A stretch of DNA of 44,358 nt from the NCBI RefSeq assembly GCF_028689785.1, contig NZ_JAQVCN010000038.1, positions 1 through 44,358 on the forward strand. The letters run 5' to 3'. The notes under the pieces were generated by a model that was not told the origin of the DNA, made no database searches, and worked only from the letters and a program-made list of their open reading frames with translations. A program made the translations under genes and the position numbers. This stretch comes from Zoogloea sp. (GTDB lineage Bacteria; Pseudomonadota; Gammaproteobacteria; Burkholderiales; Rhodocyclaceae). Below are positions 1 through 44,358 of the stretch, one piece after another; position 1 is the stretch's first letter; each line of letters opens with the position of its first letter.

Positions 1-2
1 TG

Positions 3-208
3 GCGACATTGCAGAAATCGGCGTCGAACAGGTAGTGCGAGCACATCGCGGCAAAGCGGGCATTGACCACTCGGCCCTTGCCCTTCTTGACCCTGTCGAC
101 GGCGGTCTTCATGTTGTCGTAAATCCCCCGCCGCGGAATGCCGCCCAGTGCCGCAAAGCTCCGCGTGTGCGCATCAAACAGCATCTCGTGGCCCTGGCTC
201 GGGTACGG
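3..208 (-). pseudogene. IS21-family istA fragment
   Basis: This stretch is nearly the same as part of the intact istA at about 35347-35552, with scattered substitutions, so it is an internal piece of an IS21 transposase read on the minus strand. Similarity stops near 208, where the sequence switches to ISAs1-type coding. The left side runs off the window, so the other end of this copy is unknown. It is a remnant and cannot encode a working transposase. Confidence 0.85.
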
Positions 209-516
209 CGTGTGTGCTCGACGAGGGCGAAGCTCTGCAGCTCGCGCCACTGATCGCCCTTGTAAAGCCTGTCGCCCGCGTCGAAAGCCCAGCAGCGGCG
301 CCATTCTTCCCGGCCGTGTCCCGTGTTGTGGCTCTCCCAGTTCGAGGCAGCCTGCAGCACTCCGCCAACGCCTGCCTGGGCCAGCAGGATCGAGTCGAGC
401 AGCTTCGGGTGGTTGTCCTTCACGCACAACACGTAGTCGGCGCCCCGCTCACGGATCTCGTCTGCGATGGCTGTCTGAGTGCCCATTGCATCAATGGTGA
501 GAACCCCGCAGAGGCC
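209..516 (-). pseudogene. ISAs1-family transposase fragment (middle to C-terminal part)
   Basis: On the minus strand this encodes the ISAs1-type stretch TIDAMGTQTAIADEI, then GADYVLCVKDNHPKL and further residues ending near VEHTRR. In full ISAs1 transposases (about 370 residues) this is the central and following part of the DDE domain. The N-terminal half is missing: the reading frame is fused upstream to an IS66 piece and downstream to the IS21 piece. The whole reads as one open frame across three IS families, which shows that these are joints between remnants and not a gene. Confidence 0.8.
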
Positions 517-885
517 GACCCATTCGGCCAGCGTCGAGCGCGCGAGCGCCATTTCCGCCCGGGCAAAGATGCCTTCCTGGCGATAGAGCGGCAGGTGATC
601 GGCGTATTTGGCGACCAGCACCTGGGCGAGGAGCCCGGCGGTGGGCAGGCCCTTGTCGATCACCTGTGGCGGAACCGGCGCCTGGCGGATCGTCTGGCAG
701 GGGCGGCAGGCCCACTTGCCGCGCACATGGCTCTCGACAGTGAAGATCCCCGGCGTGTAGCCGAGCTTCTCGCTGACGTCCTCGCCGATACGCTGCATCG
801 GGCAGCCGCAGGCGCAGATGGTGGAGTCCGGCTCATGGCGAATCTCGGTGCGCGGCAGTTCAGGTGGCAGCGGCGCGCGCTTGGG
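517..885 (-). pseudogene. IS66-family tnpC fragment
   Basis: The minus strand encodes the IS66 TnpC segment with IGEDVSEKLGYTPGIF, then HVRGKWACRPC (the zinc-finger-like part) and YADHLPLYRQEGIF. The first ~150 residues normally found before this are absent; the frame runs straight into an IS66-type end at 886-932. The C-terminal DDE part is also absent, replaced by ISAs1 coding. It is therefore an internal TnpC fragment left by recombination. Confidence 0.85.
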
Positions 886-932
886 TTAGCGAGCTAAGCG
901 GCTGGGGGAAGATGAGTTTGCCGGGGGCTTAC
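886..932. repeat. IS66-type element end (copy 1 of a dispersed repeat)
   Basis: Read on the minus strand this begins GTAAGCCCCCGGC at 932, the usual GTAAGC start of IS66-family terminal repeats, and runs inward to a short palindrome (TTAGC GA GCTAA, 886-897). A near copy lies at 24761-24807, and a related end in the opposite orientation starts at 3251. The element it belonged to extended leftward from 932. Confidence 0.7.
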
Positions 933-1225
933 GCTCTATCGGCTACGCGTCGCCATCGACCGCGTGCTGGCCGATCCGAAATGGATCCTGGCCATCCAGT
1001 CCCAACTGCGCATCGGGCAGCAAATCGAGTATTTCGATGCCTGAGCCAATCAGCAGTGTTCAGGGCAGATTCTAGAATTCAGGAAGAAAGAGGTCCTGAT
1101 CCGCCAACTCTAGCGGACCTCGGGGAAAAGTTTGTTCAATTAGGTCATGCTCAATTCTCTCAGAGTATCGGGCCAGCACCAAATGCGGGACGGCTCACCA
1201 TTTCGCTGAAGTTCGTCCTAATCAC
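933..1225. other. Interval between IS66 end and diguanylate cyclase; possible gene tail
   Basis: From about 934 the plus strand reads an open frame ending at TGA 1041-1043, containing LYRLRVAIDRVLADPKW and IGQQIEYFDA. It looks like a genuine protein C-terminus that has lost its start to the IS66 junction at 932, but I do not recognise the family. The remaining ~180 bases up to the end of the diguanylate cyclase gene show no gene or clear signal. Confidence 0.3.
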
Positions 1226-3160
1226 TTAAACAAGGTAAGGAGACAGTACCCCCCCCTTCCCGGCATGTTTCGCTCGATACATCCAGTGATCTGCCTCTCT
1301 GAGCAACGCAGCAGGTAACCGCTCCTCTCCTGATGCGTGGACGACCACCCCAATACTCGCACCAAGCTCCACGCTCTGGCCATGGAAGTGCTGCGGGCCA
1401 GAAATAGCGTCCAGAATCTTCTCGGCGACTCGCAAAGCATCGGGGTAGCCGCTCATCAGTCCCTCCAAGACCACGGCAAACTCATCCCCGGCAAAGCGGA
1501 CCGCACAATCCGTTTCGCGGATGCAGTTCTTGATTGCGGCGGCCACCCTGCATAGCACCTGATCTCCCGCCTCGTGCCCAAAACGATCGTTCACCGCTTT
1601 GAATCCGTCGAGGTCGAGGAACAGGAGGCCCAAGTATTTCCCGCTGCGATCAGCCCTGGCCATCGCCCTCGGCAGTACCTCGGCCAGCGCCCGCCGGTTG
1701 AGCAAGCCCGTTAGCGCATCCTGACGTACTTCATGCTCCCGGCGGATTTCTGCCTCCTTCCTCTCTGTGATGTCGTGCAGGAAGGCACTGAATACGGCCT
1801 GTCCATCGATATCGAGGGCTTTGATGCGTACCTCTACCGTGAGCGTCGAACCGTCCTTGCGACGAGCAGGGATCTCCAGGCGCTGATCGAGCATGGTCGT
1901 TGCCCCGCTTGCTCGGTATCGACTCAGACCAGAACGGTGCATCTCAGCCATGCCAGCAGGCACGATAAGCTCTTCCAGTGGCTGGCCCATTGCCTCTAAG
2001 GCAGACCACCCAAAAATGTTCTCAGCCTCCTGGTTCCATGCGGTGACCAAGCCAGCTTGATCCAGAGCGATGTATGCATCGTAGGTGTTCTCCAGGATGG
2101 TCCGGAGCTCCGCCTCACGCTTGCGGAGTTGGCGTTCCGAGTTGATCTGTTGGTCAATGGCCTCGACTAAGCGACGATTTGCCTCCAGCAACTGAGCCGT
2201 TCGATCCTCGACTTTTTGTTCAAGCTCACGTTGCAAGGCAGCTAGGCTCTCCTCAGCGATCTTCCGGGAATTGATATCCTTGATGATGGAGATGAAGTAC
2301 TCCAACCGGCCTAACGCATCCGTTTTCTTGGTGACGCCCAGAGCAATCCAGACCACCTGCCCATCCTTACGCAGGTAGCGCTTCTCCATGTGGTAGTGAT
2401 CAATCTTGTCGTCGATCAGTTGCTGAAGCAGTGACAAGTCCGCACTAAGATCACCCGGATAGGTGATGTCCTGAATGGTCCGCTTCATCAATTCGTCGGC
2501 CTCATAGCCAACAATGCTGCACAACGCGTCGTTCACGCTGATCCAGGCACCATTCGGTGCAACCAGAGCGATCCCCACAGAGGCGAGTTCAAACATCGAC
2601 CGGTAGCGGGCCTCATTGGCCTGCGCGGCCTCCCGAGAGCGCTCGAGACGGCTAGTCGTCGCCATCAAGTGTTCCCGCAGCTGGATTTCATTGCTGACCA
2701 TCTCCGCAAGATCACGCAAGGTGTCCAGTTCATCCGGCGTCAAGTTGTGCGGCTTGCTATCTATCGCACACAGGGTGCCGAGTCGATGGCCTGCGGATGT
2801 CCTGATCGGCACCCCCGCGTAAAAGCAGATATTCGGCGCCCCCCTCACCAAAGGATTATCTGAAAAGCGTTGATCCAAGCGCGCATCGGAGACAACCAGG
2901 GGCTCTCCTCGCAGGATCGTATGAGCGCAAAACGCCACGTCGCGGGGTGTTTCATTCACATCAAGACCGACCTTCGACTTGAACCACTGGCGGTCTTCGT
3001 CGACGAGCGAAACCAACGCGATTGGAACGCGCAGGGATCGTGCCAAGAGCTTTGTCACCCGATCGAATTTGGGCTCGGGAAGCGAATCCAGCAGGTTGAG
3101 GCTTCTCAAAACCTCTAGTCGCTGCTTCTCATCTGATGGGGTCGGAGCAATCATGCGCAC
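1226..3160 (-). CDS. Diguanylate cyclase with GAF and two PAS domains
   Basis: A 644-residue soluble signalling protein predicted to make cyclic di-GMP from two GTP. Order: GAF domain (about 20-160, with the CFYAGVPIRT and LGTLCAID motifs), PAS (about 185-300), a helical linker (about 300-350), a second PAS (about 350-470) and a GGDEF domain (about 475-640). The active-site motif is AGDEF (557-561), a variant still found in active cyclases. RETD at 548-551, five residues before it, matches the RxxD inhibitory site for product feedback. No membrane segment is visible, so sensing is probably cytoplasmic. It stands alone, without a partner gene, between two IS66 ends, so it may have been carried in or trapped by IS activity. 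Confidence 0.93.
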   Translation of the reverse strand: MRMIAPTPSDEKQRLEVLRSLNLLDSLPEPKFDRVTKLLARSLRVPIALVSLVDEDRQWFKSKVGLDVNETPRDVAFCAHTILRGEPLVVSDARLDQRFSDNPLVRGAPNICFYAGVPIRTSAGHRLGTLCAIDSKPHNLTPDELDTLRDLAEMVSNEIQLREHLMATTSRLERSREAAQANEARYRSMFELASVGIALVAPNGAWISVNDALCSIVGYEADELMKRTIQDITYPGDLSADLSLLQQLIDDKIDHYHMEKRYLRKDGQVVWIALGVTKKTDALGRLEYFISIIKDINSRKIAEESLAALQRELEQKVEDRTAQLLEANRRLVEAIDQQINSERQLRKREAELRTILENTYDAYIALDQAGLVTAWNQEAENIFGWSALEAMGQPLEELIVPAGMAEMHRSGLSRYRASGATTMLDQRLEIPARRKDGSTLTVEVRIKALDIDGQAVFSAFLHDITERKEAEIRREHEVRQDALTGLLNRRALAEVLPRAMARADRSGKYLGLLFLDLDGFKAVNDRFGHEAGDQVLCRVAAAIKNCIRETDCAVRFAGDEFAVVLEGLMSGYPDALRVAEKILDAISGPQHFHGQSVELGASIGVVVHASGEERLPAALLREADHWMYRAKHAGKGGVLSPYLV

Positions 3161-3250
3161 TGCTTTTCAGAGAATGACGGATCAGCCTGAGTCTAAGTCA
3201 AAGGGTGGCTGATGCTATTGAGTACAGCACGCGGATAGTGATCTGTTCGT

Positions 3251-3420
3251 AAGCCCCCGGCAATCCCCTCTTGACCGAGCCTCAGGCTGAATCCGGCCTC
3301 CACCAGTGCGGCAACAACTCCCCGATCCGACTCCGCGGCTGAGTCGGCAGGCGGGTGAGGACATCCTTCAAGTAGGCGTAGGGCTCACGCTCATTCAGGC
3401 GTGTGAAGGTTCAATAGGTT
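3251..3420 (-). pseudogene. IS66 end and tnpC C-terminal fragment
   Basis: The plus strand shows an IS66-type terminal start, GTAAGCCCCCGGCAATCC, at 3251. Just inside it, the minus strand encodes the last residues of TnpC: LNEREPYAYLKDVLTRLP, then SRIGELLPHWW and a stop near 3283. The fragment ends near 3420. It lies in the same orientation as the IS66 remnant at 517-932, with the diguanylate cyclase gene between the two. Confidence 0.8.
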
Positions 3421-3498
3421 CTTTCAGGTGGTCACCCGGAGAGATTCTGAGAGACTGGAAATCGCCAAACCCCCAGTCACCTCGAGAGCCTGCCCCGG

Positions 3499-3825
3499 AT
3501 GAACACTCACAAGAATGCCCGATTGACGTCCCTTCGTCGCCTGGAAATGGTTCAAGCCATCACCGAACAGGGTCTGTCTGCATCGCAGGCGGGGGCGGCG
3601 CGCCGTGACCGCCCGCAAGCGGCTCAGCCGCTATCTGGCCGCGGGCGCTGCCGGCCCCAGACCAACGGCAAGGCTGAGCGATTCATCCAGTCCGCCTTGC
3701 GCGAATGGGCCTACGGGCATGCCTACGCAAACTCGGAGCAGCGGCGCGCCGCATTGCCGCTCTGGAATCACTTCTACAACTGGCACCGACCTCACCACGG
3801 GATCGGCTGCCAAACTGTCAAGCGA
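3499..3825 (+). pseudogene. IS481-family transposase, internally deleted
   Basis: The frame starts with the IS481 N-terminal helix-turn-helix region (MNTHKNARLTSLRRLEMVQ, ITEQGLSASQA). It then jumps to the C-terminal catalytic end (QTNGKAERFIQSALREWAYG, YNWHRPHHGIG). A short bridge contains RKRLSRYLAAGAAG in another frame, the region following the HTH. Most of the DDE core (about 200 residues) is missing, so this is an inactive deletion derivative. After 3825 the frame reads into an IS21 end. Confidence 0.8.
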
Positions 3826-4095
3826 CACCAGGAATTGACCCCCTGGCGATATCAGGAACTGACCCCCTACACGGGTTGATGACTGGTTGATGGGGCCGCG
3901 GGCTGGTGGAACACCGCCCCGGCGCGACGCTTGTCTTTGAGGCGGTAGCTATCCCCACGGATGGTGATGACGTGGCTGTGGTGCAGCATGCGGTCGAGGA
4001 TGGCGGTGGCGGCAATCGCGTCGCCAAAGACCACGCCCCATTCAGATACGGTGCGGTTGCTGGTGATGAGGAAGCTAGGTTCCACGTTCCATTTC
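3826..4095 (-). pseudogene. IS21-family end and istB C-terminal fragment
   Basis: Two direct repeats of an IS21-type inner end motif (GGAATTGACCCCCT and GGAACTGACCCCCT) lie at about 3831-3866. The minus strand then encodes the C-terminus of an IstB ATPase: VSEWGVVFGDAIAATAILDR, then HHSHVITIRGDSYRLKDKRR, ending near 3867. The Walker A and B parts are absent because IS256 sequence replaces them after about 4095. It differs clearly from the intact istB at 33749-34555, so it comes from another IS21 subgroup. Confidence 0.8.
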
Positions 4096-4129
4096 ACTGT
4101 GCGGCTGACGTCCAGCACACCGAAGCAGT

Positions 4130-4362
4130 AATCACCGCAACGGTGCCACCGGCAGAGAACGAAGACGGGCCTTTGCGGATCGAGGTGCCGCGCAACCGGG
4201 CTGGCAGTTTCGAGCCGCTGCTCATCCCGAAGTACGAGCGGCGCTTTACCGGCTTCGATGACAAGATCGTCGCCATGTACGCGCGCGGGGTGACGATTCG
4301 CGAGATCCAGGGTTTCCTGGCCGAGCAGTCTGGCACCGAGGTTTCACCTGAATTCATCAGGG
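4130..4362 (+). pseudogene. IS256-family transposase N-terminal fragment
   Basis: The plus strand encodes VPRNRAGSFEPLLIPKYERR, then FDDKIVAMYARGVTIREIQG and SGTEVSPEFI. This is the characteristic N-terminal third of IS256 (mutator-type) transposases, just before the catalytic domain. Both ends are cut: no start codon or DDE residues are present. Confidence 0.8.
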
Positions 4363-4381
4363 TACTGACCCAGCCCCTCAG

Positions 4382-4570
4382 CTACTTGGGAGAGTTCGCG
4401 TTGCCGCGGAGATCCTCGACCTTCTCGACGATGCCCCCGGGCCCCGCCCAGTCCAGTGCGATGAGCTTGAGGTGAAAGACCTGTGCCTCTCCGGTCTTGG
4501 TGGTGGCTCGCCACATAGTGGTAGTTGAGAGCTCAAAAATGGGCCCCATAGGTGTTTTATAGGATGACAT
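4382..4570 (-). CDS. Hypothetical small protein, 62 residues
   Basis: An open frame starting at ATG 4570 (MSSYKTPMGPIFEL...) and ending after NANSPK. Its composition is protein-like, with aromatic and charged residues spread evenly, and no other frame here gives a recognisable product. I see no strong ribosome binding site and no family match. It lies between an IS256 remnant and an ISAs1 remnant, so it may be an original gene that survived, a truncated fragment, or chance. Confidence 0.3.
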   Translation of the reverse strand: MSSYKTPMGPIFELSTTTMWRATTKTGEAQVFHLKLIALDWAGPGGIVEKVEDLRGNANSPK

Positions 4571-4798
4571 GGGAGCATCCTAAGCACAGAGGCGTCGGAG
4601 CGCTATGACTCAGTTCATTGCAAACTGGCGCCGCTGTACCACCAGGGGTCAGGGCCTACGCACTTAATTGTCATCAGCCGCGCCGCTTACTCCAAATGCA
4701 TTCACGCCACCTGAAAGTCGTTCACGTTCATACGCTTGCAGCCGCACCTTGTGGACGGCGCGCAAATCGCGTCTACTCTCGTCTTTTGGACGACGATC

Positions 4799-5372
4799 AT
4801 GGAAACGCCCGCGCCGATGCCCCTGATGAGCTGCCTTGCCGAGATCAACGACCCGCGCCGGGCGGGCTATGCGTGTCGCCATGACCTGCAGGATATCCTG
4901 GCGATCGCCGTCTGCGCGGTGCTCTGCGACATGAACAGTTTCGAAGAGATGGCGTTCTGGGCCGAGCACAAGACGGCCTGGCTCAAGCGTTTCCTGAAGC
5001 TCGAAGGCGGCGTTCCGTCTCACGACACCTTCAACCGGGTGTTCCGCATCCTTGATCCGCGCGCCTTCGAAGAGGCCTTCCGGCGCTGGGTGGGCGGGCT
5101 CGTGCCGGCCGTGGCCAGTGGCACCCTGGCGGTCGATGGCAAGACGGTGCGCGGTTCGGGCGATGGCGCCACCTCGCCGATCCATCTGGTCAGTGCCTTT
5201 GCCACCGACTGCGGCCTCGTGCTGGGACAACAGAAGGTGAACGACAAGAGCAATGAGATCACGGCCATCCCGGAGCTGCTCGATGCGCTCCTGATCAAGG
5301 GCTACCTGGTCACCATCGACGCGATGGGCTGCCAGAGCGAGATTGCCGCGAAGATCCTGGAGAAGAAGCGCA
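4799..5372 (+). pseudogene. ISAs1-family transposase, 3'-truncated
   Basis: Starts METPAPMPLMSCLAEI (ATG 4799; an in-frame ATG at 4736 also exists). It continues through the ISAs1 N-terminal domain (HDLQDILAIAVCAVLCDM, VPSHDTFNRVFRILDP) and the first catalytic region (GTLAVDGKTVRGS), as far as TIDAMGCQSEIAAKILEK. At about 5370 it breaks into a group II intron maturase fragment on the other strand. Full-length members are about 370 residues; only about 190 remain and later catalytic residues are lost. The break falls close to the point where the ISAs1 fragment at 209-516 begins. Confidence 0.85.
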
Positions 5373-5530
5373 TGCAGCCACGTCCGAGACACGTCCTTGC
5401 GGAACGCATCCAGGCGGTCAGCACTGCCCGGTACGGCGTGGTAGTTGAAGTCGCCCTGGACCACACGCTGCAGCCAACATCCGACCACGGGGACCGGTTC
5501 GTGCATGCGTCGCACCCCTTCTCCATGCTC
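5366..5530 (-). pseudogene. Group II intron reverse transcriptase/maturase, C-terminal fragment
   Basis: The minus strand encodes VVGCWLQRVVQGDFNYHAVP, then LDAFRKDVSRTWLHAL. This is the conserved region near the end of bacterial group II intron proteins (pattern: WL..V..G...YHAVP....L..F...V...W...L). The reverse transcriptase core and any intron RNA domains are missing. It is a short leftover squeezed between ISAs1 and IS3 remnants. Confidence 0.7.
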
Positions 5531-5544
5531 TACAGCGTACTCTC

Positions 5545-5760
5545 AGGTAGATCTGGCGCTTGATCCGTTCGCGCTTGAGCAACTGAAAGGAGCTTTCCAC
5601 CACGGCGTTGTAGGTGATGTCGGTCATCAAGGTCACGCCGTCGCCCATCCGCATCATCCCGAAGGGGCTGCTGACCGAATCGGCCCTCGCGTGGGTGGTG
5701 ACATCGAAGTACATGGATGGGCTGTCGAGGCTGGTGGGCGGTTTCGCAGGGCGGTGACGT
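5545..5760 (-). pseudogene. IS3-family transposase (orfB) fragment
   Basis: The minus strand encodes NAVVESSFQLLKRERIKRQI, the conserved glutamate region near the end of the IS3-family integrase core (usual form DNA..ESFF..LK.E). Only this small part is recognisable; the residues before it (about 5613-5760) do not match the family clearly and may be another remnant. Confidence 0.65.
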
Positions 5761-5918
5761 AAGGGCAGGCTTCACCTAGTTAGTGTCCTGATCTTTGCGA
5801 AGTTGGCTCAGATCCGAGTCATTTTCCTGGCTAGGGGTCCCCAAATTTGGGGAGCTCAAATTCTCCATGCAGGTCGGTCAGCAATGCACGGCGTTCCGAA
5901 TGTGCCGCCGCCAAGACA

Positions 5919-6248
5919 ATGAGGAGCCTCGAAATCGCGGAGCTGGTCGATTCTCGCCACGAAAGCGTGAAGCGCGCGATTGAGCGCTGCGCAGAAAAGG
6001 TGCAATCACGTTCCCACCGCTGGTGGAAACGTCTTTCAAGGGAGTAAACGGTAGAGGTCAAACCATCAGCGTTAATCAGCTCGACAAACGCTCCAGCCTG
6101 ATTGTTGTTGCCCCGCTTTGCCCGGAATTTACCGCTCGCATCGTGAATCGCCGGTAAGCGCTCGAGGCCCAAGCCGCTACCGTCCCAGCCCAAGTTTTCA
6201 AGATCCCGTCCACGCTCCCCAAAGCTTTGCAACTCGCCATTGTCCGGC
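5919..6248 (+). pseudogene. Phage regulatory protein Rha-like, broken
   Basis: The frame at 5919 encodes MRSLEIAELVDSRHESVKRA, like the N-terminal part of phage Rha/antirepressor regulators (usual form: EIAELTGKRHDNVKR). After a frameshift near 6000 the coding continues as TISVNQLDKRSSLIVVAPLC, then PEFTARIVNR. An in-frame TAA near 6154 interrupts a further matching tail (ALEAQAATVPAQVFKIPSTL). At 6249 it meets the convergent end of the chemoreceptor gene. It is therefore a decayed prophage gene with one frameshift and one nonsense codon. No other phage gene is nearby. Confidence 0.65.
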
Positions 6249-8288
6249 TCAAGTTCGGAAGCGAGAGATACTGGCTCGGATCTGTATCGAAAGCACTTCC
6301 ATCTCACGAGCCGTGTCTGCAGTTGCGCTGGCCTGAGTGTGGTTATGCACGGCCTGCTCGGCGATGGTTTCGACATTGCGGGCAATCTCACGGGTGGCTG
6401 CACTCTGCTCGCGTAGGGCGTCGGAGATGCCGATCACCGCACTACTGACTTGGCTCGCGCCGGTCTTGATGTCAGAGATCCGGCCGCCGGCCTCACCGGC
6501 GAGCGCAACGCCTTCCTCGACCTGGCCCTCTCCTTTCTTCATGCTTACCACAGCCGTCTCGGCACCGTTCTGGATGTCGTCCACCATCCGGGTGATCTCC
6601 TGAGTGGACAGCGAGGTGCGCTCCGCGAGTTTGCGCACTTCGTCGGCCACCACGGCAAATCCACGCCCTGCTTCGCCGGCCCGTGCGGCTTCAATGGCGG
6701 CATTGAGCGCCAGCAGGTTGGTCTGGTCGGCGATTTCGCGGATCACGTTGACGATGCGGGAGATCGCCTTGGACTCGTCTCCCAGATGCAGCACCGCTTC
6801 GGCCGACTGTCGTACGGTATCTGCGATCATGGACATACTCGATATCGCCTGGTTAATCACCTCGATGCCTGATTCGGATACATCACCCGAGGTTTCCGCA
6901 AGCCCTCGGCACGATTCGGCGTGCTCGGCGACCTGCTGGATGCTGCCGGTCATCTGCTCCACCGCGCTCGCCATCACGACCGCGGACTGGCTTTGGGTTC
7001 CGGAACTGGAGGCGACCGCATCCGAAGCAACTGACAGCTTTCGGGCATTGTCTGCAAGACCGCGGATGCCCGCGTCGATCTCTCCAATCATGCTGCGCAG
7101 GTGGGCGCTCATGTTGTCAAGGGCGCTCAGAAGTTCTCCCACCTCATCGGTAGAATCGGTTTCGATGTGCTGGGTCAGATCCCCTTCGGAAACCCGCTGG
7201 GTAACAGAAACGGCGCGCTGGAGCGGGCGGGTGATCCAGCGCCGGCTCATTACGATCATGGCGCTCACGAGAATCGCCGTAGCGAGGAGCGCAGCCACTA
7301 CGATCTGAATCTGGATCATCCGCACCTCGTGGACAAATTCGTCGGCATAGGCGCTGGTTGCCACAAGCCAACCCCATTTCTCGAAAGGCTGCATGGCGAC
7401 AAGCTTCTCTCTCGCCTCCTTGTCGCCAGCGTTCTGCCACCAATACTGGCTGATGCCCCGCCCCTGTTCGATCAAGCCGCGGATCACTGCAACACCATTC
7501 TTGTCCTTCACATCCAGCAGGTTCTTTCCTTCGGCGGACGGGTGGATCACGGCCATACCAGGCTCGACCTTTGCATCCAGCACGAAGGGATAGCCGGTAT
7601 CTCCGACCCGCACGGCCCTAATCTTGTCCTTAAGTGCCCTGATGCTGTCGGTGAGATCCAGCCCCACGAAAGCGATTCCGATCACCCGCCCGCCATCGTC
7701 CCGGATCGGAACATAGCGGGTCATGTAATCCTTACCGAACAAGGTCGCCTTCCCGACAAAAGGCTTGCCGGCCAGAACCAGCGGGTAAGCCGGGTGCTTC
7801 TGGTCCAGCATAGTGCCCATGACCCGCTCGCCGGCCTTGTTCTTCAGGGAGGTGGCGATGCGATAGAAGTTGTCGCCGTCTCGGGCGAACAAAGTCGCCA
7901 CACCGCCAGTTAGGCGAGAAAACTCATCGACCATAGCGAAGTTGTTATTGAAGACAACGTCGCCCCCTTTCAGCGTGGGGATTGGTCGCTCACCGGACTG
8001 CATGGGGCGCGCCGGATCGCTACTCATCTTTTTAGGTAGGTTGGCTGCGAAGGTGGCGCCGAGCAGGCTTGCCGAGTCCTCGAGTGCGTTCGAGAAGGCC
8101 TCCATCATGTCCGTGATCTGCTGGTTGGTGGTCTGGAGTTCGCGAATACCACGCTGCTCCAGCCGATCACCCAGCCAGAGGGTGAGGGATAGGCCGGCGA
8201 TCAGAAAGACGACGAAAATGATCAATGACAGTGCTGCATTGAGCTTACTGGCAATGCTAGTCCCGAATCTGCCTGGAAATGCTCCCAT
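6249..8288 (-). CDS. Methyl-accepting chemotaxis protein with Cache sensor
   Basis: A 679-residue transmembrane chemoreceptor. Order: TM1 (about 17-38), a long periplasmic double-Cache type sensor (about 42-322, with [19 protein letters not shown] and [20 protein letters not shown]), TM2 (about 325-348), HAMP (about 350-402) and a cytoplasmic signalling coiled coil. The conserved hairpin tip that contacts CheA and CheW is present ([20 protein letters not shown]). The pattern resembles the Cache_3-Cache_2 fusion sensors that bind small organic acids; the ligand cannot be told from sequence alone. The extreme C-terminus (RASISRFRT) has no obvious CheR-tethering pentapeptide. No che genes are near, so it would plug into a chemotaxis array encoded elsewhere. 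Confidence 0.93.
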
Positions 8289-8427
8289 GCTTTTCTCTTT
8301 TTGCTAGTGGGTCGAACTATTTTCATCGGCATATGGCATGCTCAGCTTGAGCGGTGCATGTTGAAGATGCGGGGTGAGTTGATCTTGATCAATTCAGGGC
8401 GCTGTCCTCCCACTCCTCGAGCCAAGC
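8289..8427. other. Upstream region of the chemoreceptor gene
   Basis: This stretch of about 140 bases should hold the promoter of the leftward chemoreceptor gene and the left boundary of the IS5 remnant. I see no clear -35/-10 pair, hairpin or operator in it. Confidence 0.3.
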
Positions 8428-8757
8428 GCGGATACCAGGGCGTTGATAGCCAAGCGGGCTGGCGTGGTGCTGCGCCAGACCTTCGAGAAGGAAGGCCCCA
8501 GCCTCAAGCGCCGAGAGGGTGGCTACGCCCACGCCAAACAGTTCCGGCGCATCCACACCCAACGGCCCAAGGACAAACACAAGCTCTACGCCCTGCACGC
8601 GCCGGAAGTCGAGTGCATCGGCAAGGGCAAGGCCCACCAGGCCTACGAATTCGGGGTGAAAGTGAGCATCGCCACGACGGAGAAAGTCAACCTCATCGTC
8701 GGCGCTCGGGCCTTTCCGGGCAATCCCTACGACGGGCATACACCCACCGGCCACTGA
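8428..8757 (+). pseudogene. IS5-family transposase, central fragment
   Basis: The plus strand encodes LIAKRAGVVLRQTFEKEGPS, then PKDKHKLYALHAPEVECIGK, YEFGVKVSIATT and FPGNPYDGHT. This is the central part of IS5-type (DDE_Tnp_1) transposases, covering the DKHKLY...EVECIGKGKA..YEFG region. The N-terminal and C-terminal parts are missing. The N-terminal part of a transposase of the same type, in the same orientation, lies at 25758-26015, on the far side of the cargo region. Confidence 0.8.
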
Positions 8758-9070
8758 CTCCGGCCCCATCTGCTCAATGGGCTCTCAGGCGCCCTTCCCT
8801 GTCAGCCATTGCGCCGCCGTCACAACCGTCCATCCTGGTCCAATCTGTCGCTTGAGAAATGCCGATATAACTTTCAGGTCCGAGGCATTCTTTCCCCTCC
8901 AGAACCATTCTTGCGCCTGCCAGACAGCCTTCCAGCTTCTGCCGGTCAGATATACCTGCCTTAGCCACAATTCCTCCTAAGATCGCCCCAGCCGCGGGCT
9001 GTGCGTTCCCAACGTAGCTAGCGCATCAATTGTCGTCCTGACAATTACACAAGCCATCGTCAGCCATATC
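8758..9070. other. Interval downstream of the Shango helicase; one weak small frame
   Basis: On the minus strand AGGAGGAATT precedes a possible GTG start at 8968. This opens a 64-codon frame ending at 8774 (MAKAGISDRQKLEGCL...), and a TTG start at 8970 opens another frame. Neither product is recognisable and the two overlap, so I do not call a gene. The right part (about 8990-9070) shows nothing else. Confidence 0.25.
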
Positions 9071-11341
9071 TCATTCTGAACCAAACCTTTCGGAACAAAC
9101 TCGGCGGGGATGACTAAGCGCCGCAGCAAATCGTCTGGCCTCATCGAGATCCAAATTCAGTGACGCAAACGACTTCCTCAATAGCTCCTCGGGCATCGCC
9201 CAGTCCCACTTTTCACGCAGAATGTTCTTCGCTTCGGCCAGAATACGGACGGGATCAAGGTCGGTCATCTCGCCTATCTTTGCCACGGCATCAAGCAGTC
9301 TGTCCGTGGACACCCCCGGCACAGTCAAGGCAACGCCTTCATTGTTGGCACGTAGCCCCATCGTCGCCAGGAGCATGACCAAACCATCATTCACCGCATC
9401 CCCCCGCCACGTAACAAGCACCGCTTCGTGCCCCCACTGGAACATCTGGGATGTGTGCAGATTCGCTCGACGATAGTAGTCCCGGGCCTCTGCCAGCAGG
9501 GCTGCAGCGCTTTGGTCGAGAAATGGTACCGGCGTGCTCTCGGCCAACACCGCACGCATCTCCTGGCGGACCACGTCATGCACCATGGCACCGCCGCCAT
9601 CGAAGGCCGGAGGCGCACCTCCTCTGTCAGGCGTCACGACAATCACCTTGTTCTCGGCATCAACGTCCAGCACCCGCCAGCGACGTCCAGCGAAAATCAC
9701 GCGCTGATCGGGCAACAGTGGATGCGAAACCGGGAGTGAGCCCAGGGTCTTGCCGTCACAGAGGAGACGAAACTCGTCGTCGGACGTAAAGGCGGCGTAG
9801 AACTCGTAGTGATTCACCAGCTTCTCACCCAGCTCACCGTGTAGCAGCAAACCGGAGCTATCCTGAGTGAGGAGTTGCTTGTCGCCCATGTTCCGAAGCA
9901 GGGATACGAAATCGCTGCGGTCCAGATCATCAAACGGCCCCCCTTTCACAAGGAGGGCCCAAAGCTCACCGGCCGTAGCCCCGCCACGCTCGGCAATCAC
10001 TGAGAGAATCTGCTGGATGAGGGTCGAACAGTGCAGTCCACCGACTCTGGGTGGCTCAAACCACCCGCGGAGGAGCAGGCGCACCATCGCGATCGTTTGG
10101 ACAAGCCCTTCCCTGATCGAATCCGACAACCCCGACTTTGGACCGAGCTCCGGCTCAATGCAGTAGCCTCGCAGAATCGCTGGTTCACCCTTTCGACGCC
10201 CGGAGCGCCCCAACCGCTGCCGCAAGCTTGCGATGGAAGGAGGCGGACCGATCTGGCAAATGCACTTCACGGCACCGATGTCGATGCCGAGCTCCAAGGT
10301 GGTGGTGCAGATGGCGGTTGCTGGCCTGGAGCCGTCCTTCAGAGCGCTCTCGGCATCCTCGCGGAAGTCCTTCGACAAGCTGCCATGGTGTGCCCAGAAT
10401 TCGTTCGGCACACCTTCCTGCTCACAACGCCGGCGAAGCAGATCCGAGTAAAGCTCGACCTGCCTGCGGCTGTTTGGGAATACCAGACTGTTTGAGCCCC
10501 GCAGCACCTTGTAGAGGTGCTCGGCCACCTCCAGGGTACTCCCGGGAGCAAGGTCTTCCACCTCGGGATCGTCGATCTCAGGCTGCCCCTCGGCTCGAGC
10601 GGGTTTCTCAACATAGCCCTTGATGAGGATCTTGAGCTCTTGCCCGCCACTGCCCGCCTCGATCAGATCGACGAGGTTGGGATTGTCTGAGCGGAGGAAC
10701 TGGGCAGCCAGGCCCATATCCCCGAGTGTCGCCGACAGGCCCACCCGCGGTAGCCGCCGGCCGACCGACCGCTCGAGGCGGCACATCAGCGACTGGAGCT
10801 GCTTACCCCGCTCGGAGCCGATGAAGGCGTGTAATTCGTCCACGACGACATAGCGCAGCTTCGACATCAGCCCGGGCATCGCCGTCCCACGACGCACGAA
10901 CAAGGCTTCAAGCGACTCGGGGGTGATCAGGAGCACACCCCGGCCATCCTTGATGAACTTGTGTTTGCGGCTCGCTGCTACATCACCGTGCCACGCAACG
11001 ACCTGAATATCGAGTGAGTCGCATAGCCCCGTGAGCCGCCCCCACTGGTCATTGATGAGCGCCTTCAAGGGACTGATGTAGAGCACCGAACCGATGTCTG
11101 GCTCGTGACGCAGCATATGCGTAAGGATGGGGAAGAACGCCGCCTCGGTCTTGCCCGCAGCGGTCGCGGCCGCAATGATGACGTCCCGGTCCGCGTCGAT
11201 CAGCGCGGGTATTGCCTTCTCCTGGGCATCACGGAGTGCGGTCCAGCCCTCTCTCCAGATCCAACGCTGGATACGCGCATCCAGCAGAGCAAATCCTTGC
11301 GAGCCCCCGTCAGAGCTTGAAGCTGGTGAGTTCGTCGTCAT
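9071..11341 (-). CDS. sngC: Shango SngC-like DEAD/DEAH-box helicase
   Basis: A 756-residue superfamily 2 helicase. Walker A is ATAAGKTE (59-66), the Walker B/DEAH box is DELH (168-171) and motif VI is QRLGRSGRR (near 380-390), giving two RecA-like lobes followed by a ~330-residue C-terminal region. The layout resembles Lhr/BrxHI helicases. It is the third gene of a TerB / ATPase / helicase operon, and its start overlaps the ATPase gene by 32 bases, which suggests translational coupling. From established knowledge, this trio is the Shango anti-phage system described by Millman et al. 2022. The helicase presumably acts on phage nucleic acid, but its exact substrate is not shown by the sequence. 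A housekeeping Lhr is less likely given the operon. Confidence 0.85.
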   Translation of the reverse strand: MTTNSPASSSDGGSQGFALLDARIQRWIWREGWTALRDAQEKAIPALIDADRDVIIAAATAAGKTEAAFFPILTHMLRHEPDIGSVLYISPLKALINDQWGRLTGLCDSLDIQVVAWHGDVAASRKHKFIKDGRGVLLITPESLEALFVRRGTAMPGLMSKLRYVVVDELHAFIGSERGKQLQSLMCRLERSVGRRLPRVGLSATLGDMGLAAQFLRSDNPNLVDLIEAGSGGQELKILIKGYVEKPARAEGQPEIDDPEVEDLAPGSTLEVAEHLYKVLRGSNSLVFPNSRRQVELYSDLLRRRCEQEGVPNEFWAHHGSLSKDFREDAESALKDGSRPATAICTTTLELGIDIGAVKCICQIGPPPSIASLRQRLGRSGRRKGEPAILRGYCIEPELGPKSGLSDSIREGLVQTIAMVRLLLRGWFEPPRVGGLHCSTLIQQILSVIAERGGATAGELWALLVKGGPFDDLDRSDFVSLLRNMGDKQLLTQDSSGLLLHGELGEKLVNHYEFYAAFTSDDEFRLLCDGKTLGSLPVSHPLLPDQRVIFAGRRWRVLDVDAENKVIVVTPDRGGAPPAFDGGGAMVHDVVRQEMRAVLAESTPVPFLDQSAAALLAEARDYYRRANLHTSQMFQWGHEAVLVTWRGDAVNDGLVMLLATMGLRANNEGVALTVPGVSTDRLLDAVAKIGEMTDLDPVRILAEAKNILREKWDWAMPEELLRKSFASLNLDLDEARRFAAALSHPRRVCSERFGSE

Positions 11342-12605
11342 CCTCTAGGGCCACATCCGTCGCACCACCACTGTCCTGTTCCACTTCAACGTAATTAACG
11401 AGCTCTCTCCAGTCGGCAGAACTGTTCTGCTCGAGTACCGCCAGCAAGTTGATGAACGCCGTGATCGTCGTCCGCGGCGTGCGAAAGTAGGCCTCTCCCA
11501 GCCTTCCCGCGCAGTGCGACATGAACGCGGGGATGGCCTGGTCAGGCAACAGATACCTGGCCTCATCCCCCGAGGCATAGACATGCCTGAGCTTGCAGAG
11601 CAGCACATAGAAATCTTCGGGCGTAAGGCTCGCCAGGCGCAGCACCGGACCGGAGTAATCCACCATGCCAGCCTTGGCAAAGGTGTTCTCCGCCAACCGG
11701 GATTGCAAGGCCGCGTAGCTGTAGAGACCTCGACGCGTGTCCAGGAGAAACTCCGGCGTTCCGCCCAGCACAATCCCCAACCCCTCTGCTGAACCCTGCA
11801 GGGAATCGTTGAGGATGCGCAGGATCTGCTCGTAGTTGGCATTACGTGCCTGCGTGTTGGAGAGCTTGTAGAGGTTCACCAACTCATCCAGGCAGACCAT
11901 CAGCCCACTGTAGCCCGCAAGACGGACAAAACGCGCCAGGAGCTTCAGCTGATCATAGATGGAGGCGTCATCGATGATGGTTCGCACGCCCAGTGCTGCA
12001 CGTGCATCGGTCCGCGTCGTGAACTCGCCTCGCAACCAACGCACGGCATCCGCCTTGAGCTGCTCGTTGCCTTCTTCGAAGCCTCGGCAGTAAGCAGCGA
12101 TGACCTCCGCAAAGTCATAGCCATTCACCATCTCAGCCAGATGGTCGAGTTTCTCTCGAACGACGGCTTCTGCTGGCTTGCCGCTCGCTTTGGCCTCGGC
12201 CTTCGCTTGTGAAATGAACTTCTCAACGACGCCTGGCAGGGCCCCGCCCTCAGGCTTCGTGCGAGTCGCCAGATTTTTGGCCAACTCGGCGTAAAGCGAA
12301 CGCGCCTGACCGCCCGTCGCGTGAAGGCGCCGGTCCGGGTTCAGGTCTGCGTGCATGGTGACGAGCTTCTTCTCCAGCGCGATGGCGCGTACCAGGTTGA
12401 GGAAGAAGGTTTTGCCGGAGCCGTACTCACCGATGACGACCCGAAACCCCGAGCCCGCATCAGCGACACGGTCGGCATCCTTCATCAGCGCCTCAAGCTC
12501 TTTGACTCGTCCGACCTGAATCAGATGCTGGCCAACACGCGGGACAACCCCCGCACGCAGAGATTGAATAACCGCATCACGGTCCTTTGCGCGAATCGTG
12601 CTCAT
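11310..12605 (-). CDS. sngB: Shango SngB-like P-loop ATPase (BrxD-like)
   Basis: A 431-residue AAA-like ATPase. Walker A is GEYGSGKT (59-66) and Walker B is LMVCLDEL (near 240). The N-terminal pattern (AVIQSLRAGVVPRVGQHLIQ and GFRVVIGEYGSGKTFFL) resembles the DUF2791/BrxD ATPases that partner a helicase in type 2 BREX and in Shango. Its start overlaps the end of the TerB-type gene by 4 bases (12602-12605), and its end overlaps the helicase start, so the three genes are one translational unit. It probably couples ATP hydrolysis to loading or control of the helicase; that role is inferred from gene pairing. The acidic C-terminal tail (ALEDDDELTSFKL) may be a contact surface. Confidence 0.85.
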   Translation of the reverse strand: MSTIRAKDRDAVIQSLRAGVVPRVGQHLIQVGRVKELEALMKDADRVADAGSGFRVVIGEYGSGKTFFLNLVRAIALEKKLVTMHADLNPDRRLHATGGQARSLYAELAKNLATRTKPEGGALPGVVEKFISQAKAEAKASGKPAEAVVREKLDHLAEMVNGYDFAEVIAAYCRGFEEGNEQLKADAVRWLRGEFTTRTDARAALGVRTIIDDASIYDQLKLLARFVRLAGYSGLMVCLDELVNLYKLSNTQARNANYEQILRILNDSLQGSAEGLGIVLGGTPEFLLDTRRGLYSYAALQSRLAENTFAKAGMVDYSGPVLRLASLTPEDFYVLLCKLRHVYASGDEARYLLPDQAIPAFMSHCAGRLGEAYFRTPRTTITAFINLLAVLEQNSSADWRELVNYVEVEQDSGGATDVALEDDDELTSFKL

Positions 12606-15094
12606 ACAGGGAGCGCCTCCAGAACTTCTTGATTGATCTCGATCGGGTCATCACCCTCGGTGAGCGGTGCATCGCAGGTATCCAGCGCAGCCTCATTGAT
12701 GTGCTCGAGTGCCCCATCGAGCATCAACTCCATATCCGAGGCAGCATCCATCAGCTCATCCCGGAGCCAGGTACTACGGGTCACCAGCAAGCGTACGAAG
12801 GCGGAGTAGTTCGCATCCAACCCCAACAGCCCGGTCTGCACCTGCTCGGTCGCTTCCTCCGGCAGCACTGCAGCGACCTCCGTGCGCTCCTGCTCGCCCT
12901 CTTCCACAAAGACGTTCGCAAGAAGGGCAGCAACCTCTGCGGTTTCCTTCTGGAGCTGGGCGATCCGCGCCGGGTCGAGGCTGAAGCCCTGCGGCTTCGG
13001 GCTCACAGAGGCCACCTCAGCGGTCGAGGGCACCGGCGCATCGTTTGCATGAAGATCGGTATAGACGAGCTTGGTATCGAGCCCCAGCGCTCGGTACGCC
13101 CGCTCGAGGAACTTCACTTCCGAGGGACTGACGACGCCATCCGCCTGGGTGAGGTGAGCAAGGAAGCGCGCTATCGAACGACGGGCATCATCGGCCAGAT
13201 GCTCGAATTTCTTCTTTACGCCTGCTAGGGTGGCGGGCTGCTCGATACCGAACCTCAGGTGCGCCTTGAGACGCTTGCGATGCGCGACACTGAGATGGCT
13301 CCACGAGTCGATGTAACGCGTCAGGGTCACAAGCTCTTGAGCAGATGCGTCGCCATCGGCGAGCGCCACCATACATGCCAGGTCGAGCGTCACGGCTGCC
13401 GCCTGATACACCGCTCCCTCCCGCTGGCTTCCTTCGTCAGCGGATGCAGCAAACAGTGCGATCCTGTCCTCCGCCTTGGGGGTACGGGCACCTGCCAGCA
13501 CATCCGGCTCCATGCCAAGCTGGATTTCCTGCAAGGCCCGCGCCAAGCCGATCACCTTGTCACGCGACAGTGGCCCCGCGCTCTTGAGTCGCCCGGAAAG
13601 CTCCCCGAACGACATGACGACCATCCCGTCGCCCACCCGCGTTTTCAGATCATCCAGCTCGGCCTTCACGGCTGCGGGCCATAGATCAACAGGCAACTGC
13701 AGTAGCGCCTCCAAAGCATGTGCTTTGTCTGGATTGCGGCCAACAAAGCGGCTGTAGGGCTCCAGGGCTGTAGTACAGCTGTCGACAAGGGCTTGAAGCT
13801 TCTGGACGGGCACCTTCACAGCAGAGACGTCTGGCAGACCTCCCAGGCTCTGCTGGAACGACTGCCCGTGAAACCCCCTGGAAGCCGGCTGGTATGAACA
13901 CTGCAACTTTGTCTTGTTATTCCGGAGGAGAAAACCCTCTCCGTGCTCTGCAGCGTACTCTCGCTGGAAAAGCTGGGCGAACTCCGCGCCACATCGCGTC
14001 ACTGCGGTGCGACGCGAGATGTTGGGGTCCGCAAGTGCCCAGGCCAGCGCCCAGTTGGCCGGCACGGGCTGCTGGTCCGCAGCAAGCTGACCGAGACCGA
14101 CCTTCAATCCCAAAGGGAGCTCATAGCAGCGCTCAGGAATGGCGGGCGGCGCATCCAGGTAGGCCTTCACCGCCAGCGTTCCAGCATCCAGGTACGCCAG
14201 GAAGTGCGTCGCATACTGCCGGAACGAATTGCTGCCAGCGTAGATATCCAGCAGGCGCTGGACCTCGACCTTGATGGCCGGAATGTCGGCCTTGGCAGCG
14301 GGGTCAGTAGTTACATCAACCAAGGCCCTACGTTCCAGGCCATAGAAGAAGAGAAACACATAGCCGATGTCTGCGTTCGGATCACGACGACCATCCGCGA
14401 GCCACTGCAGGTGAGCACGCCGCGCATCTGGTGTGACATCCGAGTAGCTCGACCAATAGCCCATAAGTCGCAACGAGGTCACCACCGGCGTAGACGCGAC
14501 ACTCAGTTTCGGATTTATCAGCGCTGGGTCGATCTGCCCATAGCGATCTCGAAGCCCCGAGCCGACGTAGAGCAAACCACCTGATATCTCGAAACCCGCG
14601 ACAGTGACCATCTCGCCGGCGGGAACCCACTTCCACTGACTGCCGATGGGGCCCTCCGGGATCGGAATCCGGTGCTCTGCCGTCTGAGGCTCAACACTCA
14701 GTACGAATGACGCGAACTCGTCCTTTTGCATCGCGGCACTTTCCACCTTGAATGCAGGAGCAGGGCAGCTAGTATCTTGAGAAGCAGGCGCTCCTCCCAG
14801 AGGTGGCGCACTCACGACGCGGGAAACCGGCTTGGCTCGACTCCCCGAACTCATCATCTTTACAACCACCCTGATCAAAAAAACCACGGCACCTGCAACA
14901 AAGAGTGTGCCCCAAACCTCCTTGGGTACCGAAGCGACGATGCCAACAACAACCATCGCGCCCACAAGGATCATGCTTGAGCCTGCGTTCTTCTTAGCCA
15001 TGATTTCCAGGGTCAGCAGTGTATCGGGAGCCGCGGGAGGCAATTCTGAATCAGCTGGGCGAAACCGTTTATTGATCAGGGCGGTCAAAGCCAT
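12602..15094 (-). CDS. sngA: Shango SngA-like protein with TerB domains and N-terminal membrane anchor
   Basis: About 830 residues. Two hydrophobic segments lie near the N-terminus (about 41-57 and 62-80), followed by a linker and a TerB-N domain (about 125-270, with IPIPEGPIGSQWKWVPAGE and YVFLFFYGLERR). There follow a helical middle part, a central TerB-like domain (about 565-680, with ACMVALADGDASAQEL and THLTQADGVVSPSEVKFLER, acidic sites that suggest metal binding) and a TerB-C end. It is the first gene of the Shango operon. The start is uncertain: ATG 15094 gives the full frame, while ATG 15001 (MAKKNAGSSMILVG) keeps both membrane segments and looks more typical. The anchor suggests that this component places the system at the inner membrane. 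TerB domains are known from tellurite and phage-resistance loci. Confidence 0.83.
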   Translation of the reverse strand: MALTALINKRFRPADSELPPAAPDTLLTLEIMAKKNAGSSMILVGAMVVVGIVASVPKEVWGTLFVAGAVVFLIRVVVKMMSSGSRAKPVSRVVSAPPLGGAPASQDTSCPAPAFKVESAAMQKDEFASFVLSVEPQTAEHRIPIPEGPIGSQWKWVPAGEMVTVAGFEISGGLLYVGSGLRDRYGQIDPALINPKLSVASTPVVTSLRLMGYWSSYSDVTPDARRAHLQWLADGRRDPNADIGYVFLFFYGLERRALVDVTTDPAAKADIPAIKVEVQRLLDIYAGSNSFRQYATHFLAYLDAGTLAVKAYLDAPPAIPERCYELPLGLKVGLGQLAADQQPVPANWALAWALADPNISRRTAVTRCGAEFAQLFQREYAAEHGEGFLLRNNKTKLQCSYQPASRGFHGQSFQQSLGGLPDVSAVKVPVQKLQALVDSCTTALEPYSRFVGRNPDKAHALEALLQLPVDLWPAAVKAELDDLKTRVGDGMVVMSFGELSGRLKSAGPLSRDKVIGLARALQEIQLGMEPDVLAGARTPKAEDRIALFAASADEGSQREGAVYQAAAVTLDLACMVALADGDASAQELVTLTRYIDSWSHLSVAHRKRLKAHLRFGIEQPATLAGVKKKFEHLADDARRSIARFLAHLTQADGVVSPSEVKFLERAYRALGLDTKLVYTDLHANDAPVPSTAEVASVSPKPQGFSLDPARIAQLQKETAEVAALLANVFVEEGEQERTEVAAVLPEEATEQVQTGLLGLDANYSAFVRLLVTRSTWLRDELMDAASDMELMLDGALEHINEAALDTCDAPLTEGDDPIEINQEVLEALPV

Positions 15095-15320
15095 CAATCG
15101 GAATCTGCCTCACTGAAAAAAGTGAAACGACACTTAACCTCAGCCACCCGTCATCTTCGCGATTCACGCTGCTTTCTACAGCCCAAAAAATCACTCATAA
15201 TGTGTGCGATGAATCACAATCAATTCAGACGCTGCTCTCAAAAGAGACGCCCCATCTCTGAATCACTCCTTGCTGGCTGACAAACTGTCACCGTCCATTC
15301 GCAAACAGAAAGCCCTATCC

Positions 15321-15713
15321 ATGTCCAAAGACCTCGCCGAACTGAGTCTTACCGAGCTCAAGAAACTTCAACGCAAGATCGAGACTGAACTGCAGAAGCG
15401 CGAACGTACTTCCCGCTCCCAGTTGCTCAAGAGCATGGAAAAGCTCGCTCAGGAAGCGGGCTACAGCCTGTCGGAAGTCCTGGGAAAGAACGAAGCTCCA
15501 GCCTCAGTCACGGCGCCCAAAGAAAAGAAAGCTGGCAAGCCTGCGAAGAAGAAGGCGGTGAAGGACAAGAAGCCTTCAGTCATCAAGTTCCGCAATCCTG
15601 CCAATCCCGATCAAGGCTGGACCGGACATGGCAGAAAGCCCAACTGGGTCGTCGAGCATCTGCAGAATGGCGGCGCTCTTGAGGCACTTGCCGTGTCGAA
15701 TCCGACCACGTAA
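15321..15713 (+). CDS. H-NS family histone-like protein
   Basis: A 130-residue nucleoid protein, started at ATG 15321 (MSKDLAELSLTELKKLQR), because H-NS homologues begin there; the frame is open 17 codons further upstream. It has an N-terminal coiled coil for dimerisation (about 5-60), a lysine/alanine-rich linker (about 68-90) and the beta-proteobacterial H-NS DNA-binding tail (VIKFRNPANPDQGWTGHGRK then PNWV, about 93-112). It should bind curved AT-rich DNA and silence transcription. It lies divergently from the Shango operon across a relatively AT-rich gap (15098-15320), so it may help control that operon. This is inference from position. Confidence 0.92.
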   Translation: MSKDLAELSLTELKKLQRKIETELQKRERTSRSQLLKSMEKLAQEAGYSLSEVLGKNEAPASVTAPKEKKAGKPAKKKAVKDKKPSVIKFRNPANPDQGWTGHGRKPNWVVEHLQNGGALEALAVSNPTT

Positions 15714-15958
15714 GGGACACGTAAATCGCGTGCTCCCGCTGGGGGCACGTATGGCGAAGCGGGCCGCCGCCTAGGGTGGCGACTCGCTGGCGCCAGACTG
15801 ACTTCTAGCCCGTCGAACAGCGACCTAGAGTCATTCCTCACTCGACGCAGGATGGCTGGCAGCTTCGGCCGACGACGTGGCGGTCACAGGCGCCGAGAGA
15901 GTCCGTTGTCGGCAGACCGGCCTTCTGCTGAACGTGCCTAAGGCCAAAGCCGTGAAAT
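15714..15958. other. GC-rich spacer A
   Basis: No gene is visible. The part from about 15850 to 15945 carries the string CAGCTTCGGCCGACGACG, which matches CAGCTCCGGCCGACGAAC in the spacer at 16800-17000. These look like members of a loose family of decayed intergenic DNA found between cassettes here. Confidence 0.4.
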
Positions 15959-16768
15959 CTACTCCGATTTTCTAATTAAGAACTCATCCATGGCTTCATT
16001 GCACTGGCGAGCTGCACCGTCGAAGTCGGGAAACAGCGTAAGCGCCGTAATGTTCATAGCTCGAAGCTCTGACAAGACTGCACATCGGTCGTAGTTATTC
16101 AGTTCGAACTTCAACATGATGTTCTGATTGGGGTACCGCGCACCTTGCTGATCTGCCCATTCGCGCAAGGGCCGTTCAGGGTGCAGCTTAAGGAGCAGTC
16201 CGGCCTGGGCCTTGAGCCGCATATTGCCATCTGATGACCCGCTAACGAGTATTGGATCGAGCTCGTCGACGATCACGCTCGGATTGGCCTCCTTATCGGG
16301 TAGGTACGATAGATTGAGAGCCCATATTGCTCGTTGCGACTCATCTTTGACTGAGCGATCCGAAAATGCGAAGTAGGCTGCAACATAGGGCGAGCTCGTG
16401 AAATCGAGCAGCGGCGTGTACATCCCATGGTGACGGGCCAGCGCCCACAGTTGATCGTCAGAGAGCGCGGGGGGGTTTGCACCTCGCAGCCCAACGATAT
16501 TTCGGCGAAAGCTCCCTAGCAGTGTCGGAAGAGCGCCCCTTTCCGACCATTGGGAGTGCGGTCCAATCAGTTTCCGATACAAGGAAGGCACCGGGTCCCA
16601 GGCGGCATCAGCTTGCCCCCTAAAGATGAAGCCTCGGTTCTTGACTGCCATCTGACGGAAGTAGGTGACAAGCTGGTCCCAGGATTCAACTGGGATGACG
16701 CGTAAGCCAGGCGGAGGAGGCAACTGTGGGGAATGATCTCCGCCGTGGCAAAGAGTCTGGTCGGGCAC
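15959..16768 (-). CDS. FRG-domain protein
   Basis: About 269 residues, with the FRG domain named for its FIFRGQ motif. After the motif come WDPVPSLYRK and the later conserved block ARHHGMYTPLLDFTSSPYVA. FRG proteins are often found in mobile and defence regions; a biochemical activity is not established here. I start it at GTG 16768 because AGGAG lies 5 bases upstream. The frame is open back to 16972, but that extension is translated from the GC-rich spacer and has no protein-like character. It is a single gene, convergent with the H-NS gene and divergent from the PIN gene. Confidence 0.75.
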   Translation of the reverse strand: MPDQTLCHGGDHSPQLPPPPGLRVIPVESWDQLVTYFRQMAVKNRGFIFRGQADAAWDPVPSLYRKLIGPHSQWSERGALPTLLGSFRRNIVGLRGANPPALSDDQLWALARHHGMYTPLLDFTSSPYVAAYFAFSDRSVKDESQRAIWALNLSYLPDKEANPSVIVDELDPILVSGSSDGNMRLKAQAGLLLKLHPERPLREWADQQGARYPNQNIMLKFELNNYDRCAVLSELRAMNITALTLFPDFDGAARQCNEAMDEFLIRKSE

Positions 16769-17131
16769 ATCCACTCCTGCGACGTTAAAACGCGCTAGTT
16801 TAGTGCGAAGCAAGCGGTTACGGAGTCGTACGCCGCAGTCTCGGGGTCGATGGCCGGTAACGGATTGGGACCCGCCGCCGAAGCGGCGAGGGTTCAGCGG
16901 CAGCTCCGGCCGACGAACTGCCTGCCACCAGGCGACAGTCGCCTCGTCGGCCTTTGCGGGCATTGACGCCAACGGACTAGAATGGCTGCCAGCCGGCTAG
17001 GAGCGGAAGGCCGACGTGGACCACGTCAGAACAACCTTAGTATCTGCCCGTGGGAGTTCCTGTGTTACGGATATACGCCCGATCATCGCATGTATCTCCT
17101 GGCTGATTCGCCAACTTCTTGCACTTGACTA
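16769..17131. other. GC-rich spacer B between FRG and PIN genes
   Basis: This must hold the divergent promoters of the FRG and PIN genes. From about 16800 to 17020 it is GC-rich spacer DNA sharing short strings with other spacers here: CAGCTCCGGCCGACGAAC with the spacer at 15840-15950, and CTCGTCGGCCTTTGCGGGC with CCTCGGCCTTTGCCGACG at about 20630. I see no convincing promoter boxes. Confidence 0.4.
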
Positions 17132-18055
17132 ATGGACTTCTTTCACGTCGTCATCGACACCAGCATGCTGCGCCAGATGCACTTCCAGCATCCGGATTTC
17201 GAGCGGCTGCTGCTCCGCTCTCGCAAGGGACTCCTTAAGATCTACATCCCGCACATTGTTCTGGAGGAAGAGCGCACCTACTTGCTTGCCAAGCTGGTAG
17301 AGCACGTGGAGCGTATTCACGCGACGCTCAAGAAGGTGAGCGAAGGGCTGCTGGCGATGCTGTCCCAGAGCCTGCCCAAGCCCTCGTTGGACATCTGGAC
17401 CAAGGAGGAGTTGGCGCGCAACTCTAAGGAGGTTTTCGACAGGATCGTTGTTAAAAACAAGATCGAGGTGCTGGCAATCTCCGACGCTCACACGACGAAC
17501 GCGTGGAAGCGCTACTTCGACTGCGCGCCGCCGTTCAACTCCGACCAGCCCCGCGAGACTAGACGCCAGGACATCCCGGATTCCTGGATTCTTGAAGCCG
17601 CCCTTGACCTCAAGGGCAAGCCAGGAAGGCTTTGCGCGCTGGTGGCCGATGGTAAGCTCAGGCGGGCTCTGAGGGATCAGGGTTTTGAGGTCTTCGAGAA
17701 CGTGGAGCCGCTTATTGGTACTGTGGAAGGTGCAAACACTGCACTGCCGATTAATCCACCCGTGCCGGCGGAGCCCGTGCCATTACATCAGCTGCGCAGC
17801 CAGGCCTTTCAGAACGTTGACCTCATCGTGCTGGGCGTGAACGAGGTTCTCCGCTCGCCGGCTAAGGACAAGCTATTCGACACACTGGAACGCGTCGGTA
17901 TTAACCGGGCCATCGCAGAACACGAGGCCCGCACATTGGTGCTGTCCGGCGTATTCAAGGATACGGGCCACCACCTAATTCCAACGAATCCAGCTCAAGC
18001 TGCACAGGCTGCTGACAGCGAGGCCGTCCAACTCGCTTTGCTGAAGGGTCTTTGA
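17132..18055 (+). CDS. PIN-like domain protein (probable RNase)
   Basis: 307 residues with a PIN-type nuclease fold in the first ~195. It opens FFHVVIDTSMLRQ with the first acidic residue at D9. A glutamate cluster follows in IPHIVLEEERTYLL (E45-E47), then aspartates in RRQDIPDSWILEAALDL (D147, D150) and ALVADGKLRRAL (D173). This spacing matches the metal-binding acidic set of PIN nucleases, close to the DUF4935 type. The last ~110 residues are a separate helical part. The stop overlaps the start of the next gene by 4 bases (ATGA), so the two are translationally coupled and probably act together. PIN proteins usually cleave RNA. No small antitoxin gene is present, so the large partner may restrain or trigger it. 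Confidence 0.75.
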   Translation: MDFFHVVIDTSMLRQMHFQHPDFERLLLRSRKGLLKIYIPHIVLEEERTYLLAKLVEHVERIHATLKKVSEGLLAMLSQSLPKPSLDIWTKEELARNSKEVFDRIVVKNKIEVLAISDAHTTNAWKRYFDCAPPFNSDQPRETRRQDIPDSWILEAALDLKGKPGRLCALVADGKLRRALRDQGFEVFENVEPLIGTVEGANTALPINPPVPAEPVPLHQLRSQAFQNVDLIVLGVNEVLRSPAKDKLFDTLERVGINRAIAEHEARTLVLSGVFKDTGHHLIPTNPAQAAQAADSEAVQLALLKGL

Positions 18056-20472
18056 TGCAAAACATCGAACTGCGTCTCGCGGCGCTCGCCAAGCTTGTGA
18101 CAGCCAACTCCGAGTCAGTCGAACAACGACTAGGGGAGGAAATGGCGCACGTTGAGCAGACGTTACTCACCGGCACGGACTATGACGAGTTAGTTAACGC
18201 TCTGAAGACGATTGCAGTGCTAACGCCAAAGTTCCATGCGGCCGTGCTCCCGTTGTTGACGCGTTTTGTCGAATCGGTGCGCCATCGTACGCTCACCATG
18301 GATGGCGAGCCGATTCAGGAGTCCCGGATTCGCTTCAGGTCACCAGGACACCTAATTCGTGAGGCTATCGAAGCGACCACCCCTGTGCGCTACTTGCACA
18401 CAGTTGCATTGGTTGACTTCCTGCTAGCACTGTCCAAATCCTCGGACACCGAGGTCGCTGGCAAAGCCCGGCGGGCGTTCGAGTCGCTGGTGGAATTCGA
18501 TCTGAACGTCTTCTACGGCGAGCACGGCTTAGGTGCGCAGCCGCAGATTGATATCGTGGCGCGCCTTGCGCGGTTGGACGACGACGCCCTGGTGGCAAAT
18601 GCAGACCTCGTCTTTAGCGGGTTGCGCCGTGCGTTGGCCGCTTCGATGGAGGGCCACACGTGGACATACAAAGCGGTAACCATCAGCCGTGGCTCCGTCA
18701 CTAGCGATTGGGGCGTGGCCCCACTGCGCGCAGCTGCAATTGCGCTTCTCAAGCGCATGTACCCGCTCAGTGAGTCCGTCGGATACCGGAAGAACGTCCT
18801 GAGCACCCTCGGCGAGGCGATGCGCCACGAACGGCCGGCTCTCGATGAGGCTACGGCCGCAATGTTCGAGCGGGATGCGCTAGAAGTACTGGCGTTTGTG
18901 GAAGGACTCGTGACCGCAGAGACGCTTCCGCTGGTGCAGTTCATTGAACACCAAACCTATTGGAAGTACTACCATGCCGCAACGCCGAATATAGCGGCTG
19001 CTGCACTGAGGATTCGCGACTCATTAGACCAACACGCGGAGTACCAGATTTACAAGCAGTTGATTGGCTTCGAGGGAATCTTCGGCCGTTGGGAGGACCT
19101 ACGGCAGTCCGAGGCTGCCTGGGAGTACACCGACGAGAAACGTCGCGAGTTTGCTCACCAGTACGTCGCCGAAATCAACGACGACAACGAAACGCAATGG
19201 CGTACGCGCATTCTGAAGTTCAGCAAGACGCGTTCGGACGACCTTGCCACGTTTCCTGTCTACTACGAATTCCTGGAGTTGCTGGGCCAGCGCAGGCCGC
19301 AGCTAGCTCTTGAACTGCTGACGGCCCATGAAGAGACGATGGGGCCCTTCCAGATCGCGCTGATGGCGGGACTATGGGTCGGGCCCCAGAGCGATGACGT
19401 TGTGACAATCGCCGACGGCTGGATCGCCGCTGGTACGCATCTGATTGCGGTCGCAAAATCGCTCATCAAGGGTGGTGAGCGGCGATTGGGAACGCTGTCC
19501 GCCGTGATCCACAAGGGTTCAGAACTCGACAACGACGACGTGATTGTTCACGCGATGGGTACCGCCGCCCGCCTGCATGGCGAAGGCGTCGTCGCGGCCA
19601 AAGGTATCTTCATGCATGGCCTTCACGAATTGGCCAAGCGCGGTAACGCTGATTGGGCGCGGGCGGTCTGGTTCAACCGCGACTTCAAGACGCTGATTGC
19701 CAACATGGACGCGGACGAGCGGTCCGAGGTGCTGCGCAGCCTGGCATCGCTGAGCAAACTGGACTATCAGGCCGAGGAAGTGCTCGCGGCGGTCTGCGCG
19801 TATGACAGCTTGTCGGTGCTCGACTTTCTCGTGAGTCGGCTGAAGCAAGAAGCGACCGAGCACAAACGCCGCCGCGAAACTAATGTGTTCGAGGAAGACG
19901 CGTTCGAGGCAGTCCCGGATCACCTTCATCAACTCAACAAGGTACTGGCCAAGGAGCCACAGGCCTTGGTCCGGGCGCTGCGTGATGGGTTCGATGACGA
20001 CGATCGGTCAATGTTTCCTTACCGCGGCGGCGCCCGGTTGCTAAAGGCGGCATTCCCGAATTTTGCCGATCCTCTTCCGGGCTTGTTGCAGGAACTCATC
20101 GCGGGCGCTGACCCAACGGATATCGACTTCTCTCTGAGCGTGCTACGTTCCTTCGGAGGTGGAGCTCCTATTCTGGAAACGGCAAAGTCAATCGTCAAAG
20201 TGGTACCCGAGAACTCCCCTGCTTGGAATGAATTGGCTGCTGCACTGGAGACCACCGGCGTGGTCATGGGTGAGTACGGAATGGCAGAGGCGTTCGAGCG
20301 GAAGCGCCAAGACATGCTGACCTGGTCTGCCGACGAAGACCCTCGTGTGCGCACGTTTGCCGCTTGGCTAGTTAAAGGGCTAAATCAGCTCATCATTCAA
20401 GAGCGTCAGCGGGCGGACGAAGGCATAGAGCTGCGTAAATACCGATATGGCGCCGGCGAGCATGAGACTTAG
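18052..20472 (+). CDS. Unknown 806-residue helical protein partnered with the PIN gene
   Basis: I do not recognise a family. The protein is soluble, with no signal peptide or membrane segment, and is made of many amphipathic helices in a repeating pattern suggestive of a HEAT/ARM-like solenoid. Examples are YDELVNALKTIAVLTPKFHA, VALVDFLLALSKSS and RSEVLRSLASLSKLDYQAEE. I see no nucleotide-binding or catalytic motif. It is coupled to the PIN gene by an ATGA overlap. A scaffold that senses a trigger and positions or inhibits the nuclease is one reading, but that is inference. After the stop at 20472 there is only spacer DNA, so the unit has two genes. Confidence 0.75.
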   Translation: MMQNIELRLAALAKLVTANSESVEQRLGEEMAHVEQTLLTGTDYDELVNALKTIAVLTPKFHAAVLPLLTRFVESVRHRTLTMDGEPIQESRIRFRSPGHLIREAIEATTPVRYLHTVALVDFLLALSKSSDTEVAGKARRAFESLVEFDLNVFYGEHGLGAQPQIDIVARLARLDDDALVANADLVFSGLRRALAASMEGHTWTYKAVTISRGSVTSDWGVAPLRAAAIALLKRMYPLSESVGYRKNVLSTLGEAMRHERPALDEATAAMFERDALEVLAFVEGLVTAETLPLVQFIEHQTYWKYYHAATPNIAAAALRIRDSLDQHAEYQIYKQLIGFEGIFGRWEDLRQSEAAWEYTDEKRREFAHQYVAEINDDNETQWRTRILKFSKTRSDDLATFPVYYEFLELLGQRRPQLALELLTAHEETMGPFQIALMAGLWVGPQSDDVVTIADGWIAAGTHLIAVAKSLIKGGERRLGTLSAVIHKGSELDNDDVIVHAMGTAARLHGEGVVAAKGIFMHGLHELAKRGNADWARAVWFNRDFKTLIANMDADERSEVLRSLASLSKLDYQAEEVLAAVCAYDSLSVLDFLVSRLKQEATEHKRRRETNVFEEDAFEAVPDHLHQLNKVLAKEPQALVRALRDGFDDDDRSMFPYRGGARLLKAAFPNFADPLPGLLQELIAGADPTDIDFSLSVLRSFGGGAPILETAKSIVKVVPENSPAWNELAAALETTGVVMGEYGMAEAFERKRQDMLTWSADEDPRVRTFAAWLVKGLNQLIIQERQRADEGIELRKYRYGAGEHET

Positions 20473-20881
20473 CGGCTCTTCCCAATGGAAGGTCTAGTAG
20501 AGAGTCTGCTTACCTGCGCCAAGTTCGAGTCCGATTATGTCCGCTTTGGGTCATGAAGCCGTCGTCCATTCTGAGAAAGCTGGCCGGCGGCTTCAGCCGA
20601 GGAGGAGTCCGTCGAATCAACGGCTGGACCTCGGCCTTTGCCGACGTTCACGGCGAGCGGAAGGGGTGGCAGCTATGAGTCAGTCAGCTGTCGCTCGAGC
20701 TACGTCAAGGCTCAATGGCAGCTTTTTCGACAGCTGTCCGGCTGAAACCGACCCAAAGCGGATTCTAATCACGTTGGAAAGCAGACATTCCTATGTTCTG
20801 CGGTGATGAGCGCCCCGCTTATGGGTTCGTGGCTTAGAATCCGTCCGAGCGCTAGGACCTTGCCGCCGTAAGCGCCGATTT
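20473..20881. other. GC-rich spacer C
   Basis: No gene is convincing in these ~400 bases. From about 20560 to 20700 the sequence is spacer DNA with runs of GGC/GCCG trinucleotides and a shared string with spacer B (CCTCGGCCTTTGCCGACG). It separates the PIN unit from the convergent Ntn-type gene, so it should also hold both transcription ends, but I see no clear hairpin with a T tract. Confidence 0.4.
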
Positions 20882-21727
20882 CTACCCATCCTGAAACGAA
20901 TCGTTCGTTTCTTTGTTCAATGGGCGCCATCCATGGCGCTGCGCTCCTCTGATGAGCTCACCATTAGACAAGACTCGTTCAAACTTGATATTTCGCCAAT
21001 CCGTTCTAAATCCTATTGGTGCATCACGACTTTCGCACTTTTGTCCTCGGTAGTAGGCTCCTTGGGGTAGAACCACACCAATATGTCGCGAAGTCGATTT
21101 GCAGCCGATACTTACAACCTGGATTGCACCACCAGAGTGCACGTCATTGCCGCTCAGTACGGAATCACAAAACCCCGCAAAGAAGGCCCGGCTAAAATCA
21201 CCGGCAACAGCAGTTGTCGCATACACTGCCCGCCTCACGTGTGGCACTCCAGACCCAGACAATTCAATCACTGAAGATCTATTCACTTCAGTCGACAACT
21301 CACAGACTGATACCTCCGCGCTACTAGCATTGATGCGATAGCTCGTTAAGTAGAACACCGCTTGGGGGCCCCATCCATAGCGTGTACCGTAAAGAATTGT
21401 CGTGGTGTGCTGAAGCCTGCCGTGCGTTGCCAATAACTTTGAACGCAAATTTTTCTCGATCCATTCTGCACGGCCATGGGGGGATGTTTTCAAACCATAT
21501 GGCACTTGATCAGCCTCAATTGCCGAGCATGTGCTTGATAGGAAGCCTTGAGCAAATTCGACATCCCCGGAGAAGGCAAAAATGTCCTCGCTCCCTTCTG
21601 GCGCATAAAGCTTGACACAGTCATCATGAAACTCGCCGTTCGCAAAGCTGCGCCTACTATCACTCGCAAAGTAAAGTCCTGTCGGTTGACGCGAATCAAC
21701 GGCTAACCAAGCAATTACTGAGGTCAA
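20882..21727 (-). CDS. Ntn-hydrolase-like protein (proteasome/HslV-type fold)
   Basis: 281 residues. It begins MTSVIAWLAVD, so after Met removal a threonine is the first residue, as in HslV and proteasome beta subunits. A G..FASDSRRSF stretch follows (aspartate at 22 of the processed chain), then a lysine in CVKLYAPEG (38) and IFAFSGDVEFAQGFL. This resembles the T1 / D17 / K33 arrangement and first strands of proteasome-like Ntn hydrolases, with slightly longer spacing. The rest (about 100-281) is not a standard HslV body. It lies about 200 bases downstream of the helicase-nuclease gene on the same strand and may be co-transcribed. A protease acting on a host or phage protein is plausible but not proven; another Ntn amidase is possible. 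Confidence 0.6.
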   Translation of the reverse strand: MTSVIAWLAVDSRQPTGLYFASDSRRSFANGEFHDDCVKLYAPEGSEDIFAFSGDVEFAQGFLSSTCSAIEADQVPYGLKTSPHGRAEWIEKNLRSKLLATHGRLQHTTTILYGTRYGWGPQAVFYLTSYRINASSAEVSVCELSTEVNRSSVIELSGSGVPHVRRAVYATTAVAGDFSRAFFAGFCDSVLSGNDVHSGGAIQVVSIGCKSTSRHIGVVLPQGAYYRGQKCESRDAPIGFRTDWRNIKFERVLSNGELIRGAQRHGWRPLNKETNDSFQDG

Positions 21728-21924
21728 TATTTGGTTCTCGAAAAATAGTGTGAGATACTAAAAGCTGCAACTCCCTGACTCCCTCGCCAAGTACATTTGC
21801 TTTTTGGAGTGTGCTTCAAGAGGGAGGCGGCTGAAGATAGAGACCACCCCCGGGTTCCAACCCCGGGGACGCAGGGCGAAGACATAACCGCCCTAGTTCA
21901 GTAGTACCAAGGGAAGATATTGGC
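21728..21924 (-). other. Gap between helicase and Ntn genes with a GC-rich hairpin
   Basis: The gap contains a perfect 7-base inverted repeat, CCCCGGG and CCCGGGG around a TTCCAAC loop, at about 21848-21869. No T tract follows on either strand, so it is not a standard terminator. It could be an attenuator or RNA-processing site between the two minus-strand genes. The loop looks like a tRNA T-arm, but no tRNA can be built around it. Confidence 0.4.
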
Positions 21925-24423
21925 TCATTTCAGGAGAGAGGCGTACTTTCCTGCAAATTGCTCGGGTAACAAGCCATATTCCCGCATAAGCCTGTGAACA
22001 TTGTCTGGCACGACAAAGACGGGGCCCTGTTCAGTAAGCCTGAGACAAAACCCTTCAAGATTTGCACACAGCTTGTCGAATCCATCTTGGCTAATCTTCA
22101 AACTCCCTTCCAAAAATATTGCGTCTGTGGCTGTGAGCACTTCAGCCTTGGCAACTACCACAGGTATTACCTTTTCGTTCCTTGTTGGATAGTTGTCATG
22201 GAACCACGCCATCGATTGATGTTGCTGCCCCGCATCTTCTTTCGGCAATACAGTTCCTCTTTCGTTCTTTGCCTCAATCACGAAAGACCACTCTCCCCAC
22301 AGCCAAAGATTATCGGGACCAACACGGAACTCATCATCCGGTCTTGTAGAAATGGCACCTAGCGCCTCCCCTAACAGCCTCCAAGCCTCTTCAATACGGT
22401 GTGCTTTGTTTACGTAAGCTCCTTCAGCGCGAATTGTTCTGATGGCAGCAACCGCAGCATTTCCATTATGGAAAGCTCGGAACCATTCGCAGACATGCAT
22501 CGCGACTGTTTTACTCCCCATCTGCAACGGTTTCTTGATCGCAGCTGGAGGAATTAACAGGGTCCTATTCTTTTCGTACGCTCCCTGCTGAAGCTTCAAG
22601 GCTTCAGTAGGGTCGTATAGCTGGACAATTGAAGCCAGCCTCTGCAATAAAACTCCCTGCTCCTCTGCGCTTGGGGCATCCCCAACAATGGAGCTCATAA
22701 TCTCTTTGGCTTCCGGAAAACGGTTTGAAATGCATAGATCATGCGCCCGGCGTTCAATGCTTGAAATCGATATGCGCACATTATTCGGCTGAATTTCATC
22801 CTTCGGAATCGACCGTACCTTTTGATTGTAAAAATCTTTCCAAGACTGAACCCGATTAAGGCACTGGGACACCGCTTCATGTACAGCCTTAGCTGGATCA
22901 CCCGTACTTGCCATTCGAAGAATTTTGGCAAGCTCGAAAGACAAATTTATCTGATTTCGGCTATCGTGCGTCATCGCCTCAAGAATCTGCTGTCTTCCGA
23001 CGAAACTTGCCAATTCTTGACCCGCCAAGAGTACGACAGCATAGTCCGCGTGCGAACGAACTGCGCGCCCCATACCTTGCTCGATTCGATAGATCAGCTT
23101 ATTACGGACGCCTCCGGGCACAATTGACTGCGAGGCATCATGTCGATCAATCACCCCCTCGCCTGTAGGTAATCCATCAATTACCAATACTCGACATACA
23201 TCGTCCGGAAGATCGACTCCGTCATAACGCTGGACGAATACGGCAAAACGCATCGCACAACTCGGTTGTTTTAGTAATCGCACCCCCTCGGAGAAGGAGT
23301 CGCCGATAAATACACAGGCGCCAACGTCTTCCCAATCTCTAGCAAGTTGCTCACTCGGAGCAAGTACTACTACGTTATGGGTCTTTGCTATATCGGAGCA
23401 CAAGTCCATAACGAACTTCCGCTCTAGTGCAGGATCAACCAAAGATGGAGCAATTACCATGCGCTCGCCCAGTCCACGATCAGACGGAGGACTAATGGGA
23501 TTTAGCGCGGACTCTGGGGCTATGTTTAGTTCCCGAACCAGGACGGAATCATCGGCAATAGTGGCGGACATGAACAATCTATGTGCAGCTTTGTCGAACC
23601 CGCGCACCAATTCGACGGGCAGCACATCAGGAGCTATTTCCGCTTGAGTGCCAGAAATCACACACCGGCAACGCGCTAATCCACGTTGAAGATATGGCCA
23701 CACAAACTTAAAGAGATCGCTATCGGAATATTCATGCAGCTTTTGAAGAATTTGTTCAGAATACTCAGACCAAATCCAGAAGGGCACTTCTAATGTTGCA
23801 TGGGGATCACCGGCCTCAATGTCCAACCATCGCGTCCGGTGGTACTGTGAGCATGAGGCTCCAATGATTGCCTTGAGTTTTTCAAGCGGAGCTCCAGTAA
23901 GACTTAACGTAAAACTCTTGCGCACTAACTCAACACCGGCGTGCGCATCGTCAAGAACCACGGCCACAGGAAGCAAACGCACATCCGAACGATCAAACGT
24001 GGTCTTGGCGTTAAATAATTTATCGTAAGTACAGACAAGTATCCCTTCCCCTCGCATACATTCTGGATCCGGATGAGGCTCTCTCGCTGCGTAATGGGAT
24101 GCTCTAATCCCAAGCTGGCTCGCCTCGGCTAATGTTTGCTGAACAAGTTGAACGGTTGGGCAGAGAAATACCACTGGACCTTTTGCCATCCTCATGTGTG
24201 CATACAAATATAGGAGGCCGACCGTCGTCTTACCAGCACCAGTGCTTATTTTCAATACAAGATCTCGCTCCTGATGCCTTGCTGTTAGTTGCTCCATTGC
24301 CTCCCGTTGAGAAGGACGTGGCTCTGTATGACTGCTCTTCCGATCCAGCTTGTCAAAAATAGCCAACAGATCAAAGGCATCAGAAACAGGTGCGGCCGCA
24401 GTAAACTTGGAAAAATCGAGCAT
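21925..24423 (-). CDS. DEAD/DEAH-type helicase fused to a PD-(D/E)xK-like nuclease
   Basis: 832 residues. The N-terminal half is a superfamily 2 helicase: Walker A STGAGKTT (60-67), a DDAH box in AVVLDDAHAG (158-161), FMSATI (motif III, near 285) and QGMGRAVR (motif VI), followed by YAVVLLAGQEL as in XPD/DinG-like proteins. The middle (about 500-690) is helical. The C-terminal part has a nuclease-like signature: VGPDNLW with D704, then FVIEAKN with E716 and K718, and GQQHQSMAWF after it. This matches the D...ExK...Q pattern of PD-(D/E)xK nucleases. It probably unwinds or tracks along nucleic acid and cuts it. The neighbour downstream is the Ntn-type gene. I know no described defence system with this pair. 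Confidence 0.75.
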   Translation of the reverse strand: MLDFSKFTAAAPVSDAFDLLAIFDKLDRKSSHTEPRPSQREAMEQLTARHQERDLVLKISTGAGKTTVGLLYLYAHMRMAKGPVVFLCPTVQLVQQTLAEASQLGIRASHYAAREPHPDPECMRGEGILVCTYDKLFNAKTTFDRSDVRLLPVAVVLDDAHAGVELVRKSFTLSLTGAPLEKLKAIIGASCSQYHRTRWLDIEAGDPHATLEVPFWIWSEYSEQILQKLHEYSDSDLFKFVWPYLQRGLARCRCVISGTQAEIAPDVLPVELVRGFDKAAHRLFMSATIADDSVLVRELNIAPESALNPISPPSDRGLGERMVIAPSLVDPALERKFVMDLCSDIAKTHNVVVLAPSEQLARDWEDVGACVFIGDSFSEGVRLLKQPSCAMRFAVFVQRYDGVDLPDDVCRVLVIDGLPTGEGVIDRHDASQSIVPGGVRNKLIYRIEQGMGRAVRSHADYAVVLLAGQELASFVGRQQILEAMTHDSRNQINLSFELAKILRMASTGDPAKAVHEAVSQCLNRVQSWKDFYNQKVRSIPKDEIQPNNVRISISSIERRAHDLCISNRFPEAKEIMSSIVGDAPSAEEQGVLLQRLASIVQLYDPTEALKLQQGAYEKNRTLLIPPAAIKKPLQMGSKTVAMHVCEWFRAFHNGNAAVAAIRTIRAEGAYVNKAHRIEEAWRLLGEALGAISTRPDDEFRVGPDNLWLWGEWSFVIEAKNERGTVLPKEDAGQQHQSMAWFHDNYPTRNEKVIPVVVAKAEVLTATDAIFLEGSLKISQDGFDKLCANLEGFCLRLTEQGPVFVVPDNVHRLMREYGLLPEQFAGKYASLLK

Positions 24424-24760
24424 AGAGTCTTGGTCTCGTCAGAAATTTACCACACAGCTTATCAATCCAAATTGCATTCTGCAATGAAGTTGCGGCAACG
24501 CCTGAATTTCGATTATGAGTATTCGGAAGCCTGAAATCTGAAACTAGTCAAACTATCTTAGCGAGAGCTAAAGCACGGCTCAGAAATGGAACGACAAGCC
24601 AGATGCTCCCAGCAATGAGTCCTCGGGAAAGCTCCCACCATTGACCGGCTGGTTGGCGGCCGCTTGCTGCCCTATCGAGCATGCAGTACCAACGGCAGCA
24701 AAGGCCAAGGAACTGTCGCCTGAACGACCGTCGCCTCGCCGGCCGTAGTGGACACTATGC
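24424..24760. other. Helicase upstream region and GC-rich spacer D
   Basis: The first ~170 bases are AT-richer and should contain the promoter of the leftward helicase gene; I cannot fix its boxes. From about 24630 to 24750 the DNA is GC-rich spacer (CCGGCTGGTTGGCGGCCGC and similar), of the same general kind as the other spacers here. No gene is visible. Confidence 0.35.
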
Positions 24761-24807
24761 TTAGCGAGCTAAGCGGCTGGGGGAAGGTGGGATCGCCGGG
24801 CGCTTAC
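24761..24807. repeat. IS66-type element end (copy 2 of a dispersed repeat)
   Basis: Near copy of 886-932. Both contain TTAGCGAGCTAAGCGGCTGG and end in GCTTAC. Read on the minus strand it starts GTAAGCGCCCGGCGATCC, a typical IS66 terminal sequence. No IS66 coding sequence is attached here, so only the end survives, abutting an IS1380-type fragment. Confidence 0.7.
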
Positions 24808-25115
24808 CCACAAAGCCCGGCCAGCCGTCACACATCTACTACACCAACCAAATGGCATACCTGCGCCTGGTGCTGGGCGTGGAAGTCAAGGCGGGGACAA
24901 CGACCACACGGGCAGCCATAGTCTGCCTGGGATGCTGAAGATCCTGAACGGTCTGCCAGCGGAACAACGCCCGAAGATGGTGCGCGGGGACAGAGGGTTT
25001 GGTTCAGACGTGATTCTGCGCGAACTGGAAAGCCTCGAGCAGCCCTACCTATTGAAACTGCAGCTCTCAAACAACGTAAAGCGCCACCTCGAACGGGTTT
25101 TCCGGGTACCGGGCT
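24808..25115 (+). pseudogene. IS1380-family transposase fragment
   Basis: The first part reads KPGQPSHIYYTNQMAYLRLV in one frame. After a frameshift near 24915 it continues as LNGLPAEQRPKMVRGDRGFG, then SDVILRELESLEQPYLLKLQ and NNVKRHLERVF. This is the catalytic centre of IS1380-type transposases (pattern RGD.GFG...L..LE...YL.KL..S.NVKR). Both ends are missing and the frame is broken. Confidence 0.7.
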
Positions 25116-25757
25116 GAGGGTCGGCCGGACTCTCGAACTGCTGATGAACGACCATGCTGGCGAAGCCCAGTTTGGCTTCGTGCAAGGCGAGTTCCTGTGC
25201 GGTCAGAAAAACGTCTAGACGCGGCTTTCCACGCGAAAATGTAGCTAGAACTGCCGCATCAACCTCCGTGATGGAGAGGTAACCATATCCGTCGTCAGCA
25301 AGTATCAGCTAGGCAACGTGACCCGATACTTGTCCAGAAAATGTGCTTCCTTAGCACGACGAGCGGCCGCGGCAAGCTGCTCCGCGCGCTCCTGAACCAC
25401 CGGTGTCAACCGCACAGACTCAACGGACACGACGAGCCGCTTCTTCGCCTTGACGAGCGAAGCGTGCTTTTTCAAGAGAAGGCTTCGAGCGGATCGCTTC
25501 ATAGTATGGGGTCTGAACATTCGAACACCGTCCCCGCGGATCGAAGTCGCTGAGATACTAGGACAGAAAAGAGATTGCGCGCAATCCGTACATTCCTGCA
25601 GTCATGGCGAGACTGTAGGATGTGTTATTTAGTCCGCCCTGAACAATCAGTCCACCCTTCCCCCACGCGGGCTGGGGCTCTCTGAAGCCTTGCCGAATTT
25701 TCCAGTTTCCAGTGCAATCACATTCACTTTCTGGAAGATTGGGAGTACAGGTTTGCG
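25116..25757. other. Decayed interval between IS1380 and IS5 remnants
   Basis: About 640 bases without a gene I can support. A minus-strand frame starting at ATG 25502 (MKRSARSLLLKKHASL...) gives a 65-residue basic, helical product ending at 25305. It lacks a ribosome binding site and a known family, so it may be a fragment of a lost gene. The right part (about 25640-25757) probably contains the left end of the IS5 remnant, but I cannot define its inverted repeat. Confidence 0.3.
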
Positions 25758-26015
25758 ATGACGACCCTGGACTTTTTCCGCGCCCGGCTGGACGCAATGA
25801 TTGATCTGCACCACCCGCTGGCGGTACTGGCAACCCGCATGCCGTGAGCCGAGATCGAATCGGCGCTGGTGCCGTGCTTTGCCCGTCAGGACCGCCAAGG
25901 GCGTAGGGTGGAAGGCCTGGATCTGTGCGGCCCAACCTTGCAGGTGGCTGGAGCGGGTACGAGCCCGGCAGGGCGGCGATGCCCTCCGATCCGGCTGATA
26001 GTCGGGCTGCTGTAG
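25758..26015 (+). pseudogene. IS5-family transposase N-terminal fragment
   Basis: Starts MTTLDFFRARLDAMIDLHHP, then LAVLATRMP, the standard N-terminus of this IS5 subgroup. TGA at 25845-25847 replaces the tryptophan codon expected there. The frame then continues in register (AEIESALVPCFARQDRQGR, IRLIVGLL) to a TAG at 26013, where the sequence breaks off. It is inactive. The missing middle region of a transposase of the same type is at 8428-8757. Confidence 0.85.
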
Positions 26016-26060
26016 CCTCCCACAAATGATGACAGACTAGATCTGGATGCGGAGACAACG

Positions 26061-27773
26061 ATGACTGACAAGAAAGAGATCGACGCCCGCACGGCCGAGC
26101 GGCTACTGGCTGTCTGGCGTGCCTTGCGTGAAGGCAAGCTGAATGTGGCTCCGCAATTCCGCGAATTAGCCGAGGAGTTCATGGCCGCGCCGCTGACCAT
26201 GGTCGGCCTTGTCGACACGAGCCACATGTCCGAAAGGGCACTTTCCTTTGGCCACACATCAGGCATGGCACTCGACTTCATGGTGCAGCGCGAGCCGGAA
26301 CAGCCCCTCCCGTCATCCTTGCCCATGGCTGAGGCTCAGCCCGAACTCTTCCGGCTGTTTGCGCAGCTCTTTGCCGCCCTGACTGGCAGGGCGGTCGCAC
26401 TGGTTGCGAACGAGCAAGAGATCAAGGAGCGGATGCTCTGGCGCCTCAAGCACGAGTCCGACGCGATGTCCGAGGCGGTGAACGCAGCATCGGATGAGCT
26501 GGCGGCTTTCTACAGCTCTAACGCAGTCAAGCTCTTCCAGCACGCGAAGTCGCTTGGCGGCATGCGCCTAGTAACCGGTGGGCAACGCGCCTTCGGTCCG
26601 TCGGCACTCAATGCTGTCCGCATTACGGGTCTCTACGCCGACACGCAACTGCTCCCCGATCCTGTGTACCCTTTTCTTTCGGCCGACCTGCGCCTGAACG
26701 CTAAGCCTCTCCAGCTCGCAAACTCGCTCTTCTACATCCTCCAGTTGCGCCCGTTGGTTGACGCCGGGCTGCCCGTTCCGCCGGTGTTTGTATTCCCGAG
26801 CTTCGAAGAAGACCTCGAAGAGCACGACGCCCACACCAAGCATGGCATCGAGCGACTGGCCATCAGGATGGTAGCCCCCCTCTGCGAGGGCACTGTTGCG
26901 TCGGTGGGCGAATTGTTCGAGTACGCGAACAAGCATGGTGAGCCGTTTGCGCAGGCGCTTCTGGCAAGCGGGCTCTTCATCCCGCCAGGCGCGCAACCTG
27001 ACCAACGGTTTGGCGTGGCGGAGGCAGCGAAGGCGTACATCGCGGCGCTCGAAGGCGTGCGGTCCGAAGAAATGCTCGCCAAAATGAAGGCGCTGCCGAA
27101 AGGCGTTCTGCTATTAAACGGCGTTTGCGAGCGGATACGCCCGCACTATCACCTGCTCGAAAACGCTACTGAACTTGGTGCGCAGCCTCTGCTGTCGCAG
27201 CGCGCGCACTGGCACTACTTTGAGAAGTGCGCGCAGGCGAACGCCGAAGACCTGCGGCGCAAGAGCGTCCTGTCCGAGCAAGCATTTCTGACCCTGCGAG
27301 CCGTCCAAGATGACAGCCTGTCCTGGCTGGCGACGATCCCTGTACAGACGCTCACCGAGCTGATCGCCAACAACGAACATCGCTGGCTCCGCGAGGAGCT
27401 GAACAAGTACACGGCGCAGCTCGCTGGCGGCGAGGCCATCGATACCAACGACATGGTGCGCGAAGTGAGCTTTGGCCTCGCTTCGTTGGTCCAGCGGCAG
27501 CAGAGGGCCATGAACGACATTGAGCGGAAGTACGCACCCAAGAAGGTGGCGGCGTACCTCGGCGGCGGGTCAGGCCTCGCCATAGCGGCTGTAGCCGCGT
27601 TGCTTCCAAGCCTTTCACCGCTGCTTAGTGTTGCGATTCCGGCTGCAGCAGCGGCTACTGCCGTTGGTAGCGGCGTTATTGGCTTTGGCAAGGAGAAGAT
27701 CGGAGAACAGGTGGAGAAGCGCCAAGCCAAACGCTCGATGCTCGGGGTCCTTGCGACGGTCCGTCCCCGCTGA
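26061..27773 (+). CDS. Unknown 570-residue protein with hydrophobic C-terminus
   Basis: I do not recognise the family. The ATG at 26061 has GGAGAC just upstream as a ribosome binding site. Residues 1 to about 490 are soluble and mostly helical (for example EIKERMLWRLKHESDAMSEA). Two hydrophobic stretches follow near the end (about 500-520 and 522-545: GLAIAAVAALLPSLSPLLSV, then AIPAAAAATAVGSGVIGFG), then a basic tail. That tail architecture, a soluble domain ending in a membrane hairpin, is seen in some abortive-infection effectors, but also elsewhere. It is a single gene with no partner: an IS5 remnant lies directly upstream and 580 bases without a gene follow. Position among defence genes suggests a stand-alone defence function, which is inference. 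Confidence 0.75.
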   Translation: MTDKKEIDARTAERLLAVWRALREGKLNVAPQFRELAEEFMAAPLTMVGLVDTSHMSERALSFGHTSGMALDFMVQREPEQPLPSSLPMAEAQPELFRLFAQLFAALTGRAVALVANEQEIKERMLWRLKHESDAMSEAVNAASDELAAFYSSNAVKLFQHAKSLGGMRLVTGGQRAFGPSALNAVRITGLYADTQLLPDPVYPFLSADLRLNAKPLQLANSLFYILQLRPLVDAGLPVPPVFVFPSFEEDLEEHDAHTKHGIERLAIRMVAPLCEGTVASVGELFEYANKHGEPFAQALLASGLFIPPGAQPDQRFGVAEAAKAYIAALEGVRSEEMLAKMKALPKGVLLLNGVCERIRPHYHLLENATELGAQPLLSQRAHWHYFEKCAQANAEDLRRKSVLSEQAFLTLRAVQDDSLSWLATIPVQTLTELIANNEHRWLREELNKYTAQLAGGEAIDTNDMVREVSFGLASLVQRQQRAMNDIERKYAPKKVAAYLGGGSGLAIAAVAALLPSLSPLLSVAIPAAAAATAVGSGVIGFGKEKIGEQVEKRQAKRSMLGVLATVRPR

Positions 27774-28354
27774 AGTCGTCCAGCGTGCAGCGTTGCTGGT
27801 TTGGTCCGAGATACTTGCGCGGGTCACGAGCGATGGGCTGATCTCGGACGGCAGCGATCCAGCCAAATTTCTAATACCGGTCGGGCAAAAGATTCGTCGT
27901 TATCAGCGATGGCGACCGCAGCGCCGCACTGCGACCTGCCAAGGGCAGGGAGGACTATCATCCAGAGCTCTCCATCGAGAAGATATCTCAGAACGTCCAG
28001 GAGACGACGCTTAGTCCGAGGCTGTGAGAGCGGTCGACGCTCCTTCATCCTGGCCGTACTCCGGAGTGCTTAACGAGCGATGGCCGATCCGGAATGCGTA
28101 ACGTGGCGTCCACGACCATGAGGGTCCTACGATACCGAGTGTGTTACTCGTAAAGGCTCCTATCGAGCCTCGCCGGCGGAACGCGTTAACCTTATCAGTG
28201 CCGGGATTGAACTCGAATTCGCTGCTCCCTCATGCATTTCTCTTGACCAGGCCGCCCCGCCCCCCAACGCTACAAGAGCGCGTCGTGGCTTGGAATGCCG
28301 ATCGCAACCACCACGCGGTGCATATTCACTGGCACTCCAGACGATGGCCTGCTG
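27774..28354. other. Gene-free interval before the CBASS operon end
   Basis: About 580 bases. Short open frames exist on both strands but none has a start signal or recognisable product. It should contain the transcription ends of the 570-residue gene (from the left) and of the CBASS operon (from the right). I see no strong hairpin with a T tract. Confidence 0.35.
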
Positions 28355-28858
28355 CTACCCGCCACACTCCACTGGGTGATCTATTAGCACACATCGTTCG
28401 ATCTCTAGTCTTCCTGACAGACCCAGCCATAATTCACCGCTCCACCCCATGATCAAGAACACCATGGGCGCTTGCCGCTGGCTGCAGATCTTGCGCCACT
28501 CGCTGAGATCGGTCGCGGATGGGCTGGGATGGAGCTCCGGATGAGTATGCCATTCGCCCAGATAGTCTATCTTCCTGCCGCTCTCGTTCCACTGGTGAAG
28601 CGCGATCTCCTGGTGATGGCGGGCGGAACGCTTGAATAGATAGCGCCAACCGCGATCACTGGCCTGCGGTGCTGTAGCCATGGTCACGTGCAAATGGGCA
28701 CCGCGCCGGTACCCCAGCAGGATCCCACCGGATTCAGGCTTACTGGTGCTGTCCTGCCAGTGCCTGTCCATCAACGCCAAGGGCTCGGCCTCAACGAGGA
28801 TCTGCCCAGCGCAGAGACACAGGCCATGCGAAACTAGGGCCGAGCGCATGCTGGACAT
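28355..28858 (-). CDS. cap3: CBASS Cap3, JAB/JAMM deubiquitinase-like protease
   Basis: 167 residues from ATG 28858; an ATG at 28849 is an alternative. The zinc-protease motif HTHPELHPSPSATD matches JAMM (H104, H106, S114, D117), with a glutamate in PESGGILLGY (E43). In type II CBASS, Cap3 cleaves the bond that Cap2 makes to the C-terminus of the CD-NTase, limiting or reversing its activation. The gene overlaps the end of cap2 by about 25 bases and is last in the operon. The frame is open back to 29032, but that part lies inside cap2 and the shorter start fits family length. Confidence 0.9.
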   Translation of the reverse strand: MSSMRSALVSHGLCLCAGQILVEAEPLALMDRHWQDSTSKPESGGILLGYRRGAHLHVTMATAPQASDRGWRYLFKRSARHHQEIALHQWNESGRKIDYLGEWHTHPELHPSPSATDLSEWRKICSQRQAPMVFLIMGWSGELWLGLSGRLEIERCVLIDHPVECGG

Positions 28859-30501
28859 CCATCCATCCGGGTCAGGTTCTGGTTCTTCACCCTGTAGACA
28901 TCCGCGTTTTCCTGGCTGCGTGTGCGAAAACGCGGGGATGGATCCCCCTGAAGCCAGCCGCAAACCATATCGGCCGCAAGAGCCGCCGCCTGCATCGGGG
29001 CGGACACCGCATATGGCGTGTACGCACGGCACCCGTCCGTGCGCTGCAGAGGATCCGTCTTAAGCAAAGGAAACCGTTCCTTGCGATGGTAGCTTGCATC
29101 GGGAACAAGGAGACAGCGGTAGCAGGCCCCGCCTTCCGCATCTGCCCATAAGGCTTGCACAGACTCCCCATTGCCACGAATCCACACATGCAGCAGGGGT
29201 GTAAGGGTCCCACGCTGTAGCCGTAGTCCATTGAGGTACTCGCTCACCGACTCCTCGCCCGTCGCATCGACGATCAGTTCAGCCGCGAACAGTTGCGCAT
29301 GATCAAACACGCTGCAGGCATGGGCTTCGATGGCCGAGTGGGGAAACTGGCGAAGCAGTTCGTCCCTCAAAGCTCCTGCCTTGGTCTGCATCAGTGCGGG
29401 GTAGCCCAAAACATGACGTCCCAGGTTCTCCGGGCCAAGGTCATCGGGATCGATAAGTTTGAGTCGTCCGAGCTTGCCAGTGCCTCCACCCAATCGCACC
29501 AGCGCGGCTGCAACAAACGAGCCGATTGCACCGCACCCCACCACGGTCACCCGCTTGTTGTAGAGGTCTTGGTAGCTTAGGTTCCTGCTGTGCACGAAGC
29601 GACTGCCCGCCTCGCGCAGCGCCATGCGGAACAGATGCTGAACGCCACCGGCGTTGTGCAGGTAATTCCGGTAGCGCTTGGGGCTGTTGGCGTACCCCAG
29701 CCGTCTGATCTGATCCAAGTCGAAACCAAAGCCGATCCACCCTACCGGCGTTTTGACCGCAAAGGCGGCATAGGTTTGCTGCAGGTAATCCTTCTCGCCG
29801 AGCGCTTTCTGGATCCCGGCGTACAGGGTGCAGTCCCAGCTTCGGACCCAGACGAAGAGCTCCTTCACTGTCCGGGGCATCTGCACTGGCACGCGTGGGG
29901 GAACAGCGGTCTGGAACAACCAGCATCGATATCGTGATGCCGTCACAGCGGCCCCCAGCGACCGAGCCAACCGATGCGCTTCGTCCGGGTCGCAGGACAC
30001 GAGGGCATGCTTGCGCTCCCCCTTCCTCATGATGAAATACTTGGCGGTCGTTGCCTGCGGTTGGATATCGCCCAGAAAAACGGTCCACGGCAAGGACAAC
30101 TGCCCGTACTCCCAATGAGCCGGGAATTCGCTCTGGATGTCGTCAATGCGGTAATCCGGATTGGCAACGATCCGATCCAGCATGACGGTAGCTTGATCCA
30201 GACATTGGGCCACCGCAGTGGCAGGATCGTAGCGATCCAAGGTCACCGCGCCCGGTGCGAAGTAGCACAGGTGGCCTTGAACATCGACGTGGGGCATGAG
30301 CGCGGGGAGAAAGGCCGGGCGCTCAACCAGCGAGATCCGAGGGTACTCCAGGAAATTCCAGTCCTCGATGGTCAGCTTGACGGGCACTGGCCCTTTGGCA
30401 CACGGCAGAGAGCCTACGAAAACGCGACGAGGCGCCCGCGCCGCCACTGGGTGAAATCCACGACTTCGCAGCAGCCTCAGCGATTCGCCCAACGCCGTCA
30501 C
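28834..30501 (-). CDS. cap2: CBASS Cap2, E2-E1 fusion ligase
   Basis: 555 residues with a GTG start. The N-terminal E2-like domain has HVDVQGHLCYF with the likely transfer cysteine C79. A linker domain follows, then a ThiF-type E1 adenylation domain with VVGCGAIGS (320-328) and IDPDDLGPENLGRH. Cysteine pairs C459xxC462 and CPAC at the C-terminus look like a zinc site, and C490 in DGCRAYTPYAVS is a candidate E1 cysteine. In type II CBASS, Cap2 joins the C-terminal glycine of the CD-NTase to a target, priming it for signalling. It starts 12 bases after the CD-NTase gene and overlaps cap3. Length and order match the standard operon. Confidence 0.92.
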   Translation of the reverse strand: MTALGESLRLLRSRGFHPVAARAPRRVFVGSLPCAKGPVPVKLTIEDWNFLEYPRISLVERPAFLPALMPHVDVQGHLCYFAPGAVTLDRYDPATAVAQCLDQATVMLDRIVANPDYRIDDIQSEFPAHWEYGQLSLPWTVFLGDIQPQATTAKYFIMRKGERKHALVSCDPDEAHRLARSLGAAVTASRYRCWLFQTAVPPRVPVQMPRTVKELFVWVRSWDCTLYAGIQKALGEKDYLQQTYAAFAVKTPVGWIGFGFDLDQIRRLGYANSPKRYRNYLHNAGGVQHLFRMALREAGSRFVHSRNLSYQDLYNKRVTVVGCGAIGSFVAAALVRLGGGTGKLGRLKLIDPDDLGPENLGRHVLGYPALMQTKAGALRDELLRQFPHSAIEAHACSVFDHAQLFAAELIVDATGEESVSEYLNGLRLQRGTLTPLLHVWIRGNGESVQALWADAEGGACYRCLLVPDASYHRKERFPLLKTDPLQRTDGCRAYTPYAVSAPMQAAALAADMVCGWLQGDPSPRFRTRSQENADVYRVKNQNLTRMDGCPACARP

Positions 30502-30513
30502 GTGATCGCGCCT

Positions 30514-31695
30514 TCAGCCGGCCTTAGTGGAAGGGATCACCGGCGCCACCACGCGCGATGCGGGCGTGCTGCGAATGGCGTCCGGATCGCAGTCGAACTC
30601 CACACGTGTACTGTCCATCGGCAGACGCTCACCGAACTGCTGACGCAAGCGGGCAACCACTACCTCCTTCTCGTGCAGCGCCGACTCGCGCGCTTGGAAC
30701 AACTGAGCAGCCAACTGACCGAAGCGCTGGGCGGCAGCCTCGCGATCGGCTTCCTGGAGTCGGTTGAAATCTTCCAAGCCATCATCAATGCCCGGCTCCC
30801 GGATTTCACCCAGGAAGGCACGACTCAGGCGCCGGGCTGCATCCTCAAGCGCACGATCGTCGCGGCCAGCGCGTGGCTCGAACCCCTGCGCCACTGCAAT
30901 CATGATCGATACCGAACTGGGCCCCCCCTGCTGCCACTGGTAGTCACGCCAAGCCTTCAAGCAGCGACAGACCCGGCGCAGTTGCGGGCCGTGCTCCTCG
31001 AAGCGGTCCGTGAACCAGTTAGCCACGACCTCGGGGTCCGAAGGCTTCCATTCACCCTTGCGCGTCGCCATGACCACGCTGTCCAAGTCTTCCCACTGTT
31101 GTCGGATCTCAATGGCCTCTGCGAAATCGATGCTCTCCATGCTAACGGAGTCGTACGCGGCATGTGCTTTGGCCAAGGCAGCCAAGGCAACCGATTCGGT
31201 GATTTTCTCGAACTCCTCCACAGGTGCCGCATACAATGGAACATCAATGTGCGCCCAAGAGGCCACCTGGATGCGGATGCAAGTGGCCTTGCCAGGAAGA
31301 AGTTCCCACTCCTCCTTGTCGCAGAGTTCCTCCAGGAGTTGCTCGACTAGGACGAAGTAGGCCTTCGCCATATCATGGGGCGGCCCGTTCTCCTCCCACA
31401 CGGTGACCGGCAGGTAGACCCCATAGTCCCAGTCCATTTCCTGCGGCGGCATCATAGCCGGCACGACACATGTGTCGTAGGACCATGAGCCTTGCGTCCG
31501 AAAACGCGGTGTCACGCTGCGGTCCATACCGAGGACGGTTTTGGTAGCCAGGCTGATTCGCGGCTTAAGGTGGGTCTCGATCTTTTTGACACACGACCGC
31601 AGATAGCGGCGCTGTTCCATATCGGGGCGAATGCGACTCTCGAACGCATCCGCATCGCCCCCACTTTGGAAGAATAGTTTGGGAAACTTTAGCAT
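30514..31695 (-). CDS. cdnA: CBASS CD-NTase (DncV-like cyclic dinucleotide synthase)
   Basis: 393 residues of the cGAS/DncV nucleotidyltransferase family. The active site shows QGSWSYDT (G69-S70) followed by EMDWDYGVYLP (D88, D90) and the third acidic residue in AHIDVPLY (D151). It should make a cyclic dinucleotide upon phage infection that activates the CapV phospholipase. The pattern is closest to clade A DncV, whose usual product is 3'3'-cGAMP, but the nucleotide choice cannot be read with certainty. The protein ends in STKAG, a terminal glycine as required for conjugation by Cap2. Its start overlaps the end of capV by 7 bases. Confidence 0.93.
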   Translation of the reverse strand: MLKFPKLFFQSGGDADAFESRIRPDMEQRRYLRSCVKKIETHLKPRISLATKTVLGMDRSVTPRFRTQGSWSYDTCVVPAMMPPQEMDWDYGVYLPVTVWEENGPPHDMAKAYFVLVEQLLEELCDKEEWELLPGKATCIRIQVASWAHIDVPLYAAPVEEFEKITESVALAALAKAHAAYDSVSMESIDFAEAIEIRQQWEDLDSVVMATRKGEWKPSDPEVVANWFTDRFEEHGPQLRRVCRCLKAWRDYQWQQGGPSSVSIMIAVAQGFEPRAGRDDRALEDAARRLSRAFLGEIREPGIDDGLEDFNRLQEADREAAAQRFGQLAAQLFQARESALHEKEVVVARLRQQFGERLPMDSTRVEFDCDPDAIRSTPASRVVAPVIPSTKAG

Positions 31696-32711
31696 TGGGC
31701 TTCTCGGGCGGCGTTAGGGCCATAGTAGAACTTAGGTGGAGCGCAGTGGTGGTGCAGAAACGCCTGACAGTCCTCGCGGCTCAGGCAAATCTTTGATTTC
31801 TCCGAGGCGGCGCCGATCAATACCTCGCGCGCGGGCTCATTGGTCTTATCCAGCGCAACGGCCCCGGCCCGCTCGTCGGTCAGTACATCATCCAATGGCA
31901 CGTAGCGAGCTCCCAAACGATGCTGGAGCATGAAGTCACAGAGCGACTCCTGGACCGAGATCGACAGCCCAAACAGCCGCTTTGGCATATTGGCGGGATG
32001 AACCCCCCCCCAATCGTAGGTTCCTCCACTGCGGTTGCGGCGAGGGTCCGCAGTAAACTTTGAGGACATAGTGCCAATGGACATCAGGTGCACGGCCTCG
32101 GGCGGTTGACCGAGAAAGGTCTGGGCCTCGTGAAGAGCCAGCAGCCCGGGTGCATTTGCGTAAAGGCCGCCATCCACGTACTGGTTGTTGTTGAAAGTAT
32201 GCCTGGGAAAATATGCGGGGGCCGCACTCGTCGCTAGGGCAACATCCACCAAGCGGAACTGATGGTCGCGCTTGAACGACGCGTGATGGGGCGTCTTAAA
32301 CAGTTGCGGCTGTCCCGCCGAATAGTTGATCGCGGGCACAATGACCGGGTGCTTGCAGGCGCCCAGCGTCTTCTCACCGAAAAGCTCCGCTGCGCTCAGC
32401 AGTCGCTTCAAGGGCTCCGGGGAGTATGGAGCGCGCAGGATCCCCCACAATGAGAAGCGACGTCGGAAGATCTCCTGCCCATGTTGCTCAAAGAGTTTGA
32501 CCATCTGCTCGGCGGGAATCTCCATGGCAACCGCCAAGGCCAAGATTCCGCCAATGGACGTGCCGGCGATCAAGTCGAACCGTTGGGCGATGGGGCCACC
32601 GATATCCTCTTCCAAATCAGCCAAGATCTTAGCCGTGTAGAGCCCGCGATAGCCCCCTCCGGAAAGCGCCAGTACCTGAAAGCGCGCTTGTTCTGCATCC
32701 ATCCTTTGCAT
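31689..32711 (-). CDS. capV: CBASS CapV, patatin-like phospholipase effector
   Basis: 340 residues. Patatin features are the oxyanion loop SGGGYRG (17-23), the nucleophile elbow GTSIGG (S52) and the catalytic aspartate in YVDGGLYANAP (D180). When bound by the cyclic dinucleotide, CapV degrades membrane phospholipids and kills the infected cell. I start it at ATG 32711, whose A is shared with the stop of the small upstream gene (TAATG), indicating coupling. The frame is open to 32735, and ATG 32702 is also possible. It is the effector gene of a CapV-CdnA-Cap2-Cap3 operon, the same order of parts as in Vibrio VSP-1 type CBASS. Confidence 0.93.
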   Translation of the reverse strand: MQRMDAEQARFQVLALSGGGYRGLYTAKILADLEEDIGGPIAQRFDLIAGTSIGGILALAVAMEIPAEQMVKLFEQHGQEIFRRRFSLWGILRAPYSPEPLKRLLSAAELFGEKTLGACKHPVIVPAINYSAGQPQLFKTPHHASFKRDHQFRLVDVALATSAAPAYFPRHTFNNNQYVDGGLYANAPGLLALHEAQTFLGQPPEAVHLMSIGTMSSKFTADPRRNRSGGTYDWGGVHPANMPKRLFGLSISVQESLCDFMLQHRLGARYVPLDDVLTDERAGAVALDKTNEPAREVLIGAASEKSKICLSREDCQAFLHHHCAPPKFYYGPNAAREAQC

Positions 32712-32989
32712 TACGCCTCGATGGTGTGGGTCCAAGCAGGAAGCCCACTTTCAGATAGGTACTCCACCAGCGGCGGACTACCAAAGAACTGGACTCGGCC
32801 ACCGGACATAAAGGCCAAGGCCGACTGATCGACTTGTAGATTGGCCCCCCTGGCTTTAGCAGTCAGTTCGGCGAGAAGCCGGGCATTGTCATCGCGTGTG
32901 CCGGATGAGGACCTAGCCTCGAAGACAGCAAAATTAATCCAACCGCCACGACGAGCATGCTCACGAAGATGGGCGAGATTGACCCTCAT
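32711..32989 (-). CDS. Unknown small protein leading the CBASS operon
   Basis: 92 residues from ATG 32989, which has AAGGAGG six bases upstream, a strong ribosome binding site. An in-frame ATG at 33031 lacks one. The product (MRVNLAHLREHARRGGWINF...) has a compact alpha/beta look, with FAVFEARSSSG, LLAELTAKARGANLQV and VQFFGSPPLVEYL, and no known motif. Its stop overlaps the capV start (TAATG), so it is translated together with the CBASS effector. It may be an operon-specific accessory or regulator, but no function can be assigned from sequence. Confidence 0.75.
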   Translation of the reverse strand: MRVNLAHLREHARRGGWINFAVFEARSSSGTRDDNARLLAELTAKARGANLQVDQSALAFMSGGRVQFFGSPPLVEYLSESGLPAWTHTIEA

Positions 32990-33061
32990 TGATTCCTCCT
33001 TGTCCGAACCTATCCGAAACATGGAGGGCATTATTACGCCGGCAGTAGCTCAATTAGTGAC

Positions 33062-33544
33062 CTAGTAACCTTCGGGTAGCGAATTTCTGGTTGCTGCAGC
33101 ACACAGCAAGACGTGTAATTTGCGTCGCAATTCGGGTGGACCAAGCACTTCTACTTCCGGGCTGTGACGCAGGAGGTCCATGATCAACTCCTGATCATTT
33201 GAGTAGGGCACCTCTAGCATATAGCTGCCATCGTCTAAGTAGGAGCTCGTCTGGTCATGGTGCCACGTTTCCTTGCCAACCCATTGGGCGCGATCGGAAG
33301 TGAATTTCAAGCGTGCTCGGTGCGCGGCTGCTCCAGCGAAGATCCCGTAGCCGCTGCGAAAGTGCTCTTGCATCTCCTTGGGGCTAACCTCAATGGCAAG
33401 TTCGTCGAGTACTCGAATGGACTGAATGGCATCGAGCGCAAACGAGCGGAGTGCGTTCTTACTGTGGCACCAAGCATCGAGAATCCAGTTCTCTCGATAG
33501 TGCACCAGTTGCTGCGGAGAAATAACTCTTCTTGTGCTCTCCTT
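33062..33544 (-). pseudogene. capW: CapW-like WYL-domain regulator, N-terminus removed by IS21
   Basis: The remaining 160 codons encode the second half of a WYL-family regulator: STRRVISPQQLVHYRENW, then ILDAWCHSKNALRSFALD (WYL core), followed by a WCX-type tail with EMQEHFRSGYGIFAG and SPEVEVLGPPELRRKL. The DNA-binding helix-turn-helix half is gone; the gene meets the left end of an IS21 element at 33545. CapW proteins repress CBASS operons and release on infection. Loss of the DNA-binding part would remove this control, unless another copy exists. The missing half is not found beyond the other end of the IS21, so adjacent DNA has been deleted. Confidence 0.75.
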
Positions 33545-33748
33545 TGTCCGTACCGGTTTAAAACTGACCAGGTGTACCGGTTGAATTTTGACCAGGGGCG
33601 ATAGCCGCGCGTCATTCGTGCGGCTGTGGATAAGTCTAGCGGTTTTTCTCTTCCTGGATACCTCCTTCTGTACGGTGGCGAGGTACGTGTTGCCGGTGTG
33701 CCCTCCGCGCAGGGCGGAGCCCGGAGCGGAGGGCACACCGGGACGCCG

Positions 33749-34555
33749 TCAGCAGGGCTCTGCCTCCTCGACCGCGCCCGGTGCCTGGCGTGCCTTCTCC
33801 CGGGTCTTGATCTTTGATCTCGCCACCGCGCTGCTGTGCTGAAAGCGCCAGGAGTCGTTGCCGGTCTCGATGATGTGGCAGTGGTGCGTGAGCCGGTCCA
33901 GTAGCGCCGTGGTCATCTTCGCGTCCCCAAACACGCTGGCCCATTCCCCGAAGGTCAGGTTGGTGGTGATCAGCACACTGGTTTGCTCATAAAGTTTCGA
34001 AAGCAGGTGGAACAGCAGGGCCCCGCCGGCCTGACTGAAGGGGAGGTAGCCGAGCTCGTCGAGGATCACCAGATCCACATTCCGCAGCGACTGGGCGATC
34101 CGCCCGGACTTGCCGGCGGCCTTCTCCTGCTCCAGCGCATTGACCAGATCCACCGTCGAGAAGAAGCGCACCCGCCGTTCGTGCCGGGTGATGCCGGAGA
34201 CCCCCAGGGCCGTGGCCAGATGCGTCTTGCCGGTGCCCGGCCCACCAATGAGCACCACGTTATGGGCCTTCTCGGTAAAGCTCAGGGTGGCCAACTCGTT
34301 GATCAGGCGCCGGTCCACGCAGGAGTGGTCGAAGTCGAAGCCGGCCAGGTCCCGGTGGATGGGGAAGCGCGCTGCCGTCATCTGGTAGCGGATCGAGCGC
34401 ATGACCCGGTCTGTGCCTTCGGCGTCGAGCAGATGCTCGATCAGCCACAACGCACCTTCCACCCTGGCCTGTCCGCCCGCCTCCGTCAGCTCGCTCCAGG
34501 CCCCAGCCATGCCGTACAGACGCAGTGCCTTGAGTTCCGCGGCGATCTCACGCAT
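33749..34555 (-). CDS. istB: IS21 IstB helper ATPase
   Basis: 268 residues of the DnaC/DnaA-like AAA+ ATPase family that helps IS21 transposase choose and bind its target. Walker A is [15 protein letters not shown], Walker B is [13 protein letters not shown], and the C-terminal region [20 protein letters not shown] is typical. Its start overlaps the end of istA by 8 bases, the usual coupling in this family. Full length, no disabling changes seen. Confidence 0.95.
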
Positions 34556-36053
34556 GGTCGATCTCCGCGCTGCGCAAGCGGTCGTAGCGGCCCGTGTCGG
34601 CGATCGGCGCCGCCTTCACCGCCAGGTGCGTCTGCACCGCCTCCGGCAGCGCTTCCTGCTTGAGCCGGCCGATCACGTTGAGGACATGCTCGACGCTCAC
34701 CACCCCGGACTCGAGCACCAGTTCGACCGCCACGAGAACGGCCTCCAGCCCCGCGGTGGGCACCACCGCAAGCATCTGGCTCATCGCCCGGTCGCCCCCG
34801 TCGCGCTTGAGGAGCAGGCGTTGCAGGCGAATCAGGGGCTCGGGCATCCCGGCAAAGGGTGCGCCGTTCCTCAGCGCCCCGGGTTTGCGCTCCACCACGG
34901 AGAGGTAGTGGCGCCAGTCATAGCAGGTCTGGCCGCGCTCGAAGCGGCGCGGATGGCTCGCCACCACCGCGTCGTCAAAGACGATCTCGATCCGCTCGGG
35001 GTACAGCCGTTTGCTGATCAGCCTGCCGGCCAGCTCGCAGGGCACCGAGTAGTGGTTGCGGGCCACGCTCACCAGGCAGGTGCTGGAGACGCGCCCCGGC
35101 TCTTCCACGTAGCCGTCGAACGCCGTCACCATCGGCATCAGCTGCGGCTGTTCGTGCTCGAGCATCTCGGCGACCGAGAGCGCGTACTCGGGATGACGGA
35201 TTTCCTGCCATAGCGCCTGGCAGCGGGCCAGCAGCCAGGTGTTCAGTTCGACGAAACTGCCAAAGCGCAAGCGGCCCGCTTCTTGCCAGATGCGCCGCCG
35301 GCTGTCCTGCACGTTCTTCTCGACGACGCCCTTTTCCCAACCCGACGCGACATTGCAGAAATCGGCGTCGAACAGGTAGTGCGAGCACATCGCCGCAAAG
35401 CGGGCATTGACCACCCGGCCCTTGCCCTTCCTGACCTTGTCGACGGCGGTCTTCATGTTGTCGTAGATCCCGCGCCGCGCAATGCCGCCCAGTGCCGCAA
35501 AGCTCCGCGTGTGGGCGTCGAACAACATCTCGTGGCCCTGGCTGGGGTAGGCGACCAGCACAAAGGCACGGCTTGCGCAGAGCTTCAGGTGGGCAACCAG
35601 CAGCTTTCGCCAGACGCCCCCGATCACCAGACCTTCCTCGCTCCAGTCGAACTGGAAGGCTTCGCCCAACGCGAACTTGAGCGGCACGAAAGCGCGGCTC
35701 GGGGCATTCGCCCCCGCCCCGAGACGCCAGTCCCGGATGAAGTCGGTGAGTACGGTATAACCACCCGTGTAGCCCAGGCCCTTGAGCTCAGCCAGCAGCG
35801 CCTTGGCGCTACGACGGTCCCGCTTGGGCCGTCGCGCGTCCGCTTCAAGGGCCTGGATCAAGGTGGCCTGGTACGGCCCCAGCTTGCCCGGCGTGGATTC
35901 CCGCCGGTAGGCCGGCGAGGCCCCATCCGGGGCCTTCAACCACTTCTTGACCGTGTTGCGCGACAAGCCCGTGCGCCGCGAAATCTCCGAATGGGACAGT
36001 CCGTCCCGGTAGTGCATCCGTCTGACCTTGCCCAGCATTTCCATGGTGATCAC
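34548..36053 (-). CDS. istA: IS21 IstA transposase
   Basis: 501 residues. It has an N-terminal helix-turn-helix ([20 protein letters not shown], near 19-38) followed by the DDE integrase core, with acidic residues in [20 protein letters not shown] and [11 protein letters not shown]. Full length compared with the family, and probably functional. A fragment of a very similar istA lies at 3-208, so the element or a close relative has been present more than once. Confidence 0.95.
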
Positions 36054-36134
36054 CTCGCTTCCTCTGCCTCAAAAAGAGGCAGGGAGGTTAAACACCCTGG
36101 TCAAATTTCAACCGGAATTCACCCCGATAGATGG

Positions 36135-36590
36135 TCAGTTTTCGGCCGGCAACAACAGGTAGAGGTACTCGAGATCGCCGGCGAAGCGTGTGCGGGCCGC
36201 TTGCGCGTCCGGAAGTGGTCGATATAACTTCAGGACTTCTTGACCAAGCGTCTTGAGCTTGGCGGCGATCTGGTAAACAACATCAGCGGCAGCACTCTCC
36301 GGGGCCCAAAGCTCGAGCTCATCAAGTACGTTCGGGCGCACGAGGAAGTGCAGGATCGATCCGATCGCGCCCGGCCGCACGATGGCCCCCGTTGCATCGA
36401 AGAGGAGCAACAGAGGAGCAAGCAGCTCCACTTCCTGGGCCCATGCGCACAGACGCTTCCACTCGTCGGGCAGGTGAGCAGGGGTCGGAAGGAAGCGCGG
36501 CGCAGCCAGGGCAGGTGACTCGGCTTGATCGGGATGTAGCGGCCTTGAGAGGGGCATGGCGGAGGGGGCTGTTTGCAGGCGACCCGACAC
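36135..36590 (-). CDS. Unknown protein, C-terminus replaced by the IS21 end
   Basis: A 151-residue frame (or 140 from ATG 36557, MPLSRPLHPDQAE). The product is helical with a hydrophobic stretch (VELLAPLLLLFDATG) and a second one (GSILHFLVRPN). I do not recognise it. The last seven codons and the stop lie inside the right end of the IS21, so the original C-terminus has been lost; the size of the original protein is unknown. It does not look like the missing N-terminal half of the WYL regulator. Confidence 0.5.
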   Translation of the reverse strand: MSGRLQTAPSAMPLSRPLHPDQAESPALAAPRFLPTPAHLPDEWKRLCAWAQEVELLAPLLLLFDATGAIVRPGAIGSILHFLVRPNVLDELELWAPESAAADVVYQIAAKLKTLGQEVLKLYRPLPDAQAARTRFAGDLEYLYLLLPAEN

Positions 36591-37035
36591 AGCCTATCAG
36601 ACAAGCCCCGCATATGCAGGTTTAAGGCCCAATATCCAAACTCCTGTACATACTACATGCACACAGGCGGCGTACCCTCCGAAGGTTTCGGGCGCGCCAC
36701 AAAACCAAAGACTCAGGCCACTTTCCGGTGGCCTTTTTCTTTGGCATGGGGTCCGTACGGAAATCTGCGCTTCCCGTCACGGCCCAGCGTTGCACGCCAA
36801 GCACGACGCCAGCCACCAGCCTCGGGATCAGTGAGTGCCATGGTGAGCCGCCTGGGCAGGGCCATATCGCATGCCCTTGTCACCAACTGCCTGTTGATCC
36901 CGGCCCGAGAGCCTGACACCGGACGCCCATGCGGGAGCCCGACGGCTCAACCTTTCTCTATCCCGTCCGTAATGCCCTGCACCCCTGCGATTGCCGCAGG
37001 AGGAAAATACAACACAGGCGGGAGGAGACCCGGCG
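36591..37035. other. Intergenic region upstream of the hybrid kinase
   Basis: No gene is visible in about 440 bases. It contains a terminator-like hairpin on the plus strand (separate entry) and should hold the promoter of the rightward kinase gene. Divergent transcription of the leftward truncated gene also begins here. No clear promoter boxes were found. Confidence 0.35.
36716..36742 (+). terminator. Rho-independent terminator-like hairpin
   Basis: AGGCCAC and GTGGCCT form a perfect 7-base stem around TTTCCG, directly followed by TTTTCTTT. This is a good intrinsic terminator on the plus strand. No plus-strand gene ends just before it, so it either terminates an unseen small transcript from 36600-36715 or is left over from a lost gene. 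Confidence 0.65.
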
Positions 37036-39738
37036 GTGAGCAGCCCTTCATGGCAGTCCTTGAGAACACGGTTGGTGGTGGGTGCCGTGTGTGCTTCCGT
37101 TGTCTCGATCTGGATCGTCGCCCTGGGAATCGGCCGCTACGTCCGTTCGGACATGGAAGCCGCGGTCTCCGCGCAGCAGTTCTCGACGGTAGCCATCATC
37201 GCATCGGAGATCGACCGCTCCATCGGCGAGCGCAACGACATCCTGCGCCAGCTTGCCGGGCGGCTGGGTAGCTTGCCGGACCCGATCCACACCCAGCCGG
37301 TGCTCGAAGCCCAGGCAGGGCTCGAGGCCCTGTTCAACTGGGGGGTGATCGTCGTGGATGCGAATGGGCTTGCCCGTGCGAGCGTCCCCAAGCACCTGGA
37401 CCGGGTAGGTACGGCCTATGGTGATCTAGCTTTCTTCAAAGCCCTGCGGACGGCCACCGCGCCGATCATCACGTCTCCCGCTATCGAACGTCCTACCGGT
37501 GCACCGGTGATCACCTTTGCAGTGCCCATGCTCGATGGAGAAGGCCGCTTTCAGGGGGCCGTACTCGGGGTCACCAATCTGCACAAACCCAACTTCCTGG
37601 ATCAGATCAGTACCGCGAAATATGGACGCACTGGGGATTTCATGGTCACGGATCGCCGGACGCGTACCTACATCGCGTCCTCGGACCGTCGGCGGGTCAT
37701 GTCCCAGGGACCAGCGGAGGACATCAATCCCATCTACGACCGCTACATAGACGGCCACGAGGGTTCAGGCACCGCGGTGAGCTCCCGGGGCGTGGAAGAA
37801 CTCTCTTCGTCGGTCACCATCGGCCAGACCGGCTGGTTGATGCAGTCCGTGCTGCCAACCCAGGAGGCCTTTCTGGTCGCCCGGGAGATTCAGGTACGAG
37901 TACTCGTCTCCGCCGTGGTACTGACCCTGATTACGGGCGTGGTGGCCGGGTGGTGGGTACGCCGGCAGCTGCGCCCCCTCGAGAAGTCTGCGATTCTGCT
38001 GGACGAGATGCGCCAGGGCAAACGGCCCCGGGAGGCATTGCCGGTCGAGCGGGATGATGAGATCGGCCAACTGGCCAACGCCTTCAACGGGCTGCTCAAG
38101 GCCATCACGGAACAGGAGTCCCTGCTTACCCGGGTCGCGGCCACCGAGCAGGTCCGCAAGATCCTGACCCATGTGCCCGGCATGGTGTTCAAGTACCGCC
38201 AGCTTCCCGATGGCGCGGGTGCGTTTCCTTTTGCCAGTGAGGCGGTACAGAGCCTGTACGGGGTCAGCTCGGAGACAGTGGAGAGCAACGCCTCAAGCAT
38301 CCGCAAGCTGCTCGTCGAAGAGGACCGCGAACGCTTTTTCCGCTCCCTCCATCAGTCGGCCCGATCCATGGAGCGCTGGCTCGTGGACTACCGTATCCAG
38401 CTGGAGAACGGGCCACTCAAGTGGCTGCACGTGGACGCGGTGCCGGAGCAGGGCGAAGAAGGCAGCACAGTGTGGTATGGCTTTGTCACCGATGTGACAG
38501 CCACCAAGACGCTGGAGCACGAGCTCGACATGCACCGGGCGCACCTGGAGGAGCTCGTCCGCAAGCGAACCGCGGAGCTCGAAACAGCGCGCAATGCCGC
38601 GGAAGCCGCCAGTATTGCCAAGAGCACCTTCCTGGCCAACATGAGTCATGAGATCCGCACACCGCTGAACGCAATCACGGGCATGGCCTACCTGATGCAG
38701 AAAGCTGGAGCGACGCCGACGCAGAGCGACCGCCTGGACAAGATCAGCGCGGCCAGCAATCACCTTCTGGAGATCATCGATTCGATTCTGGATCTTTCGA
38801 AGATCGAGGCCGGCAAACTCACCCTCTGCGCCGAACCTCTGCACCTGCCGACCCTGCTCGACAACATTGTGTCGATCATGAACGACAGAGCCGTCAGCAA
38901 GGGCATTCAACTGCGGGCGGACGCGGCCACCGACCTGCCCGGGGTCATCGGCGACGGTACCCGGCTACGGCAGGCGCTGCTCAACTACGTGGGCAATGCC
39001 ATCAAATTCACCCCACAGGGTTGCGTTAGCCTAAGGGCACGCTTGGCAGCAGACGAGGGGGCCACCGTGCTGGTGCGCTTCGAGGTGGAAGACACGGGGA
39101 TAGGTGTTCCGCCCGATGCAGCCCGCAAGATCTTCCACCCCTTTGAACAGGCCGATGGTTCCACAACCCGGAAATTTGGCGGGACGGGCCTGGGATTGGC
39201 GATCACCCAGCGCCTTGCCGAGCTGATGGGCGGAGAGGTTGGTGTCAGCAGTACGCCAGGCCGGGGCAGCACCTTCTGGCTGACCGCCCGACTGAAGCGC
39301 TGTGCACCGCCCGGGAGCCCTGCGGAAGGACCAGACCTGGCCCAGATCGAAGCTCGGCTGATGGCCATCAGCCCTGGTAAGACCATTCTGCTGGTGGAAG
39401 ATGAACCCGTCTGCCAGATGGTGGCCGAGGAGCTCCTGTCAAACATGGGGCTTGAGGTCGACACCGCTGACGACGGCAAACAAGCCGTGCAGATGACCGC
39501 CACCAAGGTCTATGACCTGATCCTGATGGACATGCAGATGCCGAAGATGGATGGACTCACCGCCGCGCGCAGCATTCGCCAGCAGCCTGGTTGTCAGAGC
39601 GTACCGATTCTGGCCATGACGGCCAATGTCTTCAGCGAGGATCGCGTCAACTGCATGATGGCCGGCATGAACGACTTCCTTCCCAAACCGGTAGTGCCTG
39701 ATCGGCTCTATGCGATGCTGCTGCGCTGGCTGGGCTAA
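37036..39738 (+). CDS. Hybrid sensor histidine kinase with response-regulator domain
   Basis: About 900 residues from GTG 37036, chosen because GGAGGAG lies 8 bases upstream; the frame is open to TTG 36991. Order: TM1 (about 15-35), periplasmic double-Cache sensor (about 40-285), TM2 (about 290-312), HAMP (to about 360), PAS (about 380-500), HisKA with [14 protein letters not shown] (H538), HATPase with [11 protein letters not shown] and GGTGLGLAI, and a REC domain with LVEDEP and [13 protein letters not shown] (D832). It should sense a periplasmic signal, autophosphorylate and pass phosphate to its own receiver and then to a phosphotransfer protein encoded elsewhere. There is no Hpt domain in the protein and no partner gene nearby. 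Confidence 0.93.
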
Positions 39739-39747
39739 AATCCAGGT

Positions 39748-40494
39748 TTAGCGCGCTCCACCACCTCCAGCCAACGACCCGCTGCTGCTGCGGCCAGGCT
39801 TGCGCTTTTTGTCTCGCTCGCCTCGGGCGGGTGCCGACTTTGCAGCTGGCTTGCTCCCGTTCTCGGCCAGCTCCAGCCATAGCAGCCCATCCACGTAGGA
39901 AATGAAATGCTGCAGGTACTCAGGCGAGGCATCACGCATCAGTTCGAGGGATTGCAGCGCAAGCAGGTGGGAGTTGAGCGGACCAGCGTTGTCGGGCACC
40001 TGTGCCAGCGCCTCGCTGAGCTGCTGGCCAACGCTGAGGTTGAGCCAGCTATCGCGAAAGAGGGCGACCGACTTCAGCTCCCCGCAGGCCGAGTCGGTGT
40101 CGCCCCCAACTCCGGGCACTGCCCCCCACGACACGTCCTGAGCCAGGGCACGTATGTGGTCTACAAGCGGCTGCAGGATACGGCGCTGCTGGCCCCCCTC
40201 AAGCCCTGCCAGCAGTTGCCGCAGGCCGCGAAAATCCCCCTCCTGGCGGAGCCGGGCCAACGTGTCAGCGGTATCGGGGTGGCGCGCCAGGGCAAAGGGG
40301 AGGATCTGGTCCACCGCACGACGGCCCTCTTCCAGGCGTGTGCAGTAGTCCTGGAGTGCCGCCGCCAGCCTCTCCTCCAGCAAACGGCGGACATCACCCT
40401 GACTCGAAGCGGCACGCCCGGCCAGAGCCTCGATGAAGCGGAAACGGACAGGATCGAAGCGGGCCCCGCCCTGCAGCTGCAAAGCCTTGAGCAT
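39748..40494 (-). CDS. DUF2894-type protein, last gene of the motor-like operon
   Basis: 248 residues from ATG 40494 (MLKALQLQGGARFDPVRFRF). The frame is open to 40620 inside the upstream gene, but homologues of this family start near LQLQGGARFDP. It is a soluble helical protein with a central CxELKSVALFRDSW region, a predicted helical bundle (LEERLAAALQDYCTRLEEGR) and a basic, low-complexity tail (GERDKKRKPGRSSSG). It matches the DUF2894 family, whose function is unknown. It begins 10 bases after the OmpA-type gene and is consistently the last gene of this four-gene cluster in beta-proteobacteria (from memory of such genomes). Confidence 0.75.
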   Translation of the reverse strand: MLKALQLQGGARFDPVRFRFIEALAGRAASSQGDVRRLLEERLAAALQDYCTRLEEGRRAVDQILPFALARHPDTADTLARLRQEGDFRGLRQLLAGLEGGQQRRILQPLVDHIRALAQDVSWGAVPGVGGDTDSACGELKSVALFRDSWLNLSVGQQLSEALAQVPDNAGPLNSHLLALQSLELMRDASPEYLQHFISYVDGLLWLELAENGSKPAAKSAPARGERDKKRKPGRSSSGSLAGGGGAR

Positions 40495-40504
40495 GCCGCG
40501 GGAA

Positions 40505-41179
40505 TCACCCACGGGGCGACTCCGCCGCTCCAGAGGACGTGCCTGCACCTCCCTTGGACGACTTGGGCACGGGCGCCATTTCCACCCGCCGGTTGCGGGA
40601 ACGCCCCTGCGCATCGTCATTCGACGCCACCGGCTGTTCGGGGCCGAAAGCTGCCGCGAAGATGGACGACGACGGAATGCCCTCCTCGATCAACGCCCGG
40701 GTGACGGTCAGGGCTCGCTGGGCCGACAGCTCCCAGTTATCGTCAAACTGGCGATTACTGTCGCGCACCGGTCTGTCGTCGGTAAACCCACTGACCATCA
40801 GCATCTCGTCACGCGAACCAAGGTAAGCCGCCAAAGGTGCCGCCAGCGTCTTGAGGAGCGCCTGCCCTTCCGGCTGCAGCTGGTCCGAGTTGAGCGCAAA
40901 CAGCACACTGCCGCTGATGCCGATGCGTCCGTTGTTCAGGGTCACCCTCCCCGAGGCCAGTGGCCCCGCCAGGGCCTGCTCTAAGGCAACCCGCCGTTGC
41001 TCCTCAAGCTTGCGCTTCTGCATTTCGGCTTCAAGGCTGGTGGCCAGTTCAAGGTGTACCCCTAACACGCCAACCAAGATCAGTACAAAAGCCCCCAGCA
41101 GGCCTGACATCAGATCGCCGAATACCGCCCAGACAGGGGCAGCATGCTCGATGCCACCATCGATCTCGTCCATGTTCAC
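40505..41179 (-). CDS. OmpA/MotB-type peptidoglycan-binding stator protein
   Basis: 224 residues. A single N-terminal membrane segment (about 17-45) contains FGDLMSGLLGAFVLILVG with an aspartate (D22) at the site used for ion binding in MotB and ZorB. After a helical linker comes an OmpA-like domain (about 85-205) with SVLFALNSDQLQPEG, then SGFTDDRPV and NWELSAQRALTVTRALIEEG, the peptidoglycan-binding core. With its partner upstream (MotA/ExbB-like, overlap of 4 bases), it should form an ion-driven membrane complex anchored to the cell wall. It is not the flagellar MotB, given its context. Confidence 0.88.
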   Translation of the reverse strand: MNMDEIDGGIEHAAPVWAVFGDLMSGLLGAFVLILVGVLGVHLELATSLEAEMQKRKLEEQRRVALEQALAGPLASGRVTLNNGRIGISGSVLFALNSDQLQPEGQALLKTLAAPLAAYLGSRDEMLMVSGFTDDRPVRDSNRQFDDNWELSAQRALTVTRALIEEGIPSSSIFAAAFGPEQPVASNDDAQGRSRNRRVEMAPVPKSSKGGAGTSSGAAESPRG

Positions 41180-43386
41180 GCCCCGCCGGTCACCGCCGCA
41201 GACTTGCCAGCCATGCCCTGCAGATCCTCGACAACCTTTTTCTGCGACAGGACGCTCAGATCGATGACCTCCCGCGCCTGGGCCACGTAATAGGCGAGCT
41301 GATCATCGCTCCTTGCCATCGAGGCCGACAGCGCCCCTTCAATGCGCTGCAGCATCTCCATCAGCTTGTCGTTTGACTCACTGAACAACTGCACTGCGCA
41401 CCCGAATGCTTCGCTCAGGCTCGAGACCTCGACCGCACCGCAGGCGATCTGGGCCGCGACCCCGGTCATGCGCTCCGACTCAACACCAATCCTCTCCTCA
41501 AAACGCGTGCTGGCGCGATCAAGCAACTCGGCGGAAGCAGCCACCAACGCATCAATGGCACTCCTCTGCTCGGTGGAGGCGTGATTGATCGCCTCCAGTA
41601 ATGCACCGAGCGTTGTCATGATGCGGCTACGCTCCTCAAGCAAAGTGTTGTCACGAGCCATGCTCGCAGAAAGCTCCTGGCGCAGTTGGCCGATCACCTC
41701 CGCAGCAAGCTTGGGTGCCTCCGCAGCCGTTTCCATCAGGTGCGCCACCTCGTCAATGGTGCGCGTGGCCTGCGCAGCGCTACCAGCACCAATCTGGCGC
41801 GCACTCTCCTCCAGCGTCCTGAACAGCTGTTCCTGACGGGCCTGAGCCTGTTCACCGGCTTCGAGCCATGCCCGCTGCAAGGCGCTTGCCATCGAGTGCA
41901 TGGTGAAACTGAGGGAATCCAGCCGATGCTGCTCCTGCTGCGCCATGGTCTCCCGCTGCGCGGAGTGGGAAGCATCCAGCGAGGTCAGAAGACGGGTCGA
42001 CGCCTGTTCGAAGTTCTGGACAGTCGCTGCCAGCGCGGCCTGGGCTTCCCGCGCCATGCTCGTGCTGCTCTGCTCGTGGTGGCGCTGTGCCACAGCCCAC
42101 TGCTCACCGACCCGAGCCGCAGTCTGGTCGAGACGCCCAGCCAACCCTTCAAGCTGGTTCTGCACCTTCTGCATCAGGCCTTCGTGCAGCCCCCTGGTCT
42201 CGCCCACCAAGGTGGTCAGGGTGGTGGCCGTATCCGTCTGCAAGGCCGCATGGGTGCGATCCACCGTTGCCAGCAAAGCCTCTGAGTGCTGCGCAAAGGC
42301 TTCGCCGTGGGCTGCAAGCGACGCCCGCAGATCCTGGCTCAGGGTGCTGCTGACCTGCTCATGCCTTGCCAAGGCCCGCGTCCATGTATCGGAAACCGTG
42401 TTGACGGCGCCGTCGAAGCGCTGCGAAACGCCATCGAGTTGAGCGCCAACGGTGCTGGCCAGCTTTTCATACAGTGTGGCCGTCTCCTGAGCAATCCCGG
42501 ACATGGTGACCTCCACAACCGGTCGGATGGTGTCGCCAGCAATGCGCGCGCTTTCACTCAGACTACGTCTGAGCGAAGCATCCACCGACGCAGCGAGCTC
42601 GCCGTAGCGAACTCGTGCTTCCTGCTGATAGTTCTCCTGACTGGCAAGCAAGCGCTCACCCAGGTTCTGGCTGTGACGCTCCATCTGAGCCATCATCGCC
42701 TCCAGCTTATCCACCACGATGGGCAGGGCGTTGGCCTGCATCTGCAGGGCCTTGAAAGTCTCCTGGCGCTGATGAATCAGGGAAAACCGCCTGAATGCCG
42801 TGGCAATTCGGGTATCCAGCAATTGGGAAGCCTGCAAACGTTCGCGACGACAGAGCGTGGACATGAGGCCAAGCATGGCGGATCCCGCCACCCCAGCCAC
42901 CGACGTCCCGAAGGCCACCCCAAGCCCCTTGACTGGCGCAGCCAGCGACGCGCGGATAGTCTGCAGGTCAGTTGTGCTCTCCAGAGCCAAGACCGCACCA
43001 TTGAGCGTCACAACCATGCCGAGAAAGGTCCCCAGCATCCCCAGCAAGACTAGAAGGCCAACCAGATACGGGGTTACCGACGGCCCCGGCAGACCGACTC
43101 GCTCCCCCTCTATACGCAAACGCACCGCGTTGTGCAGGGAAGGATGAACAGTGGCAAGCCAGCTGTCCAGGATCGGTAGATCTTCCGGAACAGAGGTCAG
43201 CGCCTGCCTAAGGGAAGCCGTAGCCTGGTGAAAACGCCTCAACTCCAAGGCGCCCACGATGTAGACCACGCCGATCAACAGGGTCATGAGCAGGGCCAGG
43301 TGGCTGCCCCCAAAGTAGCCCACACCCACCCAGGCAACGGCCATCAGGCCGACCAAAAAGGCGACCAAACACATTCTGTTGTTCAT
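41176..43386 (-). CDS. DUF802 protein, MotA/ExbB-like channel with a long helical tail
   Basis: 736 residues. Four membrane segments: two near the N-terminus (about 5-25 and 28-48), then one in the stretch VTPYLVGLLVLLGMLGTFLG (about 105-130) and one near AFGTSVAGVAGSAMLGLMS (about 155-178), as in the MotA/TolQ/ExbB/ZorA fold. The remaining ~550 residues are a continuous cytoplasmic coiled-coil tail rich in alanine, glutamine and glutamate. This overall shape, a short channel with a very long tail, is that of ZorA in the Zorya defence system. It pairs with the OmpA-type gene downstream and overlaps the DUF3348 gene upstream by 4 bases. The family function is not established. Confidence 0.85.
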   Translation of the reverse strand: MNNRMCLVAFLVGLMAVAWVGVGYFGGSHLALLMTLLIGVVYIVGALELRRFHQATASLRQALTSVPEDLPILDSWLATVHPSLHNAVRLRIEGERVGLPGPSVTPYLVGLLVLLGMLGTFLGMVVTLNGAVLALESTTDLQTIRASLAAPVKGLGVAFGTSVAGVAGSAMLGLMSTLCRRERLQASQLLDTRIATAFRRFSLIHQRQETFKALQMQANALPIVVDKLEAMMAQMERHSQNLGERLLASQENYQQEARVRYGELAASVDASLRRSLSESARIAGDTIRPVVEVTMSGIAQETATLYEKLASTVGAQLDGVSQRFDGAVNTVSDTWTRALARHEQVSSTLSQDLRASLAAHGEAFAQHSEALLATVDRTHAALQTDTATTLTTLVGETRGLHEGLMQKVQNQLEGLAGRLDQTAARVGEQWAVAQRHHEQSSTSMAREAQAALAATVQNFEQASTRLLTSLDASHSAQRETMAQQEQHRLDSLSFTMHSMASALQRAWLEAGEQAQARQEQLFRTLEESARQIGAGSAAQATRTIDEVAHLMETAAEAPKLAAEVIGQLRQELSASMARDNTLLEERSRIMTTLGALLEAINHASTEQRSAIDALVAASAELLDRASTRFEERIGVESERMTGVAAQIACGAVEVSSLSEAFGCAVQLFSESNDKLMEMLQRIEGALSASMARSDDQLAYYVAQAREVIDLSVLSQKKVVEDLQGMAGKSAAVTGGA

Positions 43387-44132
43387 TGCTGCTCTGTAAC
43401 CCCTTTACCAAGCGCATCCATCAGCCCGAATACCGGTTGCAGACGTAAATCCAGTTCTGCTATCAGTACCGCCTGAACATCCCGGCAGAACCCAGGAAGC
43501 CAGCCTCCAAATGGCGCTTCCTGTATTGAATCCTCCGCGATCACAGATCCCCGAGTCAGGAGCAAATGCTCGAAGTGCTTCCGGAGAAGCACAGGCAGAA
43601 GCGCCAGCAGGCTCCGCTCCCGTGCGGCAAGAGATTGCTCAAGCACGCTGTCCAGTGCCGCCAAACGTCTTCCGGAAGCAGAGCGTTCAGCCAAAGCCGC
43701 CCGCACCTGTGCCCGTAAGCCGCCGAGTGCAGACTGCATGCTTCGCTGATGGGTGAGATACGCTCGGTGATACGGCAAGAACTCGCCCTCGACATCGGAG
43801 GACAAATTTGCCCCATCAGCCGCCTCGTGTAGATCCAGTTGGGTGTCAGTGCGAATTGCCTCGATGAGCGAATCCCGAACACGGCGCAGTTCTTCTTGTG
43901 GCGAGCGCGCCCCTACCGCGGGGCTTCGACTGGCGCCATCTGACAAGTCACCATGCAGCACCGAGTACAGCGAGATTGCATCCTTGAAATCCAGCCATTG
44001 AGCCAACCGTTCACCGAAGGATTGTCTCGAGTCAGCAATATCTGCCACAGCCAGTCCCTCAAGGACACGTATTAGCCTGGAACTATGAAACTGCGCACGT
44101 GAGACTTCTCGCGCCATACTTGAAACAGGCAT
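43383..44132 (-). CDS. DUF3348-type protein, first gene of the motor-like operon
   Basis: 249 residues from ATG 44132 (MPVSSMAREVSRAQFHSSRL); ATG 44117 is as likely. The frame is open to 44234, but that part overlaps the rRNA terminator region. It is a soluble helical protein with SFGERLAQWLDFKDAISLYS, the family hallmark, then SPQEELRRVRDSLIEAI, a helical middle and AAFGGWLPGF-like end (FGGWLPGFCRDVQAVLIAEL). It matches DUF3348, of unknown function, found with DUF802 and OmpA-type genes. The gene overlaps the DUF802 gene by 4 bases (ATGA). Confidence 0.8.
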   Translation of the reverse strand: MPVSSMAREVSRAQFHSSRLIRVLEGLAVADIADSRQSFGERLAQWLDFKDAISLYSVLHGDLSDGASRSPAVGARSPQEELRRVRDSLIEAIRTDTQLDLHEAADGANLSSDVEGEFLPYHRAYLTHQRSMQSALGGLRAQVRAALAERSASGRRLAALDSVLEQSLAARERSLLALLPVLLRKHFEHLLLTRGSVIAEDSIQEAPFGGWLPGFCRDVQAVLIAELDLRLQPVFGLMDALGKGVTEQQ

Positions 44133-44234
44133 CCAAAAAATGGCCAAGGCTACTACAAAAAAACTGTATGGAATTGGTGCTGAAGTGATGGCTGTGAGCT
44201 TACGGCGGCGGTGATGTATGTCTTTTAAAGACAC

Positions 44235-44268
44235 AAACCCCCTGTCACCGTTGATGTGCAGGGGGTTT
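44235..44268 (-). terminator. rRNA operon terminator
   Basis: AAACCCCCTG and CAGGGGGTTT form a perfect 10-base stem with a 14-base loop, just downstream of the 5S rRNA on the minus strand, followed there by TGTGTCTTTAAAA. This is the expected place and form of the operon terminator. It also lies upstream of the DUF3348 gene and separates that operon from rRNA transcription. Confidence 0.85.
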
Positions 44269-44279
44269 GATGGGGTAAG

Positions 44280-44358
44280 TCTGACGATGACCTACTTTCA
44301 CGCACGAGTGTGCACTATCATTGGCGCGGTCTCGTTTCACGGTCCTGTTCGGGATGGG
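44280..44358 (-). rRNA. rrf: 5S ribosomal RNA, 3' part (runs off the window)
   Basis: Read on the minus strand the sequence contains CCCATCCCGAACAGGACCGT, then GAAACG and GTGAAAGTAGGTCATCGTC, the conserved central and 3' parts of bacterial 5S rRNA. The 5' third lies beyond 44358. It implies that 23S and 16S rRNA genes follow to the right. Confidence 0.95.

What the first reader, a model, noticed from the sequence alone, without database searches (positions are those of the whole stretch)
20882..24423. Helicase-nuclease fusion followed by a proteasome-like Ntn hydrolase: candidate undescribed defence pair
The 832-residue gene combines helicase motifs (STGAGKTT, DDAH, QGMGRAVR) with a C-terminal D704...E716-x-K718 nuclease-like signature. 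The next gene on the same strand starts MTSV, with D and K spaced nearly as in HslV/proteasome active sites. A nucleic-acid motor-nuclease plus a protease-like partner in a defence region is not a combination I know from any named system. The 200-base gap with a hairpin leaves open whether they are one operon.
Basis: partly seen in the sequence, partly recalled or inferred. Interest (0 to 1): 0.75.

Follow-up and report, generated by a model that had tools for sequence, protein, structure and literature searches.

The report
Hna defence gene beside proteasome-like enzyme
The first gene is a known kind of single-protein phage-defence enzyme called Hna, and the second is a separate proteasome-like enzyme that turns up beside many different bacterial defence genes, so the two look like neighbours rather than a pair.

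Summary
The 832-aa gene (21925-24423, -) is an Hna-family protein: PADLOC PDC-S28 at E 9.5e-241, and S. meliloti Hna (PDB 10UJ/9YKJ) at E 1.6e-106. The 281-aa gene (20882-21727, -) is a proteasome-like Ntn hydrolase: AlphaFold2 pLDDT 92, and the 50 PDB matches listed are all proteasome or Anbu chains. In 50 aligned homologues residue 2 is T (48) or S (2), D23 is kept in 49, K39 and G54 in 50. The families do not travel together: no fetched locus outside the window has both, and in 398 phylum genomes only the window's own has both. Neither has a constant partner. The window's small protein matches nothing in Pfam, NCBIfam, PHROGs or PADLOC. Its relatives' neighbours are rich in varied defence genes (pAgo, Hachiman, restriction-modification, reverse transcriptases, AbiL, PDC-S06), well above a control, and the window is itself a defence island (Shango, FRG, Hna, CBASS). 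What remains interesting is a candidate solitary proteasome-type defence enzyme, not a helicase-protease pair.

The parts
21925..24423 (-). Hna-family SF2 helicase with C-terminal PD-(D/E)xK nuclease, 832 aa (PADLOC PDC-S28)
   Evidence: PMC13381803
24223..24246 (-). Walker A STGAGKTT (residues 60-67)
   Evidence: homologues
22267..22275 (-). E717-A-K719 of the nuclease; K719 aligns with K729 of S. meliloti Hna, whose K729A mutant is nuclease-dead
   Evidence: PMC13381803 results section
21728..21924 (-). 197-nt gap with GC hairpin 21848-21868, no T-run
20882..21727 (-). proteasome-like Ntn hydrolase, 281 aa, TTG start
21722..21724 (-). codon of Thr2, the presumed N-terminal nucleophile after Met removal
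   Evidence: T in 48, S in 2 of 50 rows
21659..21661 (-). codon of Asp23 (proteasome Asp17 position)
   Evidence: 49 of 50 rows
21611..21613 (-). codon of Lys39 (proteasome Lys33 position)
   Evidence: 50 of 50 rows

Best explanation
Two independent single-gene modules sit side by side in a defence island. Module 1 is Hna. By homology it is an ATP-held, autoinhibited 3'-5' single-strand DNA exonuclease; a phage single-stranded DNA-binding protein releases it, and it then degrades DNA and aborts infection (shown in print for S. meliloti Hna, inferred here). Module 2 is a proteasome-like Ntn hydrolase. Removal of the initiator Met should expose Thr2, which with Asp23, Lys39 and the Gly54 oxyanion position should cleave or transfer a peptide (fold and residues shown by computation, activity inferred). 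It has no recurring gene partner, so it most likely acts alone or with housekeeping factors on one or a few unfolded or exposed protein targets. Its steady company of varied defence genes suggests a role in phage defence (inferred).
For: Hna: PDC-S28 E 9.5e-241 over residues 1-829; S. meliloti Hna E 1.6e-106 over residues 1-758; mechanism from PMC13381803 (abstract, introduction, one results section, data availability). Ntn: model pLDDT 92.1, pTM 0.90; 365 PDB chains at E<=0.001, the 50 listed all proteasome or Anbu; profile against PDB sequences gives 4 hits at E<=10, all proteasome beta subunits, weak at E 0.05-0.68; catalytic columns. Independence: Hna in 2 of 53 Ntn genomes or records, neither adjacent; in 398 phylum genomes Hna in 6, Ntn in 5, both only in the window's own; no fetched locus outside the window's own holds both; around the Ntn gene only an integrase-like family recurs, in 8 of 52 loci, other families in 3 at most; around Hna no family is shared by more than 2 of 17 loci. 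Defence company: 113 Ntn neighbours (42,190 residues) hit 293 PADLOC models at E<=1e-10, against 12 for 113 control proteins (43,355 residues); after removing five neighbours the other 108 still hit 207, including pAgo, HamA, HamB, REase_I, MTase_I, II and III, LmuB, AbiLi and PD-T7-4.
Against: In this genome the genes are on one strand, 197 nt apart, and could be co-transcribed. No activity of either window protein is known. PADLOC models are redundant, so model counts overstate the number of defence proteins, and the tool gave no count of distinct proteins hit; the models listed matched one neighbour each. The control also hit some defence models (for example RT_UG29, LmuB, PDC-S03). By eye, part of the Ntn loci lie beside integrases, transporters or ordinary metabolic genes. 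The neighbour clustering used BLAST at E 1e-5 and could miss remote homologues. Two divergent Hna relatives (L073, L078) lack the nuclease Lys.
Confidence: 0.78

Rival explanations
1. A dedicated two-gene system: the Ntn protease switches Hna on or off by cleaving it or an inhibitor.
For: Same strand, 197-nt gap; no promoter-like or terminator-like site was found in the gap.
Against: No adjacent case outside the window; the nearest fetched Hna relative (L070/L087, phmmer E 4.1e-282) has no Ntn on flanks of about 7.5-8 kb; S. meliloti Hna is described as a single effector (PMC13381803).
Confidence: 0.07
2. The Ntn gene is passenger cargo of mobile islands with a non-defence job (for example clearing damaged protein or maturing a peptide), and its nearness to defence genes only reflects shared insertion hot spots.
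For: An integrase-like family is its only neighbour that recurs in more than 3 loci (8 of 52); 5 viral contigs carry it, each within 3 kb of a contig end; Fuchs et al. 2021 found no contexts suggesting a function for the homologues they described (PMC8665760).
Against: The excess of defence models around it against arbitrary stretches of genomes that carry it; in L032 it follows a pAgo gene by 267 nt on the same strand, and in L023 it lies between genes that read as HsdR and HsdM.
Confidence: 0.25
3. The Ntn protein is a general helper that many defence systems recruit, for example to limit their toxicity or to trigger them.
For: It starts 31-45 nt behind different genes that read as defence-like in L007, L009 (annotated HEPN/Toprim-associated) and L038 (by eye), and lies between HsdR- and HsdM-like genes in L023.
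Against: No single system type recurs, and in many loci the next genes lie far off or on the other strand.
Confidence: 0.15

Closest known systems
Hna (helicase-nuclease abortive infection), S. meliloti SMa2245 (PMC12445080, passages), PDB 10UJ/9YKJ; PADLOC PDC-S28
   Same: Homology over helicase and nuclease, SF2 motifs, PD-(D/E)xK with the Lys whose mutation kills the nuclease, no recurring gene partner
   Different: The window protein fits PDLC04986 far better than PDLC04987 (799.6 against 384.6 bits), so it may belong to another subclade than S. meliloti Hna (not tested); the alignment to S. meliloti Hna stops at residue 758 of 832
Proteasome-like homologues of Fuchs, Alva and Lupas 2021 (BPH, Anbu, connectase and 22 new ones; PMC8665760)
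   Same: Proteasome fold with Thr1, Asp17, Lys33 and Gly47 equivalents, residue 2 exposed without a propeptide, no recurring partner gene
   Different: Which of the 22 it is, if any, could not be tested (their sequences are not held). The model shows no insert between its two later helices, where the paper reports one for PMI-2 to PMI-6. The parts of the paper read report no defence-island setting
HslV
   Same: Fold class and catalytic residues
   Different: No recurring partner gene beside it (HslU itself was not searched for); longer at 281 aa (HslV length recalled)
Helicase-nuclease defence systems Hachiman, Gabija, Nhi, Cas3
   Same: Helicase plus nuclease logic (as grouped in the introduction of PMC13381803)
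   Different: Different families; HamB and Cas3 models match only the motor region weakly

Membership tests
Hna | Homology to S. meliloti Hna over helicase and nuclease | tested here: met
   E 1.6e-106, residues 1-758 against 1-769; PDC-S28 1-829
Hna | SF2 helicase motifs | tested here: met
   Pfam DEAD, ResIII, Helicase_C_2; motifs
Hna | C-terminal PD-(D/E)xK residues | tested here: met
   D704, E717, K719; K719 aligns with K729
Hna | Single-gene system | tested here: met
   no neighbour family shared by more than 2 of 17 Hna loci, window included (BLAST E 1e-5, five genes each side)
Hna | Reduced arch domain without iron-sulfur cluster | not tested
   stated for S. meliloti Hna in PMC13381803; the window protein was not modelled
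Hna | 3'-5' ssDNA exonuclease, ATP-autoinhibited dimer, SSB-triggered abortive infection | not testable with these tools
   bench only
Proteasome-like Ntn hydrolases | Proteasome fold | tested here: met
Proteasome-like Ntn hydrolases | N-terminal Thr/Ser nucleophile after Met | tested here: met
   T 48, S 2 of 50; processing itself not tested
Proteasome-like Ntn hydrolases | Asp17 and Lys33 equivalents, Gly47 oxyanion position | tested here: met
   D23 49/50, K39 50/50, G54 50/50; equivalence from alignment and spacing, not from model coordinates
Proteasome-like Ntn hydrolases | Curated family match | tested here: not met
   window protein: 0 hits in Pfam, PADLOC, NCBIfam, PHROGs; 50 members against Pfam: no proteasome model
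Proteasome-like Ntn hydrolases | Peptidase or ligase activity, ring or monomer | not testable with these tools
   bench only
HslV | Partner unfoldase HslU next to it | tested here: not met
   no neighbour family but integrase-like ones recurs in more than 3 of 52 loci; HslU itself was not searched for
Hna-Ntn two-gene system (reader) | Conserved adjacency of the two genes | tested here: not met

The most novel reading that the evidence does not exclude
The small gene founds an unrecognised single-gene anti-phage system: a self-sufficient proteasome-type threonine enzyme, spread across Pseudomonadota, Bacteroidota, Cyanobacteria, Actinomycetota, Bacillota and others, that cleaves or ligates a phage or host protein on infection. 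It would be a proteasome-fold effector of bacterial immunity, and no PADLOC model matches the window's copy.
Probability: 0.35. Interest if true: 0.78.

Novelty: new variant of a known kind. Interest (0 to 1): 0.45.

Why it matters
The helicase half adds a member to a family whose mechanism is already largely worked out. The other half bears on a complaint in print: Fuchs et al. 2021 found many proteasome homologues but no gene context hinting at function. For this family there is a hint, namely defence genes of many kinds with no fixed partner, and that makes a phage-challenge test of a proteasome-like enzyme straightforward.

Tried and rejected
Rejected: HamB, Cas3, DinG or DpdF identity for the helicase (only weak motor-region hits). 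Rejected: conserved operon. Rejected as spurious relatives of the Ntn protein: L005 and L006 (L006 reads as a sulfatase-like gene, by eye; neither matches the family profile). PMI-4 of Fuchs et al. was considered for the Ntn family and not supported: the model has only three residues between the helices at 160-174 and 178-191, where the paper reports an insert. Searches with the window protein alone in genome contigs, phages, four family libraries and PDB sequences (three chance-level hits) gave no relative; 22 other genomes of the same genus have none; the alignment-based scan found 51 loci. DNA similarity of the region to plasmids: none.

Rows dropped before counts. Of the 51 loci, six are not rows of A2: L045 and L058 (near-duplicates), L057 (identical to P0012) and L055, L060, L064 (interrupted frames); the partial copy L010 was left out too. 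Rows L028 and L030 of A2 are identical, so the 50 are not fully independent. Neighbour set A4 is 113 of 164 listed (plasmid loci and a number of other, mostly farther, neighbours left out; 150-1300 aa); A6 is A4 minus five (three with RT-like motifs, two AAA_13-like, picked). Control A5 is 113 drawn at random from 155 ORFs in 14 stretches at arbitrary fixed places, one per genome (6 of 20 requested stretches did not exist).
Full report
Observation. The two ORFs are at the stated places on the minus strand: 21925-24423 (832 aa, ATG) and 20882-21727 (281 aa, TTG). The gap is 197 nt with a 7-bp GC hairpin (21848-21868) and no T-run; the gap as a whole folds little better than shuffled sequence (z -1.19). 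Over 20400-25000 the promoter-like matches (2, expected 3.2) and terminator-like matches (7, expected 4.6, sd 2.3) are near chance, and none lies in the gap.

The helicase is Hna. PADLOC model PDC-S28 (PDLC04986) covers residues 1-829 at E 9.5e-241. Among PDB sequences the only strong match is the 845-aa protein of entries 10uj, 9yhn and 9ykj, E 1.6e-106. PMC13381803 (Hooper et al. 2026; abstract, introduction, one results section and data availability read) names 10UJ and 9YKJ as S. meliloti Hna, a single-effector abortive-infection system with SF2 helicase and PD-(D/E)XK domains. It is a 3'-5' ssDNA exonuclease held inactive as an ATP-bound dimer and released by a phage SSB; K729A kills the nuclease. 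K729 aligns with window K719. That PDC-S28 and Hna are one family is my inference from both matching this protein. In 16 full-length proteins (window included) D704 and E717 are kept in 16 and K719 in 14; the exceptions are the divergent L073 and L078, and one fragment (L071) was set aside. Around 17 Hna loci, window included, no neighbour family is shared by more than 2 (161 neighbours, five each side).

The small protein is a proteasome-like Ntn hydrolase. The window protein has no match in Pfam, NCBIfam, PADLOC or PHROGs; of 50 family members scanned against Pfam none matched a proteasome model. tblastn found five plasmid records with distant relatives, and an alignment of six members found 51 loci in the genome collection; their record titles name Pseudomonadota, Bacteroidota, Cyanobacteria, Actinomycetota, Bacillota, Acidobacteriota and others (phylum names recalled). 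In 50 aligned members the second residue is T in 48 and S in 2, D23 in 49, S24 in 50, K39 in 50 and G54 in 50. AlphaFold2 on 47 sequences gave pLDDT 92.1 and pTM 0.90. Foldseek gave 365 PDB chains at E<=0.001, and the 50 listed are all 20S proteasome or Anbu (best 3krd_R, E 1.6e-10, TM by target 0.61). A profile search against PDB sequences gave four hits, all proteasome beta subunits, at weak E-values of 0.05-0.68.

They are not a pair. Of 53 genomes or records with the Ntn gene, 2 also hold Hna. In one (G482) it lies on a 78-kb contig while the Ntn gene lies on a 25-kb contig; in the other (G469) it lies at 5.08 Mb and the Ntn gene near 0.44 Mb of a 5.69-Mb chromosome. In 398 genomes drawn from the phylum, Hna is in 6 (E<=1e-30) and Ntn in 5 (E<=1e-6), and only the window's genome is in both lists (the two draws show the same make-up). 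Numbers this small say little about genome-wide association but rule out obligatory pairing. In the order, Hna is in 6 of 399 genomes and the Ntn protein alone matched 5 of 300, two of them spurious. In held flanks (up to about 8 kb, less at contig ends), none of 16 other Hna loci has an Ntn gene and none of the fetched Ntn loci outside the window's own has Hna. The nearest fetched Hna relative (L070/L087) lacks it too.

The Ntn gene has no constant partner either. With up to six predicted neighbours on each side in 52 loci (window included), only an integrase-like family recurs in more than three loci (8 loci; integrase Pfam hits). But much of the changing company is defence. 113 neighbour proteins hit 293 PADLOC models at E<=1e-10 (reverse transcriptase 3 members, PDC-S06 2). 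113 control proteins of nearly equal total length, from arbitrary stretches of 14 genomes that carry the gene, hit 12 models, best E 3.8e-55, among them RT_UG29 and LmuB. Without the three RT-like and two AAA_13-like neighbours, 108 proteins still hit 207 models; the 25 listed, all at E below 1e-64 and one member each, include pAgo, HamA, HamB, type I restriction and methyltransferase, type II and III methyltransferase, LmuB, PD-T7-4 and AbiLi. Model counts are inflated by redundancy; the contrast, not the number, is the evidence. Placed examples: pAgo 267 nt upstream on the same strand in L032 and HamB two genes away on the other strand in L031; in L023 the gene lies between genes that read as HsdR and HsdM (names by eye, in line). 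The gene is rare in viral contigs (5 loci, each within 3 kb of a contig end), and the window protein matched nothing in phage records.

The window is itself a defence island: Shango SngABC 9071-15097, an FRG protein (PDC-S15) 15959-16972, a PIN_12 protein with an 806-aa partner 17132-20472, the Ntn gene, Hna, and CBASS genes with E1-E2 (28834-30501), DncV-like cyclase and patatin (to 32735), then a WYL regulator and IS21 (the system names Shango and CBASS for these gene sets are recalled).

What is in print. Fuchs, Alva and Lupas 2021 (PMC8665760; abstract, results, discussion and passages read) describe 22 new proteasome homologues and state that no genomic context suggested a function. Whether this family is one of the 22 could not be tested. 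Searches for a proteasome-like or Ntn protein in phage defence showed none among the titles listed: 3 of 3, 5 of 5, 20 of 44, 20 of 354, and no paper at all. In the main text of the DefensePredictor paper PMC13092281 the words proteasome, Ntn and protease do not occur. That is absence from these searches only.

Mechanism and confidence. Hna acts here as elsewhere (inferred from homology). For the Ntn protein, the fold and catalytic residues are shown by computation; Met removal, catalysis, lack of a partner in the cell and an anti-phage role are inferred. I put 0.78 on two independent modules and 0.35 on the Ntn protein being a single-gene defence system.

Noticed in passing
window 17132-20472 (+): PIN_12-domain protein overlapping by 4 nt an 806-aa protein with no Pfam, PADLOC or PDB-sequence match; distant relatives of the 806-aa protein on five plasmid records. 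Looks like an uncatalogued two-gene system.
   Followed up: partly
window 26061-27773 (+): 570-aa ORF between Hna and CBASS without a Pfam or PADLOC match; one partial plasmid hit and one chance-level PDB hit.
   Followed up: partly
window 24800-25220: Stretch that reads like a broken transposase remnant upstream of Hna, by eye only.
   Followed up: no
window 9071-15097 and 28834-32735 (-): Shango (SngABC) and CBASS genes (E1-E2, DncV-like cyclase, patatin) in the same island, with a WYL regulator at 33062-33736.
   Followed up: partly
L073, L078: Divergent Hna relatives keep PD and E but have lost the nuclease Lys (E-D-Y, E-D-H), suggesting a changed or dead nuclease.
   Followed up: no
L114-L118: All five viral-contig copies of the Ntn gene lie within 3 kb of a contig end, as cargo at prophage borders might.
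   Followed up: no
L009:6677-8774 and L007:6408-8834: In Arcobacter the Ntn gene starts 31 nt behind a HEPN/Toprim-annotated gene, in Pseudomonas 33 nt behind a 519-aa protein with a nuclease-like ECK motif (by eye), each followed about 200 nt later by a small gene.
   Followed up: partly
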